DNA of 53,339 nt from a virus. The notes under the pieces are model-generated. The model was not told the DNA's origin. It did no database searches and worked only from the letters and a program-made list of their open reading frames with translations. Within the stretch, counting starts at the first letter, position 1, and the number at the start of each line of letters is the position of its first letter. The stretch covers positions 1 through 53,339 of the IMG/VR virus record IMGVR_UViG_3300022921_000024. One strand, written 5' to 3'. Positions 1 through 53,339 of the stretch are shown one piece after another. The position numbers and the translations under genes were made by a program.

Positions 1-1
1 C

Positions 2-1624
2 TCTCAAGGCAGTATGTTCTTTGGTCTAGGTGGTGGTGAAGAATTTGCAGTAGGTACAGATGCGGATTTAAACGGGGTTAATAGTAAGTTTGTAGTAAAA
101 CCCTCAGGCAACGTAGGTATTGGTACTACGAGTCCAGCATACAAGCTTCAAGTAAAAGGCGTGTCTGCAAATGTTAGCGATGGAGACCAGATATTTTCCG
201 TAGGCAACACCACGGGAGGAACTCAATTAGCTTTTGGTAGCTCTGAGAATTCTTATAACTGGCTTAGAAGTTATGAAAGTGGTGCTGGTGGTAGAGACTT
301 AGTTATTGCCACTAATGCAGAGGTGCTTCGCATCACCTCCGCAGGCAACGTAGGTATTGGTACTACGAGTCCGTCCGAGCATCTTTCCATAGAAGGCACA
401 GGAGACCAAGCGCTATCAATATATAGTAGCACTACAGGAGTTCAATCAACAGCTAGAACCTTTATCAAGTTATTTGGTCAAAATACCGCATCTACTAAGC
501 ACGAACAGGTTAGAATAGCATCCGCCCCTGGAGCAAGCGAATCAACAGCAGGACAGTTAATAATCAGCACTAACAATGCATCAGGTAATTTAACTGAGAG
601 ATTAAGGATAGACCAGGTTGGCAACGTAGGTATTGGAATAACCAATCCAGGGTCTTACGACAGTAATGCTGACAATTTAGTTATTGGGAGCGTTGGTGAA
701 AATGATAAAAACGGCATCACAATAGTTGGTGGTGACACCGATGGTAGAGGAGCTATATATTTTGCTGACACGACACAAAACAGTGCGGGATATATAACCT
801 ATAAGCACGTTAACAACTCTATGCTGTTTGGCACTTCTGACTCTACAGCTTTAACCATAGACTCTTCAGGCAACGTCGGCATTGGTACTACTAGTCCGAC
901 TGGTAAGCTACATATTGCTGATGACGGACCAAGTGCTTTAGTTATAGGGTCTGCGCAAATATCTACTATTGGAGAAACCAACAGTGGCGGATATCCGGGT
1001 ATGAAGATTGTCCCTTATAACAGTAATATTCATATCGGAATTAGCTCTACTAATGATAATAAGATAAACTTATGGTATGCAGGAAGTAATTACACTTATT
1101 GGCAACAGCTTTCTACCTATTCTGTAATTAGTAACTACTCAACTAATGCCTTAGTATTACAAGTAAACGGAGGCAACGTTGGTATAGGTACAACTAGTCC
1201 AACAAGCCCATTAGATGTATTAGGTAAGGTCTCAATAAACTCTGATGGAACTATTAACTGGGGAGCGAATAAAGATTACGGAAGGTTAACTTGGGATACT
1301 GGAAAAACTATTGTAAAAGCCTTAGCAAGCAAGGAGCTACATTTAGGAGCTAATAACCAGAACAGTGATTTAGTTATAAACACATCTGGTAACGTAGGTA
1401 TCGGTACTACTAGTCCTTCAGCACTGCTTCACGTTGCTGGAGAAGCACGGATTGACAATACAGGAGCATCTGTATCCAACCAATACACACCAACAGGAAG
1501 CAACAGCGTTGAAAATGTAATTGGCAACAACGAAGACAACAACGTACTTGGAACCCCTGATGTATGGCTTAGAATAAACGTAGACGGTACTAACTATGTA
1601 TTCCCCGGATACACAGAACCATAA
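2..1624 (+). CDS. Tail fibre / adhesin, C-terminal part (5' end outside window)
   Basis: The frame is open from the first complete codon, so the true start lies upstream of the window. The protein carries six copies of the motif GNVGIGTTSP, at nt 107, 344, 620, 869, 1172 and 1388, each followed by a short hydrophobic strand (for example KLQV, HLSI, KLHI). The stretches between are rich in G, S, T and N. This repeat is known from trimeric beta-rich phage tail fibres and adhesins, often upstream of an S74 chaperone domain. No such domain is seen here; the protein ends in a short Asn/Thr-rich tail (VFPGYTEP). The likely role is receptor binding at the tail or head surface. The truncated gene starting at 53285 could be its N-terminus if the contig is broken inside the repeats. 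The fold class is fairly sure, the receptor unknown. Confidence 0.75.
   Translation, partial: SQGSMFFGLGGGEEFAVGTDADLNGVNSKFVVKPSGNVGIGTTSPAYKLQVKGVSANVSDGDQIFSVGNTTGGTQLAFGSSENSYNWLRSYESGAGGRDLVIATNAEVLRITSAGNVGIGTTSPSEHLSIEGTGDQALSIYSSTTGVQSTARTFIKLFGQNTASTKHEQVRIASAPGASESTAGQLIISTNNASGNLTERLRIDQVGNVGIGITNPGSYDSNADNLVIGSVGENDKNGITIVGGDTDGRGAIYFADTTQNSAGYITYKHVNNSMLFGTSDSTALTIDSSGNVGIGTTSPTGKLHIADDGPSALVIGSAQISTIGETNSGGYPGMKIVPYNSNIHIGISSTNDNKINLWYAGSNYTYWQQLSTYSVISNYSTNALVLQVNGGNVGIGTTSPTSPLDVLGKVSINSDGTINWGANKDYGRLTWDTGKTIVKALASKELHLGANNQNSDLVINTSGNVGIGTTSPSALLHVAGEARIDNTGASVSNQYTPTGSNSVENVIGNNEDNNVLGTPDVWLRINVDGTNYVFPGYTEP
107..1417 (+). repeat. Six DNA/protein repeats encoding GNVGIGTTSP
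   Basis: About 30-nt units begin at 107, 344, 620, 869, 1172 and 1388. Five of the six keep the full decapeptide; the third has drifted to GNVGIGITNP. DNA identity is high (ggcaacgtaggtattggtac core), enough for homologous shuffling and for breaking a short-read assembly. Confidence 0.85.
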
Positions 1625-1626
1625 TT

Positions 1627-1743
1627 ATGTTTAAACTCACGGAAGAAATGTTAAACAAAATCAAAGAGAGTGGTGTCCCGATTGTGGACATCACCCTTGA
1701 TGATTTGGCAACCGCCGAGGTGGTTGTACCACAACAAGAATAA
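1627..1743 (+). CDS. Small protein, 38 aa
   Basis: Starts 2 nt after the fibre gene stop and reads M-F-K-L-T-E-E-M-L-N-K-I-K-E-S-G, then an acidic and hydrophobic C-terminal half ending in VVVPQQE. An N-terminal amphipathic helix is likely. It is probably co-transcribed with the fibre. I do not recognise a family; it could be a small fibre-assembly partner, but nothing in the sequence shows this. Confidence 0.5.
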   Translation: MFKLTEEMLNKIKESGVPIVDITLDDLATAEVVVPQQE

Positions 1744-1816
1744 TCCTTATATTTGCAACTTGGTTATTATTTTTAATAATAAATCACACACACCTTTAAA
1801 TAATGTTTTTTTTTCA

Positions 1817-1824
1817 TATATTTG
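1817..1824 (+). promoter_or_regulatory. Promoter -7 box TATATTTG
   Basis: An exact match to the Bacteroidota -7 element TAnnTTTG. The predicted transcription start is about 4 nt downstream, giving an 18-nt A-rich leader before the ATG at 1846. No clear -33 TTG is seen. Confidence 0.7.
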
Positions 1825-1845
1825 TACCTCTAAAAGAAAGTAAAA

Positions 1846-2220
1846 ATGGCTAACACTTATTCTTGGGACTGTAAGACAGTAGACACTTATCCCACACAAG
1901 ATGAATTCTCTGATGTTGTATACAACGTCCACTGGCGCTTGACTGGCACTGACGAGTCTGGCGAACACTCTGCTACCGTTATTGGTACGCAAACGATTAC
2001 TGTAGAAACTCTTGACGCAGAAGGCTTTGTTTCTTTTGAAGACTTGACCCACGAAGATGTTATCGGATGGGTGGAGACTGAGATGGGCGAAGAGCGTGTT
2101 GCTGAACTGCAAGCGTCAGTTGACTCACAGATTGCTGACAAAATTGCACCTAAGTCTGTCACTAAGACGATTGGCGCAGTTGTTGATACTCCTATTGCCG
2201 AAGCTCCTATTGAGGAGTAA
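1846..2220 (+). CDS. DUF7936-like phage protein, 124 aa
   Basis: The protein starts MANTYSWDCKTVDTYP and contains VVYNVHWRLTGTD, GTQTITVE and DLTHEDVIGWVE. This arrangement (a TYSW start, a VxxVHW strand, then a DVIGW helix) matches a short family common in marine phages that I know as DUF7936. Its function is unknown, and it usually sits near tail fibre or structural genes, as here. Codon choice is biased (GCT, GAA, ACT), suggesting good expression. It has its own promoter box at 1817. The C-terminal 20 residues are a flexible Val/Ala/Pro/Glu tail. A virion-associated role is inference. Confidence 0.65.
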   Translation: MANTYSWDCKTVDTYPTQDEFSDVVYNVHWRLTGTDESGEHSATVIGTQTITVETLDAEGFVSFEDLTHEDVIGWVETEMGEERVAELQASVDSQIADKIAPKSVTKTIGAVVDTPIAEAPIEE

Positions 2221-2251
2221 TATTTTTTTATAATCTCTAATTTTAATTCAA

Positions 2252-2512
2252 ATGGCTAAAGTCAAAGAAGAAATGCTTGCGCCCGTAAACGATGCACGTC
2301 AGGCTATGCAAGCTATCCAAGTTGAACTAGGTGCACTCGCACTTGCTGAACTACGTAAGGAAGCCTTGTTGGCTGCTTACAAAGAGCAACAGCAGAAGAT
2401 GCAAGAGGCTACTGATGCTATTCAAACCGAATACGGTGATGGCTCTGTGGACTTGGAAAGCGGTGAGTTTACTCCCGGAGAAGCCCCTGCTGCTGAAGTA
2501 GTGGAGGAGTAA
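2252..2512 (+). CDS. Small coiled-coil protein, 86 aa
   Basis: Residues 1-60 form a continuous Ala/Gln/Glu-rich helix (NDARQAMQAIQVELGALALAEL and on) with heptad character. A short acidic tail ends VVEE. It lies 31 nt after the DUF7936-like gene, probably on the same transcript, and is followed by a strong terminator. Similar small helical proteins follow fibre genes in many marine phages. No function can be assigned; a small structural or chaperone role is possible. Confidence 0.6.
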   Translation: MAKVKEEMLAPVNDARQAMQAIQVELGALALAELRKEALLAAYKEQQQKMQEATDAIQTEYGDGSVDLESGEFTPGEAPAAEVVEE

Positions 2513-2556
2513 AAAAGAACAATAGTTAAAGATTAGTAGATTGGTTCTTTACTATG

Positions 2557-2589
2557 GGGGTCGGCTTAACGCCGGCCCCTTTCTTTTTT
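2557..2589 (+). terminator. Intrinsic terminator
   Basis: A 9-bp stem GGGGTCGGC/GCCGGCCCC (one G-T wobble) with loop TTAAC is followed by TTTCTTTTTT. It ends the 1846-2512 unit. The next promoter box starts only 4 nt further on. Confidence 0.85.
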
Positions 2590-2592
2590 GCG

Positions 2593-2600
2593 TATCTTTG
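2593..2600 (+). promoter_or_regulatory. Promoter -7 box TATCTTTG
   Basis: An exact TAnnTTTG match directly after the terminator. The predicted start leaves a leader of about 33 nt before the ATG at 2637. Confidence 0.7.
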
Positions 2601-2636
2601 CGCTAGTCATATGCTCAACTCATTAACGTAGAAGAA

Positions 2637-3176
2637 ATGCCAGACCCTAAGAAAAAAACAAACGCTAGTAGCGTTTCAGGAATCGGACTTGGTACTGCCT
2701 TAAAGCAGCAAAACCGTATGACTCGTCAAAAGTATGACGCTATGTCTACTGAAGAAAAAGACGCTTATCACGCTCAAGTAGCTGCTGAAGAAGAGCGAGA
2801 TGCATACAATAGGATGAATTCCATTGACCAAAACGACCCTCGAGCAGTTCGGGCTAGTGAAGATGCAGCAAGAATTGAGCAGCGCAAAAAGAAAAATAAA
2901 ACCTATAAGGATGTTTATGGTGTTGAGCCAGAAAGCGAAGACATAAGTGTTTTGGAAAAACGTGGATATTTCAGAACTGATTTTGGTGATGATGAGTTTA
3001 AGCACGGCGAAGTATACTCAGGTGAGGCTGATACAAGGCGCCGAAGGGAAGAATATTACGCGGGGAAAACAGGAGTCGGTGGAGAAATTAGATATAGAAA
3101 TTATCAAGACAAAATATCAAAAATGGGTGCTGAAATTTTAGCGCGAACAAAGGCTAAGAAAAATGGCCAAGAGTAA
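2637..3176 (+). CDS. Charged hypothetical protein, 179 aa
   Basis: A highly charged, mostly helical protein rich in K, E, D and R with no membrane segment or clear domain. Its first six residues, MPDPKK, are encoded by the same 18 nt as the first six codons of the small gene at 27665. Residues 45-90 (EERDAYNRMNSI and following) look like a long helix. The gene is first in a unit under the box at 2593 and overlaps the HNH gene by 14 nt. I do not recognise a family. Confidence 0.6.
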   Translation: MPDPKKKTNASSVSGIGLGTALKQQNRMTRQKYDAMSTEEKDAYHAQVAAEEERDAYNRMNSIDQNDPRAVRASEDAARIEQRKKKNKTYKDVYGVEPESEDISVLEKRGYFRTDFGDDEFKHGEVYSGEADTRRRREEYYAGKTGVGGEIRYRNYQDKISKMGAEILARTKAKKNGQE

Positions 3177-3423
3177 GACACAAGAGTACTACGACAAGAA
3201 TCCGAAGGCTAAGGCCAAGAAGAAGGCGTACGATACTCAATACAATAAGAAGACCGTTAAGGACCGAGTAGCGCGCAACGCCGCGCGACGTGCCCTAATC
3301 AAGGCTGGACAGGTTAAGGTTGGCGACGGAAAAGACGTTGACCACAAGAACGGGAACCCGCTTGACAACAGGCGTTCTAACCTTTCCGTTATGGGAAAAA
3401 GTAGAAACAGAGCAAAGCATTAA
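3163..3423 (+). CDS. Small HNH-type endonuclease, 86 aa
   Basis: The N-terminal half is very basic (KSKTQEYYDKNPKAKAKKKAYD). The C-terminal part has the HNH-like core VDHKNGNPLDNRRSNLSV and ends SRNRAKH. The DH, the N-x-L-D-N turn and the following N-L match the beta-beta-alpha metal fold of short phage HNH proteins. The protein is much shorter than packaging HNH enzymes and has no zinc-ribbon cysteines. It could nick DNA, act as a free-standing homing enzyme, or only bind DNA. It overlaps the upstream gene and is followed by a terminator. Confidence 0.7.
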   Translation: MAKSKTQEYYDKNPKAKAKKKAYDTQYNKKTVKDRVARNAARRALIKAGQVKVGDGKDVDHKNGNPLDNRRSNLSVMGKSRNRAKH

Positions 3424-3433
3424 TTAAGCAATG

Positions 3434-3464
3434 GGGTCACGTAAATGTGACCCTTTTCTTTTTT
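3434..3464 (+). terminator. Intrinsic terminator
   Basis: A 7-bp stem GGGTCAC/GTGACCC with a 6-nt loop is followed by TTTTCTTTTTT. It ends the 2637-3423 unit, and the last T of the tract is the first base of the next promoter box. Confidence 0.85.
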
Positions 3465-3471
3465 ATCTTTG
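3464..3471 (+). promoter_or_regulatory. Promoter -7 box TATCTTTG for the lysis cassette
   Basis: An exact TAnnTTTG match fused to the preceding T-tract. It probably drives 3499-5603. Confidence 0.7.
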
Positions 3472-3498
3472 TAGCAATCAATGCTATCGCAATTTAAT

Positions 3499-3753
3499 AT
3501 GAGTATTTTTAAAAATATAAAGAATAAAGCTATGGCTTTTATTGACATCTTTAAGGATAGCAACGAATACAACGAGAAGACCATCATTGGATTTATGTCC
3601 TTTGCTGTTATGGTTTTGGTGATGCTTGCTGACGTAATCACTGGATGGGTCGGGCAAGACCTCGTAATCAACGAAACCATTTACAACAGTTTTGTATTCG
3701 TAACCCTTGGAGCTTTCGGTATTGCCGGCCTTGAAAAATTTGCAAAAAAATGA
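3499..3753 (+). CDS. Holin-like two-helix membrane protein, 84 aa
   Basis: Two hydrophobic segments are visible, about residues 29-47 (IIGFMSFAVMVLVMLADVI) and 61-78 (IYNSFVFVTLGAFGIAGL), with a basic C-terminus (KFAKK). Size, topology and position directly upstream of the endolysin fit a class II holin forming inner-membrane lesions. An ATG exists at 3481, but it would leave only about 6 nt of leader after the predicted transcription start. The ATG at 3499 gives a leader of normal length for this genome. It overlaps the next gene by 4 nt. The holin call rests on context and topology, not on a family match. Confidence 0.65.
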   Translation: MSIFKNIKNKAMAFIDIFKDSNEYNEKTIIGFMSFAVMVLVMLADVITGWVGQDLVINETIYNSFVFVTLGAFGIAGLEKFAKK

Positions 3754-4049
3754 AACTCTACGAGGGCGAAGGTAAGTTTACGGAAGTTAGTGAAGATACT
3801 GTTCTTGGCGTAAGCATTAAGACGCTTATTGCGTTGAGTGTTGGTTTGTCTATCGCCGTTGGTGCATACTATAATTTGCAAGCAGAGATTGATGTCGCAA
3901 AAAAGCTTCCAGAGCCGGCAATCTCTCGAACTGAATTTGACCTCAAAGACAACTTGGTTCGTGAAACCATTATGAACAACGCCAAGAACATTGAGGACAT
4001 CAAGCGTCAGCTTGACAAAATTGAAACTCGTTTATACGAAATAAAATGA
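3750..4049 (+). CDS. Single-pass membrane protein with C-terminal coiled coil, 99 aa
   Basis: A short acidic N-terminus is followed by a transmembrane segment at about residues 21-41 (VSIKTLIALSVGLSIAVGAYY). A charged coiled coil (about 64-99) ends in DIKRQLDKIETRLYEIK. The N-in, C-out topology with a periplasmic coiled coil is that of inner-membrane spanins or pinholin regulators. Since a u-spanin candidate exists downstream, a holin-modulating or second spanin role are alternatives. It overlaps both neighbours by 4 nt, so it is translationally coupled inside the lysis cassette. Confidence 0.6.
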   Translation: MKLYEGEGKFTEVSEDTVLGVSIKTLIALSVGLSIAVGAYYNLQAEIDVAKKLPEPAISRTEFDLKDNLVRETIMNNAKNIEDIKRQLDKIETRLYEIK

Positions 4050-4369
4050 AAGCCCTGTTCGCCTGTGCCTTATTTTTTATGTCTTTCTCTGTAAATAGGC
4101 AGATGATTAACGATAAAATGGTCATAGAATTTAATGCTGGATTCAATAAGTCCAATACCTACGACCAGCTAGGTAGAGTTGATGGAGCAAAGTTATATCG
4201 TGTAGATATTGAACGTAAGCCAGGTATGAAGGACAAGTATAATATTAAATCTGTTCCTACTATTATTTACTTTAACGGCGGTCAAGAGAAGTACCGCTGG
4301 GAGGCTGGACTAGATATGAAGCTCCACATACATCATACAGAGATACAAGAAGTCGTAAATAGATACTAA
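4046..4369 (+). CDS. Exported thioredoxin-fold protein lacking the CxxC motif, 107 aa
   Basis: Residues 1-16 look like a signal peptide or membrane anchor. The rest follows the thioredoxin pattern: strand MVIEFNAGF, strand KLYRVDI, helix PGMKDKYNI, then S-V-P-T (residues 69-72) with the cis-proline, strand IIYFNGG. The active-site CxxC is absent; the equivalent position reads GFNKSNTY. Redox catalysis is therefore unlikely, and a structural or inhibitory role in the periplasm is more plausible. It lies between the membrane coiled-coil gene and the endolysin, 1 nt from the latter. Small thioredoxin-like proteins occur in lysis neighbourhoods of marine phages. Confidence 0.65.
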   Translation: MKALFACALFFMSFSVNRQMINDKMVIEFNAGFNKSNTYDQLGRVDGAKLYRVDIERKPGMKDKYNIKSVPTIIYFNGGQEKYRWEAGLDMKLHIHHTEIQEVVNRY

Positions 4370-4370
4370 T

Positions 4371-5039
4371 ATGAGCTTTTTGAAAGACATTCTGCAAGTA
4401 GAATTTTCTTCTAATGAATATATAAGAGAAGAGTTTCCCAAAAAGCAAATCTATTTACACCATACCGCCGGTAATTCTAGCGGAGTTTCTACGTTTCGCC
4501 AATGGGATGCGGATTCTCGTGGCCGTATTGCCACTTGTGTTTGCGTTAGCGGAAAGGGAGCCAAAGAGGGCGATGGTCGAATTGTACAAGGCTTTAGTTC
4601 AAAGTATTGGGCATACCACCTTGGCGCAAAACAAGAGATATTTAAGGCCTATGACGTTCCGTATATTTCTCTTGATAAAATCAGCATCGGGATTGAAATA
4701 TGTGCCTGGGGCCAATTAGAAGAGAAAAACGGAAAGTACTACAACTACGTTAATCGAGAGGTATCAAAGGAAGATGTATGCACTCTTGATGAGCCATATA
4801 AGAAACACATCCACTTTCATCGCTATACCGATGAGCAAATCCGAAGCGTAGAAAACTTAATTAAGTACTGGAGCGAGAACTACGGAATTCCGTTATCCTA
4901 TAGCGAAGAGGATATGTGGGATGTTTCAACATCCGCGCTGTCTGGCGAACCCGGACTGTATACACACAATTCAGTCCGAAAAGACAAGATTGATATATTC
5001 CCACAACCAGAAATGATTCAAATGCTCAAATCCTTATAA
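4371..5039 (+). CDS. Endolysin: N-acetylmuramoyl-L-alanine amidase (Amidase_2 fold)
   Basis: This enzyme should cut the bond between N-acetylmuramic acid and L-alanine in peptidoglycan. Visible family features are the opening strand IYLHHTAGN with zinc-ligand candidates H30/H31, the central SIGIEICAWG strand, and the C-terminal GLYTHNSVRKDKIDIFP. H199 and D208 of that last segment occupy the usual second and third ligand positions. At 222 aa it is longer than minimal amidases because of an insert around residues 110-150. No signal peptide is seen, so release needs the holin. Its stop overlaps the u-spanin start (TAATG). Confidence 0.9.
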   Translation: MSFLKDILQVEFSSNEYIREEFPKKQIYLHHTAGNSSGVSTFRQWDADSRGRIATCVCVSGKGAKEGDGRIVQGFSSKYWAYHLGAKQEIFKAYDVPYISLDKISIGIEICAWGQLEEKNGKYYNYVNREVSKEDVCTLDEPYKKHIHFHRYTDEQIRSVENLIKYWSENYGIPLSYSEEDMWDVSTSALSGEPGLYTHNSVRKDKIDIFPQPEMIQMLKSL

Positions 5040-5464
5040 TGAAATGTCACTACATCCTGCCTTTTGTCATCCTTATACTTTCTGGGTGCTCAGCCGAATG
5101 GCATCTATCAAAAGCCGTATACAAGAACCCGTCAATACTCAAACCGAAGACGATGATTGTCACGGACACGGTTGTTACCGACCCGATTGTTGTCAGGGAT
5201 ACGGTCACCACCTCGCAAGTGGATACAGTAGAGATAGTAAAGGACAAGTTCCGAGTGAAGATTATGCGGAGCTACGACACCCTTATAATCGATGGCGGTT
5301 GCGATAGCGACACAATTGTTCGCACTGTAAGAGTAGAGGTTCCAGTTGTTGAATACAAGGAAAGAAATGGAATTCTTGATTCAATGCACCGAGGCTCTTT
5401 TTACGTTTTGTTATTTGGGATATTGGTCTTTATCGTAAAAGACTTAATAAACAAACGATTCTAA
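5039..5464 (+). CDS. Lipoprotein with C-terminal TM helix, u-spanin candidate
   Basis: Residues 1-17 form a lipoprotein signal with lipobox L14-S15-G16-C17, followed by SAEWHLSKAV. A middle beta-rich region full of Asp, Thr and Val leads to a single transmembrane helix at about residues 119-135 (GSFYVLLFGILVFIVKD). A lipid anchor in the outer membrane plus a C-terminal inner-membrane helix in one chain defines unimolecular spanins, which fuse the two membranes at the last lysis step. The AEWHL-KA start after the lipid cysteine recurs, to my knowledge, in Bacteroidota phage lysis genes. It follows the endolysin directly. Confidence 0.75.
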   Translation: MKCHYILPFVILILSGCSAEWHLSKAVYKNPSILKPKTMIVTDTVVTDPIVVRDTVTTSQVDTVEIVKDKFRVKIMRSYDTLIIDGGCDSDTIVRTVRVEVPVVEYKERNGILDSMHRGSFYVLLFGILVFIVKDLINKRF

Positions 5465-5465
5465 A

Positions 5466-5603
5466 ATGGTCAAGAAGATTGGTGACTCATATGAAGTTGT
5501 ATCAAAGAGCGGAAAGCTTTTGGGTAAGTTCGCTACTGAGGCTGCAGCTAAAAAAAGGCTACAGCAAATAGAGTTTTTTAAACGCAAGAAAAAAGGGGCC
5601 TAA
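5466..5603 (+). CDS. Small basic protein, 45 aa
   Basis: Reads MVKKIGDSYEVVSKSGKLLG and then a Lys/Ala-rich helix, ending KRKKKGA. The start lies 1 nt after the u-spanin stop. A beta-turn N-terminal half resembles short DUF-type proteins that repeat the pattern EVVSKSGKxLG, but I cannot name a family. The last codons AAA GGG GCC TAA form the left arm of the terminator hairpin. Confidence 0.55.
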   Translation: MVKKIGDSYEVVSKSGKLLGKFATEAAAKKRLQQIEFFKRKKKGA

Positions 5604-5617
5604 GCCCCTTTCTTTTT
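5595..5617. terminator. Bidirectional terminator shared by convergent genes
   Basis: GGGGC(5595-5599)/GCCCC(5604-5608) with a CTAA loop has A-rich sequence on the left and TTTCTTTTT on the right, so it works for both strands. The stop codons of the rightward gene (TAA 5601-5603) and the leftward gene (TAG 5602-5600) sit in the loop. Confidence 0.85.
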
Positions 5618-5797
5618 AACTTCAGAGTATTCCTCTGACGACATACGAACACCTCGCATATAAGCTCTTAACAGCTTCTTCGTTCCTCTCATTCTTTCTT
5701 TGTAATCTTCAAACGTCTCGTCATCAAATCTCTTTGCGTCCAGAGAAGCCCACCGTTCGGATACTCGATTTGAGTAATCGTTATTTTCCTTGTCCAC
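5600..5797 (-). CDS. Charged helical protein, 65 aa
   Basis: A strongly charged, probably all-helical protein: MDKENNDYSNRVSERWASLD, then DDETFEDYKERMRGTKKLLR and a basic tail EVKKKGA. It is the last of three leftward genes and overlaps the 5' neighbour by 17 nt. The pattern F-x-D-Y-K-x-R-M recalls small proteins found next to phage structural genes, but no family is recognised. Its stop lies in the loop of the shared terminator. Confidence 0.6.
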   Translation of the reverse strand: MDKENNDYSNRVSERWASLDAKRFDDETFEDYKERMRGTKKLLRAYMRGVRMSSEEYSEVKKKGA

Positions 5798-5918
5798 GAT
5801 ACTGTTTCTTATAGTTTGTTGCGTTCTTGCTTTTAGAAGTCTTTGTCTTAGCGTGAACTCCCGGACGGCTAACCTTAGCCTTTGTTTTAGCGCCTATGGC
5901 TTGTTGCAGTTTAGACAT
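5781..5918 (-). CDS. Small basic conserved-type protein, 45 aa
   Basis: Reads MSKLQQAIGAKTKAKVSRPG and then HAKTKTSKSKNATNYKKQYRGQGK. The SRPGVHAKTKTSK plus YxKxYRGQG arrangement recurs in small proteins of Bacteroidota phages as far as I recall. The protein is about one third Lys/Arg, so it may bind nucleic acid or coat DNA. The start overlaps the stop of the upstream exported protein (TAATG). No function is established. Confidence 0.6.
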   Translation of the reverse strand: MSKLQQAIGAKTKAKVSRPGVHAKTKTSKSKNATNYKKQYRGQGK

Positions 5919-6226
5919 TATTCAAATATGTAATAGTAATAAAGTTCTTGGCCGCTACCAGTGTTCAATGTCTTAACTAAGACGCTGGTGTTTCCGTTTT
6001 CATTTTCCTTTTTCCAAGAAAGGCTAATGATTGTTCCTTGTTCGTATGTATCAATCTCGAACTGCTCTGCAGTTTTCATAATGTTCCTAACTCGGAAACT
6101 ATGACCTCGCATAATAATATTACTTTTTTTCACGGCCTCAAATATAACCTTTGGCTCTGTGCTAACATCTTGTCCGTACGCTAAAAGCGTTAAGGACATT
6201 GCGAGGGTTAAGAAAATGTTCTTCAT
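5918..6226 (-). CDS. Exported protein, 102 aa
   Basis: The N-terminus MKNIFLTLAMSLTLLAYGQ is a clean signal peptide with cleavage probably after YG or GQ, a form typical of Flavobacteriia. The mature part (about 82 aa) is beta-rich, with no cysteine and no second membrane segment, and ends ELYYYYIFE. It is first of a three-gene leftward island between the lysis cassette and the head genes. A periplasmic role such as superinfection exclusion or host conversion is possible but not shown by any motif. No TAnnTTTG box was found upstream of it. Confidence 0.65.
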   Translation of the reverse strand: MKNIFLTLAMSLTLLAYGQDVSTEPKVIFEAVKKSNIIMRGHSFRVRNIMKTAEQFEIDTYEQGTIISLSWKKENENGNTSVLVKTLNTGSGQELYYYYIFE

Positions 6227-6238
6227 AATAGATTGGTT

Positions 6239-6288
6239 ACTTAAGTAAGTACGTCTTTACTCGTTGTTCTCGTAAAGACTACTTAAGT
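6239..6288. promoter_or_regulatory. Symmetric operator-like element between divergent genes
   Basis: Two copies of the palindrome ACTTAAGT (6239-6246 and 6281-6288) flank an inverted pair GTCTTTAC (6253-6260) and GTAAAGAC (6272-6279). The whole is nearly symmetric around 6266. It lies in the gap between the leftward exported-protein gene and the rightward scaffold gene, where a regulator of both would bind. It could also form a hairpin in RNA. Confidence 0.5.
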
Positions 6289-6309
6289 ATATAGTTACTA
6301 TTTTTTACA

Positions 6310-6317
6310 TATCTTTG
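6310..6317 (+). promoter_or_regulatory. Promoter -7 box TATCTTTG (upstream of scaffold)
   Basis: An exact TAnnTTTG match, 68 nt before the scaffold ATG. It is the first of two boxes in this gap. Confidence 0.55.
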
Positions 6318-6353
6318 CAAGGAACTTTATTTATTAATTATAAACAAAGTTTG

Positions 6354-6361
6354 TATATTTG
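6354..6361 (+). promoter_or_regulatory. Promoter -7 box TATATTTG for the podovirus-like head module
   Basis: An exact TAnnTTTG match giving a leader of about 20 nt before the ATG at 6385. The tandem boxes suggest strong or doubly controlled expression of scaffold and capsid. Confidence 0.7.
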
Positions 6362-6384
6362 CATATTAATCTAATTCAATCGCT

Positions 6385-7545
6385 ATGTCAGAAGACCTAG
6401 AAAACTTGGCTACTAGTCTTGGTTTAAACCTTGTCAATAGCCCTCAGGAATCGGAACAGACTCCCGAACCTGCAGAAGAATCAACTGAGCCAATTGTTGG
6501 CGGCGTTGAAGAAGAGTCTAACGTTCTTGAAAATACATCTGAGGAGGCTGCCGAGGAAACGGTGTCAGAAGAACAGCAAGAAGCTGTTTCTGAAACAACC
6601 GTCCCTGAAACGGAAGCATCCGATGAGCCGCAAACTGTTAGTTTTTCCGATGAGGAAATCATCAAGGCCGTTTCCGAAATGGTTGGGATTGATGGGACCT
6701 TCTCTAAGGAGGAACTAATAGAACTTTTAACCTCTAGTGGTGATGAGGTCCAGCAAGAACTTGACCCAACGGTCAAGGCAATTGCAGACTTTATCTCATC
6801 TACCGGGAAAACGGCAGACGATTGGTTTATGTATCAGTCCTTTAACCCATCCGAAATGGATGATTTGACTGTGTTGAAAACCGACCTTCAGCTGCAATAT
6901 CCGGACTTATCCGAAGAAGATGCGCAACTTCTGATGGAAGCTAAGTACAAGTTAAACTCAGACGAGCATAGTGAGAATGATGTTCGACTGGGTATGCTGC
7001 AACTTAAAATGGATGCAAAAGCTGCTAGAGATGGACTTGAAAAAGTCCGAGAATCATATCGCGTTCCAGAGCGGAAAGAAGTTAAGCAAGATTCGAAAGA
7101 AGATGCTGTATTTCAATCTCCAATTGACGATGCGTGGATTTCAAATATGTCAAAGACTGTTGACTCAATGGAAACATTGAAATTCAACGTTGGAGACAAG
7201 GAATTTAACTTCGGGTTAGATTCAAAGTACAAGAGTTCTTTGAAAAGCAGTAATGCAGATTTAGAAAACTATTTCGTTCAGTATATTTCTGAAGACGGAA
7301 GTTGGGACTTTAATAGGTTATCAACTCACCGCGCAGTAGTTGACAACATCGACGCCATTGTCAAGGCCGTTTACGGTCAGGGCCTTAGTGACGGTCAAAG
7401 CAGTGTTGTAAAAGAGGCCGTAAATCCTTCTAGCACCGCTCCTTCTTCTAGTTCTGTTGACACCGCTTCTGCAGAGGACAAAGTACGAAAGCAAATTCTC
7501 AACGCCTTGAGGGGTGGCGACGATACTCTCTCAATTCGTTTTTAA
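6385..7545 (+). CDS. Capsid scaffolding protein (podovirus/crAss-like module), 386 aa
   Basis: Residues 1-100 are extremely acidic and low-complexity (Glu, Ser, Thr, Val). The middle has a helical region with the pattern DLTVLKTDLQLQYPDLSEED and then GMLQLKMDAKAARDGLEKVR. The C-terminus is Ser/Ala-rich and ends IRF. This acidic start plus helical rods, directly upstream of a capsid gene, is the signature of internal scaffolds of large podovirus-type heads. It is expected to guide assembly of the protein encoded at 7573 and then leave the prohead. The gene sits 27 nt upstream of the capsid gene, under two promoter boxes. No protease motif is seen in it. Confidence 0.8.
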   Translation: MSEDLENLATSLGLNLVNSPQESEQTPEPAEESTEPIVGGVEEESNVLENTSEEAAEETVSEEQQEAVSETTVPETEASDEPQTVSFSDEEIIKAVSEMVGIDGTFSKEELIELLTSSGDEVQQELDPTVKAIADFISSTGKTADDWFMYQSFNPSEMDDLTVLKTDLQLQYPDLSEEDAQLLMEAKYKLNSDEHSENDVRLGMLQLKMDAKAARDGLEKVRESYRVPERKEVKQDSKEDAVFQSPIDDAWISNMSKTVDSMETLKFNVGDKEFNFGLDSKYKSSLKSSNADLENYFVQYISEDGSWDFNRLSTHRAVVDNIDAIVKAVYGQGLSDGQSSVVKEAVNPSSTAPSSSSVDTASAEDKVRKQILNALRGGDDTLSIRF

Positions 7546-7572
7546 TGTTCAATCGCCTAATAAATAGAAAAA

Positions 7573-8865
7573 ATGGCTGTTACTGGACCCACGGACTTTA
7601 GTCCTTCAATGATTAAAAACTTGTCTATGGACAAGTACATTTCTCTTGGTGCTTACATCAATGAGATTAATAAGCCCGATAACCGCGACGCCTTGGTTAA
7701 GACCTTTGGCGAGCAGGGAATCACTGGCTTCCTTCAGCTGGTTGGTGCTACCAAGGCACAAGCTGTTGCTGATGAAGTCACCTACTGGGAAGAGACTCGT
7801 TTGCACGCTAAGCAAACTGGTTCTTTCTCTGCTGACGACACTTTCTCTGCTGCTTCCGCTGCCGCTGTTATCGTTCGCGTTAACGACGTAGTATTGGTTG
7901 GTGGCGAGACTCGCGCTTTCGTATCTGCAGTTTCTGGCGCTGACATCACGTTGGTTGCTTTGGATGGCTCTACGTTGGCTAGCACGTTGACCGACACTGC
8001 CCTTCCTGTTATTGGTAACTTGTACGCACAAGGAACCGAGCAGCCTGGTGGTGGTTTTGAGTCTAACGTTGTTAAGCGTACGAACCCATTTATGATTATG
8101 AAAGAGGCCTACAAGGTTTCCGGTTCACAAGCTACCAACATTGGTTGGATTGACTTGGGTAACGGCGACTACCGTTGGTACTTGAAGTCTGAAGGTGATA
8201 CTCGTAAGCGCTTTATGGATAAGCGTGAGATGATGTTGCTTTTGGGCGAGACCACTTCTGCTGTTACTGGCATCGCCGGTTCTGAAGGTTACTTCGCTGC
8301 AGTTGAAGACCGTGGTATCGTTTCTTCTGATGCTTTCACCGATATGGACCACATTGACAACATCGTTAAGGAGTTGGACAAGCAAGGTGGTGCTTCTGAG
8401 TACGCTATGTTCGTTAACCGTACGGTTGACTTGGCTATCGACGACTTGTTGGCTGCTGGTGTTGGAACTTTGACCTCTAACGGTGTTTCTGGTCAGTTCG
8501 GTTCTTTCAACAACGACAAGGAGATGGCTATTCAATTGGGCTTCCGTTCATTCACTCGCGGTGGATACACTTTCCACAAGAAAGATTGGAAGTTGTTGAA
8601 TGACCCTACGTTGTTGGCTGATTCTGCTTTCCGTGGCGCTTGTGTTCCTATGTCTAAGGTTGCTGACCCCAAGACTGGTGACAAGGCTCCTGCTTTGGAA
8701 ATGAACTACAAGGCTGCTAACGGCTACAGCCGCGAAATGGAGCACTGGATGACTGGCTCTATCTTGGGTGCGTCTAACGCAACCGAGGACAGCGTACAGT
8801 TCAACTATCGCTCTGAGTGTAACCTCATCACTCGTGCCGCTAACCGTCACGTATTGTTGAAGTAA
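7573..8865 (+). CDS. Major capsid protein 1 (podovirus/crAss-like type), 430 aa
   Basis: The protein shows the pattern I associate with capsid proteins of crAss-like and related podoviruses. An N-terminal region contains TYWEETRLHAKQTG. An inserted beta domain spans about residues 100-150. The core block NPFMIMKEAYKVSGSQATN is followed by WYLKSEGDTRKRFMDKREMM, and a late helix contains IVKELDKQGGASEYAMFVNR. Codon use is strikingly selective (TTG for Leu, GCT, GGT, CGT, AAC), as in highly expressed genes. It follows a scaffold gene and is followed by a stable UUCG hairpin, both typical of capsid genes. It is unrelated in sequence to the second capsid protein at 49599. Confidence 0.85.
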   Translation: MAVTGPTDFSPSMIKNLSMDKYISLGAYINEINKPDNRDALVKTFGEQGITGFLQLVGATKAQAVADEVTYWEETRLHAKQTGSFSADDTFSAASAAAVIVRVNDVVLVGGETRAFVSAVSGADITLVALDGSTLASTLTDTALPVIGNLYAQGTEQPGGGFESNVVKRTNPFMIMKEAYKVSGSQATNIGWIDLGNGDYRWYLKSEGDTRKRFMDKREMMLLLGETTSAVTGIAGSEGYFAAVEDRGIVSSDAFTDMDHIDNIVKELDKQGGASEYAMFVNRTVDLAIDDLLAAGVGTLTSNGVSGQFGSFNNDKEMAIQLGFRSFTRGGYTFHKKDWKLLNDPTLLADSAFRGACVPMSKVADPKTGDKAPALEMNYKAANGYSREMEHWMTGSILGASNATEDSVQFNYRSECNLITRAANRHVLLK

Positions 8866-8885
8866 TCACTTCACCTGGTTTCAAC

Positions 8886-8907
8886 GAGAGGGGCTTCGGC
8901 CCCTCTC
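8886..8907 (+). terminator. Stable GAGAGGGGC-TTCG-GCCCCTCTC hairpin after capsid gene 1
   Basis: A perfect 9-bp stem with a UUCG tetraloop but no T-tract directly after it. It may protect the 3' end of the capsid mRNA or attenuate readthrough, rather than act as a full terminator. Confidence 0.65.
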
Positions 8908-8952
8908 AATGAACCAACTTTTTATTGGTTTTAATTTTAATTCTATCAAACA

Positions 8953-9765
8953 ATGGCTGAAGAACGCCCAACCTCAAAGCGCCCCGCTGCACAAAAGAAA
9001 GCACCGGCCGCTATCAAAACATCTAGCAGCACGTCAAATAAAAAGCCTGCTGCTCCAAAACCCGTAGTATTTTCAATCCCCAAAGGTGGAGGAATCTGGC
9101 AAAAGATTCGTCAAGATGGTATTGTAATCTTTGATGAATCCGTTGGATATAATCGAGAGATTCGATACTCACCCGGAGAAAAGTCAATCTTTGTTGACGA
9201 ACAGTCAAGCACGGCTCGACGTGAGCAGATTGTGTTCCGAGATAAGACATTGATGGTTAATCAAACGATGCCAAATCTTATTGAATACTTACGAAATCAC
9301 CCAGATAATCAGGTAAATGGAGGAAAGTTATTTATTGAAGTAAATAACGAACACAACGCGGAAGAGGAACTGGAAAAAGAGTTCTTGCTTCACGACGCAA
9401 TTTCTTACATTAAAGAATCTGAGATTGATACACTGCTACCACTTGCTCTTTCTTATGGCATTTCAGCGGATTTGTCAAGCCTAGAGATTAAGCGCTCATT
9501 GATTCAACAAGCAAAAGGAAACCCAAAAACGTTTATGGAAAACGTAAACAGCCCGCTTGTTAAACTTAAGGCGCTGGTAATCACGGCATTAGACTTCCAG
9601 ATTTTAAAGTCTAAGTCTGATGGTATGTACTGGTATGATTCTAATCAGATTATTATCCCAACTCCGGCAGGACAGGATACTAAATCTGTGTTCACCCGAT
9701 TCCTTATGTCAGAACGCGGATACGATGTCCGCGAGGAATTGGAACGACAACTTAATGATATGTAA
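8953..9765 (+). CDS. Head-proximal structural protein, 270 aa
   Basis: The first 40 residues are a Lys/Ala/Pro/Ser low-complexity arm. A beta-rich part follows with FDESVGYNREIRYSPGEKSI and VFRDKTLMV, then a helical C-terminal half. The block RYxPxEKSIFVDEQ near an N-terminal third recurs, as I recall, in proteins encoded just after the capsid gene of crAss-like and large marine podoviruses. The exact role (decoration, internal head or assembly protein) is unknown. It lies between the capsid gene and the connectors and ends with its own terminator. Confidence 0.6.
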   Translation: MAEERPTSKRPAAQKKAPAAIKTSSSTSNKKPAAPKPVVFSIPKGGGIWQKIRQDGIVIFDESVGYNREIRYSPGEKSIFVDEQSSTARREQIVFRDKTLMVNQTMPNLIEYLRNHPDNQVNGGKLFIEVNNEHNAEEELEKEFLLHDAISYIKESEIDTLLPLALSYGISADLSSLEIKRSLIQQAKGNPKTFMENVNSPLVKLKALVITALDFQILKSKSDGMYWYDSNQIIIPTPAGQDTKSVFTRFLMSERGYDVREELERQLNDM

Positions 9766-9790
9766 CGACACATATCAATTAATTAATAAA

Positions 9791-9819
9791 GCACTCTCTA
9801 ACGGGGGTGCTTTTTTTTT
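9791..9819 (+). terminator. Intrinsic terminator
   Basis: GCACTC(9791-9796)/GGGTGC(9805-9810) with one wobble pair is followed by nine T. The next promoter box begins 3 nt later. Confidence 0.85.
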
Positions 9820-9821
9820 AG

Positions 9822-9829
9822 TATCTTTG
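9822..9829 (+). promoter_or_regulatory. Promoter -7 box TATCTTTG for the connector operon
   Basis: An exact TAnnTTTG match, with a predicted leader of about 15 nt before the ATG at 9848. It probably drives the two connectors and the 1335-aa gene. Confidence 0.7.
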
Positions 9830-9847
9830 TATCTCAAAGATTAACAG

Positions 9848-10594
9848 ATGGCATCGGTTTACGAAGTATATAGTACGCTAAAAGCTCTTGCGAACAAGGA
9901 CACGAATGGTATGATTACGCCATCTCAGTTCAATAAGTTTGCTGGGGTTGCTCAACAGTGCGTCGTTAATGATTTATTTAACGACCTTGTCGGAACGAAC
10001 CGCTTGGGCGTATATAATTTCTCAGAGACTCGCCCGTCGGACAGCAAGAAAAAAATTCTTGAGGATTTAGCCGTTTTTTCGAAAAGCGCTTTAATATCTG
10101 CTGTTTCGGGAACGTTTCAAAAGCCTGATGATTTATTTAGAATCATTAGTATGTCAACAATGGGAAGCTGGGTTTTAGATAGGCTGACTTCTAACAATAT
10201 TGAACTCATTTATGATGAGGAGAAGTTAGAAAGAATCCTACGAAGCACTTTATCAATTCCTACTGACGACACACCCGTTGCATTAATATCTAATGATATA
10301 CAGGTGTTCCCAACATCTGTAAAAAATATTAAATTACGTTATTACAAAACACCAGAAGGTGTTTCTCCTATTGATGGCTCAAAGACTCCAGCATTACCGT
10401 CTTTCGGATATACTGTTGCGGCAAATGGAACCGAAGTTTATGACCCAACTACATCCGTTGACTTTGAACTCCCAAATCATTATATTGAGCCTCTTGTTAT
10501 TGAGATTGCAGAAATGATGGGGGTAAGTCTTCGCCAGAGTGATTTGTATAATTATGCTCAAACTGAAGAGCAGGAAGATAAGAAACTTAAGTAA
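9848..10594 (+). CDS. Head-tail connector protein 1, 248 aa
   Basis: It starts MASVYEVYSTLKALANKDTN and has SQFNKFAGVAQQCVVNDLFN, an N-terminal helical region like that of connector (ring) proteins in crAss-like phages. A beta core follows (VKNIKLRYYKTPEG), with ELPNHYIEPLVIEIAEMMGV at the C-terminus. The terminal helix ends in an acidic-basic tail. The pairing with the next gene and the position behind the capsid fit a portal-adjacent ring protein. The stop overlaps the next start (TAATG). Confidence 0.65.
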   Translation: MASVYEVYSTLKALANKDTNGMITPSQFNKFAGVAQQCVVNDLFNDLVGTNRLGVYNFSETRPSDSKKKILEDLAVFSKSALISAVSGTFQKPDDLFRIISMSTMGSWVLDRLTSNNIELIYDEEKLERILRSTLSIPTDDTPVALISNDIQVFPTSVKNIKLRYYKTPEGVSPIDGSKTPALPSFGYTVAANGTEVYDPTTSVDFELPNHYIEPLVIEIAEMMGVSLRQSDLYNYAQTEEQEDKKLK

Positions 10595-11400
10595 TGGCTC
10601 GAAACGTAGTAAGCATTAAAGATATTGTAAATGACTTTATTCTAGGTATGTCTGGCGACGACTACGTCAGCGGTACCCCAGATTATGTCGTTCACAATTT
10701 AGCTCTTCGTGGAGTCAGGGAGATGGGATTTGACTTAATGAAAAAACTTAAGTCAATTAACCTTGATGTAAATAAGGAAAACGCAACAGTAGAGCTGCCT
10801 GACGATTTCGTAGACTTTGTTCGAATTGGGTATGGTGGCTCTGATGGTCTTTTTTATTCTTTTAAAGAGAATAAAAACTTAAACACCTCTATGAAATATG
10901 TCATTGACTCGGGAGGGAATCCAATTGATTCTAACGATGATGGAGTAAATGACCGAGAGGATGACAAAACTGGTATTGCAAATCTTGGAAGTAATGCTGA
11001 AAACTATCCGTACGTACAATATGTATACGAGAATACGGATGGCCGACAGTATGGATATGGTGGAGCCCGTGCTGAGGCTCAATTCCGATTAAACTACGAG
11101 CAAAACAGGATTGAGATTTCTACGGATTATATGCTTGACACCGTCACCATCGAGTACATTGCTGACGAAGCGCGTTCTCAGGACCCTAGTGTGCATATTT
11201 ATTGCGAGGAAGCCCTACGTCAATATGTTTATTATAGACTTGTTGAACGCAAATCTGACGTTCCATATAATGAAAAAGCTAGAGCTCGTCAAGAATACTT
11301 TAATGAATTGCGTCGAGCAAACGCACGTATGAATTCATTCTCAAAAGACGAAGCACTATTTACGATTCGCAAGAACTTCCGTCAAAGCCCTAAATTCTAA
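10594..11400 (+). CDS. Head-tail connector protein 2 / tail tubular-like, 268 aa
   Basis: An N-terminal helix region (NLALRGVREMGFDLMKKLKS) is followed by VELPDDFVDFVRIGY, the strand pattern seen in tubular ring proteins of short-tailed phages. A helical C-terminus reads EEALRQYVYYRLVERKSDVP. Residues 112-120 form D-S-N-D-D-G-V-N-D, an EF-hand-like calcium loop (DxNxDGxxD) inserted in a beta domain; calcium could stabilise the ring. It overlaps its upstream partner by 1 nt and precedes the stabilization-type protein by 6 nt. No portal is found beside it. Confidence 0.65.
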   Translation: MARNVVSIKDIVNDFILGMSGDDYVSGTPDYVVHNLALRGVREMGFDLMKKLKSINLDVNKENATVELPDDFVDFVRIGYGGSDGLFYSFKENKNLNTSMKYVIDSGGNPIDSNDDGVNDREDDKTGIANLGSNAENYPYVQYVYENTDGRQYGYGGARAEAQFRLNYEQNRIEISTDYMLDTVTIEYIADEARSQDPSVHIYCEEALRQYVYYRLVERKSDVPYNEKARARQEYFNELRRANARMNSFSKDEALFTIRKNFRQSPKF

Positions 11401-11406
11401 GGCCTT

Positions 11407-14400
11407 ATGGCTATTGATAAACTTACACCGCGTGCCTTGACTTTAGACAAGGACCCTAAAATTACCGCACCTGTTGATTTCACATACGCGAATAATCTTC
11501 GCGTTACTGTTGATGCAAATGGTGACGGTGGTGTAATCAAAAATATACTTAGCGATGCGGCCATCACGTTGGACGAATCGATGCCACTAGGCTCAAATAC
11601 TGTTATCGGATGCTATGCATTCGAGCTAATTAACACTCTGTTTTTTTTCATTTCAAACTCAGAGAGCAATCACACGATTTGGCAATACGTAACAAGTGAA
11701 ACAACTGCGCAAAAGGTAATTGAAAGTTCTTACCTTAATTTTCGCGCTGATGATTTTTATTACGTTGACGGCGTTTTGTTTAACAACGAGCCATATTTGT
11801 ATATGACAAATGGGCGAAATGAGCCAATTAAAATCAACCTAAATTCAGCGTTGAGCACACCAGGGTATCCGGTATCAATTAATGATATTTCTGTAGCAAA
11901 ACGCCCGCCGCTTGCTCCGTATGCAGAGTTTGCAACACACAGTGACCACGGCGGCCACAGCTTGATTGGCGAGTCTTTCCAGTTTGCGGCACAATATGTT
12001 TATAGGGATGGCGAGGAGTCGGCAATTGGGCATTACTCACCGCTTTATGCGTCTCCAAATACTCTAAACGAAACGATTGCAAGCCACGCTTGGGAACTTG
12101 AGTATAATTCACTACTTGTAAGCGTAGAGCCTCTTGACAGTTCTGTAGAGAAAGTTCGTCTTTATTTTAGAAACAACTCTTCTGCGCCATTCTACTTTGT
12201 AGAAGAAAAAGACCACACTGGCTCAGTCGTTGAGTTTGACTTTCACAACGATAAGATATATCCAGTACACCCAGACGTCGAGTCAAACAAAATGTTTGAC
12301 GCCGTTCCTCGTTCGGCATCTGCGCAAGCATATATTGGAGGACGCATTGTTTATGGGAACTACAAGGAGGGATTTGACGTACCAGCGCAGAGCGCTACTA
12401 TAACTCCAGTATACTATGATGCTCCAGGCTTAAACAATTTAGATGTAGAGGTATTACCTACGCACGCATCTAATAGAATGGTTATTCGTGTAAATATTGA
12501 CGACCTCCCAGAGAATGGTGACGCTGGAACATTTATTTTAAATGCGGCTCTAAATAAAGCAGGTGTAACACTAAACCAACCACAGACCGCTGTAATTACG
12601 TTTAAAAACGGCACCACGGCGACTGATACTGTAACTCCAAAGTTTGAGACCGAAAAGTATACTATTAATCAATATGCTGAATATAATCAATACTTAAGCA
12701 AAAGCGATTTTGCATCTCAAATAAACAATTCAATTGCCGGAACGGAAATTGAAATACCAGTATTCACTCAAAACAATTATGTTGAACATATAGATTTAGT
12801 TCAGTATAACATATACTACGGAGGAAGTAGCGTTTGGGAGATAGAATCTGTTACGTATGTTACACCAGCTGTTGGAATTCCATTTAACTTATCTACGGTT
12901 CTTGAGTTTAGGCTTAAGCTTGTTAGCGCTGAGCTTGCATCACATTTAATTCAAATAGATTCATCAGGATTAGACGCGGTTGGCGCCACATCGTTTTTAT
13001 CTATAGACAACAGCGCGGATGCGACAATGACCGGAACCTTTGCTTTAATTGATTCATCTGGAGTTTCAGACGCAATATGCTATACGTCAAACGAAATGGG
13101 AAGTAGAGCCTTTAAAAGCGGGGAAAGCCATACTTTCGGAGTTGTTTTTGAAGATTATTTCGGACGTCAAAGCGGTGTGCAGGAAATAGGTGCAACCTAC
13201 GTAGAATGGACAGGCTCTCCAAAAAGAATTGGTAAAAACGGAAAAGCTGCTATAAAGATTGACTTAACATCATTGATGCCGTCTTGGGCGAATAGGTTCT
13301 TCTTTGTGTATGGTGGCGGTGACAACTATGTTAACTACATTCAGTACGCAGTGACTGAAGCCTTTCATTACGAGCAAGGCTCGCCAAAGGTTATATTGTC
13401 CCTTCGCGGACTACAGGGTAATGACCGCTCCTTGCAAAAAGCAAAGGGCGCGGCGATAAATTATTCTTTTTCCGAAGGTGACAAGGTTCGGGTTGTATCC
13501 TATGTATCAACGGATGGAAATATCGTATATCCATACAACCTTGAGTTTGATGTTGTTGATTTTATAAAAACAACTGACCCATCTGAGTTGCCAACCACAG
13601 CAAGTGGCGGGAACACATCGGACCAAAACGAACGAACGTCAGGAGATTTTGTTGTAATTGACGCCAGAAACATCACAGATTTCGGCTGGAGTTATGTTAA
13701 CGATGATGTAGACCTATGGGCAAATGAATGTGTTGTTGAACTTTTTAATGACGGGAAGAAAACATCACAAAATTCAGCATATTATGCTTGCTCTCCTTCA
13801 TATCCAAGAACTGAATACACTAATGTATTTACTTTGACTGATGGAAACTGCTGGTATAAGCCACGATTAATTCGTGGATTCCAATGGGATTCTTCAAATC
13901 CATATACCCCGGCGGACTCGGCTGAGATGGAGGACTATGTCAAATTTGTTGAAGCTGAAGAGTATACTGATTATGACTCCGACGCTAAGTACTACACAAA
14001 GGGAAAAGTTAACGCTGTAATATACAACGAAAAAGAAAACAATCAGTTTGCGTCAATAACTTGGTCAGAGCCGTTAAATACGGATTCATCTTCCCTTGTG
14101 TTGAGTTCTTTTAACAACTCTCTCGCCAACTGGTTTGACTTTGAAATGTCTCAGGGAAACATTCAGGGGATTGCAAACAAATCCGATTTTGCATTAATTA
14201 TGCAAAAAGACGGAATCGCCATAACAAAACCAAATACTGATTTCCTTCAATCCGGAGACAATCAGCTTGTGTCTATAAATAACAACTTTATATCTGGATA
14301 CGCTTACTTCGACTCTAAGATTGGGCTTCAGTATAGAGGTTCTTTTTCTTCAGTAGAGGGAGCTGTTATAGGTTTAGATGTATACAGGGGTATGCTTTGG

Positions 14401-15414
14401 TCTGCTGGTAATAACGGAATAAAAATCATATCTGAAAATGGTATGAGCAAGTATTTCGCAGATTACTGCCGCGAAATTTCAGATAGAGACCAGCGCGGAA
14501 GTGGAGATGTTATTACGGTTTTAGAACCAGGAGCTGAAATAACAAATATAACAATTGGTTACGACCGAAGAAATAAAGAGGTTTTAATAAATAGAATTGA
14601 TTTAACCTCTGTTATTATACCATCTGGAGGTTCGGAGACCGTATATGGATGGTCAAAAGATTATTCCAATCCATCAATCGTTTACAACACGAAAGAGGAG
14701 GTTTTCACATCGTTTAGAGACCTTTGTGCTGACGGTTTTGGGAGCATAAACAATAGGTTTTTTGCAGTTCGCGCAAGCGGCGGCAGTTATATTTGGGAAC
14801 AGGAAGTTGGACCAACTTATGGAAATCTAATCGGGACAAAGTATAATATGTCATTCGACTGCGTTTCAAGCAAGGGCGTGTCTTCAGTAAAGGCATACAA
14901 TGCTGTTTCCATAGAGGGCAACAAGCCCGCATCCTGTGTGTTCACAACTGAAAAACAAACAGCATCACTGAATAGCGCTCGATTCTCTGAAAAAGAAAAC
15001 TCTTTCTTCTCTGGAATGCCAACAGCATCTGGTACAACTGAGTATACTACGGTAGGAAAGGTTAATTCAGTAAGTGGGAATAATGTTACATTCTACAACT
15101 TTGTGAATCGCATTCCGTTTAGGGTCGGCGGAGACGCCTACCTGCTGTCAGGAACAGCGCTATCTTCACTGTCATCAACTATTGATTCTATTGAAAGCGC
15201 AAAAACGCTTTCATTTAGCGACGCTTCTGGCGTTTCTCAAAATAATATAATTGTTGTCAAATCAGACTCTTCAATTGATGGAGATGCGATTAGAGGTCAT
15301 TGGCTAGAGACTAAGTTTACCTTTGAAAACGGGGACGAACAATACCCAACAAAGATTTACGCAGTTAACTTTAATTACGCTCAAAGCGACATTCATCACG
15401 TTTCTCAAGAGTAA
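11407..15414 (+). CDS. Large tail stabilization-type protein, 1335 aa
   Basis: It begins MAIDKLTPRALTLDKDPKIT and the early region reads NLRVTVDANGDGGVIKNILSD. Several beta blocks follow, with FQFAAQYVYRDGEESAIGHY around residue 200 and repeated Y/W-rich strands. This start and the Y-x-D-G-E-x-S motif match the stabilization (needle-plug) proteins of crAss-like podoviruses, which close the short tail below the ring proteins. Its length is at the high end, with inserted beta-sandwich-like regions in the middle. It is translated right after connector 2 and before the internal virion genes. Confidence 0.7.
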   Translation: MAIDKLTPRALTLDKDPKITAPVDFTYANNLRVTVDANGDGGVIKNILSDAAITLDESMPLGSNTVIGCYAFELINTLFFFISNSESNHTIWQYVTSETTAQKVIESSYLNFRADDFYYVDGVLFNNEPYLYMTNGRNEPIKINLNSALSTPGYPVSINDISVAKRPPLAPYAEFATHSDHGGHSLIGESFQFAAQYVYRDGEESAIGHYSPLYASPNTLNETIASHAWELEYNSLLVSVEPLDSSVEKVRLYFRNNSSAPFYFVEEKDHTGSVVEFDFHNDKIYPVHPDVESNKMFDAVPRSASAQAYIGGRIVYGNYKEGFDVPAQSATITPVYYDAPGLNNLDVEVLPTHASNRMVIRVNIDDLPENGDAGTFILNAALNKAGVTLNQPQTAVITFKNGTTATDTVTPKFETEKYTINQYAEYNQYLSKSDFASQINNSIAGTEIEIPVFTQNNYVEHIDLVQYNIYYGGSSVWEIESVTYVTPAVGIPFNLSTVLEFRLKLVSAELASHLIQIDSSGLDAVGATSFLSIDNSADATMTGTFALIDSSGVSDAICYTSNEMGSRAFKSGESHTFGVVFEDYFGRQSGVQEIGATYVEWTGSPKRIGKNGKAAIKIDLTSLMPSWANRFFFVYGGGDNYVNYIQYAVTEAFHYEQGSPKVILSLRGLQGNDRSLQKAKGAAINYSFSEGDKVRVVSYVSTDGNIVYPYNLEFDVVDFIKTTDPSELPTTASGGNTSDQNERTSGDFVVIDARNITDFGWSYVNDDVDLWANECVVELFNDGKKTSQNSAYYACSPSYPRTEYTNVFTLTDGNCWYKPRLIRGFQWDSSNPYTPADSAEMEDYVKFVEAEEYTDYDSDAKYYTKGKVNAVIYNEKENNQFASITWSEPLNTDSSSLVLSSFNNSLANWFDFEMSQGNIQGIANKSDFALIMQKDGIAITKPNTDFLQSGDNQLVSINNNFISGYAYFDSKIGLQYRGSFSSVEGAVIGLDVYRGMLWSAGNNGIKIISENGMSKYFADYCREISDRDQRGSGDVITVLEPGAEITNITIGYDRRNKEVLINRIDLTSVIIPSGGSETVYGWSKDYSNPSIVYNTKEEVFTSFRDLCADGFGSINNRFFAVRASGGSYIWEQEVGPTYGNLIGTKYNMSFDCVSSKGVSSVKAYNAVSIEGNKPASCVFTTEKQTASLNSARFSEKENSFFSGMPTASGTTEYTTVGKVNSVSGNNVTFYNFVNRIPFRVGGDAYLLSGTALSSLSSTIDSIESAKTLSFSDASGVSQNNIIVVKSDSSIDGDAIRGHWLETKFTFENGDEQYPTKIYAVNFNYAQSDIHHVSQE

Positions 15415-15427
15415 TCAGTATAATTCG

Positions 15428-15435
15428 TATCTTTG
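15428..15435 (+). promoter_or_regulatory. Promoter -7 box TATCTTTG for internal virion genes
   Basis: An exact TAnnTTTG match with a leader of about 17 nt before the ATG at 15456. Confidence 0.7.
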
Positions 15436-15455
15436 TAAATCAAGACAATTGAAAT

Positions 15456-16163
15456 ATGAACATATTACAAAAAGCACTTACTCAATCTTCCGGAGCAATT
15501 ATTGGCGGAGCGGTGCAGGCAGGTCTTGGTGCTTATCAGGTTTATCAAGGAAAGAAAGACCTAGCATCAGCTAAGGCTGAAATTGCGGACCTTCGTGCAA
15601 ATGCGCCGTCATTGGCTGTACCCTCTGCTTTTTCTGATTATTATAATAAAGCTATGGACCGCTCCAACTTGGAGTTCCAGAATCAACAAATTGCACGCCG
15701 ACAGGCTGGCAATGTAGCAGCTCTTTCTAGAGCTGGTGGACGAGCCCTAGTTGGGGGACTTGCTGCCACGGAGCAGTCGGCTGCAGAGTCTCAATTCCAA
15801 GCCTCGCAGCAGCAAATGCAACGAGAGATGCAGGCCGCACAGGTTTATGGCGGAGCCCAGCAACAGGCTCAACAGCTTCAGGAATCCAGATATCGTATGG
15901 ATTTAGGTATGGCTGACCAGCAGCGCCAATCTGCTCAGGCGAATATAGCGTCTGGCCTTGGGGCAATTGCTGGTGGAGTTGTTGGTGCGGGGTCTTCATT
16001 TGCTGACGCATACGCACAGCAGTCACAATACGATTCAGAAAAATCAATTATGGCCGCAGGTGGTTCCGTAACTAGGAACAATTTTAATCTCCCTTCCGGA
16101 CTTGGGTTTGGCCAACAGGGTGGAATTAACCCGCAATATAAATATATTAAACCACAACAATAA
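15456..16163 (+). CDS. Internal virion protein, small (T7 gp14-like role), 235 aa
   Basis: A glycine/alanine hydrophobic segment near the N-terminus (IIGGAVQAGLGAYQVYQ, about residues 15-31) precedes a long Gln/Ala-rich helix (MQREMQAAQVYGGAQQQAQQ). A second Gly/Ala hydrophobic stretch (IASGLGAIAGGVVGAGSSF) lies near residues 165-185. Small Ala/Gln/Gly-rich proteins with membrane-active segments, followed by a mid-size and a giant protein, make up the ejectosome of podoviruses. It would form a pore in the host outer membrane during DNA entry. The family name is inferred from composition and order only. The stop overlaps the next start (TAATG). Confidence 0.65.
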   Translation: MNILQKALTQSSGAIIGGAVQAGLGAYQVYQGKKDLASAKAEIADLRANAPSLAVPSAFSDYYNKAMDRSNLEFQNQQIARRQAGNVAALSRAGGRALVGGLAATEQSAAESQFQASQQQMQREMQAAQVYGGAQQQAQQLQESRYRMDLGMADQQRQSAQANIASGLGAIAGGVVGAGSSFADAYAQQSQYDSEKSIMAAGGSVTRNNFNLPSGLGFGQQGGINPQYKYIKPQQ

Positions 16164-17566
16164 TGGCTGAGCTAGGAGCATCACCAGTAGCTGATTACAG
16201 CAAAATAGGCCAACAGGGATTCCAAATTTCTCAGCAGGCATCAATGCGCGCTGAAAAACAGCAGAACGAACTCAAGGCAGCTTATGCGGCTACAGAGCAG
16301 CAACGCTCCGCGGCAACTCAGGCTATGCTTATGCTTCCACCAGAGGCTGCTGAAGTTATGTCTCAACAGCTAGAAAAGGTTATGACTGAGCGCTCAAAGG
16401 CAATTATGGGGGGCTCATCTATTGCAACTGGTCAATCTGGTCAGGAATTTCAAGAGCTCGCTATGACCGCGGCAAAGATTGGGCAGGTAAATAAGGACCT
16501 AGTTGACAAGTATCAGCGAATTCGTCAAAGTGAAGAGTATTCTAAAAATAAATTAGCATACGACACCTGGTACAATAGCGCTTCAGAAACCATTGCCGTA
16601 GCGGCAGAGTCTGGGCTAGAAGGAGCCTCTCAACTTGATTTTTTCCAGCCACCTGTTTTGCAGCCAGACGCTGATATTGTACAGAAAAACATCCCATTAT
16701 ATCAAAGGGATTTCAACCCTAATATGTATCAGGTAGTAAAGCAAACTGGTTTGACGGTTACTACTACGTTTGATGAGGCAAGGGCAACGGAAAACGCTAG
16801 GCAGTTTACTGCCGACCAGTATAACGCTGGCCCCGGAAACAGAACCTTCAATGATTTAAACTATCAAACTTCTTTGCGTCTTAATCCAGACTTGGCCAAC
16901 GACCCAGAGGCATTAATGGAGATAGGAAATCAGATGACTGCCCCGGGTGGTTTCGAAGACCAATTGTCAGAAATGGGGGTAAAGACCGCCGCTGAGATTG
17001 ATGCTTTGTCCATCACCGCTTCCGAGAAGCGTCAGCTAAAGGCTACGCTTAAGTGGGTTAGCGAACGAGACAATGTTCAGGAGGACCACGTTTTTCAGTT
17101 AGTTGAATCTGTTCGTTTCAATGACCAACGACGCACAAGTCAGGGCAGCCAAGGTGGACCAAATATTGGAGATTTCCCTCGCTCAAAAGGAGAGGCCAAT
17201 CAAATCAACCTTTCAACTAACACACTCACCTCTGCTGGATATAAGAGCGACCAAAAGTTTGGATTCGCTGGAAACAAGAATGGCACCGCTAAGAAGTTTG
17301 GTTCTGGTGCCCAATCTAAGGCGTTTGACGGCATTATCTACGACGGTACGGGGTACAAGGCAATTACGTATGTTCCCAAGCAATCTTGGATTAATCAAAT
17401 CATTGCTGGAACTGCACAGCCTGGAGATATCGCTAACGATATGTTCGACCCAACCAAGTACGAGCAGACGATTACTGGATTGAGCGTTATTCAGGGGGCG
17501 ATTCCTTCTGAAGACTTAATTCTTATGAAGAAAATCGCAGAAGATGAGTATCTAGACGCCATCTAA
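16163..17566 (+). CDS. Internal virion protein, mid-size, 467 aa
   Basis: The N-terminal 170 residues are Ala/Gln-rich helix (QISQQASMRAEKQQNELKAA). The rest is mixed alpha/beta with no enzyme motif. Its place between a small Gly/Ala membrane-active protein and a 3109-aa protein repeats the small-medium-giant order of ejection proteins in T7-like phages. It is likely packaged in the head and released on infection. No sequence family is recognised, so the call is contextual. Confidence 0.6.
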   Translation: MAELGASPVADYSKIGQQGFQISQQASMRAEKQQNELKAAYAATEQQRSAATQAMLMLPPEAAEVMSQQLEKVMTERSKAIMGGSSIATGQSGQEFQELAMTAAKIGQVNKDLVDKYQRIRQSEEYSKNKLAYDTWYNSASETIAVAAESGLEGASQLDFFQPPVLQPDADIVQKNIPLYQRDFNPNMYQVVKQTGLTVTTTFDEARATENARQFTADQYNAGPGNRTFNDLNYQTSLRLNPDLANDPEALMEIGNQMTAPGGFEDQLSEMGVKTAAEIDALSITASEKRQLKATLKWVSERDNVQEDHVFQLVESVRFNDQRRTSQGSQGGPNIGDFPRSKGEANQINLSTNTLTSAGYKSDQKFGFAGNKNGTAKKFGSGAQSKAFDGIIYDGTGYKAITYVPKQSWINQIIAGTAQPGDIANDMFDPTKYEQTITGLSVIQGAIPSEDLILMKKIAEDEYLDAI

Positions 17567-17592
17567 TCGTTACATAATATAACATTTTTTCG

Positions 17593-17600
17593 TATATTTG
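17593..17600 (+). promoter_or_regulatory. Promoter -7 box TATATTTG for the giant gene
   Basis: An exact TAnnTTTG match. The predicted transcription start (about 17604) lies after the ATG at 17598 and before the ATG at 17628, which decides the start of the giant gene. Confidence 0.7.
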
Positions 17601-17627
17601 TTGTGCTCAAACTTCAAGCACGACATT

Positions 17628-20600
17628 ATGGAACCCGAAGAAATTAAAGGAAAAGTAGAAAGATTTCAGGCCGCTGGAGTCGATAAAGAAACCATCACGG
17701 GATGGTTCAAGTCAAAAAACATCGGCGGATGGGAATCTTACTATGACCCAAACTACGGACAGTCGGGAAAAGCAAACGCCGCGTCCGCTGGGTCTGGGGC
17801 GAGCGCGGCTACTACGGGTTCCACGTCGAATAATGGAGGCGGCTCTTTCTTGAGCGCCTATAAGCCACAACAAACACAAATCACTGACCCAACAGAGGGT
17901 GGCCTGTATACCGAAGAGGAAGTGCGGGCAAAGCGCGCGGACAAATTCCAATCTGGAAGCCGCTTGCAGACTATGGAGGCTGCCGGTGACCTTGCTTACA
18001 ACTTAAACACTTTACAGACCACGCTTGGTGATATGCAAGCTATGTTTGAGCGCGGTGCCCAAGCACGCGCCGAAGGTAAGTCTTTTGAAGATGCGTTCCC
18101 GAACTTGACGACGGACTACGTATCTGGCCTAACTGAAGAGCAAAAGGCCCAGAACGCCCTTTCGTCTTCCGCTACATTTAGACAGGAGAAGCCTTTTCAG
18201 GACTATATGCTTGGCTCTTATCAGGCTTTAGAGAGCCTTAATGTAAAGGTGAGTGCGCTTGTTGATGAAAAAGAACAAGACCAAGGCTTTAAAGAAAATA
18301 TGGCGCGGGCTGGCTTCGACGGAAGTATGTCGCTTCAGCAGGCCCTTAATCAATATACACCAAGCATTGTTTCATATACGAATGAAGCAAATTCCGCATT
18401 TGCTGGGGCGGGTGCTAATGAAATTGTTACAGTGGATGAGAATGGCGTAAGCATCAATGAAGATGCCTACAACAACCTTGCTGTAACTATGGATGCATTC
18501 CAGAAGGAACAAGACGAAAGACTTGCTCAAGAGCGCAAAACGCTCGAGGGACACGGTGACTTATGGCAGTTCGGTTATGATATGATGACTGGAGTGAAGA
18601 ACATAAGTATGGACCTGGAGGGTATGTATACTGAGATTGTTGGAACTGATTCCGAAATGGAGAGTTTACAATATGAGCAGTATCTACAGGGTTTCCGCCG
18701 AACGGCTTCTTTGCAATTAGACGGACTTTCCAATGAAGAGATTGAGAAAGGTGTTGTTGAAAATATTTTGGAGGGAAACTTCGACGCTGGATTTTCTATC
18801 CTTACAACCGATTTGGCTCAGACTATGCCGCAACTTGCGGCTCAGGCTGCCATTACATATGGTACTGGCGGCTTTGGAAGCCTTGCCCTACGTGGCGCTG
18901 CAGGGACTGCTGCTCGATTTGGTATGACCGGAACGGCTCGCAGCCTAGCGACGTCTACATTCGCCCGCAATATGTCCTACTGGGCAGGCGCTGGCTTTAT
19001 GGGGTCTACCACCGCTGGAAATACACTCATTAGCACTTACGGGACGATGGAGGACAGTCAGCGTTACCAGATGGCTGTAGGAAACGCCGTTGTCGAAACG
19101 TTGTCTGAGCGACTGTTCGTTGGAGACATTAAGGCTGTGCTTGGCACTGAACTAAAAGGCCTTACTCGACGTGAGATTCGTCAAAGAGTTTTCGGAACTG
19201 GTCTTTTTTCTAGCGAGATGCGTGCCCTATCCGCAGACTTAGCAAAAAAAAGTGGAAAGCAATTCCTAAAAAACGCTGGAGAAGAGGGACTTGAGGAATT
19301 TGTTGCTGGATTGGGTTCTGCTTGGATTGAAGGTTTTGTTACCGGAAAGCCAATGCAAATCAATTACGCTGAACTTGCTGACCAGTTCTTGATTGGCGCT
19401 GCCGCTGGTGGTGCAGCTGGCTCGGTCGGAGCTGCTAAGAGAGGAAACTTTTTAAAGGCTTCTTTTGCCTCTGTTGGCGTTCTAAGTAGCAACTACGTAA
19501 ACATTCGCGCAGAGCGCGTAGCAGCGGAAGAGGCTGTTCGTAACGCTCGTGACGAAGCAGAAGCAAGTCGTCTTCAGGGTCGTGCACAAGCCTTAGCTGC
19601 TGTCGAAGCGCAGACTCGCGGCGAAGAGATTGCCATCTTAGAAAATATGACAGACGAGCAGTTGGGTACTGCTACTACTTTATACCACCGAATTCGTAAC
19701 GCCGCCTTCGTTGCAAACAACGAGAAGGCTACCGAAGAGGAGAAGCAGGCTGCTATCCTAGATGGCAAAAAGGCTAATGCTGAACTAAAGGCCCTAAAAG
19801 AGCAGACCGCTCCCGCTGGACTAGTTGCAGAGAGAGAGCGTGAAGCAGTTGCTAACTTTGACTTCGGGACTGAAGGAACTATTGAGGTTTCCGATAAGAC
19901 GGACGCGCAAGGAAGTTCGTTTGTTGCAGAATTGTCTAAAATTGCCACCGCACTTGGAGGAAACAAGGTATTGCTGCACAAAGATTATGATGCCGCTGCG
20001 GCATCCGCGGGAAAGAATAAGGAAGACCTACTCGGCAGCCGCGGTTTCTACAAGGCTGATGACGGAAGTATTCACATCGTTCTACCGGCAGCGCAGAGCA
20101 ATACTGCATTCCACGAGGCTTATCACGCAATTGCCCGCAACGTAGACCCCAAATACTTAAAGAACTGGTTGGCGGCATCTATGCCTGCCCTAATGGAGTT
20201 GCCCACCGAACTGCAAAACAAGTATGCCGCATACTTCGAGAAGTATGGTAATGACAAGTCTGAGCAGGGTAAGCGTCTACTCGCTGAGGAGATTTGGGCT
20301 GAGATGCGAGCAGACATTGCCACAGGCAAGATTACTGTGGAGAATAGTGGTTCTGCCTTGTCTCACGGAATTGCTGGCGCTATGAACGCCGCCCTACGTG
20401 GACTTGGTCTTAAAATCAACAAATATCAGTCCTTCAAGGACTTTTCCGACTTTATGGATGCAACTACTGAGAGCCTAAAGAAAGGTACTCAGGTTGGTCG
20501 CTTCCAGGAAGAGCGATTTGACGCTCCTACTACAAATAGAGATGTTCTGTCTCAAATGGAGAAAAGCGGTGTCGATGGCTCTATCGACCCACAAACGTTC

Positions 20601-23600
20601 TTATTCACTATTAACTCACAGAACGCACAACAGGCGACTCAGGAGCCAAACAAGCCAGCAGACCCTGCTGTTGTTACTGAAACCGCTTCCACGGCCGTTC
20701 GCCAAGCCGCCAAGGGATTATCTGAGGGTTCATCTATCAACCTAACCAACGAGGGCCCAGCAAACCCCGTTGATGGATATATGGTTGGAGACGGACGGAA
20801 TGAGATTCAAATCTCAAAGTCCGAGATTACAGAGATGACTCCACAGCAGTTGTCTGAAAAGATTTCTTCTATAGTAGAACAATATCAGGGGGATGGGTTT
20901 GCGGAAATGGAAGGTAAGCCTCACCTAGGGGTCTTTGTAGAGGGCGATATGGTTACTATCGACCGCTCACATCAGGTCGCCTCCGTTGAGCGCGGTATGG
21001 ATATCGCTATCACTAATTCAGAGCGCTCCATCTACGACGTCGCTAATGATAAAGTTATTGAAACTCAAGATGTTAAGTCTGACAACTTGATGTTCCAGAT
21101 TGACCCAGCGGCAATTCCCGCTGGCGAGACTATCAAACTAAAGAAGGGTAAGTACGGCTCTTCGGTTATGCGTGCAGGAATTCCTATGAAGAACTTCCAG
21201 CAGGTTGTTGCCGACTTCCGAGCTCAGTACGGAAAGGACCCTGTTATCGCCCTTTGGATGGGAGACCAGTCTGGATACGGAGTGTATACGCTTACTGATG
21301 GAAGCACTACGAACCTTGAGGGCGGCTTAGGCCACCTTATCAACAAGGATAATATGGCTAAGGGTGTTGCGTGGGCCACCAACAAGTCTGATGGCGGAGT
21401 TCAGGGAGTTCTCCAGAACGCTGACATTGTTGCAGAAGTTTCTGGACACCCCGTCAAGTCTTCGCGTTTCTACAAAAAAACTACCGAGGTTATGGCGCGT
21501 GAGTTTGCTATTGCCTGGAAGAAAAGTGCTGGAAAAACTATTAAGCACGGAAAGTATGAAGTTGTTGTACCAAAGATGCCTAAAGGCTCTAATGAGGTAG
21601 ACGCAATCAAGTCATATATGACGTTAGTCATCGAAGCCTACCGTAACGACGGTAAGGCTGCGCCGGCTCAATTTGAAAACATTTTAACCCAAGGGAAGAA
21701 GGTTGGAACTGTTCAGTATATCAACCTTTCTGAGATTGAGAATCTTGAGGACTTAGTAAACAACGAGCGACGAACCTCTCTTATTGCAAACGTCCTTGGC
21801 TCATTCGAGGCTACTAAATCAACCCAAGAGGCACTTGCTGCATTGGGGATGCCTACCGAGGAGCAGATTACTGACCAACTACGTGATGGGTACTTGCTTG
21901 AAAATGAATTCCAAGAGGGAGACATCTACGGATACTATATGCCAAAGCGTGAAAATGGCAGGGTTGTGACTCAGCCGGGAAATCACAGCACATATCAGAC
22001 CGACATAATGGGAGAGATGGTTGCTGTAGCCTCTGAGCGTCAGAACGTATTTGATATGGTCCCAGCCTTCTACCATTTGCGTGAGTTGAAAACAACTGGC
22101 CGCGCCCGAATTAAGGCTGCTCAAGAGCAGGGGCTTACTGACGCGGGAGGAAAGATTACGAAGGACGGTAAAATTGTCCGCCGCATCGAACTTACCATAG
22201 TTGAGCCTGATGTAAATGTAGATGAACTTTCAGACAAGGAGGCAGAATCAATTGTTAAGCGCATCGCTAGAGCTGCTAAGGCTAAATTTGAAAGTGGCGA
22301 GTTAACGCGAGACCAATACGAATTCTTCTACAGCGGAAAGTCTGGACGCGTAAGCACTGATGTTGCTGCCGACTTGCAGCGTATGCGAGTTATGAACTCT
22401 CAAGCGACTATTGTCCAAGCCAACGCTATGTTGGCCACGATGGCCGCTGGTATGACCTGGGAGCAGAAGGTAGATGCAATGAATAAACAAGTTGCTAGGT
22501 TCAAGGATGCTGGATACAAAGCCGCCGACATCTCCACCTTCCTAGATGAGTTCTATGGAGACCTCCGCGACGAGATGGGCGACGTAGGTAAGGCCGGGTA
22601 CCCTCAGTATGGTCACTCACAAACAGGCGAAGGCCTGTTGTTCCAGTCTGGTCTCTATATTGACATCGCCAATATGTTGGCTGGTGGTAAAACCGAGGCT
22701 CAGGTGCGCGCTCAACTTATTGCTGACGGATTCTCCGTGAATGATGCAAAACTCCTTGTTGCTAAAGCTAAGGGCTACAAGATTGGTATGAATGCTGGCC
22801 GCCGCGCTGGACACAAGTCCGCAATGGAGATTCATACTGAGCGTATGAAGGCACAGCGAGAAAAAGAAAAAGACAGTACCAAGGCTTTCCGAAACGAAGC
22901 CAAGGGACGTCTGTTGAATATGAACCAAATCAACGATGAGCTAGTAAATGCTCTTGTTGAGATGGTGGAGAAGTATGGTAATGTAAAACTCACTTCCGCA
23001 CAATTAAAGTCCATCCTTCGTGGAATCTCTGCAACGCAGAAGAAAATCTACAAGAAGGGTATGGCTGACGATGGTAAGTTCGCTCTAACGGTTGTCGCTC
23101 TAGTTGACCGCCTCGCAAACATCATCGAGAAGCAGCATACGGCTAAGCAAATTGCTGAACAGAACGACCTATTGCGTAAGGTGCGAGCCAAGCAAAAGGC
23201 ATTGAAGAATCAGTTGGCTAAGTTGCCTAAGACTTCTCGCTCTCCTTTGATTTCCTACTTTGATGAAGTTAATGAGTTAACTAGCGTTGAGGCGGGGCAC
23301 TTATCAATGGCTTCTTTGAAGGCTCTTGATGGAGGCTTGGATGCACTTAAGGAAACCACTAAGCAGGTAAGTGCAACGACTAATAAGTCTGGACAAGTTG
23401 TTATACGCAATCCATACGTTTTAATCAATGGAAAGCAGATTGACTTCCGCCGTGCAAAGGTTTACTTTAACGAGTTGGTTGCACCACTTACCATTGAGGC
23501 TAACGCCTACGAGCAGGCCCTAATCGCGGCAGACATTCAGAATTATATGGATGCTACTGGTGCTGATTTTGCATCTGCATCAGCCGCTATTATGCAGGCT

Positions 23601-26600
23601 AAGGCTGAAAAGAATATGAAGCAATACGAGAAGGCTCTTAAGCAAATTGCAGACGACCTCGGATTGGATATAACAAACGTACAAGAATTAGAGCTGGCCC
23701 TTGAGGCGATGGCTGAGGAGAAAAACGAACAGCAGGACGCACGCCGTCGTGAGGTTATCAGTCAGGTTATTACGCCAACTGCTGTTATCTGGAGAAACTG
23801 GCTGGCCGCCGAACCAGACTTTGCAGACATCTTTGGGTTGGGTGCTCCAACTTCATCCACTAAGGTCTCTACGTCTCCTTGGATGTTCCTGGGATGGCAG
23901 GGTGGACTGAGTGCAGACGACCTTGCTCAACACATTGAGGCCCGTATGGACCGCTTGTCCTTTGGTCAGCTGCGCCGCGTTGAGTTTGCTATGTTTGACT
24001 ACATTGTAAACGGACGAGCCCTCGGAACAAGGGCTCTTGGAGCAGAGGTGATGGCTAGAAATGAGGGTCGCGACGAAATGGCCGCATTGAATATGACTGC
24101 CAGCGACACCCGTGAAAAAAAGGGCGGAGCAATTCGCAACTGGATTTTCTCAAACCTAGAGACTACCCCTACGTTCTTTCGCCGTATCTTCTTGCTCAAC
24201 AGCGAGACACAGGTTGCTAAGTATATGAACGCCCTTGGATTCTCTTCGCTGCGCTCTAACGCCGCCAAGGCTGACGTTCGACACGCTACGGTTATGGGGT
24301 CTATCAACGAAATGCTACAAGGCTATAAGTTGAACAACGCCTACAGTGAGACCGCACTGCAAATCTACGCTATGGTTATGCAGAAGCCTGCGGGAATGGC
24401 TCCCGCCGAGTGGGCTTTGGCATTGCGTAAGCAGTTTGAAATGGCTGCAGAAAAGGACAACCGATACAACGCAAAGGTAATGGAGCAGAAGAAGAAAGCA
24501 ATTAATGACTTCTTCTTTGGGCCAACTGGCGCGCTACAGCTTGAGCAAATTCAGGCTAAACTTGAGGCTGTTGATAATCTTACTGCCGCCTGGTCCTTTA
24601 TTGGAAACTCATTCCAAGTGCGTGAGCACCTGCTGGCTGACTACGCTGAGGCCTTCTTGGGGCAGCGTTTTGTGTCGGAAGAAAACTACATCCCATTCTC
24701 ATTCCGCCGCGGTGGAGACATTGAGACCTTGCAAAACCAAGTCGACAACGCCAAGACCATCCGCACAATGTTAGACTCTTACAGTCAATCAAAGATGGGC
24801 AAGAGAGCAAGTGCTACATTTGAGCGTAATCCGGACGCCATTAAGACGTCGGGCCGTTACATCGACCTCAACTTCTTCGGAACCATTGACCGCACTCACA
24901 AGGAGAACGAGGTCAAGATTGCAACTTCCGTTGATGTGTCATATATTTCTGAAATGACTTCTGAGAGAAATGATGCATTCACAAAGAGCGTCCCTTCAGA
25001 GGCAGTTCGTTCTGATATACGTCAGAAAGTATACGACCACTTAATTGACCAACGTAAGACGTTTGGTGACGAGGCCCTTAGCCCAACTGCAAAGAAGTGG
25101 ATTACTCAAGGTCGAAGTGCTATGGTTCTTTACTACTTCGGTGCCGTTGTTGACCAGATTGCAAAGCAGTCCGCGCCTATGTGGAATACGCTTGCAGAGA
25201 CTAAGAACTTTGATTCCAAGATGGAATTCCTAGGCTCTTTGGTTGGTCAGTTTAACTCAGAGATTCGAGGAGTCCTTTCTGGAGATATGGACGCCAAACA
25301 GCAGTTGTCAAATAGTTTTGACATTGGAAACCGTAACGTTCGTGACGCTGTTATATCATTTACTGGCGACCGTCCGGCTACTGGAGATAAGACTAGTTTT
25401 GAGAAAGGCGTAGACCTTTCTACAAAGTCACTTGTTGTGACCGATAAGATTGTAGCGGGTGCGTCTTGGTTTGCATACTATAAGGATTGGCATTACCAGA
25501 ATGGAATGAAGCCATCTGAGTGGTCTTGGCAAGAAGCCGCAAAGAGCCCAAACTCTGAGGCCGCTGAATACGCATCTTTGATGGTATCTAAAGACCAGAA
25601 CATTTCTACCGGTCGTGACGCATCTAAGTTCAACCGCTCTACTGGAGGTATTAGTATCGGTTTGGTTAAGTCATTTATGATTCCTTTCGTTGACTTCTTG
25701 ATGAACAAGAAGATGAATATGATGATTGACGCTCAAAAGTTAGCCTTCGGTAGCGCAAAAATTAAAGGAGACGCTATTCGTTCTACTGCCGGAACAGTTG
25801 CGGAGATTGCACATTTCCAGACTATGGCCTGGATGGTATTATCTCCCCTATATGCCGGGTTGGGTGCTATGGTTGCGTCAATCTTTGGAGTTGATGACGA
25901 TGAAGATGACTCTTGGTTCTCTGAGAAGTTCAACCTAGATATGTGGAAGCGCGGTATGATTACTGACCTAAACCCATACGTTATGCCATTCAAACTGATG
26001 GAAGACGGATGGATTGGTATGTGGAATATGGCTAACTACTACACGAGCGACGAGCGCGAGGCATTGGTCGCACAGACTGGAGACGAGCGCAAGGCTTATG
26101 ACATATGGCTCAAGGTTCAGGGAATCCCGTCATTTGGAGGAGTTCGCGATGATGCAGACGCTATGCAGAAGGTTCTTTCGTATACTGGCCCGGCCGGTAG
26201 TATCGTGAGCAATTACACTTACGGTATGAGCAACATAGCGACACTTCAGGAGGATGTTCCATACTACGTTACGTCTAGCGGAACAAAGAAGTTCCTCACC
26301 GAGGACGAGGCTAACAGAATGACCGCAATTGAGGCATTTAAGGTAACGTACCTTACTTTTGGCTTTGCTACCGGATTAATGTTTAAGGAAGTTAACTCAG
26401 CAGTTAAGTCTGCAGAGCGAGGCGTGACAAAGCGAGCGGTTACGAATGAGGACGTCGGCTTGGACCGAGTTATGGCAGAGCGACTGATGAACAAACTAGA
26501 AGGTCAGGAGTTGACTATGGATTTATTCTACGAGGCTATTGTTGAGGAGATTAAAATTAATCCACTTGGCGCAGAGGCTTTTGGTTCAGCGCGAATCAAG

Positions 26601-26957
26601 GGTATGGAGAAGTTCTTTGCGGAGAACATCCTAAAGTCAAATGCAAACTTAGGTCCGGCACTAAAGTCTCATATCGCCACTATTCGCGATGTAGACCGTC
26701 GCTTCAAAGGAAATGTTGAAGTTGCATTTGCCCTTCATCAGGTTCGAGAAACATTGGGTCAGAAAGAGGGTGAGGACTTCGCTATGGCAGCGTTGCTGTA
26801 CTATGGCGCTCACGGAAAGTCTGAGATTCAAAACGCTATCCAACAGCAGATACTGTTCTATGGCGTAAACAATAGCATTCTTGGAGAGATTGCCCCTGAG
26901 TCAGAAGAGGCTCAGTATGATGACAATCACAACTACATAGACCCGAGTTTAAAGTAG
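17628..26957 (+). CDS. Giant internal virion / polyvalent protein with zincin motif, 3109 aa
   Basis: The protein starts MEPEEIKGKVERFQAAGVDK; an in-frame ATG at 17598 is rejected because the promoter box overlaps it. Visible parts include an Ala/Gly-rich hydrophobic region near residues 400-480 and another near 590. A zincin-type metallopeptidase motif HEAYH (H829, E830, H833) is followed by a downstream acidic helix EEIWAEMRAD (E892 a possible third ligand). Long helical Lys/Ala/Gln segments follow. A C-terminal region with several hydrophobic helices (WFAYYKDWHYQNG, IGLVKSFMIPFVDFLMNKK, TMAWMVLSPLYAGLGAMV) resembles large polyvalent-protein-associated domains. Giant proteins of this design are injected with the DNA in podoviruses. 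The protease could act on host or virion proteins on entry. I see no RNA-polymerase DxDxD signature and no obvious transglycosylase. Confidence 0.75.
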   Translation: MEPEEIKGKVERFQAAGVDKETITGWFKSKNIGGWESYYDPNYGQSGKANAASAGSGASAATTGSTSNNGGGSFLSAYKPQQTQITDPTEGGLYTEEEVRAKRADKFQSGSRLQTMEAAGDLAYNLNTLQTTLGDMQAMFERGAQARAEGKSFEDAFPNLTTDYVSGLTEEQKAQNALSSSATFRQEKPFQDYMLGSYQALESLNVKVSALVDEKEQDQGFKENMARAGFDGSMSLQQALNQYTPSIVSYTNEANSAFAGAGANEIVTVDENGVSINEDAYNNLAVTMDAFQKEQDERLAQERKTLEGHGDLWQFGYDMMTGVKNISMDLEGMYTEIVGTDSEMESLQYEQYLQGFRRTASLQLDGLSNEEIEKGVVENILEGNFDAGFSILTTDLAQTMPQLAAQAAITYGTGGFGSLALRGAAGTAARFGMTGTARSLATSTFARNMSYWAGAGFMGSTTAGNTLISTYGTMEDSQRYQMAVGNAVVETLSERLFVGDIKAVLGTELKGLTRREIRQRVFGTGLFSSEMRALSADLAKKSGKQFLKNAGEEGLEEFVAGLGSAWIEGFVTGKPMQINYAELADQFLIGAAAGGAAGSVGAAKRGNFLKASFASVGVLSSNYVNIRAERVAAEEAVRNARDEAEASRLQGRAQALAAVEAQTRGEEIAILENMTDEQLGTATTLYHRIRNAAFVANNEKATEEEKQAAILDGKKANAELKALKEQTAPAGLVAEREREAVANFDFGTEGTIEVSDKTDAQGSSFVAELSKIATALGGNKVLLHKDYDAAAASAGKNKEDLLGSRGFYKADDGSIHIVLPAAQSNTAFHEAYHAIARNVDPKYLKNWLAASMPALMELPTELQNKYAAYFEKYGNDKSEQGKRLLAEEIWAEMRADIATGKITVENSGSALSHGIAGAMNAALRGLGLKINKYQSFKDFSDFMDATTESLKKGTQVGRFQEERFDAPTTNRDVLSQMEKSGVDGSIDPQTFLFTINSQNAQQATQEPNKPADPAVVTETASTAVRQAAKGLSEGSSINLTNEGPANPVDGYMVGDGRNEIQISKSEITEMTPQQLSEKISSIVEQYQGDGFAEMEGKPHLGVFVEGDMVTIDRSHQVASVERGMDIAITNSERSIYDVANDKVIETQDVKSDNLMFQIDPAAIPAGETIKLKKGKYGSSVMRAGIPMKNFQQVVADFRAQYGKDPVIALWMGDQSGYGVYTLTDGSTTNLEGGLGHLINKDNMAKGVAWATNKSDGGVQGVLQNADIVAEVSGHPVKSSRFYKKTTEVMAREFAIAWKKSAGKTIKHGKYEVVVPKMPKGSNEVDAIKSYMTLVIEAYRNDGKAAPAQFENILTQGKKVGTVQYINLSEIENLEDLVNNERRTSLIANVLGSFEATKSTQEALAALGMPTEEQITDQLRDGYLLENEFQEGDIYGYYMPKRENGRVVTQPGNHSTYQTDIMGEMVAVASERQNVFDMVPAFYHLRELKTTGRARIKAAQEQGLTDAGGKITKDGKIVRRIELTIVEPDVNVDELSDKEAESIVKRIARAAKAKFESGELTRDQYEFFYSGKSGRVSTDVAADLQRMRVMNSQATIVQANAMLATMAAGMTWEQKVDAMNKQVARFKDAGYKAADISTFLDEFYGDLRDEMGDVGKAGYPQYGHSQTGEGLLFQSGLYIDIANMLAGGKTEAQVRAQLIADGFSVNDAKLLVAKAKGYKIGMNAGRRAGHKSAMEIHTERMKAQREKEKDSTKAFRNEAKGRLLNMNQINDELVNALVEMVEKYGNVKLTSAQLKSILRGISATQKKIYKKGMADDGKFALTVVALVDRLANIIEKQHTAKQIAEQNDLLRKVRAKQKALKNQLAKLPKTSRSPLISYFDEVNELTSVEAGHLSMASLKALDGGLDALKETTKQVSATTNKSGQVVIRNPYVLINGKQIDFRRAKVYFNELVAPLTIEANAYEQALIAADIQNYMDATGADFASASAAIMQAKAEKNMKQYEKALKQIADDLGLDITNVQELELALEAMAEEKNEQQDARRREVISQVITPTAVIWRNWLAAEPDFADIFGLGAPTSSTKVSTSPWMFLGWQGGLSADDLAQHIEARMDRLSFGQLRRVEFAMFDYIVNGRALGTRALGAEVMARNEGRDEMAALNMTASDTREKKGGAIRNWIFSNLETTPTFFRRIFLLNSETQVAKYMNALGFSSLRSNAAKADVRHATVMGSINEMLQGYKLNNAYSETALQIYAMVMQKPAGMAPAEWALALRKQFEMAAEKDNRYNAKVMEQKKKAINDFFFGPTGALQLEQIQAKLEAVDNLTAAWSFIGNSFQVREHLLADYAEAFLGQRFVSEENYIPFSFRRGGDIETLQNQVDNAKTIRTMLDSYSQSKMGKRASATFERNPDAIKTSGRYIDLNFFGTIDRTHKENEVKIATSVDVSYISEMTSERNDAFTKSVPSEAVRSDIRQKVYDHLIDQRKTFGDEALSPTAKKWITQGRSAMVLYYFGAVVDQIAKQSAPMWNTLAETKNFDSKMEFLGSLVGQFNSEIRGVLSGDMDAKQQLSNSFDIGNRNVRDAVISFTGDRPATGDKTSFEKGVDLSTKSLVVTDKIVAGASWFAYYKDWHYQNGMKPSEWSWQEAAKSPNSEAAEYASLMVSKDQNISTGRDASKFNRSTGGISIGLVKSFMIPFVDFLMNKKMNMMIDAQKLAFGSAKIKGDAIRSTAGTVAEIAHFQTMAWMVLSPLYAGLGAMVASIFGVDDDEDDSWFSEKFNLDMWKRGMITDLNPYVMPFKLMEDGWIGMWNMANYYTSDEREALVAQTGDERKAYDIWLKVQGIPSFGGVRDDADAMQKVLSYTGPAGSIVSNYTYGMSNIATLQEDVPYYVTSSGTKKFLTEDEANRMTAIEAFKVTYLTFGFATGLMFKEVNSAVKSAERGVTKRAVTNEDVGLDRVMAERLMNKLEGQELTMDLFYEAIVEEIKINPLGAEAFGSARIKGMEKFFAENILKSNANLGPALKSHIATIRDVDRRFKGNVEVAFALHQVRETLGQKEGEDFAMAALLYYGAHGKSEIQNAIQQQILFYGVNNSILGEIAPESEEAQYDDNHNYIDPSLK

Positions 26958-27000
26958 TGGTTTGACCATTTTTAATTATTAAAACACATAAACATCCTTA

Positions 27001-27126
27001 ATGAATTACACAAAGGAATTCATATATTGTGAAAAGTACCCAAAGTTAAAATCAGAATGCGATTGTTCGGATTGTCACCCTGAAAGAATGATGCAAAAAA
27101 GAAAGCAAAGACGAGCCAAACAATGA
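27001..27126 (+). CDS. Small Cys-rich protein, 41 aa
   Basis: Reads MNYTKEFIYCEKYPKLKSEC, then DCSDCHPERM and a basic tail KRKQRRAKQ. The cysteines C10, C20, C22 and C25 with H26 could hold one zinc ion. The basic tail suggests nucleic-acid contact. The start follows an A-rich leader, and the stop overlaps the next gene (ATGA). No family is recognised. Confidence 0.5.
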   Translation: MNYTKEFIYCEKYPKLKSECDCSDCHPERMMQKRKQRRAKQ

Positions 27127-27356
27127 TTTACGCAATACTATCTATACCATTCCTATTTGCCGCAATATACCATTGGGCATCTTGGATGACATCCAAATGT
27201 TTCACTCAACTTATTGAGGATGGGCAGCCCGTTTTACACAATGGGGAACCATTATTTTCTTTTGATTCAGAAAGAGCAGAGAAATATATTAATACAATGA
27301 TTCTATGCTATTACCCGGCTTGGCCCGCGCTTCAATTAGGACGTTTATTTAAATAA
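27123..27356 (+). CDS. Small membrane protein, 77 aa
   Basis: The N-terminal segment IYAILSIPFLFAAIYHWASW (residues 2-21) is one transmembrane helix or uncleaved signal. A short polar middle follows, then a moderately hydrophobic C-terminus (TMILCYYPAWPALQLGRLF). It overlaps the Cys-rich gene by 4 nt, so the two are coupled. No function can be assigned. Confidence 0.55.
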   Translation: MIYAILSIPFLFAAIYHWASWMTSKCFTQLIEDGQPVLHNGEPLFSFDSERAEKYINTMILCYYPAWPALQLGRLFK

Positions 27357-27358
27357 CT

Positions 27359-27366
27359 TATCTTTG
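27359..27366 (+). promoter_or_regulatory. Promoter -7 box TATCTTTG, near-leaderless
   Basis: An exact TAnnTTTG match ending 4 nt before the ATG at 27371. With the usual spacing, transcription would start at or next to the A of the ATG, predicting a leaderless mRNA. Confidence 0.6.
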
Positions 27367-27370
27367 CACT

Positions 27371-27652
27371 ATGGATAAAGATTCTAGATTAGAACGAACT
27401 GGAGTATCTGGCTACAATAAGCCAAAGCGTACGCCAAACCATCCTAAGAAGTCACACGTTGTTGTGGCTAAAGTAGGAGATAAGGTTAAGGTTATTCGCT
27501 TTGGTCAGCAGGGTGTTTCTGGGTCTCCGAAAAAATCTGGAGAATCTGAATCTTACCGAAAACGTCGGGAGTCCTTCAAGGCTCGTCACTCTAAGAACAT
27601 CGCAAAAGGAAAGATGAGTGCGGCCTACTGGGCTGATAAAGTTAAATGGTAA
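27371..27652 (+). CDS. DUF5872-like small basic protein, 93 aa
   Basis: Residues 11-65 read GVSGYNKPKRTPNHPKKSHV, then VKVIRFGQQGVSGSPKK. The C-terminus is FKARHSKNIAKGKMSAAYWADKVKW. This set of blocks (NKPKRTPxHPxKSHVV, LIRFGQQGV, ARHxKNIAKGxMSAAYWA-x-VKW) is a widespread short phage family I know as DUF5872. Its function is unknown; the basic charge suggests DNA contact or head association. It likely has a leaderless mRNA. It is followed by two more tiny genes with little spacing. Confidence 0.75.
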   Translation: MDKDSRLERTGVSGYNKPKRTPNHPKKSHVVVAKVGDKVKVIRFGQQGVSGSPKKSGESESYRKRRESFKARHSKNIAKGKMSAAYWADKVKW

Positions 27653-27664
27653 AAACACATCAAG

Positions 27665-27796
27665 ATGCCAGACCCTAAGAAAGAAAGTATGTTTGACAAG
27701 AAGAAGCGCGAAGAGCTTGCTCGTCAAAAAGCAATTACAGAAGCTCGAAAAAAACAGGCTGCTAAAAAACAGTCTGGCAATATGGGCGGATACTGA
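27665..27796 (+). CDS. Small charged protein with MPDPKK start, 43 aa
   Basis: Reads MPDPKKESMFDKKKREELAR and then a Lys/Ala helix ending NMGGY. The first 18 nt are identical to the start of the 179-aa gene at 2637, 25 kb away. The protein is mostly one charged helix. Its stop overlaps the next ATG (TGATG). Confidence 0.5.
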   Translation: MPDPKKESMFDKKKREELARQKAITEARKKQAAKKQSGNMGGY

Positions 27797-27891
27797 TGCT
27801 ACAGCATAAAGTAAAAAAAAAAGAAGTCTTGAAGATTATTAAAAATCATTTTAAAGACTTAAAAAAACAAGAAATAAAGAAGGGGGCATAA
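27796..27891 (+). CDS. Tiny basic peptide, 31 aa
   Basis: Reads MLQHKVKKKEVLKIIKNHFK and ends KKQEIKKGA; one basic amphipathic helix. The start is coupled to the upstream stop, and its last codons and TAA are part of the terminator hairpin. It may be a real peptide or just the run-out into the terminator. Confidence 0.4.
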   Translation: MLQHKVKKKEVLKIIKNHFKDLKKQEIKKGA

Positions 27892-27902
27892 GCCCCCTTT
27901 TT
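27882..27902 (+). terminator. Terminator at the end of the rightward late region
   Basis: GGGGGC(27882-27887)/GCCCCC(27892-27897) with loop ATAA is followed by five T. The A-rich left flank may allow some function on the other strand, where the leftward early operon ends. Confidence 0.85.
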
Positions 27903-27947
27903 CATTGCCCCCTACCACAGGGTGATTGTCAAAAAAAAAATAAAAAA

Positions 27948-28070
27948 TCAACTACCGCATCCTTCGCAATCGGGATTATCGATAGAGCAAGCCTTAGGTT
28001 GTGGTTGCGCTTCAAGTTGGTCTACAAAATCTGCAAAGTCTGTTCCGAGGTCAAAGTCATTGATTGCCAT
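27948..28070 (-). CDS. Small acidic protein with Cys-rich tail, 40 aa
   Basis: Reads MAINDFDLGTDFADFVDQLE, then a Pro/Gln linker and CSIDNPDCEGCGS. The acidic N-terminal helix and the C-x6-C-x2-C tail could bind a metal. It is the last gene of the leftward region, separated from the next by a terminator-like hairpin. Similar tails (CxIDNPDCExCGS) occur in short phage proteins as far as I recall; the function is unknown. Confidence 0.5.
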   Translation of the reverse strand: MAINDFDLGTDFADFVDQLEAQPQPKACSIDNPDCEGCGS

Positions 28071-28089
28071 AGTGATACGTTTTTGAGGT

Positions 28090-28133
28090 TAATAAAGAAA
28101 GAAAATCCCGACCGAAATGGCGATTCGGCCGGG
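28090..28133 (-). terminator. Leftward terminator
   Basis: On the minus strand CCCGGCCGAA/TTCGGTCGGG (10 bp, one wobble) with a 7-nt loop is followed by ATTTTCTTTCTTT. It ends the 28160-29112 group. Confidence 0.75.
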
Positions 28134-28159
28134 ACATTTGTGCGTACAAATATACTAAA

Positions 28160-28384
28160 TTATCTTGTACCTTTTCCGTCAGTAGTTGCTTTTTTTGCAA
28201 CAACTGAAGAATAATCTCCGTCGCTTCCGACGAATTCCCAAACATTTAAGTTAATCTGCTCACCGGTAGACAAATCAAACTCTCGCTTGATTGTGTCTCC
28301 GGTCTCTTGGTCGTAGTCAACATACGTTCGGGTGCGGCCGTACTTCTTAAGTTCGCCCGTTTCTTTGTTTCTAAAATAAGGCAT
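28160..28384 (-). CDS. Hypothetical protein, 74 aa
   Basis: Starts MPYFRNKETGELKKYGRTRT and contains YVDYDQETGDTIKREFDLST. It is polar and beta-rich with no cysteine or membrane segment. Its start overlaps the stop of the nuclease-like gene (TAATG). No family is recognised. Confidence 0.55.
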   Translation of the reverse strand: MPYFRNKETGELKKYGRTRTYVDYDQETGDTIKREFDLSTGEQINLNVWEFVGSDGDYSSVVAKKATTDGKGTR

Positions 28385-28815
28385 TATATAAACTTTTCAT
28401 AAAACCTAGATGCTTGTTCCCAAGGGAGAAAGCCAACACGCTTAGAAACTCTTTTTCCGCCCATAGAGCCAACTTGCGTATGGGCATTACACGTTAAGTG
28501 TTTCCATTTTGGCTCAGGGCATTTGTTTAGGTTGAAAATCCAAACATCTCCTTCGTGCTCGTTCACATATAGTGGCTTGTATCCAAGCTTGTCGGCGCTT
28601 TCTTTAAGCGCCTTCCACTTATTGTGCTCAATGAGAAAGTCTCCATACTCCCTTTTATACTTATCGTCGCGACACTTTAACTCAACAATTAGCCCATTGA
28701 TATCGTCAACGCAGTCCCACTTACTGAATTGGTCTTCTGTTTTATTTAGATTTGGTAGAATCTTTTTTTTCAGTGTCTCGTACAGGATGCGTTCGTTATC
28801 ATTTATATGAGGCAT
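28384..28815 (-). CDS. PD-(D/E)XK nuclease-like protein, 143 aa
   Basis: An N-terminal helix is followed by WDCVDDINGLIVELKCRDDK. The D-x10-E-x-K arrangement (an acidic residue before a strand ending in ELK) is the core of the PD-(D/E)XK nuclease fold. Further strands follow (FLIEHNKWKAL, KPLYVNEHEGDVWIFNL). Small proteins of this type are common in phages and often serve as Holliday-junction or host-DNA nucleases. A late CNAHTQVGS segment may be metal-linked. It overlaps genes on both sides by 1 nt. The fold is moderately supported; the substrate is unknown. Confidence 0.6.
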   Translation of the reverse strand: MPHINDNERILYETLKKKILPNLNKTEDQFSKWDCVDDINGLIVELKCRDDKYKREYGDFLIEHNKWKALKESADKLGYKPLYVNEHEGDVWIFNLNKCPEPKWKHLTCNAHTQVGSMGGKRVSKRVGFLPWEQASRFYEKFI

Positions 28816-29015
28816 TATTCCTTGTTATACTTCTCAAGCAATATGCTAAGAATTTTATAAGAAGCAAGACCCGCCATAAATGCAATTTCCCTTTGAGCGG
28901 ATTTATCTAATACCGTTGCTAGAATAAAAAAGCATCCAGCAAATATAATCATCATTTCAAAAGCAGTAAATTGCCTAGCTGTAATTCCTTTAATCTTCTT
29001 TAGAAACTGTTTCAT
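28815..29015 (-). CDS. Small membrane protein, 66 aa
   Basis: A basic start MKQFLKKIKGI precedes a transmembrane helix FEMMIIFAGCFFILATVL (about residues 19-36). A second weaker one, IAFMAGLASYKILSILL (about 44-60), follows. It is coupled to the nuclease-like gene. It could be an early membrane modulator; nothing more can be said. Confidence 0.55.
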   Translation of the reverse strand: MKQFLKKIKGITARQFTAFEMMIIFAGCFFILATVLDKSAQREIAFMAGLASYKILSILLEKYNKE

Positions 29016-29112
29016 AGTTTAGTGTTTTGCAGTTAAAATAATTAGTAAAATCATCTTTTTTTACTGTTGCCGTTTGAACCCATTTTGGTTCGTCATCGTG
29101 GGTAATTGTCAT
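28990..29112 (-). CDS. Small hypothetical protein, 40 aa
   Basis: Reads MTITHDDEPKWVQTATVKKD and continues DFTNYFNCKTLNYETVSKED. It overlaps the 5' end of the membrane protein gene by 26 nt in another frame. Its leader (CACCAACGAGAAATG) is repeated almost exactly 220 nt upstream. No family is recognised. Confidence 0.45.
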   Translation of the reverse strand: MTITHDDEPKWVQTATVKKDDFTNYFNCKTLNYETVSKED

Positions 29113-29354
29113 TTCTCGTTGGTGTTAAAGGTTTGCGCCTACTTTTATATGTGTGCGCTTATAATTTGATGGATAAGCCCATCTTTATATGCTTAAACAT
29201 ACCTTAATGGTGTAAATAAGCACCATTCAATCGGCTTATTTTACACTTTGAGTGCTTTTCATTTTACACTTTGTCACACTATACCCTTACTTTGTACACT
29301 GCGTTGTAAGGTTATGCCCTTACTTTTTTCATTTCTCTTTGGTGTTAAAGGTTT
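29110..29354. repeat. 25-nt direct repeat pair (leader duplication)
   Basis: Positions 29110-29134 and 29330-29354 differ at one base (CATTTCTCGTTGGTG vs CATTTCTCTTTGGTG, then TTAAAGGTTT in both). On the minus strand both copies end in an ATG. The first starts the 40-aa gene; the second starts only a six-codon frame (MKKVRA stop). Confidence 0.75.
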
Positions 29355-29498
29355 CTATTAAAGACACAAAACACTATCGTTCTGTATCATTATTGCATAT
29401 CGCGATTCGCGAATTAAAAATCTTGTCGCTTGACATTTGACTGAGTGGTGGAGACGGCTTCTATCATCCATTAAATCCACCGCCTCCCAACAACCAAC
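29113..29498. other. Gene-free 386-nt region in the early operon
   Basis: No convincing gene is seen. It holds the direct repeat pair, a hairpin ATGGTG/CACCAT (29207-29226), two copies of ATTTTACACTTTG (about 29239 and 29261), the inverted repeat TCGCG-ATT-CGCGA (29400-29412), and a long-range stem GGAGACGG/CCGCCTCC (29450-29457 with 29480-29487). It is probably a regulatory or structured leader between two early gene blocks. Confidence 0.5.
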
Positions 29499-29726
29499 TC
29501 ATAGCCAATAGATGTGCTTCCAGTACTTCTCTACTTTAGTCTTGCGAACTCCGTCACTACACCCTATAGCCTTTCGCTTTCTTCTGTAGTCAACGTAGCA
29601 GTCTTTACACTTACCCTTGTAGTACGCGAACACACCGTTCTTTGTCTGTGGCGTGAAGCGGTCTACAGGTTTGTTTTGGTGGCAGGTGTTGCACACCTTG
29701 TACTCAATAGATTCCATCAATGTCAT
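29499..29726 (-). CDS. Zinc-finger protein (CxxC...CxxC), 75 aa
   Basis: The core reads YKVCNTCHQNKPVDRF, then YKGKCKDCYVDYRRKRK. Two CxxC knuckles about 25 residues apart with a basic helix after the second form one treble-clef-like zinc site. This resembles the zinc part of phage recombination endonuclease VII/HNH-type proteins, but the catalytic histidines are not visible. It may therefore be a DNA-binding accessory. An alternative start is the ATG three codons further in. It is last in the helicase unit. Confidence 0.65.
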   Translation of the reverse strand: MTLMESIEYKVCNTCHQNKPVDRFTPQTKNGVFAYYKGKCKDCYVDYRRKRKAIGCSDGVRKTKVEKYWKHIYWL

Positions 29727-29856
29727 CTTTATCTAAGATTGGTTTACGGTCTAGCCAAGTGCGGTACATACGTGCCGCTACAGCAATGCGCTGTGGGTAG
29801 AATGGGTAGCTCTTACGCAACCGAGCAAGGGCTATCCTGATAAACTGGTCTCTCAT
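29704..29856 (-). CDS. Small basic helical protein, 50 aa
   Basis: Reads MRDQFIRIALARLRKSYPFY and then PQRIAVAARMYRTWLDRKPI before a short acidic tail. Its start overlaps the stop of the ATPase gene (TGATG), and its 3' end overlaps the zinc-finger gene by 23 nt. Coupling to the ATPase suggests a partner in replication, but no family is recognised. Confidence 0.55.
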   Translation of the reverse strand: MRDQFIRIALARLRKSYPFYPQRIAVAARMYRTWLDRKPILDKDDIDGIY

Positions 29857-30815
29857 CAGAATTCAATGTTTTTTTGTTCCATCACCTTGGGTTCGGTATG
29901 CTTTGGGTGACTATAGGTCCGCGTACCAAACTCATCCATCACATAGTACCTGTTGCTCAGTCTATCGTAATACATATACAATGAGCCAACATTACCAACA
30001 GCCTTCGGCTTTGCTTTTACAACACTAATCTTTACCTGATTAGGTTCGTATGGAATACCGTTCTCGTCTTCCAGTCCATATGGGCAACGCCATACGTTTA
30101 TCACCATCATACCCTTGCGTGACCACTGCATACCTCCGGCAATATCGTTCATCGTCGGTACGTCAACATAAGGGATGCCGTTCTTGTACTTCGCCTGTTG
30201 ATGTTTGGTGTGTACGGTAACGATGGTATGGTAATCCTTATCGCTAGAATGTTTACGCACTCGCGTTAATATGTTTCCAATGGCGATATCGTCCCGTACT
30301 CCGGCGTTTATATCTGTCTTTATCTCCGTGAATGGGTCTACCAGACAACCGTCTATCTTAATTCCTCTGTTCTCTATCTGCTCTACGGCAGTATAGAATC
30401 CTTCAATGCTCAGGTCCTTAAGCCCTGAATCAATAACGAAGAAGTGCTCTCTGAGGAACTCTAAGGCATTCTGCGCCTCAACATCTGTAGCGTTAACCTT
30501 ATCATTGAGTAGGTATGGCTTACGAAGGTAGCACCACGCTAACTCGGCATAAACCTCAGCAGGACTTCCTGTCTCTGGAGTGTATACTGCCCACTTCCAT
30601 CCCTCAAACTGGGATAGGTTCATCATAAGTTCAAAGGCGAACTGAGATTTACCTTGGTGTGCTCCTGCGTAGATGTATGTGGTGGAGCCTCTCTTGATGG
30701 AGTACTTTTCAAACAGGGCATCAAAGCCTGTCCATTCGCCCTTCTTTACGCCTGTATGGCGCATATTTTTAAGTTGGGACTCCAACCTATCCAGTGTATA
30801 AATAAATTCCTGCAT
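29856..30815 (-). CDS. SF4/RecA-type ATPase, DnaB-like replicative helicase candidate, 319 aa
   Basis: The RecA-type core is clear: Walker A GAHQGKS (residues 51-57) after the strand STTYIYA, and WKWAVYTPETGSPAEVYAEL as the next strand. The Walker B region is IKIDGCLVDPFTEI, followed by HTIVTVHTKHQQAKY and a final SVVKAKPKAVG strand. This follows the DnaB/Twinkle family C-terminal domain, with no N-terminal primase or primase-binding domain (319 aa in total). It would unwind DNA at the fork, or act as a loader-type ATPase. Because no primase or polymerase is seen in the window, it probably recruits host enzymes. It is coupled to the 50-aa gene downstream. Confidence 0.8.
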   Translation of the reverse strand: MQEFIYTLDRLESQLKNMRHTGVKKGEWTGFDALFEKYSIKRGSTTYIYAGAHQGKSQFAFELMMNLSQFEGWKWAVYTPETGSPAEVYAELAWCYLRKPYLLNDKVNATDVEAQNALEFLREHFFVIDSGLKDLSIEGFYTAVEQIENRGIKIDGCLVDPFTEIKTDINAGVRDDIAIGNILTRVRKHSSDKDYHTIVTVHTKHQQAKYKNGIPYVDVPTMNDIAGGMQWSRKGMMVINVWRCPYGLEDENGIPYEPNQVKISVVKAKPKAVGNVGSLYMYYDRLSNRYYVMDEFGTRTYSHPKHTEPKVMEQKNIEF

Positions 30816-30835
30816 TTCATTTTGGTTTAAGAGTT

Positions 30836-31081
30836 TTATGTTGCTTGGCCAACCACCTTTGATTCGTACACCTTCATCACTTCTAGACGGACAATCTTCT
30901 TACCCTTAAGCCCTAGCTGCTGTATAGCAAAGGCGTAGTTTACATTGTCCTTTGTGATGTCTTCGGGGGATGTGTAGCGAGAGATTGCGTACCCATTTTT
31001 ATAGTGGTTTATCAATGCGCTTCCGCGCTTTGTGGACCACCGGTACTGAACCTCGTGATGGTAGATGTTCTTGTCTTCCAA
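30836..31081 (-). CDS. Hypothetical protein with TTG start, 81 aa
   Basis: The frame has no ATG before residue 69 (VMKVYES); the most 5' usable start is TTG (31081-31079), followed by EDKNIYHHEVQYRWSTKRGS. The protein is mixed alpha/beta with KKIVRLEVMKVYE near the end. It lies 20 nt upstream of the ATPase gene. The rare start implies low expression, or a start I cannot place. No family is recognised. Confidence 0.55.
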   Translation of the reverse strand: MEDKNIYHHEVQYRWSTKRGSALINHYKNGYAISRYTSPEDITKDNVNYAFAIQQLGLKGKKIVRLEVMKVYESKVVGQAT

Positions 31082-31143
31082 TTTAAAAAGTGGGGGTTTC
31101 GTGGAATGGTCCTACGCAAACCACTACTCCCCCCTATTTTTAA

Positions 31144-31383
31144 TTAGAACAAGTCATCGTTCGTAGCGTTGGCAGGCTGTGCCTGAGGCGTGTACTGTTG
31201 TGGTACTTCGCCATACCATTCGCCTTCTTTGTTCTTCTTGATGTCAAAGACCATCCAGCCGTTTTGGTTGGTTTCTCCTTTCATCATTTCAAAATCACGG
31301 GGACCCATAGATACCTTGATGATTTCTCCGTACTTGGTAGGAGTTGTCTTGAACTTGCCTACGTATTTGCGCTTGTTTTCCAT
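31144..31383 (-). CDS. Small beta-rich protein with SSB-like acidic tail, 79 aa
   Basis: An N-terminal beta-rich body (KYVGKFKTTPTKYGEIIKVSM, NGWMVFDIKKNKEGEWYGEV) is followed by a Gln/Pro/Ala linker and a tip NATNDDLF. The body-linker-acidic-tip design copies bacterial single-stranded DNA-binding proteins, whose DDLPF-like tip recruits host replication proteins. The body is shorter than a normal OB-fold, so this may be a mini-SSB or an SSB-interaction mimic. It starts 1 nt after the DnaA-like gene stop, within the replication block. Confidence 0.6.
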   Translation of the reverse strand: MENKRKYVGKFKTTPTKYGEIIKVSMGPRDFEMMKGETNQNGWMVFDIKKNKEGEWYGEVPQQYTPQAQPANATNDDLF

Positions 31384-31384
31384 T

Positions 31385-31819
31385 TTAGTCGTTTGTTAAA
31401 AGTTGCTTAATGTGGTTCAGCTGGTCTTTAATTTTCTCAACTGTAACCTTTAGAATCTTGACCTCCTTGTGAAGGTCTTCATACGTAACTCCTACGTTTT
31501 CCAGAGAGTTTGTAACTCTATTGTATAACGCTGAGTATCTTTTGTCTGCCATCCTATTGTCGTGAGACATTACATAGGTATGCGATACCTTTAGGTCAAC
31601 GCCTAGGATATCTGAGATTGATTGGTACGTGTAGCCATTTTCACGTAGAATCACAGAGACGAGGCTTCGCACGTTTAAAACCTCTTTCTTTCTAGAGCCT
31701 CCTAGGAGTTCGTCTATGTGGACCATACCTGCTTCGCAGGATAGTTCAATGACGGACCTAGACAGCTCATCAAAGGAGCTTAATCTCTGCTGCGCGGTAG
31801 GGGTTGAATTCATTTTCAA
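31385..31819 (-). CDS. DnaA domain IV-like DNA-binding protein A, 144 aa
   Basis: Residues 43-88 read RKKEVLNVRSLVSVILRENG, YTYQSISDILGVDL and KVSHTYVMSHDNRM. This matches the DnaA C-terminal helix-turn-helix: a long helix, SY-x-x-I-x-x-x-xG, then (D/S)H-T-x-V-x-x. No AAA+ ATPase domain is present. The C-terminal third is a coiled coil (VKILKVTVEKIKDQLNHIKQ), so it likely dimerises. It should bind DnaA-box-like or phage-specific sites. A related protein is encoded at 33053. The 5' end overlaps the nuclease gene by 50 nt; the ATG three codons in is an alternative start. Confidence 0.7.
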   Translation of the reverse strand: MKMNSTPTAQQRLSSFDELSRSVIELSCEAGMVHIDELLGGSRKKEVLNVRSLVSVILRENGYTYQSISDILGVDLKVSHTYVMSHDNRMADKRYSALYNRVTNSLENVGVTYEDLHKEVKILKVTVEKIKDQLNHIKQLLTND

Positions 31820-32504
31820 GAAACAATTGTTTGTATTTAGATATAGCCTCTTGAGCCTTTATGGCCCCTTGGACTATGAACTGAGACGAGCACTCGTAGA
31901 TTCCAATGTCGTATGGGAACGACTTTGTGATGACTACGAAGTAGAACTTCTCAACTCCAAACAGATGGCAGTAAACTGCTGCCTGTTGGTCATAGCCCAT
32001 ATACTTAGCAGAGCGACTAAACTCGGACAACTCACCACCTGTGGTCTTTACGTCTACGAGATAGGCTGGAGCGAAGTCCCTCTCAACAACAAGGTCTGCC
32101 TTGCCTTTGATAGGTATTCCATCCCACTCCCCAATAGCCGGAACTTCTGGGGTGCTATCCGTGTACATAAGGTCACAGGCTTCAGGACACTTCCTTAGAG
32201 CCTCGTTCATCTTGTAAAGGGTATCTGCATCTTTCTGTGTGAGAATAATCTTCTCTGAGTTTTCTTCACAGAACGCGGTATAATCTTTACCTCTACGTGT
32301 TCCTTCAAATCCAACGAAGACTTCCTTGTCCTCCAGTGCAAGGGCGTGGAACGCCTTGCCCATCTCTAGAGCGTTGGAAGAAGAGTCCAAACCCTTCTTA
32401 TTCAACCACATATAGAAAAGCGATGGCGACTTATGTAACAACTTCAATGAAGAGTTAGTTAGGTACTCCCGGTCGGCGTAGTATTCTTCGTCAGATTCAA
32501 ACAT
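31770..32504 (-). CDS. RecE-like exonuclease (PD-(D/E)XK, DUF3799 type), 244 aa
   Basis: It starts MFESDEEYYADREYLTNSSL, where Y-x-x-x-x-x-L-(S/T)xSSLK is the usual RecE/DUF3799 opening. GKAFHALALE carries the conserved H53, then IPIKGKADLVV has D137, VDVKTTG has D151 and K153, and YDQQAAVYCH has the conserved Q and Y. These are all core positions of the lambda-exonuclease/RecE nuclease. It would resect double-strand ends for the annealing protein encoded just upstream, with which it overlaps (TGATG). A GTG one codon earlier is possible; I chose the ATG. Confidence 0.85.
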   Translation of the reverse strand: MFESDEEYYADREYLTNSSLKLLHKSPSLFYMWLNKKGLDSSSNALEMGKAFHALALEDKEVFVGFEGTRRGKDYTAFCEENSEKIILTQKDADTLYKMNEALRKCPEACDLMYTDSTPEVPAIGEWDGIPIKGKADLVVERDFAPAYLVDVKTTGGELSEFSRSAKYMGYDQQAAVYCHLFGVEKFYFVVITKSFPYDIGIYECSSQFIVQGAIKAQEAISKYKQLFLENEFNPYRAAEIKLL

Positions 32505-33007
32505 CACAAGCCTAGTTCAGCGATTTGTTCTTTGCTTGCTTCGTACTTCTTTAAGGCTTCACGAACCTTGTCCTCCTTGCCCTCGGATAGCGCGACCTTC
32601 ATCTTATCCATCACCTCCGTAGTGAGAGGTTGTTTGGATGTGGTGAGGTTTTGCTTTCCAATGGCCACTTGAACTTCTTGCGCTGAGGCGATAGATGTCT
32701 CAATGCCGATTCCAAGGTTGGCTAGTGCGCGACCCCAGGCAGAGGTCTCAGCGTTCTCCACATACGAGGTCTTATTGACCATTGATGAGGAGCGGTCTTC
32801 CTGTGCTAGTCCCATCGCCACCACAGCACCTTCGGTGTTGCGGATTGATGCACGAACTACGCAGGAGTTCTCGTCTAACGAGAGGAGTTCTGTTTCAAGC
32901 GCCCAGCCGTCGTACCGGGGTTCAGTACGGAAGTACTTGATTCGCTCGTTGACTTCCACATACTGCTTACCGCGGATGTTGGTTGTCTTGAATTGATAGT
33001 TTGCCAT
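32504..33007 (-). CDS. ERF-like single-strand annealing protein, 167 aa
   Basis: A beta-rich N-terminal half (KQYVEVNERIKYFRTEPRYD, WALETELLSLDENSCVVRAS) is followed by ASIRNTEGAVVAMGLAQED. The signature V-N-K-T-S-Y-V-E-N-A-E-T-S-A-W-G-R-A-L-A region follows, ending in a helical linker. The block ENAETSAxGRALANLG is shared by phage ERF/Rad52-like recombinases and ssDNA-binding proteins. It should anneal single strands made by the RecE-like nuclease. It is the first gene after a good promoter, so it and the nuclease probably act early in replication or recombination. Confidence 0.7.
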   Translation of the reverse strand: MANYQFKTTNIRGKQYVEVNERIKYFRTEPRYDGWALETELLSLDENSCVVRASIRNTEGAVVAMGLAQEDRSSSMVNKTSYVENAETSAWGRALANLGIGIETSIASAQEVQVAIGKQNLTTSKQPLTTEVMDKMKVALSEGKEDKVREALKKYEASKEQIAELGL

Positions 33008-33035
33008 TAGTTGATTGTTTTGGTTAAACTTAAGT

Positions 33036-33043
33036 CAAATATA
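33036..33043 (-). promoter_or_regulatory. Leftward promoter -7 box TATATTTG
   Basis: Plus-strand CAAATATA is an exact minus-strand TAnnTTTG, with a TTG at 33065-33063 about 19 nt upstream as a -33 element. The predicted leader is about 25 nt before the ATG at 33007. It probably drives the recombination and replication genes down to 28.1 kb. Confidence 0.7.
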
Positions 33044-33052
33044 ATACAAAAT

Positions 33053-33517
33053 TTATATCCCGCAATAACGATTCTGTATTTTTTCAATGATTCCATTAGC
33101 CAGTATCTCTGACTGAACGTGGTCCAAGTCATTTAACTCTATAAAATCTTGGATTTTATCTAGTATGTTAATCTGAAGGGACTCTCTGTTGTCAGTGTTT
33201 ATACCTAGCATCACTTCACAGTAATCTATGATTGACTTGGTGTTTTCATACGCCTTGTGTATGTTGCCCTGAGAACCTTCAAGAAGGCTCTTTCCTCTTC
33301 TACAAGCGTGGATTATCGTTGAGTGATTCTTCTTCATAGCATTGGCTATCGTCTGATACGACATACCGTAATAGTTTCTAAAGAGTAGCGATACGCAGCT
33401 TCTGTAGTCCACATAGGCGGCGTACCTATGTTCAGCTGTTATATCAATTCCAACTCTGGACTGGAGTTCATCTAAAGTTCGTCTAAGTAGGAGTGATGCT
33501 TCTGCTTGTTCAATCAT
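33053..33517 (-). CDS. DnaA domain IV-like DNA-binding protein B, 154 aa
   Basis: Residues 30-80 read RYAAYVDYRSCVSLLFRNYY, then GMSYQTIANAMKKNHSTIIH and ACRRGKSLLE. This is a close copy of the DnaA C-terminal pattern: long helix, SYxxIAxxxxKxHSTxIHAxxR. The protein lacks an ATPase domain, and the C-terminal 70 residues are acidic and helical. Its gene starts about 80 nt from the CTATATAG repeat cluster, making it a good candidate to bind those sites. It is a second, diverged relative of the protein at 31385; the two differ at most positions outside the motif. Confidence 0.75.
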   Translation of the reverse strand: MIEQAEASLLLRRTLDELQSRVGIDITAEHRYAAYVDYRSCVSLLFRNYYGMSYQTIANAMKKNHSTIIHACRRGKSLLEGSQGNIHKAYENTKSIIDYCEVMLGINTDNRESLQINILDKIQDFIELNDLDHVQSEILANGIIEKIQNRYCGI

Positions 33518-33593
33518 AATTTCTGGGGTTTTTTAGGTTAGTCGCGGTACGGTGTCCGGTTTGTCCACCGAACGAACACTTCAAAAGTGAACA

Positions 33594-33710
33594 CATATAT
33601 AGGGTTGCCCCTTTCACTATATAGGGTAAGAAAACCCCTAAAGGGTTTTCTATACTATATAGAGTATATACTATATAGAGTATATATACTATATAGGGCA
33701 TACTATATAG
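33594..33710. repeat. CTATATAG palindrome cluster 1 (five copies plus hairpin)
   Basis: The 8-bp palindrome CTATATAG occurs at 33617, 33655, 33671, 33689 and 33703 (start to start 38, 16, 18 and 14 nt), with a degenerate ATATATAG at 33594. Three copies are followed by GGG. Between copies one and two a hairpin GAAAACCC/GGGTTTTC (33630-33637 with 33643-33650) occurs. The cluster lies between the coiled-coil gene and DnaA-like gene B. It is a likely iteron or operator array. Confidence 0.8.
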
Positions 33711-34101
33711 GGAGGTAGAACTTAAGTCCTTCAAGAGCTTCGTCAAGTCGCAACTTGAGCCTCTCGTTCTCCTCTTGCAATTCTAGGCACTGGCCTCTGG
33801 CTAGTGTTAGGTGTTTGGAGAGTTCAGCATTTTGCTGAACTAAATCGCTGTTCTTTGCAATCACATCCCTATGTTTCGCTCTTGCCTCATCTATCTTCCC
33901 AGATATAGAGGCTATGTCATCCAAACGAAACTTGTACTTGTAGGTGAATTCGGAGAGGCCAAGGTAGGCCTTCTCCAAATCTCCACGTAGAGGGCTGTTT
34001 TCTTTCGTTAGAGAGCGTAACACCCCTGCTAGAGTATCCAAGTATGCGTGAGCGACATTAAGGTCGTTAAACGCAAGGATTTCATATTCGTCCTTAACCA
34101 T
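33703..34101 (-). CDS. Coiled-coil protein, 132 aa
   Basis: From the ATG at 34101 the protein reads MVKDEYEILAFNDLNVAHAY. Then comes a helical body and a C-terminal coiled coil (about residues 75-125: RDVIAKNSDLVQQNAELSKH and following). An ATG at 34125 would overlap the upstream gene by 32 nt; I prefer 34101, with an 8-nt overlap. The stop codon lies inside the last CTATATAG repeat. No family is recognised; it may be an oligomeric scaffold or regulator. Confidence 0.6.
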   Translation of the reverse strand: MVKDEYEILAFNDLNVAHAYLDTLAGVLRSLTKENSPLRGDLEKAYLGLSEFTYKYKFRLDDIASISGKIDEARAKHRDVIAKNSDLVQQNAELSKHLTLARGQCLELQEENERLKLRLDEALEGLKFYLPI

Positions 34102-34351
34102 TGAACGAATAGGTCTCGCGGTCAAACACTACCTCCTTAATTGATTCCGGACGTACACTGCGGTATCCATCCTGCATATCAAAGAAGTTCCAGTTCTCGT
34201 TCTTCAGTGTGCTTACGCCACCCTTAACGAACTTGTGTACGCCAAAGCGCCCACGAAGGAAACGCTCCTCACCATCTTTCTTGATGAACCGTACAGAGAA
34301 GAACTGTCCGCTCTTCTGGATTTCTGATTTGAGTTGATTCAGGTTTTTCAT
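34094..34351 (-). CDS. Small beta-barrel (SH3-like) protein, 85 aa
   Basis: After a helical start (MKNLNQLKSEIQKSG) come four to five short strands: FFSVRFIKKDGEERFLRGRF, VHKFVKGG and WNFFDMQDGYRSVRPESIKE, ending VVFDRETYSFNG. The order FSVxFIKKDGxxR, GV-x-K-x-V-K-G-G, FD-x-x-x-GYRS-x-x-x-x-x-I is a known small early-gene family in Bacteroidota phages, usually described as SH3-like. Its function is unknown. It has a TAACTTAG box upstream with a leader of about 20 nt. Confidence 0.65.
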   Translation of the reverse strand: MKNLNQLKSEIQKSGQFFSVRFIKKDGEERFLRGRFGVHKFVKGGVSTLKNENWNFFDMQDGYRSVRPESIKEVVFDRETYSFNG

Positions 34352-34374
34352 AGTTCAGTTGTTTTTTGTTTTTG

Positions 34375-34382
34375 CTAAGTTA
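34375..34382 (-). promoter_or_regulatory. Leftward promoter-like box TAACTTAG
   Basis: It differs from TAnnTTTG at one fixed position (TAnnTTAG). The spacing to the ATG at 34351 matches the other promoters, and a sister box TAATTTAG lies before the 41-aa gene. Confidence 0.5.
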
Positions 34383-34429
34383 CAATCGGTTGGTAATCAG
34401 TTCAATCACCATTTTAGGTCAATAAATAT

Positions 34430-34555
34430 TTAAATTGTTTCATCCTGTAGGTCCAGCTGACCAAGGCAATGGTTTAGCTGCTGATTGAGGAACTCGTTCC
34501 GCTGTTCAAGTGATTCAATTCTGTATTGTAAATACTTAATTAAGTTGGCATCCAT
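34430..34555 (-). CDS. Small helical protein, 41 aa
   Basis: Reads MDANLIKYLQYRIESLEQRN and then EFLNQQLNHCLGQLDLQDET; a single leucine-zipper-like helix. The heptad pattern suggests a homodimer. It has its own promoter-like box 33 nt upstream. No family is recognised. Confidence 0.5.
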   Translation of the reverse strand: MDANLIKYLQYRIESLEQRNEFLNQQLNHCLGQLDLQDETI

Positions 34556-34718
34556 AGTTTCTAGTTTTTAAGTTGTTTTTGTTTCTTCTAAATTACAAAG
34601 GCCTGATAACCAAAGCGTAACCATTTTTAGTCAAGATATCTCAAAAATTATTCATTTTCCAAATCACAGAAAAAATATTTCAAAAATCAAAAGTCCAGGA
34701 TTTTTTTCCCTATTCGCG
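34556..34718. other. AT-rich spacer
   Basis: No gene is seen. It contains the TAATTTAG box at 34588 and then an A/T-rich stretch up to the GC-rich island. Together with the island it forms the second long gap of the early region. Confidence 0.4.
34588..34595 (-). promoter_or_regulatory. Leftward promoter-like box TAATTTAG
   Basis: Same form as the box at 34375 (TAAYTTAG), with a leader of about 29 nt before the ATG at 34555. Confidence 0.45.
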
Positions 34719-34916
34719 TTAAGCGCTCAAAAGCTTGTAGGCATATGCGCCCGGAGTGTGCAGGAAACAATGACACGTAGCGCCCGCGCTAGGCGTTTTA
34801 TGCTCTTGATGTACCATCCGCCACGTGCACGCGTGCAGGTGCGCACACGGGTACATATAGGGCAGAAATTGACCCGGGGAAATTCCCGGGCCTTTTTCTC
34901 TGTTTTTTTGGGTCAT
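34719..34916 (-). CDS. Doubtful ORF, 65 aa
   Basis: The frame starts ATG 4 nt after the stop of the 64-aa gene (MTQKNREKGPGISPGQFLPY) and runs through a GC-rich, hairpin-filled stretch. The composition is odd (many His, Cys and Pro; ACTWRMVHQEH), unlike neighbouring genes. Position favours an operon member, but composition and the strong plus-strand hairpins favour a non-coding or structured RNA region. I list it only because the start spacing is good. Confidence 0.25.
   Translation of the reverse strand: MTQKNREKGPGISPGQFLPYMYPCAHLHACTWRMVHQEHKTPSAGATCHCFLHTPGAYAYKLLSA
34725..34911 (+). ncRNA. Candidate structured RNA with rightward terminator
   Basis: A GC-rich island in AT-rich surroundings. 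Stems: TAGCG/CGCTA around 34780-34795, and ATGTACC(34809-34815) with GGTACAT(34850-34856) enclosing a GTGC/GCAC-rich region. A terminal hairpin CCCGGG(34873-34878)/CCCGGG(34885-34890) is followed by CCTTTTTCTCTGTTTTTTT on the plus strand. The T-tract gives plus orientation, opposite to the flanking genes. No clear promoter box was found, so a stand-alone RNA is only a hypothesis. Confidence 0.35.
34873..34911 (+). terminator. Plus-strand terminator opposing the leftward operon
   Basis: CCCGGG(34873-34878)/CCCGGG(34885-34890) with loop GAAATT is followed by a 19-nt T-rich tract. It cannot end leftward transcripts (no T-tract on that side). It would stop rightward or antisense transcription. 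Confidence 0.6.
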
Positions 34917-34919
34917 TTT

Positions 34920-35114
34920 TTAGATGAAATTTAAACCCATAACGTAGGAACGGACCCGGTCCAGACTGCCGTCAATTCGCCATACTTTGGCCCAGTTTTG
35001 AAACCCGTTTTCCCGCGTCATATATTCGGCTCGCCAGTGGTCCTGGGCTAACTGAATCAGGACCAATTTTTTGAGCGTATTCGGGGCCTCTTTATATCTT
35101 GATAAATTAGGCAT
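34920..35114 (-). CDS. Hypothetical protein, 64 aa
   Basis: Starts MPNLSRYKEAPNTLKKLVLI and ends SYVMGLNFI. It is mixed alpha/beta with HWRAEYMTRENGFQNWAKVW in the middle. It overlaps the end of the GP88-family gene by 8 nt, so it is coupled to it. No family is recognised. Confidence 0.55.
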   Translation of the reverse strand: MPNLSRYKEAPNTLKKLVLIQLAQDHWRAEYMTRENGFQNWAKVWRIDGSLDRVRSYVMGLNFI

Positions 35115-35886
35115 ATTTTAAGACGTTTTTAGGGGTTAAAACTGACGAAACAGCGGCCCGCGTTTCACTGATTACGAAGCCCGACCCATCGCGCTTTGCA
35201 TCACCTTTGGCCCGTAGACCTAGGACCACGCCCGAAAAATTCAGCATCTCAATGTCGGAAGCGTCCCCGTCTACCACCCGGAACCCGTGCCAATATTTCG
35301 GCAATTCCTTACCTGCGAAAACGGCGGCAACGTTTACGCCAATTTTTAGCAATTGGAGCGCTTGCGCTTCGTTATCCTCAGAACGTGAAAAGGTGACACA
35401 ATACCGGTGCCCTTGTGAGGTGACCCGGTCCCCTGCTTTTTGTGCGATTTTGGTATAATCGTAAAAAACCACATTTGGCGCTATTTCGTGCCGGTCTGTT
35501 AACATTTCCACTAGTTTGAGGTCGCTCGTCCCGTTCAAACGTATGGCAATGTTTTGCCCGGTTTTTTTGGCCTCTTTTTTGGCTGCCTTGTTTATTTCCT
35601 GCGCTAATTGCAAAAGGAAGCCGGCCCGGTCCCGTAGTAGGTATTCAGTCCTGTTAATTCTGGCCTGCTGGACGTTGTTAAAACGGCCCCGGCCTGCACT
35701 GAAAAGACACGCCGCCCGGCAGCCTTCAGATGACTTTGGGCAAAGGTTACGCCCGGCGCTGTTTTGGCTCGCAGGACTCAGGTACAAAATATACGTTTGA
35801 AGGCTGTTTTTTGCTGTTTTGGCATTGGTGTCACCTGCGCTCAATAATTTGGCAGGGGTTCCGGTGGCTTTGTAGGTAGTTAGCAT
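35107..35886 (-). CDS. GP88-family (DUF7227-like) protein, 259 aa
   Basis: Blocks along the protein are AGDTNAKTAKNSLQTYILYL, ASQNSAGRNLCPKSSEGCRA (cysteines in C-P-x-S-x-GC-x3-C spacing), AGRGRFNNVQQARINRTEYL and IAIRLNGTSDLKLVEML. After these come VVFYDYTKIAQKAG, YCVTFSRSEDN, VNVAAVFAGKELP and FRVVDGDASDIEML, then VVLGLRAKGDAK. This series (NAKTAKN, cysteine cluster, RLNGTSD, FYDYTK, TFSxSE, VVDGDxxD) defines a family first named after mycobacteriophage gp88 and spread by phages and plasmids. Its activity is unknown. The clustered cysteines could hold metal or an iron-sulphur centre, and the alternating strands suggest a barrel. It is early and leftward here. Confidence 0.8.
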   Translation of the reverse strand: MLTTYKATGTPAKLLSAGDTNAKTAKNSLQTYILYLSPASQNSAGRNLCPKSSEGCRAACLFSAGRGRFNNVQQARINRTEYLLRDRAGFLLQLAQEINKAAKKEAKKTGQNIAIRLNGTSDLKLVEMLTDRHEIAPNVVFYDYTKIAQKAGDRVTSQGHRYCVTFSRSEDNEAQALQLLKIGVNVAAVFAGKELPKYWHGFRVVDGDASDIEMLNFSGVVLGLRAKGDAKRDGSGFVISETRAAVSSVLTPKNVLKYA

Positions 35887-35914
35887 TTTTTAAGTTTTAA
35901 GGGGTTTAAAATTA

Positions 35915-36061
35915 TCAGAGAAGGAAAGACCCGACCCAGCCGAAAAAGTGTACCACAATTGAAGCGAAGGCCATAAATAAGACCCCTGCAAGGGTGAGAA
36001 CGAAGGAGCCGGCAATTATTACCGCCCCCTTCTTTATTTGTTTTTTTGCTTCTGTTTTCAT
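35915..36061 (-). CDS. Small membrane protein, 48 aa
   Basis: A basic start MKTEAKKQIKKG precedes a long hydrophobic helix AVIIAGSFVLTLAGVLFMAF, continuing to a second short one (ASIVVHFFGWVGSFLL). Its ATG overlaps the upstream stop (ATGA). It may be an early inner-membrane peptide; no function is known. Confidence 0.55.
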   Translation of the reverse strand: MKTEAKKQIKKGAVIIAGSFVLTLAGVLFMAFASIVVHFFGWVGSFLL

Positions 36062-36297
36062 TGCTCAAAAAAATTAGATATAATATTTTCCTCAATTGCG
36101 GCCCGCAGGCCATCGGGTAAGCTTAATTCGTGCCCGTTTACCAATAGGCGGAACGGCTCTAAGGTATCAATGTAGGCGAATTCCCGCGTCATATGCTCGG
36201 CCCCTTCAATGCCTCGGCGCTGGGCGTACACCCCTTCTATAGATACCTGAATTCCTAGGCGCTCAGGGTCGCACCCTTCTAAATAAATCTCTTGCAT
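36058..36297 (-). CDS. Hypothetical protein, 79 aa
   Basis: Starts MQEIYLEGCDPERLGIQVSI. The middle EGAEHMTREFAYIDTLEPFR leads to LLVNGHELSLPDGLRAAIEE. The ATG at 36297 overlaps the upstream stop (TAATG), which decides it over a TTG three codons earlier. The order (REFAYIDTL, NGHEL) suggests a small mixed alpha/beta domain. No family is recognised. Confidence 0.55.
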   Translation of the reverse strand: MQEIYLEGCDPERLGIQVSIEGVYAQRRGIEGAEHMTREFAYIDTLEPFRLLVNGHELSLPDGLRAAIEENIISNFFEQ

Positions 36298-36428
36298 TAT
36301 TTCCAAAGGTTTAAAGGGTTAACGTTGTGGGCGCTGTTGTCCTGGGCTTGTTGTGCTTCTAATATTTGGCGAAGCGTTGGAGCCGTCAAGGGCTCTGTTG
36401 TGGCTCTCAGTATTTCTTTGAGGTTCAT
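36297..36428 (-). CDS. Small helical protein, first gene of the leftward early region, 43 aa
   Basis: Reads MNLKEILRATTEPLTAPTLR, then QILEAQQAQDNSAHNVNPLN and LWK. The frame continues 5' of this ATG, but the promoter box at 36458-36465 lies there. The predicted leader (about 26 nt, ending AACCCAAAAG) fits the other genes. It is the first early gene, so it is expected to be transcribed first, but no motif shows its role. Confidence 0.55.
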   Translation of the reverse strand: MNLKEILRATTEPLTAPTLRQILEAQQAQDNSAHNVNPLNLWK

Positions 36429-36457
36429 CTTTTGGGTTTGTTTTGGTTTAACTGGGC

Positions 36458-36465
36458 CAAATGTA
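36458..36465 (-). promoter_or_regulatory. Leftward early promoter -7 box TACATTTG
   Basis: Plus-strand CAAATGTA is an exact minus-strand TAnnTTTG. A TTG about 21 nt upstream fits the -33 element. This is the first promoter of the leftward early region and faces away from repeat cluster 2. Confidence 0.75.
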
Positions 36466-36708
36466 TACACAGACCACGCCCCCCCACAAGTCCCCGGTTC
36501 ACTTTGACTAATTCCGTGCACTATGTGACCAATAAAGCATAATTTCCACCCACTAGGCGCCCAGTACGGACCAAAAGTTGACCAAAAAAGGTATGACCGG
36601 AAATTGAAACCGCAGAAAGGTGGGTAAGCCACTCTGAGCGCGGGGAACTGGCTTTTGGGGAATGACAATTGTGTTCTAACATTGATGTTGTAACATATAT
36701 TCTCCATA

Positions 36709-36851
36709 CTGTATAGTATTTTGTAGATACTATATAGTGTATACTATATAGGGTATACTATATAGTATATATACTATATAGGGGTTTCTCTATATATAGA
36801 GCAATACCCTATATGGGTATTGCTAATACTATATAGGGTGCCCTATATAGT
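36709..36851. repeat. CTATATAG palindrome cluster 2 with hairpins (origin candidate)
   Basis: Exact CTATATAG copies start at 36730, 36744, 36758, 36774, 36829 and 36843, at 14-16 nt steps except for one 55-nt gap. That gap is filled by CTCTATATATAGAG (36788-36801, a 14-bp palindrome) and a hairpin GCAATACCC(36801-36809)/GGGTATTGC(36815-36823). A degenerate CTGTATAG lies at 36709. The last two copies form an inverted repeat with 11-bp arms ACTATATAGGG/CCCTATATAGT (36828-36838 and 36841-36851). Iteron-like spacing, AT-richness and the hairpin fit a replication origin or a master operator. Confidence 0.8.
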
Positions 36852-36919
36852 ACTGTCCCCATATATGTGTTCAGTTTATGGGAAGTGAAGCATTTAGATG
36901 AATGCTCATTCATTTGTTG

Positions 36920-36927
36920 TATATTTG
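36920..36927 (+). promoter_or_regulatory. Rightward promoter -7 box TATATTTG, near-leaderless
   Basis: An exact TAnnTTTG match ending 3 nt before the ATG at 36931, so the predicted start falls on the A of that ATG. It is the only exact box I found for the whole 36.9-53.3 kb operon. Confidence 0.55.
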
Positions 36928-36930
36928 GAT

Positions 36931-37212
36931 ATGAGCTTTGAAGAGTTGTTACTAGAGTTGCTGAAGACGTCCTTTCCCAAGGGTCCCTTGAAGTCTGAGA
37001 TGTTCAAGAAGCACAATGAGCTGGTAGGCAAGAGTGTCTACATCAAGAAGGCAGAGAGTGAGTACACGATGTGCGGAAGTTGCATTATGCGTGTCAAGAG
37101 CAATCTGTTCAAATACTACCACCACGAGTACGAGCCTAAGTTTGACTCGTTGGTGTTTATGGACAAGTATGTCTTAGATAAGCGTCCAGTGTATGGGGTC
37201 AATAAGAAATAA
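36931..37212 (+). CDS. Hypothetical protein ahead of terminase, 93 aa
   Basis: From the ATG at 36931 it reads MSFEELLLELLKTSFPKGPL, then KHNELVGKSVYIKKAESEYT, a CGSC pair and RPVYGVNKK at the end. An in-frame ATG at 36898 exists, but the promoter box lies between the two, so 36931 is preferred (leaderless). The protein is basic, mixed alpha/beta, and overlaps TerS by 20 nt. No family is recognised; DNA binding near the packaging genes is possible. Confidence 0.55.
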   Translation: MSFEELLLELLKTSFPKGPLKSEMFKKHNELVGKSVYIKKAESEYTMCGSCIMRVKSNLFKYYHHEYEPKFDSLVFMDKYVLDKRPVYGVNKK

Positions 37213-37651
37213 GGATGGTGTGGTCGTAAGAGGAATGGGTGCAGAACTCACCCCTATGCAGGAAGAGTTCTTGAACCGTATCCGCGAAGAGGGCATCAAC
37301 AACCAAGGCAAGATTGCCAAGGAACTTAACTACACGAGCTACTATCGTGATAAGTCAAACTACGGTACGGCCTTCCACTTAGCCCTGAGAGACGTTGTAA
37401 GGCTCTCTGAGGAACGAATAGAGGTGGCAAAGGGGAGTAACCTAGACTTACTCGTAAAGATGCGTGACGAGGCATTTTTGAACGGTGACACCAAGACGGC
37501 CCTTGAGACCATTAAGATTATAAATGATATGCAGGGCTACAAGGCACCCGTTAAGGTCCAGCAAACGAAGATTGATGTGAAGGCTACCATTGACCTCACC
37601 AAACAACCTGACGAAGACGAGGGCTTCATAGATATAGATTATGAAGATTAA
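37193..37651 (+). CDS. Terminase small subunit, 152 aa
   Basis: An N-terminal helix-turn-helix region (LTPMQEEFLNRIREEGINNQ, then GKIAKELNYTSYYRDKSNYG) is followed by an oligomerisation helix (LDLLVKMRDEAFLNGDTKTA). The C-terminal segment is GYKAPVKVQQTKIDVKATID and an acidic tail. The AP-K-x-x-x-T-K-I-D-V tail is typical of small terminases, which bind the packaging site and stimulate the large subunit. It overlaps TerL by 11 nt. An internal ATG at 37235 is an alternative start. Confidence 0.8.
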   Translation: MGSIRNKDGVVVRGMGAELTPMQEEFLNRIREEGINNQGKIAKELNYTSYYRDKSNYGTAFHLALRDVVRLSEERIEVAKGSNLDLLVKMRDEAFLNGDTKTALETIKIINDMQGYKAPVKVQQTKIDVKATIDLTKQPDEDEGFIDIDYED

Positions 37652-38894
37652 CTTATACAATCCCAGCAAACCGCAAAGGGATTTCCTAAAGGTCATCCAC
37701 GATGACAAGCCTTTTGTTACACTTATTGTTGCAGGGCGACAGACAGGCAAGACCTTTATGATGATGAACGACGCAGTAATGCGTGGTCTCAATAAACCCC
37801 GCACTAGGATGTTCTGGGTAAGTCCTATTCAGGACCAAGCCAATAAGGTTATGAAGGACATAGAAGCTGCCTTTATCAATCACCAAGACGTATTCCAGCA
37901 ACTTGTCAAACGCTTTGACAGGAAGAACAATGAGATGTACTTCCATAACGGGAGCTTTGTGAAGTTCCGCTCTGCGGACTCTGGCGACAACCTTCGTGGT
38001 GCGACATTAGACTTTATCTACATTGACGAGGCGGCCTTTATGAAAATTGACTTCATTAACGAGGTTTTGCTTCCTATGGTCACTCGTACCAGCGGGCGGG
38101 TGGTAATGTCTAGTACGTTCAATGGTAAGAACTGGTATTGGGAGTGGTATCAGCGAGGGTTGGTACCTGAGAACAAGGAAGACATCATTTCCATCAAACG
38201 AACCTATCTGGACCTTGACGACCCAGAGGTATCAAAGACGGTATTGGGGATTAAGAAGAATATGACCAAGGCGCAGTTTGACCAAGAGTTCCTCTGTCGT
38301 CCTGTGAGCGCCGATGCGCTCTTCAGCAACATTGAAGATGCTGTCTTCAAGCACCCAAACACCGAAGAATACGAAAGGATTTATATCGGGATGGATATTG
38401 GTGTCGCGCAAGACTATACGGTACTCACCGCTATGAACGAGCGCTACGAGGTGGTTGACATAGACCGTTTCCACTATAAGGAGGATGGTTTAACTTCGGA
38501 AACCTTCAAGCAGCGCATCAAAGACTTCTACTTCAAGCACGACAACAAGCTCGCCGCTGCCTACTTTGAATTAAACAACAACGACCTCCTGTTTGAGGAG
38601 ATAACGGATGACGATAACGTCTACAAGATTATCCCCTTCCAAACAACTGCCCAATCTAAGCCTGAGATTATCAGAAACCTCATCAAGTTGTTTGAGGACA
38701 AGATTATTAAGATACCTGACTACGATGAGCTGGTGAAGGAGTTGTACGACTTCAAAAGCAAGCGTAATCCAATCACCGGAAACTTGCAGTTCAGCAACAC
38801 TGAAGGCAAGCACGACGATATGGTTATGAGTTTAGCCATTTGCGCTTATTGCGCAAGGGAGGAGCAGGATGGTGGCGTAACGATGTTCTTATGA
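37641..38894 (+). CDS. Terminase large subunit (TerL), 417 aa
   Basis: The packaging motor has all expected motifs. Walker A is AGRQTGKT (residues 31-38), Walker B LDFIYIDE (123-130, catalytic E130), and the coupling motif SST is at 157-159. The RNase H-like nuclease has D252 in YIGMDIGVAQDYT, a middle acidic ELNNNDLLFEE, and a final D392/D393 in KHDDMVMS. Its length is normal for a single-chain TerL. This is the only TerL in the window, although two head modules are present. It overlaps the next gene by 4 nt (ATGA). Confidence 0.95.
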   Translation: MKINLYNPSKPQRDFLKVIHDDKPFVTLIVAGRQTGKTFMMMNDAVMRGLNKPRTRMFWVSPIQDQANKVMKDIEAAFINHQDVFQQLVKRFDRKNNEMYFHNGSFVKFRSADSGDNLRGATLDFIYIDEAAFMKIDFINEVLLPMVTRTSGRVVMSSTFNGKNWYWEWYQRGLVPENKEDIISIKRTYLDLDDPEVSKTVLGIKKNMTKAQFDQEFLCRPVSADALFSNIEDAVFKHPNTEEYERIYIGMDIGVAQDYTVLTAMNERYEVVDIDRFHYKEDGLTSETFKQRIKDFYFKHDNKLAAAYFELNNNDLLFEEITDDDNVYKIIPFQTTAQSKPEIIRNLIKLFEDKIIKIPDYDELVKELYDFKSKRNPITGNLQFSNTEGKHDDMVMSLAICAYCAREEQDGGVTMFL

Positions 38895-39619
38895 GGCTAA
38901 GAACCCATATAAAACTTTTTAATGCCATTTCAGACGGAGAGTACGATGACTCTCTGGAGGTATTCTCTGTAAAAGAGCGGCTTGAGATAATAATAGCAAA
39001 GGATAAGATATATCCATTGCCAAAGGCTCCGGAACAAGAAAGGGTAAGGTCTATGTCCGAGAAGTACAACCTTTACACGAACATACTTCATATGAGCCTC
39101 GGTCAGTTTATTATGCTTGAGTCAGAGCTAAAGGCGGAGAATAAGCGTGACGAAATAATAGCATCATTAGTCATACGGCCAAAAGATGAAACAGATTATG
39201 ACAACCAAGACCAAGAAAGGGAAGAGGATATCGTTAACGCATTGCTTGATGAGGACATAAGAGATGTTCATTCCGTAATTAGCGCTATGATGCTAAATAG
39301 GGAATTCACTCTCTTCACAAAGTTTAGTGGCGTCCTATACAACCGCTACGAAAAAGAAGACGAGGAGGAGGAGGAGGAGGAGAATGAAGGCGGAAAGAAT
39401 AAAGAATCCATCGGCGAGGACCAGTTTAGGAGTCAGTGGTTCTGGTATAGCATAGTCAGACAGCTCGCACAAGAGGATATAAGGCGATTTAACGACATTT
39501 ATGACCTTAAGATGAGTGTGGTTATGGTAGAGCTTTCGTTCCTCTCTCAGAGGTCAATTTTAGATGAGGCAAGAATGCGAGCTGAGGAGGCTCGTCAGAA
39601 GGCACTCTATAGAAGGTAA
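38891..39619 (+). CDS. Hypothetical protein, 242 aa
   Basis: From the ATG overlapping the TerL stop it reads MRLRTHIKLFNAISDGEYDD. A mostly helical protein follows, with a Glu-rich stretch (EEDEEEEEEEN, about residues 156-168) and a helical C-terminus (DEARMRAEEARQKALYRR). An upstream in-frame ATG at 38840 would bury 51 nt in TerL and adds a basic leader unlike the rest. The pattern suggests a tail-assembly or portal-adjacent structural protein, but no family is recognised. Confidence 0.55.
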   Translation: MRLRTHIKLFNAISDGEYDDSLEVFSVKERLEIIIAKDKIYPLPKAPEQERVRSMSEKYNLYTNILHMSLGQFIMLESELKAENKRDEIIASLVIRPKDETDYDNQDQEREEDIVNALLDEDIRDVHSVISAMMLNREFTLFTKFSGVLYNRYEKEDEEEEEEENEGGKNKESIGEDQFRSQWFWYSIVRQLAQEDIRRFNDIYDLKMSVVMVELSFLSQRSILDEARMRAEEARQKALYRR

Positions 39620-39642
39620 TTTGTAAATTAAAAAAACAAAGT

Positions 39643-40392
39643 ATGAACAACCTGCTTCAACTTTACGACATTACTAGCCAGTTCGCAGAGCGCCACCGTA
39701 TGATTTCGGAGTTTGGCGTTCTTGGCTCTGAAGAAGAGATTGGTAGTGTTGAGTTTGAATATCGCAGTATGCAGTTGGTGGTTTCTAGCTCCAACATCTC
39801 TCGTGAGCTGAACAGACCCACTTTCCGGCTTAACTTCTCCCTTATCGTGATGGATAAGACTGTCGCTGGAGACCCTCGCGCTAGATTGCTTTCTACAGAA
39901 GAAAACATCTTTGTTATTGGTCAGTATCAAGATTACCTCCTACAGCAGGACAATGACGTGGAGTTTGAGGATGTTGAGGTTGTCAGCATTGACGACTCAG
40001 ACGATTATGTAATAACAGTCGCATACTGCGACTTTGGCGTCAACTTCTCCCGCAAGGGTTACACCAATGCTATTGCATTGCCAGTGGCTCCAGCAATTAC
40101 TGGAGTTCCCACAATCGGAGGGACCGTTGAAATAGGCGAGGTGCTTACTGCAACGGCGGCGTCAGCCACCGGAGTACCTATTCCTGTTACCGCTTGGCAG
40201 TGGCAGATTAGCGATGACGGTGAGACGGGATGGGCGAACGTCTCAGGTGAGACGAACAGCACATACACCATCGTAGAGGCAGATGCGTCCAAATACCTTC
40301 GGGTTGTTCAAACAGAAACTAATAGCGAAGCAACGGACACAGAGTACAGCGCATCAACAGTGCAAGTACCAGAACCCGTTGTTGAGCCTTAA
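39643..40392 (+). CDS. Tail completion-type protein with C-terminal Ig-like domain, 249 aa
   Basis: Residues 1-140 read like the short tail completion/terminator proteins of Bacteroidota siphoviruses: an N-terminal helix, then FRLNFSLIVMDKT, ENIFVIGQYQDYLL and AYCDFGVNFSRKG. Residues 145-240 form an Ig-like domain seen in many phage structural proteins: W-Q-W-Q-I-S-D-D-G, WANVSGETNSTYTIVEADAS, KYLRVVQTETNS. The Ig-like part probably decorates the tail or binds cell-surface glycans weakly. It is second in the tail block before the tape measure. Confidence 0.65.
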   Translation: MNNLLQLYDITSQFAERHRMISEFGVLGSEEEIGSVEFEYRSMQLVVSSSNISRELNRPTFRLNFSLIVMDKTVAGDPRARLLSTEENIFVIGQYQDYLLQQDNDVEFEDVEVVSIDDSDDYVITVAYCDFGVNFSRKGYTNAIALPVAPAITGVPTIGGTVEIGEVLTATAASATGVPIPVTAWQWQISDDGETGWANVSGETNSTYTIVEADASKYLRVVQTETNSEATDTEYSASTVQVPEPVVEP

Positions 40393-40402
40393 CATATAAA
40401 TT

Positions 40403-40579
40403 ATGGCACGTAAAAAGAAAGTAGCAACTCCCCAAACAACTTCCGTAGAAGAGGTAGTTGCGCAACCAGAAGTTAAAAAAGCACCGGCAGCAAAGCAGTA
40501 CCGTTGCATTGAGTGTGGCGGAGATGTGGAAAACAAGCGTTGCAAGCGCTGTGGTGGCGCACTTGTGCGTGAGGTATGA
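40403..40579 (+). CDS. Small zinc-ribbon protein, 58 aa
   Basis: A basic, Pro/Ala-rich arm (MARKKKVATPQTTSVEEVVA) precedes YRCIECGGDVENKRCKRCGG. Two CxxC knuckles 9 residues apart form a minimal zinc ribbon ending ALVREV. The stop overlaps the next start (ATGA). Similar very short ribbons occur in tail operons of Bacteroidota phages; the function is unknown. Confidence 0.65.
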   Translation: MARKKKVATPQTTSVEEVVAQPEVKKAPAAKQYRCIECGGDVENKRCKRCGGALVREV

Positions 40580-41175
40580 TATCTCGTCAGAAGCAGATAT
40601 ATGAGTTACGTAAGGCGGTTATTGATGAGTTAGAACTCAGAACCGTCAAAAAGCGTATGATTGCTGTATTGACAAACAAGAAGCAAGTATATAAGGGTAA
40701 CCTTAAGGAGATAATTAATAAAATAAGCTACAGGAAGTCCATTAAGGTAACTAATACTGCCTTTGATGAAACGACGGGCTTTATGTATAGGGCAACGGTA
40801 AACTTTGAGTTTGATTTTGGCGAAAGCGGTTACGCAAAGTTTCTTGACATCGTTCCATATAGTGATATTACCTACAAATCAAGCGGTAGCGGCATAGAAA
40901 ACCTTATGCGATGGATTAAAGACAAGCCGCTTGCCACTTGGAAAAACCCAGTTGGAATTAGCGATATACAACAATCAGAGCAGAAGCGAAGAAGGCTTGC
41001 ATACGCAATTCGCAAGTCTCAAGACAAGAATGGCGGAGTCAAAAATAAAAGTAACTTCATTACGTTTACGCGCAGTAACATAACTACCGCAATCAATAAG
41101 GCCGCCGAAAGGTTTGTAAATTATTTGAGCACTGAACTATATCTGGAACTCAATCGGCAAATATTCTTTAAGTAA
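40576..41175 (+). CDS. Tail assembly-region protein, 199 aa
   Basis: The N-terminus MISRQKQIYELRKAVIDELE is helical. A beta part follows (KVTNTAFDETTGFMYRATVN, FEFDFGESGYAKFLDIVPYS), then a basic helical C-terminus (TTAINKAAERFVNYLSTELY). Position directly before the tape measure and the basic helical ends fit a tail chaperone or head-tail joining protein. No slippery frameshift was seen. The family is not recognised. It overlaps both neighbours. Confidence 0.55.
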   Translation: MISRQKQIYELRKAVIDELELRTVKKRMIAVLTNKKQVYKGNLKEIINKISYRKSIKVTNTAFDETTGFMYRATVNFEFDFGESGYAKFLDIVPYSDITYKSSGSGIENLMRWIKDKPLATWKNPVGISDIQQSEQKRRRLAYAIRKSQDKNGGVKNKSNFITFTRSNITTAINKAAERFVNYLSTELYLELNRQIFFK

Positions 41176-44100
41176 TGGCTTCAAACACTTCAAAGCTGGC
41201 CCAAGAGGTCTTAGATTACTCAAAACAGATTGCAAAGCTCCGCGAAGAGTTAAACAAGCTGAAGAAGGGTACCGTTGATTATGAGGTAGCCGAAAAAAAA
41301 CTTACGGAGGTAGAAAAGAAGGCCAAGAAGGCTAAAGACGACCTTTTAATCGCCACTGGGAAGCTAAACCGAGAAAACGCCAATCACAAAAAGTCAGTTG
41401 AAAAGTCAACTGAAGCCCTTAAGGAGTACAATAAAACCACAAAGGATACAACTGGCGGCCTTAGTAATATGGCCACAAGCTTCCTTAAGACTATTGCCAC
41501 AGTTGGTAGGTTCTTCATTGCTTATCAAGCACTTAACCTTGTAATTAGCGCTTTTAAAGAACTCGTTATTGGCTCTGTTGAAACGTTTGTTAAGTTTCAA
41601 GACACATTAGGAAAGGTTCAGGCCGTAACAAGCGCTACAGCCTCAGATATGTCCAACATATCAAATGCAATTAAAACTACTGCCGTTGAGACTAGATTTA
41701 CGGCAACTGAGATTGCAGACTTAGCTGTAGCACTAGGAAAGCTCGGAGCTACCTCTCAGGAGATTCCTGACCTGCTTCGTCCAATTTCAACCGCTGCACA
41801 GGCCGTAGGAGAAGATGTTGCAGCAGTTGGTGAGGCTATTTTAAAGACTAATAACCAGTTTGGCATATCGTCAAAGGATTCTGTTATAACTGCCGCAATA
41901 TTCGCAGATGCGATTAATACGAGCGCATTGTCCCTATCTTCATTAAGCACAGCACTTCAGTACGTTGGACCATTAGCTTCTCAGGTCGGCCTGTCTTTAG
42001 CAGATACATCTGCGTATATGAAGGTGCTTGCGGATAATGGATTTACTGCATCAAAGATTGGTACTGGATTACGAAATATTTTTATTGAACTAAAGGAGTC
42101 TGGAAAGCCGTTGATTGAGACTTTAAAAGAGTTAGCAGATGAAAACATATCCTTATCAGAGGCTGTTGAGCTAGTCGGAAAGCGTTCAGCGGGTCAACTT
42201 GCGGTACTCCTTGAGAACATTGACATTATTGAAAAGTCAACCAGTGTCACAAGGGCATTGACACAGGCGCGCGTTGCCGAGGCGGCTCAAATGAAAACCA
42301 CAGCGGCACAAGCTGATGTTTTAAAGGCTATTTACGAGAATCTTCAGTTATCACTTGGAAAATCTATTGCAGATAACGAAGTATTGTTGAATAGTATTGG
42401 CGCACTTGATAGCGGGGCAGAGCAGATGTTGCGTAAGCAAATAGCATTAAGTCAAGTATTTTCACGTCCAGGAGGAACGGAAGCTTACGAGAGAGCCTTG
42501 AAGAAAGTAGCCAATAATGGTGTTAAACCACTTACAGCAACACTAGAACTTCTTGCTCAGGTCGGAATACAATCTTCAAAAAAACTTGAAAAGGAATACA
42601 ACGAGTTAGCTATTGGTATAAATCGTACAGAAAGCGAAGTTGAGTCCTTATTGATTTCTTTAGCACAAACATCAAGGAACTCACAGGAGTTTAAAGAAAA
42701 AATGGTAGAAGCCTTTCGCGCGCAGGGGCAATCACTTAATGACGCAAGATTTTACGCAATTAAATATTTTCGTTCGTTTGATGACATCAAAGAGATAGCA
42801 GACGGAATTCAAGGAATTACTGACGCACTAAATAGAGACTCTAAAGCAGCAAGAGAAAATGACCAAGCTCAAAAGGCTCGTCAAGAAGTAATTGATAAAT
42901 ACGAAGTATCAAAGCAGAGAATAAATAAACTTGAGAAAGAGGGTATTGACCAATCAAAACAAAGAACTGAGCTTGAAAAGCGAATCAAGAAGGACAGAAG
43001 TGATGAAATAAATAATTTAAACGCCCTTAAGTCGGAATACTCTGGCTTAAATCTTCAGGTTGAGCAAAACAGCAGGCTTGGAATACTTGTAACACTAGAA
43101 GAAAAGAAGAGGCTTTCCCAACTTAAAGAGCAAATTGGACTTGGCGAAGCAAGGCTAAAACAGTATAAGGTAGAATTAAATGACGTTGGGACAGTCTCAG
43201 AGGCCGCCAGTGAGGCACACGAACTTAGAAAGCGTGAGCAGCTTGAACGAGTAAGCGAAAGTGCTGAAGAGTTCAAAGACAGACGCGCTAATCTTGAGGA
43301 CGAGGCAAGGGCCATAAGGAAGAAGTATGATGATGAAGTAGCTGACGCTAAAAGACTTTACGACCTTAGAATAGAAGGAAAAGACGATTATGAAACAATT
43401 AAAAATGCTGAAAATGCTTTAAATAAAAGCGTTGCTGAAGCGGAGGAACGCAGACTTGCCGGTATATCTAGTATATACACTGAGATTGGCAACATATACA
43501 GGGATGCAGAGGAGGCAAGAAATAAGTTTGTTCAAGAGGCCGAGTCAAAAGGATTTGATGAAGAGCAAATTGAGAAGATTACTGAAGTATACGATAAGTT
43601 CAAGAAGGGAACTAAGTCTCTTTTTGAGACGCTTATTGAGCTAGAAACTGAACTCAGTAAAGACCAGTTTGACCAAGTAGAGGGACCATTGCGTCAAGCT
43701 GCTGCTTCAGCAGAGCTATTTAACGAAAAGCTCGCAGCCCTTAAAAAAGAGTATGGTGATTCCGCTGCTAAGAGTAAGGTGTTTCAGAAGAGCCAACAGG
43801 AGCTTAGGGATGAGCAGATAGCAAACCTTCAGTCTATCCGAGACAGCCTTGACGTCACAACGGAGGCTGGCGCGGCTGCTGCTGCTATTATTGATAAGCA
43901 GATTGCAAAGACTAAGCAAGCTGGAACTGCAGCCAAGGAAACTACCGGTTTGGTTAAGAGCTTGTTTAAGGATTCATTTCTTGAGGCGGCAAACACAGCC
44001 CTTGAGGTTATTGACAATTTAAATAAAGTAGCATTTGATAACACCATAAAGCGCCTTGAGCAGGAGAAGTCAAAGATACAGGAGCGTGCAGACTTTGAAG

Positions 44101-44804
44101 AGAATATTGTCAAGTCTCAACTTGATTCACAGTTAATATCTCAAGAGGAATACGCTTCTCGTCTTGAGCAAATCAAGAAGAAGGAAGTACAGCGACAAAA
44201 CGCTATTGACAGAAAGATATTTGAAGAGGAAAACAAACGAGACAAGCAAAGCGCAACTAGTGATTATCTATCTGCATTAGCTTCAATCATTCCGAACTTA
44301 ATCATCACAGAGAAGGAAGCCGACCCTGTGAAGTTGTATATCAAGGCGGCTATTTCAGGGGCGCTTGCTACAGCGGCATACACCTCAGAGATTGCAGCAA
44401 TTGGAAAACGTCGGTTCTTCCCAAAGAAGTTTGCTGAGGGTGGTGTAGTATATGGACCTTCGCACGAGCAGGGGGGTATTCCTTTCACCGTTCAAGGAAG
44501 AGGTGGATACGAGATGGAGGGTGGTGAATACATTATCAACAAGAAGGCGGCAACTAAATACAGAAGCCTTCTTGACCAAATCAACCAAACCAAGTTTCAG
44601 CCATCTTATAAATTCGCAACAGGAGGCCCGGTACGTGTAGAGGAAAATATCCAGAAGCAGTTAGAACTCCTTGAAGCCATCGCCGAGGCTACAACTGGAA
44701 CAGCATTAAATACCGGACGCCCAGTACGAGCTTTCGTATCTTCGTCAGACCTTCAGAACGACACTAACGCACGTAGAATAAAAGACAGAAACTCTAATAT
44801 CTAA
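41175..44804 (+). CDS. Tail tape measure protein (TP901 type), 1209 aa
   Basis: An N-terminal coiled coil (LREELNKLKKGTVDYEVAEK) is followed by a hydrophobic region (FLKTIATVGRFFIAYQALNL). The TP901 core comes next (about residues 140-330: FQDTLGKVQAVTSATASDMS, TRFTATEIADLAVALGKLGA, LADNGFTASKIGTGLRNIF), then long coiled coils. The C-terminus has AEGGVVYGPSHEQGGIPFTV and GGEYIINKKAATKY, a motif seen in Bacteroidota phage tape measures. At about 0.15 nm per residue the tail would be roughly 170-180 nm (an estimate). This defines a long-tailed siphovirus programme, in contrast to the podovirus-like module at 6-27 kb. Confidence 0.92.
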   Translation: MASNTSKLAQEVLDYSKQIAKLREELNKLKKGTVDYEVAEKKLTEVEKKAKKAKDDLLIATGKLNRENANHKKSVEKSTEALKEYNKTTKDTTGGLSNMATSFLKTIATVGRFFIAYQALNLVISAFKELVIGSVETFVKFQDTLGKVQAVTSATASDMSNISNAIKTTAVETRFTATEIADLAVALGKLGATSQEIPDLLRPISTAAQAVGEDVAAVGEAILKTNNQFGISSKDSVITAAIFADAINTSALSLSSLSTALQYVGPLASQVGLSLADTSAYMKVLADNGFTASKIGTGLRNIFIELKESGKPLIETLKELADENISLSEAVELVGKRSAGQLAVLLENIDIIEKSTSVTRALTQARVAEAAQMKTTAAQADVLKAIYENLQLSLGKSIADNEVLLNSIGALDSGAEQMLRKQIALSQVFSRPGGTEAYERALKKVANNGVKPLTATLELLAQVGIQSSKKLEKEYNELAIGINRTESEVESLLISLAQTSRNSQEFKEKMVEAFRAQGQSLNDARFYAIKYFRSFDDIKEIADGIQGITDALNRDSKAARENDQAQKARQEVIDKYEVSKQRINKLEKEGIDQSKQRTELEKRIKKDRSDEINNLNALKSEYSGLNLQVEQNSRLGILVTLEEKKRLSQLKEQIGLGEARLKQYKVELNDVGTVSEAASEAHELRKREQLERVSESAEEFKDRRANLEDEARAIRKKYDDEVADAKRLYDLRIEGKDDYETIKNAENALNKSVAEAEERRLAGISSIYTEIGNIYRDAEEARNKFVQEAESKGFDEEQIEKITEVYDKFKKGTKSLFETLIELETELSKDQFDQVEGPLRQAAASAELFNEKLAALKKEYGDSAAKSKVFQKSQQELRDEQIANLQSIRDSLDVTTEAGAAAAAIIDKQIAKTKQAGTAAKETTGLVKSLFKDSFLEAANTALEVIDNLNKVAFDNTIKRLEQEKSKIQERADFEENIVKSQLDSQLISQEEYASRLEQIKKKEVQRQNAIDRKIFEEENKRDKQSATSDYLSALASIIPNLIITEKEADPVKLYIKAAISGALATAAYTSEIAAIGKRRFFPKKFAEGGVVYGPSHEQGGIPFTVQGRGGYEMEGGEYIINKKAATKYRSLLDQINQTKFQPSYKFATGGPVRVEENIQKQLELLEAIAEATTGTALNTGRPVRAFVSSSDLQNDTNARRIKDRNSNI

Positions 44805-45469
44805 TGGCAATATACTTCTATTCGTTCAACTCTTATCCAACCACGGACTTGTCTGTTTATGGGAATATTCAGAGCTATACTGATGATTCAAGCGGTTCTG
44901 TAACTATCAGCACTCCGGAGGACTTTAGTCTAAGTAGCGGTGTTGTTGTTGGCGACGCCATTAAGCTCTATAGTTCAAGCGACACTTCCATTTTTGTCTA
45001 TGGTATAGTAACAGGAAAGGTAGCAAATATTGGAGGTATTGGCGAAGGAGGATGGACTATCAGTATTTCTTATGACAAGAACATTTACTCTGATGCCATC
45101 AGCTCAATGACGAATTTTTTGATTTATTCAAAAAACCTTTTTGAGCCTATACAGCCGTATGACGATTATATAACCGTAAACAGGGATGTGTCGTATTCGT
45201 ACCGAATTAACACGCGCGTTGAGACAGCCGCTTATTCTGAGCAGTACATCCGATACAAGATTAAGACGTATCACGACCTTATATTGGATAGCACACGTAG
45301 ATACTTTTTTGAGGACTTTAGCAACATCGCAACAGCGTCTAATACTATTATGATTGACGATTGTGGAGGACCAAATGGGGTCGCTTACAAGGTTTATATG
45401 CCTGAGACAACCTTTGAGTTGTTTAACAATAAGTTTCGCAAGGATATAACCTTTAGAATTGTAGCCTAA
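44804..45469 (+). CDS. Distal tail-type protein, 221 aa
   Basis: A beta-rich protein (MAIYFYSFNSYPTTDLSVYG, VSYSYRINTRVETAAYSEQY) without enzyme motifs, placed between the tape measure and the large tail-tip protein, as distal tail (Dit) proteins are. It is coupled on both sides by TAATG overlaps. The call is from position; the sequence family is not recognised. Confidence 0.6.
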   Translation: MAIYFYSFNSYPTTDLSVYGNIQSYTDDSSGSVTISTPEDFSLSSGVVVGDAIKLYSSSDTSIFVYGIVTGKVANIGGIGEGGWTISISYDKNIYSDAISSMTNFLIYSKNLFEPIQPYDDYITVNRDVSYSYRINTRVETAAYSEQYIRYKIKTYHDLILDSTRRYFFEDFSNIATASNTIMIDDCGGPNGVAYKVYMPETTFELFNNKFRKDITFRIVA

Positions 45470-48000
45470 TGAGCTATCGTGTAGTTATTGGCGGGAATAA
45501 CGTTGACCTTTTCCCAGAGCAGGAGATTGACATCTCTTTGGATTATTACGACAATGAGGACCCGTCTCGTATAAAGATTCCGTTCTCTTTTGAAGACAAG
45601 TTTCCATATACGTCTCACAACAAGAGCGTACTGGAATACAACGCGTCTAATGCGCTTGATATTGGAACAACTACTCGCTGGGATTATACAATCTATAACG
45701 GGACAGCAATCATTTCCAGCGGGAAGGCTAAGATTACGTCTGTTGTCGTAAACAGCTCAGAGCCTTACTTCAATATATCATTCACAGACAGGGCTGCCGA
45801 CTTTGTTAATGACCTTAGAGACTTAACCTTTGCCGACTTATACAATGATACATTTTCTACTACGGTTCGCACACTTAAAACATACCTTGAGGCTAACACC
45901 GACTACAGTGGGCGTGATATTGAGATACCGTTTGTTGATGTAGACAATATTCAGAAAGCTTCCGGGTACGAGTCTCGTCAATTGACTACTTGGGGCATTG
46001 ATGGAAAGAGGTTTGGTTTATTCCCCGCCCTGAAAGTAACCAACTTCCTTGACAGGGTGTTTGACGCATTGTCGTTCAACTATACATCGTCATTTATATC
46101 TGGTACGGCAACGTGGGACGCTAGCGACCTTTATATGCTTTACCCGTCATTTCTTTCAACTGACGAGGCAGACAAACGTAACGCTTTTCTTTTTCCGTTC
46201 CCATACAACGTACCGATTAACCAAGACCAGATTCTTGACCCTACAGAGGTGACAGTTGGTGGACAAACAACAACATACTCTTACGTCAACATTGACAACT
46301 ACTACTTATCAGAAGCAGAGACTTACGAACCTCACGGACCAACAAACTATAAGCCGGAGGCTGCTGAGATTTCATATGACTATGGATTCCAGTACCGGAC
46401 ATCAACTGGTGTTGCGGACTACGGCTCAGAGAACATAGGTTACATTGCCTACGGTAGTGCGTTTGATGCAAAAGTCAACTGGGCCAATACAAATGGTTAT
46501 GTGACTATTTCTGGCCTTAAAACAGCCATTGTTAGTTCGGAGTATGAATTAGGAGGCGTTATACTTCCTGTGGCAGTGCACATAAGCTCATTGAGTGATG
46601 CAAAGTTCACTCCTTATGTATACATATATGGTGGATATACTGGAATTGATGCGGTATCATTTAAGATACCAATGCGAGATTCAAACGGAATTATCCTTTC
46701 TCTGACTCCCTCTGCTAAGGTTTCCCCCGCTACTCAAGACGACATAAACATAACTCTTCCTGTTACACTAAACAATACTCTTGAGTTTAATAGCTTTGAT
46801 GCATACATTGACGACGAGGAAGTTTTCCGATTCTTAGGAGGAACCCGTTACTCCGTATCTATAGGTCTTGAGCTCTCATCTGGCTCTCTTGAAACATCCT
46901 TATACACCACCGTTTCAAATGGTGCCGGAGGATACGCTCCGACCTCCGTTGAAACCTCGTATTCTTTTTCTCAAGTTGACATTAGAAAACAACGCATATA
47001 CGGGTATGACTGGTCAGACTTAGGTCTTAAAGTAACCAATGCCGGAAACATTCCCGCTATTACGGCAACGGATAATTTCACGTTCCAAGATAGCTTTGCC
47101 AACAATGATGCATACACGCCATACGATTTATTTGTAGAGGTTATGCAGAGATTCGGCTTGAGCCTCATTTATGATTATCGTTCTGGCGAGCAAAAATTCA
47201 TACTTGACAATATGAACGATGTTCGTTCCGCTGTTGCTCTTGATATTTCGGGTTATGTTGATGACCTTAAAGAGTATGAAATTAGCGCAGCCCCGGAAAA
47301 GTATAAGAATATTGAACTAAACAATAAAGACTTTGGTGGCGAATATGATAAGTTTGATAACGAGGTTGTTGTCGGAAGTTACCGTGGAGAACTCAATGCA
47401 GATGGTGTTGGTGACTTCAAGCTTGATTTAAAGGGTGGTTTGATTAACCCAATCAACAAAACAGTTTGTGGCCAGTCGTTCTTTAATGACCCAATACTAA
47501 CTCGTGATGGATTGATTTCTACGCCCGAAGCAGGACAGATTAAAAACCAGGTTCCTGAATACGATAAGGTTGGCCTTCGTTTCTTCTATTTACGTTCCAT
47601 AGATAACCTCACAACTCTTCGCTACCCGGTCTTCCGCAGACGTAACGATTACGGTGAAATTATTGACCAGAACGTCTATAAAGTAATTACTACGGTAAAA
47701 TTGCAGGGCAGAACTATCAACGGAGACTTCTCTACTATAGACCTTCGCTTTGCGGGTAAGAATGGAAATACGTTTGCTGCGTATGATTATCTACTAGAGA
47801 CGGAGCGTTTCCGCTCTAACGGACGCGCTAAGATTACCTTCTATGCAGCCTTCCCAAATAGCTACTTTGTCAATGGATATTTCTTCAATAGAAAGTTCAC
47901 CTTATCTACCGGAGAAACTGTAGTAGTTAAATCTTTTAGTGATGCAAAGATGCATAATCAATACATCTACGGAAAGGTAGAAGCAATTTTTGTAGATTAA
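45469..48000 (+). CDS. Tail tip / baseplate hub protein, 843 aa
   Basis: It begins MSYRVVIGGNNVDLFPEQEI and continues DISLDYYDNEDPSRIKIPFS, then a chain of beta domains with Y/S/T-rich strands. Around residues 545-600 a helical hub-like part (YDLFVEVMQRFGLSLIYDYR) is seen, as in tail-associated hub proteins. Size, position after Dit and the hub-like YDLF-x-E-V-x-x-RF block support a role at the tail tip. No lysozyme or peptidase motif is visible. Confidence 0.7.
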   Translation: MSYRVVIGGNNVDLFPEQEIDISLDYYDNEDPSRIKIPFSFEDKFPYTSHNKSVLEYNASNALDIGTTTRWDYTIYNGTAIISSGKAKITSVVVNSSEPYFNISFTDRAADFVNDLRDLTFADLYNDTFSTTVRTLKTYLEANTDYSGRDIEIPFVDVDNIQKASGYESRQLTTWGIDGKRFGLFPALKVTNFLDRVFDALSFNYTSSFISGTATWDASDLYMLYPSFLSTDEADKRNAFLFPFPYNVPINQDQILDPTEVTVGGQTTTYSYVNIDNYYLSEAETYEPHGPTNYKPEAAEISYDYGFQYRTSTGVADYGSENIGYIAYGSAFDAKVNWANTNGYVTISGLKTAIVSSEYELGGVILPVAVHISSLSDAKFTPYVYIYGGYTGIDAVSFKIPMRDSNGIILSLTPSAKVSPATQDDINITLPVTLNNTLEFNSFDAYIDDEEVFRFLGGTRYSVSIGLELSSGSLETSLYTTVSNGAGGYAPTSVETSYSFSQVDIRKQRIYGYDWSDLGLKVTNAGNIPAITATDNFTFQDSFANNDAYTPYDLFVEVMQRFGLSLIYDYRSGEQKFILDNMNDVRSAVALDISGYVDDLKEYEISAAPEKYKNIELNNKDFGGEYDKFDNEVVVGSYRGELNADGVGDFKLDLKGGLINPINKTVCGQSFFNDPILTRDGLISTPEAGQIKNQVPEYDKVGLRFFYLRSIDNLTTLRYPVFRRRNDYGEIIDQNVYKVITTVKLQGRTINGDFSTIDLRFAGKNGNTFAAYDYLLETERFRSNGRAKITFYAAFPNSYFVNGYFFNRKFTLSTGETVVVKSFSDAKMHNQYIYGKVEAIFVD

Positions 48001-48004
48001 GTTA

Positions 48005-48556
48005 ATGGCTAAGACTTATAACGATTATCCAATTGCTGCAACCAACAACGCCAAGAAGGCGTTGCGTTGGAAGGAAGAGTATGGAGACGAAGTAAAGGGA
48101 GGCACTATCGTTGGCTGGACAAGAGCTAACCAGCTCGCGTCAAGAGAGAGTTTGTCCGCTACAACCATTGCGCGTATGGCGTCTTTTGCCAGACACCGCA
48201 AGAACTCAGAGGTTGACCCTAAGTATAAGTCTACTCCTTGGAAAGACCGCGGCTATGTAGCTTGGCTTATCTGGGGAGGCACCGCAGGTGTTAACTGGGC
48301 TATCCGAAAGATGGAGCAGATTCGTAAGATGTCTGCACACACGCGCCCACAGGACAAGGAGATGATTGATGGCATCATTGATATGTTATTGCAGATTAAA
48401 GACCTTGAGAACCGCTTAGAGGTGGCTATGAGCCAACTTGAGCAGTTCAAGAGGGATGGCATCCCCGTTAACGAAGAAGAGTTCTTAAAGGCCGTTAAAG
48501 TGTGGTCTCAGGAACTCAAAAAACATAAGGAAGATGAGCAATATCCCACTGTATAA
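48005..48556 (+). CDS. Conserved Bacteroidota-phage protein next to capsid protease, 183 aa
   Basis: The N-terminal block NDYPIAATNNAKKALRWKEE is followed by VGWTRANQLASRESLSATTI and ARMASFARHRKN. Then come VAWLIWGGTAGVNWAIRKME and a coiled-coil end (IKDLENRLEVAMSQLEQFKR). This set (Y-P-x-A-A-x-N-N-A-K-x-A-L, GWTRANQLA, MASFxRH, W-GG-x-x-G-x-x-WA) recurs beside maturation protease genes in Bacteroidota phages as I recall. It may be a head-assembly partner. It overlaps the protease gene by 23 nt. Confidence 0.7.
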   Translation: MAKTYNDYPIAATNNAKKALRWKEEYGDEVKGGTIVGWTRANQLASRESLSATTIARMASFARHRKNSEVDPKYKSTPWKDRGYVAWLIWGGTAGVNWAIRKMEQIRKMSAHTRPQDKEMIDGIIDMLLQIKDLENRLEVAMSQLEQFKRDGIPVNEEEFLKAVKVWSQELKKHKEDEQYPTV

Positions 48557-49556
48557 AGTTGTCCTAGGGGACAGCGAGGAGAGCGGTATGTTCCGCATCT
48601 CCTTAGTAAACCGCCCTGCCATTGAGGAGGGCTTTATCACATTGGCAGAAGACGACAAGCCTAGCTTTAAGTTTGCTAATGAGGAAAAGAAACAGGTAGT
48701 AGGTCCGATTATGATTCCGGATATGCCTATCTACCGTAGCAGCCCATTTATGGGTGAGTATAACATCGTATTCCCTAAGGATACGATTGAAAAGATTATG
48801 TACAAGTACAGCAAGGATGGCTTGTTCAACTCTTTCAACATTGAACACGCACTGGATACTCAGGACGTAACAATGCTTGAGGTCTGGATGAAAGAATCAG
48901 ACCAAGATAAGAGTAACGCATACGGTTTCAACCTTCCGGTTGGAACTGTATTTGTTAAGGCTCAAATTGAGTCTGACGCACTTTGGACTGATATTAAGTC
49001 CAATGAACTTAATGGTTTTTCCATTGAGATTAAATCCGATATCGTTGAACAAAAAATGAGTAGTGAAATGGATTTCAAATTCGCTGTAGAACTTGGTGAG
49101 CGTATTGCCAAGTTGGAGGCTGCTGTTTCCAAAATCGCTGAAGACCACTCTGCTGTTATGGAACTATGGTCCGAGACACAAGAGAAGTTTTCTGCTGTTG
49201 AAGAAAAGCAGGTAGAACAAGTAGCGGAAGAGATGTCTGCTGAGGAGCCAGCCGTAGAGGTTGCTCCAGTAGCTGAGGAAGTTGCTAATGTAGAAGAGCC
49301 TGTTGCCGAGCAAGAGGTTTCTTTGTCAAAGGAGACTCCTGAGGTTGTTGAGAATCAGGAGGCAGAACTTTCTGCTGAAAATCAAGAGTCCGAAGAGAAC
49401 TCTGTTCAAGAAGCTGAATTGGCTTTGTCTGCCGAGCAAGAGGGTGTGGAAGCATCCGCTGAGGAGGTAGCCGAAGACAAGGCACGCAATTTTGAGCGAA
49501 TCACTTCAGATAAAGTAAAGATGATTGACAAATTCTTTGGCAAGCGTTTTTATTGA
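48534..49556 (+). CDS. Capsid maturation protease (XkdF-like) fused to acidic scaffold-like tail, 340 aa
   Basis: Residues 1-180 follow the XkdF-type serine protease family: FRISLVNRPAIEEGF, KQVVGPIMIPDMPIYR, GEYNIVFPKDTIEKI, FNIEHALDTQDVTMLEVWM, LPVGTVFVKAQI and LNGFSIEIK. The H in IEHA and the S in GFSIE are the likely catalytic pair. Residues 215-325 are a highly acidic Glu/Ala/Val repeat region, as in scaffolds, ending in a basic KFFGKRFY. Such protease-scaffold fusions cut themselves out of the prohead. It is directly upstream of capsid protein 2, so it should process that head, not the podovirus-like one. Confidence 0.82.
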   Translation: MSNIPLYKVVLGDSEESGMFRISLVNRPAIEEGFITLAEDDKPSFKFANEEKKQVVGPIMIPDMPIYRSSPFMGEYNIVFPKDTIEKIMYKYSKDGLFNSFNIEHALDTQDVTMLEVWMKESDQDKSNAYGFNLPVGTVFVKAQIESDALWTDIKSNELNGFSIEIKSDIVEQKMSSEMDFKFAVELGERIAKLEAAVSKIAEDHSAVMELWSETQEKFSAVEEKQVEQVAEEMSAEEPAVEVAPVAEEVANVEEPVAEQEVSLSKETPEVVENQEAELSAENQESEENSVQEAELALSAEQEGVEASAEEVAEDKARNFERITSDKVKMIDKFFGKRFY

Positions 49557-49598
49557 TTATTTGTAGATTAAACTAATTGATTTAAAATCTGAATTAAA

Positions 49599-50492
49599 AT
49601 GGCAATTTCTGTTGCAACTTTAGACTGGGGCAACCGCACCCCCGACCTCTTCATTGATTCTATGGTGAAGAGCGCCAAAGTGTTGGACCGTTTCCGTCTT
49701 ATTGACGGAGTTAAGTCAAAAGTACAAGTACCCATCTTTGATGCTAGCTTGACTTTCGGCTCTGACCTTTGTACGTTTGATGCTCAATCTTCTGCCTCTA
49801 TTGACGAGAAGGAGATGACTGTATCTACCTACAAATGGGCTTTCTTGAACTGTAAGAACGTTCTTGAGTCTACCTATCGTTCTGTATTGCTTAAGCAAGG
49901 ACAGCACAACGAAGAGACTATGGATGCTCAATTCAAAGATTGGGTATTTGATTACTTCGCTAAGTTGTCTGCTCAGAAGGCTTTGGAATTGGCTGCTACC
50001 GGTTTGACTACCGAAATGGGTTCTGACGCCGCTGTATTGGACTACGACACCAACGCTGCTATCTCTTCTAGCAACATCCTTTCTTTGATGCAAGGTGCTT
50101 ACGAGACTATGAGTGCTGTTATGTTGTCTGCCGTTTACGGAGACGCTGACCGTGCATACCGTCCTGCTTTCTTTATGGGTACTGCCGCTGTTCAAGCTTA
50201 CCAAATCGCTATCGCTGGTTTGTACACCACGACTGCTCAAGGTGTAGTTGAAGGCAATATCCCTGCATACTACGGTATGGAGGTTATCCACTTCCCTTCT
50301 TTGGCTGCTGGTGAGTTCTTCATCTCTGCTCCTGAGAACTTGGTAATGTTGACCGACGAGTACAATGACGTTCGTGCGATTGATATGAAGTGGGAGGCTG
50401 AGTTGTCCTCTGACAAAATCTGGGGTCAGTTCAAGTTGGGCTTCTCTTACCTTAAGGGTGATGAGATTGTCTACGCTAAGAACTTCGCCTAA
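49599..50492 (+). CDS. Major capsid protein 2 (HK97-fold siphovirus type), 297 aa
   Basis: It follows the maturation protease and is the largest strongly codon-biased gene of this module (TTG Leu, GCT Ala, CGT Arg, GGT Gly, as in capsid gene 1). The text runs MAISVATLDWGNRTPDLFID, then FRLIDGVKSKVQVPIFDASL and CKNVLESTYRSVLLKQGQHN. A late block AGEFFISAPENLVMLTDEYN continues with an IDMKWEAELSSDKIWGQFKL strand, typical of the last strands of HK97-fold capsids. A strong terminator follows. Its sequence shows no similarity by eye to capsid protein 1 (7573). Confidence 0.8.
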   Translation: MAISVATLDWGNRTPDLFIDSMVKSAKVLDRFRLIDGVKSKVQVPIFDASLTFGSDLCTFDAQSSASIDEKEMTVSTYKWAFLNCKNVLESTYRSVLLKQGQHNEETMDAQFKDWVFDYFAKLSAQKALELAATGLTTEMGSDAAVLDYDTNAAISSSNILSLMQGAYETMSAVMLSAVYGDADRAYRPAFFMGTAAVQAYQIAIAGLYTTTAQGVVEGNIPAYYGMEVIHFPSLAAGEFFISAPENLVMLTDEYNDVRAIDMKWEAELSSDKIWGQFKLGFSYLKGDEIVYAKNFA

Positions 50493-50503
50493 TATTAATT
50501 AAC

Positions 50504-50528
50504 GGAAGGGGCTTGACCCCTTCCTTTT
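50504..50528 (+). terminator. Terminator after capsid gene 2
   Basis: GGAAGGGG(50504-50511)/CCCCTTCC(50517-50524) with loop CTTGA is followed by TTTT. Likely partial, since downstream structural genes have no recognised promoter box of their own. Confidence 0.8.
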
Positions 50529-50544
50529 AAAACTTATAGAAAAA

Positions 50545-51105
50545 ATGGCTTGTATTGTAAATTTCACTAACGTAGATGACATCGTTTACTCTTGCGATGA
50601 ATTGTCAACTGGTGGTTTAAAGACCGTTTACCTTTGCGACAAGTCCGACTTGGCCGGAATTGCTAACGGTGTAACTGTTAATGCGGCAGGTGAGGTTACT
50701 GTTATTGCTGGCGGATTGGTTTCTGCAGGACTTGACCTTGTTGGTCTTGGCTTTAACAATAAGGATGGATTCTCTAACTTTACCGACGTTAAGACTCTTA
50801 ACGCTGATGGTTCCGGCTCTGCCGTTCCTACTATTCAGTTGGAGTTCATTCGTATGGGGGCAACTTTGCGCACCACTTTGGAGACTATTGCTCGTCCAGG
50901 TGCTGAGTTGGTTGCTTTTGTTGAGACTGCTGCTGGAACCTACCATATGGTTGGTTATGACTTCGGTTTGTATGCTGGTACTGTAGATGGCGCTTCTGGT
51001 GTTGCTCGTACTGACAAGAACCGTTACCAATTGACTTTGATTGGAGATGAGAACGTATTGGCTTATACGTTGGATACCGCCAACTGGGGTTTGGTTAACG
51101 CCTAA
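50545..51105 (+). CDS. Major tail tube protein candidate (or head decoration), 186 aa
   Basis: A beta-rich protein with KTVYLCDKSDLAGIANGVTV, FNNKDGFSNFTDVKTLNADG and LRTTLETIARPGAELVAFVE. It then reads TYHMVGYDFGLYAGTVDGAS and ENVLAYTLDTANWGLVNA. Codon bias is as strong as in the capsid genes, so it is probably abundant in virions. The position after the capsid gene and between two terminators suits either a tube or a decoration protein. The beta-only pattern with the G-x-D-F-G-L-Y-A-G strand favours a tube. The call is moderate. Confidence 0.6.
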   Translation: MACIVNFTNVDDIVYSCDELSTGGLKTVYLCDKSDLAGIANGVTVNAAGEVTVIAGGLVSAGLDLVGLGFNNKDGFSNFTDVKTLNADGSGSAVPTIQLEFIRMGATLRTTLETIARPGAELVAFVETAAGTYHMVGYDFGLYAGTVDGASGVARTDKNRYQLTLIGDENVLAYTLDTANWGLVNA

Positions 51106-51127
51106 TAATTAGGTTTCTTAACTCAAG

Positions 51128-51156
51128 GGGGAGGGGGATTCCCCTCCCCTTTTTTA
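51128..51156 (+). terminator. Terminator after tail tube candidate
   Basis: GGGGAGGGG(51128-51136)/CCCCTCCCC(51141-51149) with loop GATT is followed by seven T. Very strong. Confidence 0.88.
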
Positions 51157-51166
51157 TATTTAACAG

Positions 51167-51511
51167 ATGAAGTCTATACGAAACGGTCTTGTAAACTACG
51201 TATCATTCGTTCGCACGTATGATATGCAAGCGGAAGCATACAACGTAAAGCTTGAAAAGGTAGTTGGCTCTGTTGAGTACAACTTTTATGGATTACAAGA
51301 CATCTCTTCGTTTGATGCGTGTAACGACTTTATCACCCTCACCATTGACCTGATTGACACCGATATAGACGGTGGTGAGTATTATCTGACAATCTCTGGC
51401 GCTAGTGGCGACTACGCCAAGTATTTGTGCAACGTAAAGGACCACGAATACGTCAACTCTACAAACGCAAATTCACTGTTAGCAAGTACAGTAAAAATTA
51501 GTAACTTGTAA
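51167..51511 (+). CDS. Small structural protein, 114 aa
   Basis: Reads MKSIRNGLVNYVSFVRTYDM, then YNVKLEKVVGSVEYNFYGLQ and a GGEYYLTISGASGDYAKYLC strand. The order (helical start, FVRTYDM, ITLTIDLIDTDIDGGEYYLT) is a beta-sandwich-like small protein. It sits between the tube candidate and the portal. It may be a decoration or tail protein; the family is only vaguely familiar from Bacteroidota phages. Confidence 0.5.
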   Translation: MKSIRNGLVNYVSFVRTYDMQAEAYNVKLEKVVGSVEYNFYGLQDISSFDACNDFITLTIDLIDTDIDGGEYYLTISGASGDYAKYLCNVKDHEYVNSTNANSLLASTVKISNL

Positions 51512-51521
51512 ATTATAAGGT

Positions 51522-52763
51522 ATGGGACTTTGGGATAATGTAAAAGACTTTTTCGCGGCCAACACATATGTAGTGGCTACAGAAACAAACGTCTCTACCA
51601 ATCCACTTGAGAAGTCTGTTGAGTCACTCAATGGACGGTACAATGTGGGTATGACTGAGGTTGGTGACTACATAAAGTTCGGCTCTCAGGACGATTTCTC
51701 AATCGTCTTGGAAAAGATGTTTAAACAATCACCTGTGCACTCTGGTATCGTTACCAAGAAGGCTAAGATGGTTGCTGGTAATGACATCAAGTACGACCTT
51801 GAGGCGTACAAGACTCCAGCCAAGCAGGCGGAGATTCGCGCCTTCCTGGCCAACTGCGCAGGAAAATCACAAGGGCTTTACAGCCAGATTGTTCACGCCT
51901 CTTTTCAATACGAGCTTCACGGAGCCTTTGCTTTTTACATTAAATGGAATGGAGACCATAATAAGATTGTTGAATTGCGCTCTTTGGATATCAAAGGAGT
52001 TCGTGCGGCTGAGCCTACTGACGGTAAGGTTAATCATTACATTGTCCGCCGACGGTTTGGTGTCGCTGCTACGTCTATGCAGCACAACACTCCGAAGAAG
52101 TATCCAGCGTTTGACAAGTTCAGCAACGCACGAGAGCAAGTCCTCTATGTAAAGAACCCATACAGCGGAAACCAGTTTTACGGCATTCCCAACTACGTTT
52201 CTGCATTCCACTATATCAATGCCGACTTTGAGTTTGGCAAGCACATCCGAAACTCCGCCGCTAACTCGTTCACGCCCAAAGTATTAGCAACCTTCATTGG
52301 TCGCAATATGAGCAACGAGCAGAAGCGTGAGGAGTACGACAAATTCAAGGCATCCTTCATTGGGTCCGAGGCAGAGCCGGTTGTCGTGTCTTGGGTTAAG
52401 AATAAGGACGAGGCTCCTGAGTTCAAGACTTTGGATGTGAACAATCTTGACAAGACTGTAGATATTTTATCTCGTTTGAACGATGCGAAGATTCTCACCG
52501 CACATAACGTCACCTCGCCCACGCTTTTCGGTGTTATGGTTGCTGGCAAGTTGGGTGGTACGGGTAATGAACTTGTAACCGCCTACCAGATTTTCCGAGC
52601 TACTGAGACACTGCCAAACCGCTACCTACTTATGGATGCTGTAAACCGCATCTTGGGTACTGCCAATTACGACAAGATTGGCCTTGAGGTTGTAGAAGAA
52701 CAAATCAATCTAGAGTCCATTAAGGGCGCTAATCCAACTGATATCCCTGCTCAAAATGGTTAA
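51522..52763 (+). CDS. Portal protein, 413 aa
   Basis: The middle region has ASFQYELHGAFAFYIKWNGD, VLYVKNPYSGNQFYGIPNYV and SAFHYINADFEFGKHIRNSA. A late block ILTAHNVTSPTLFGVMVAGK leads to GGTGNELVTAYQIFRATETL. This H-x-V-x-S-P-x-L-x-G-V helix followed by G-x-x-x-E-L-x-x-x-x-x-x-F is typical of PBSX/HK97-type portals. It forms the twelve-fold DNA channel of the head. It is the only portal in the window and lies at the end of the siphovirus module, which is unusual since portals normally follow TerL. It overlaps the connector gene by 8 nt. Confidence 0.82.
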   Translation: MGLWDNVKDFFAANTYVVATETNVSTNPLEKSVESLNGRYNVGMTEVGDYIKFGSQDDFSIVLEKMFKQSPVHSGIVTKKAKMVAGNDIKYDLEAYKTPAKQAEIRAFLANCAGKSQGLYSQIVHASFQYELHGAFAFYIKWNGDHNKIVELRSLDIKGVRAAEPTDGKVNHYIVRRRFGVAATSMQHNTPKKYPAFDKFSNAREQVLYVKNPYSGNQFYGIPNYVSAFHYINADFEFGKHIRNSAANSFTPKVLATFIGRNMSNEQKREEYDKFKASFIGSEAEPVVVSWVKNKDEAPEFKTLDVNNLDKTVDILSRLNDAKILTAHNVTSPTLFGVMVAGKLGGTGNELVTAYQIFRATETLPNRYLLMDAVNRILGTANYDKIGLEVVEEQINLESIKGANPTDIPAQNG

Positions 52764-53262
52764 GGTAATTTTTATTGACGACAACTACATCTACCAGAAC
52801 TACCCACTGCCCAACCGTATGGACCGGGCGGCCTTGTTGTCTATTATTACGCTTGAGCAGGTAACGTCTGTTCAGGACTTGTTAGGTACAACCTTGTACG
52901 AAGACCTTGAGCAGAAGGTCTATGATGAAGACTTAACTGAAACGGAGCTTGGATTATTCAAGTTGGTTAAGTACAGCCTATGTCTGTATTCCGTGAAGGC
53001 AGCAGCTACGTTCTTGCGTAGCGCCGTTGCCAAGACCAAGAATGAAGAGAAGTCTACGGACAGCTATTCCTTGGATGCTATCGTTAGCGCTATTGACTCT
53101 AAGATTGAATATATAAATAAAAGGGTTGTAAATTATATCAAGGCTGACGCTACCTTGCTTGCTACGGCACAAGAGAGCGAAAACGACCTCTTTGATGAGA
53201 ATGATGTATATAACTCCTCTGTGTTTTATCCCACACAACCCACAATCAACGAGTGCGAATAA
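52756..53262 (+). CDS. Head-tail connector (adaptor) protein, 168 aa
   Basis: A mostly helical protein: MVKVIFIDDNYIYQNYPLPN, then ALLSIITLEQVTSVQDLLGT and TLYEDLEQKVYDEDLTETEL. It continues LFKLVKYSLCLYSVKAAATF with a helical end (SAIDSKIEYINKRVVNYIKA). This follows the adaptor/connector layout of Bacteroidota siphoviruses (the I-x-x-V-Q-D-L-L-G-x-x-L-Y start). It sits right behind the portal and would join head to tail. Confidence 0.72.
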   Translation: MVKVIFIDDNYIYQNYPLPNRMDRAALLSIITLEQVTSVQDLLGTTLYEDLEQKVYDEDLTETELGLFKLVKYSLCLYSVKAAATFLRSAVAKTKNEEKSTDSYSLDAIVSAIDSKIEYINKRVVNYIKADATLLATAQESENDLFDENDVYNSSVFYPTQPTINECE

Positions 53263-53284
53263 CCTAACGATTAAATAGCATTTA

Positions 53285-53339
53285 ATGGAGAATCTCTCAA
53301 CCTTTGTACGCACATTAGGGAATCAGTTTATCAAAGGCA
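53285..53339 (+). CDS. Start of a gene truncated by the window edge
   Basis: Eighteen codons are visible: MENLSTFVRTLGNQFIKG, 22 nt behind the connector gene. The 3' part is outside the window. By order it could be the N-terminus of the tail fibre whose C-terminal part fills the window start, if sequence is missing between the two ends. A direct circular join would put it out of frame and end it quickly. Confidence 0.5.
   Translation, partial: MENLSTFVRTLGNQFIKG

Follow-up and report, generated by a model that had tools for sequence, protein, structure and literature searches.

In the 53,339-nucleotide stretch of viral DNA analyzed here (the window), the motif CTATATAG is present in eleven exact copies, all of which fall within two clusters (33617–33710 and 36730–36850), and no exact copy lies anywhere else in the 53,339 nucleotides. 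The chance expectation across the window is 0.64, and eleven or more copies were reached in 0 of 100 shuffles. The explanation that we prefer, at a little under an even chance, is that the clusters form a pair of arrays recognized by a phage protein resembling DnaA domain IV (DnaA-IV), and that they act as a twin replication origin. The small protein HTH1 would be the reader of the arrays, and replication would be their output. As to that output, an initiator with a twin origin is most likely, and transcription control of the GafY/GafA type is a close rival.

The initial annotation had reported the eleven copies in two clusters, and both their placement and the rarity of the motif elsewhere in the genome were borne out. 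It had also called the motif a palindrome, which applies to the CTATATAG core; the extended sites are incompletely palindromic, with the preferred flanks ATA-CTATATAG-GG. Successive exact copies start 38, 16, 18, and 14 nucleotides apart in array 1 and 14, 14, 16, 55, and 14 nucleotides apart in array 2, and variants with one mismatch were found at 33595, 36709, 36790, 36792, and 36809. The A+T content is 68% in array 1 and 70% in array 2, against 56% in the window. Array 1 adjoins a DnaA-like gene, as annotated: it fills the gap upstream of the HTH1 gene and overlaps the stop (33703) of the upstream minus-strand ORF. The annotated position of array 2 between divergent units was likewise confirmed, with leftward early genes on one side and the rightward terminase operon on the other. 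The ORF called at 36297–36707 would reach up to array 2 but appears to be spurious, and the non-coding gap there is therefore about 500 nucleotides. Tandem sites, an AT-rich stretch, and an initiator-like gene nearby, which are features of iteron-type phage origins, are all present. ACTAT half-sites are contained in the array motifs. An EM motif fit recovered generic AT words only, an Rfam search for known RNA elements gave no match, and a tRNA search found none.

Table 1. Arrays, hairpins, and neighboring genes and elements in the window.
Feature	Position	Strand	Remarks
DnaB-like helicase gene	29856	-	
Replication/recombination genes	29856..33007	-	left of array 1
Small ORF	30836	-	
SSB-like gene	31144	-	DDLF tail; SSB reading predicted from sequence
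HTH2	31385..31819	-	second DnaA-IV-like protein, more conserved; Pfam and alignment; alternative candidate reader
Exonuclease VIII-like gene	31770	-	
Single-strand-annealing-like gene	32504	-	predicted from sequence
HTH1 (P0003)	33053..33517	-	free-standing DnaA-IV-like DNA-binding protein; Pfam, profile, and model; candidate array reader
Array 1	33595..33715	none	five exact CTATATAG and one 1-mismatch copy
Array 1, exact starts	33617, 33655, 33671, 33689, 33703		
Array 1 hairpin	33629..33651	none	AGAAAACCC-CTAAA-GGGTTTTCT
G-rich element	36619..36650	+	CTC.GAGCGGGGGGAA type; left of array 2; conserved in relatives
Array 2	36709..36866	none	six exact CTATATAG and four 1-mismatch copies
Array 2, exact starts	36730, 36744, 36758, 36774, 36829, 36843		
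Array 2 central hairpin	36800..36824	none	AGCAATACCC-TATAT-GGGTATTGCT, read from sequence
Inverted repeat, 11-bp arms	36826..36853	none	closes array 2; two motif copies, TACTATATAGG-GTGC-CCTATATAGTA
Late-promoter block	36899..36927	+	dyad TGAATG-CT-CATTCA, then TTGTATATTTG
First late genes	36931..38894	+	
First late ORF	36898/36931-37212	+	
Small terminase-like gene	37193-37651	+	
TerL	37641-38894	+	

The hairpin claimed for each cluster was found, as was the inverted repeat said to close the second (Table 1). Perfect hairpins recur in nearly every array of the related phages, in both arrays and with differing stem sequences. They are probably not terminators, as they are without the long T run that trails clear terminators in the window. 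Short stems were shifted by the MAFFT alignment used for stem covariation, and the stem pair counts, taken on stems picked for pairing, are descriptive only.

HTH1 matches Pfam Bac_DnaA_C with an E-value of 7.4e-9 (36 bits, against a cut-off of 31.5), and the profile of its family matches PDB 1J1V at 4e-12. The best Foldseek matches of the HTH1 model were DnaA DNA-binding domains, with a probability of 1.0 but an E-value of 0.03. Equivalents of DnaA R399 and H434 are at least 90% conserved across the family. By profile and modeled fold, HTH1 carries the domain-IV helix-turn-helix of Bac_DnaA_C. No AAA+ ATPase domain was found in this protein of only 154 amino acids, whose match to TIGR00362 reached 30 bits against a cut-off of 344 and covered the last 70 positions alone. 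The gene is small and fast-evolving, encoding the helix-turn-helix and a variable C-terminal part, and the class III member L106 gave no Pfam match when searched alone. HTH2 matched Bac_DnaA_C at 2.4e-4, under the cut-off. Bacterial DnaA and oriC share with this system the domain-IV fold, the two conserved residues, and repeats next to the gene; they differ from it in that HTH1 is without the ATPase and domains I–II, and in that two arrays of AT-rich palindromic sites take the place of TTATNCACA boxes.

Of 33 related loci, which represent about 20 distinct phages, 30 have arrays at the same two gene positions, and the remaining three end too soon or showed nothing clear. The arrays of one phage share a motif, as judged by k-mers, and about seven motif classes were distinguished between phages; because these classes differ, a trans-acting reader is implied. 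Conservation in close relatives, as raised in the initial annotation, holds for the places and not for the motif: CTATATAG itself is absent there, and equivalent arrays of other sequence take its position. In 19 loci the DnaA-IV-like gene follows array 1 immediately downstream; in 11 it is a sigma-70-like gene, overlapping HTH1, that follows. In most relatives array 1 touches the start codon or comes close to it, and it overlaps or adjoins the upstream ORF; the distance from array 1 to array 2 is 3–6 kb. The late-promoter block, in which TTGTATATTTG is a Bacteroidota-type −7 element (TAnnTTTG), is kept next to array 2 in relatives despite their differing array motifs. More distant relatives have DnaA-IV-like genes, but no arrays were detected in them, which counts against the preferred explanation. 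A search by TerL in genome contigs found no host prophage copies.

A second lineage was recovered from viral contigs by CTATATAG arrays alone, with no recognizable TerL kinship, and it too encodes a DnaA-IV-like protein. Such a protein is encoded in 8 of the 75 CTATATAG-array records (a near-identical relative included), against 0 of 50 and 0 of 12 array-bearing records for two control palindromes, a comparison with few independent events because the lineage-2 records are one lineage. Other AT palindromes gave 12, 52, and 112 triple-array stretches in viral contigs, against 77 for CTATATAG, so the array count alone is not diagnostic; CTATATAG is set apart by its link to DnaA-IV, not by the number of its arrays. 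Among the 112 loci with GTATATAC, no HTH match was obtained in the DNA that was fetched. The GTATATAC word is present in class IV arrays.

With phylogeny controlled, HTH1 divergence did not track the motif specifically (partial Mantel r 0.15, p 0.16), and the close pairs L080/L085 and L118/L128 keep the same motif while their HTH1 proteins are very different; covariation therefore does not establish the pairing of HTH1 with the motif. Mantel tests run on each gene gave no HTH1-specific signal. The strongest partial correlation with the motif was that of the SSB-like gene at 31144 (r 0.51, p 0.002), which we judged to be confounded because the early region shares ancestry. GC skew, suggested earlier as a check, turns near array 2, where the turn is fully confounded with the switch in gene strand; nothing was seen at array 1, and no skew switch was found in lineage 2. 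The initial proposal of an origin or an early/late operator bound by DnaA-like proteins, with which a twin origin and GafY/GafA-like control both agree, is partly supported: the same-loci arrays, the DnaA-IV protein beside array 1, the AT-rich repeats with hairpins, and the late promoter beside array 2 speak for it, and the covariation result gives no support to HTH1 in particular as the binder.

According to the twin-origin explanation, the ATPase-less protein would be produced from the operon with array 1 at its head, recognize both iteron arrays, and bind their repeated sites to form a nucleoprotein complex at each, around the AT-rich, hairpin-bearing core. A DnaB-like helicase and an SSB, both encoded by the phage, would then be loaded there; no helicase loader was identified, which counts against this explanation. 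One array would be the initiation site and the other a second cognate site, in a layout like that of oriL/oriR in Bacillus phage SPP1, and the bound protein would in addition govern the surrounding promoters. In the portions of the SPP1 literature cited here, two origins with similar direct repeats are served by one binding protein encoded with an exonuclease, an annealing protein, an SSB, and a helicase (PMC6316719). As far as those portions go, the likeness to SPP1 and its gp38 lies in repeat arrays with AT-rich DNA at two loci, of which one falls within the initiator gene or close to it, and in a phage that also has an exonuclease, an annealing protein, an SSB, and a DnaB-type helicase (PMC6316719, PMC3485210); HTH1 heads a gene set of exonuclease, SSB-like protein, and DnaB-like helicase. 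The SPP1 origins are about 12–13 kb apart, against 3–6 kb between the arrays here, and the same portions do not describe them as hairpin-centered palindrome arrays (PMC6316719, PMC3485210). The comparison is one of layout, not of gp38 sequence.

The arrays could instead be transcription-control sites, at which a DnaA-IV-like protein resembling GafY or the N-terminal part of GafA activates the late operon from array 2 and regulates itself from array 1, aided in some phages by a sigma-like protein; we consider this somewhat less likely than the twin origin and the best of the alternatives. GafY of Caulobacter shares homology with the N-terminal, DnaA-like part of GafA; its sites of action are the gafYZ promoter, which is its own, and a place upstream of the late cluster. 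GafZ is a sigma-like protein whose palindromic site falls between −10 and −35 (PMC11150451). GafA of Rhodobacter has a DnaA-like N-terminal part and is a transcription activator (PMC9638019). In the papers cited here, the experimentally studied stand-alone DnaA-like proteins, GafY and GafA, both activate transcription; this, and the late promoter beside array 2, count against the twin origin. The array positions would suit a protein of this kind, at work both on the operon that encodes it and on a late operon that starts with the terminase: array 2 lies upstream of the late promoter, the conserved dyad stands just upstream of the −7 element, and the sigma-70-like gene overlapping HTH1 in 11 loci would match GafZ. 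However, a sigma-like gene was found neither in the window nor in the relatives that make up most motif classes. The ACTAT half-sites recall the ACTATG of the GafY element (PMC11150451), a resemblance so short that it may be due to chance, and GafY has been mapped to one element rather than to an array. Array 1, set against the start codon and the upstream ORF, leaves little room for a downstream promoter, the lineage-2 array precedes early SSB/helicase genes rather than the terminase, and the host phylum is likely different. This alternative also leaves the hairpins unexplained, and likewise the strong diversification of motifs next to a late promoter that is conserved.

In lambda OL/OR, lambda O with its iterons, and P4 ori/crr, a phage protein likewise has paired or repeated sites, located at loci of replication or early control; the proteins and site sequences differ from those here. 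Paired repressor operators like OL/OR, repressing early and late transcription and conferring immunity against relatives of the same motif, are improbable: palindromic multi-site arrays 3–6 kb apart, one among divergent promoters and one at the gene of the regulator itself, would suit them, motif diversification resembles immunity typing, and a protein bound at array 1 would block transcription, but no integrase or CI-like repressor was found among the genes searched, hairpins are unexpected in operators, and the replication/recombination gene set adjoins array 1. Very unlikely are packaging sites (cosB- or pac-like, bound by small terminase) or reading by another phage protein such as HTH2: array 2 does have the terminase genes on one side and on the other the conserved G-rich element, which may be a cos/pac site or a leader, and HTH2 is likewise DnaA-IV-like and conserved, but array 1, 3–6 kb away beside HTH1, has no G-rich element, and small terminase does not track the motif with TerL controlled (partial r 0.09, p 0.29).

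On the twin-origin explanation, widespread uncultured phages may use an ATPase-less DnaA-IV initiator with two hairpin-centered arrays that are repeatedly re-specified while position and architecture stay fixed, giving a series of compatible and incompatible initiators and origins; this wider proposal is the more doubtful of the two. If the preferred explanation is right, it would add to the known phage initiators or regulators a class that derives from DnaA, lacks the ATPase, and has its cognate arrays at two fixed loci. It would give a handle on an abundant phage group that has no close relative in the annotated phage collection searched, and the roughly seven natural motif classes in close relatives would allow changes in the specificity of DnaA-type domains to be studied. 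It may also bear on a common origin of GafY/GafA-like gene transfer agent regulators and phage replication initiators.

All eleven exact copies of CTATATAG in the window (0.64 expected) lie in the two clusters of the initial annotation, and the rest of the 53,339 b, a single virus record from IMG/VR, has none; five further copies with one mismatch also lie within the clusters. The two hairpins and the terminal inverted repeat that it had described were all recovered in the window sequence. Array 2 occupies the divergent gap of ~500 b between the leftward early genes and the late genes. Array 1 takes up the space upstream of HTH1, a free-standing DnaA domain-IV-like protein, and overlaps the stop codon of the upstream ORF. 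HTH1 is followed by annealing-like and exonuclease VIII-like genes, HTH2 (a second such protein), a DDLF-tailed small gene, a small ORF and a DnaB-like helicase gene; from their sequences, we read the first as single-strand-annealing-like and the DDLF gene as SSB-like.

Positions of features and approximate list of motif classes (related phages whose arrays share one repeat motif); L-numbers denote loci from other viral contigs
Feature	Position or source	Strand	Detail
Array 1	33617-33710		
Array 2	36730-36850		
HTH1	33053-33517	-	
HTH2	31385-31819	-	
SSB-like protein	31144-31383	-	79 aa; C-terminus NDDLF (relatives: DDxPF), SSB-like C-terminal tip
G-rich element	36619-36650	+	consensus around CTC.GAGCGGGGGGAA
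Late genes	from 36898	rightward	
Late-promoter block	36899-36927	+	dyad TGAATG-CT-CATTCA, then TTGTATATTTG directly downstream
TerS-like gene	37193	rightward	late
TerL gene	37641	rightward	late
Very long ORF	17598-26957	+	late region, 3119 aa
Sigma-70-like gene	L118:2492-3211; L151:3057-3785; nine further relatives' loci		
Motif class CTATATAG	window		
Motif class AGTAACTATTATAG	L080, L082, L085		
Motif class ACTATTATACTA/GTATACTATA	L091, L106		
Motif class AGTATATACT	L094, L100		
Motif class TACTAATATA	L103		
Motif class ATTATAATAGTA	eleven non-redundant phages		
Motif class ACATTATAATGTA	L150		

A TerL search yielded 80 loci in viral contigs (identity 70-100%), no locus in the genome collection and only ~27% matches among named phages. 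The expectation that close relatives would carry the motif failed for CTATATAG itself, whose arrays are absent from them except in the near-identical contig L078, yet a clustered k-mer scan revealed different AT-rich repeats in both places where the window has its arrays. When k-mers from each phage's own array 2 were searched against the remainder of its early region, the array-1 position was the best other place in 30 of 33 loci; shared k-mer positions numbered 18-66 there versus 6-15 at the next-best place. In the other three (L087, L147 and L153), the sequence ends too early or gives no clear signal. L134 and L128 showed weak separation between the two places. Sharing was lower with arrays of other motif classes. 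Since hairpins and flanks differ between a phage's two arrays, the shared motif does not reflect simple duplication. Immediately upstream of array 1 in eight loci (L151, L118, L119, L135, L128, L144, L103 and L100) lies a conserved small ORF that carries a D(D/A)EYQY-like motif and terminates at or within the array.

Nearly every array contains a perfect stem, mostly of 7-14 bp with a loop of 3-7 b, and in most the best stem surpassed all 100 shuffles; stems were weak in L150 and class IV arrays. Stem sequences vary between arrays with pairing retained, the pair counts being descriptive because stems were picked by a pairing search.

Among 75 records fetched solely for three clustered copies of CTATATAG, eight encode a DnaA-IV match, versus 0/50 and 0/12 for the control palindromes CTTATAAG and CATATATG. 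One is the near-identical relative, and seven (L005, L034, L039, L050, L064, L065 and L072) form one lineage, in which no TerL homology to the window was detected. Its members have a single array ahead of genes for NinG-like, SSB-like and helicase proteins, and the exonuclease, HTH and TerL genes come later. These counts link CTATATAG to the DnaA-IV protein type through very few independent events; the window and this lineage may have retained the same motif or converged on it. Triple arrays of CTATATAG, GTATATAC or CTTATAAG also occur in many other viral contigs with DnaA-IV-like protein undetected (L001-L077, L237-L400), and no array was detected in more distant phages with DnaA-IV-like genes.

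The HTH1 family profile matched DnaA domain IV in the PDB (1J1V, 4e-12), and equivalents of DnaA R399 and H434 rank among the family's most conserved positions. In Foldseek, the AlphaFold2 model (pLDDT 88) found DnaA DNA-binding domains as best fold matches with probability 1.0, yet E-values of only 0.03 and above. HTH1 diverges fastest among the shared genes. In 19 loci, array 1 is followed directly by an HTH1 homologue; in 11, a sigma-70-like gene (~240 aa), absent from the window, lies between the two and overlaps the homologue. For covariation (Mantel correlation, 21 phages), each comparison paired array 1 of one phage with array 2 from a different one, which kept positional homology from contributing. 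HTH1 correlated with the motif before TerL control (r 0.41, p 0.004), with no significant correlation thereafter (r 0.15, p 0.16; 21 phages), and its recognition helix alone gave no signal. Moreover, the pairs L080/L085 and L118/L128 share a motif with strongly different HTH1. The reader is therefore not assigned from covariation: HTH1 is a candidate on linkage and fold, and HTH2 is a possible alternative. In the Mantel test, the motif was best tracked by divergence of the SSB-like protein.

To the right of array 2, relatives of different motif classes keep a block made up of the dyad and a TTGTATATTTG-like sequence, so the late-promoter sequence stays while the array motif diversifies. A start codon at 36931 would leave the first late mRNA nearly leaderless. 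TAnnTTTG-type -7 elements, also found ahead of other genes, suggest a Bacteroidota host. The G-rich element, ~60 b to the left of array 2, is conserved in nearly all relatives and may be a cos/pac site or leader element.

In SPP1, a Bacillus phage with oriL and oriR, a single initiator is known to read twin arrays (PMC6316719, PMC3485210). An initiator acting on twin origins is our first-ranked reading, at somewhat under an even chance, because array 1 sits within an operon that offers little room for a promoter and stands at the head of replication genes, the arrays bear hairpins, the array of the second lineage precedes its SSB/helicase genes, and the motif diversifies separately from the late promoter. 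Activators are also known among ATPase-less DnaA-like proteins, namely GafY/GafA, whose targets are their own operon and the terminase-first one and which work with a sigma-like partner or domain (PMC11150451, PMC9638019). Such transcription control at the arrays ranks second and seems rather unlikely. By analogy with DnaA itself, the arrays may serve replication initiation and transcription control together.
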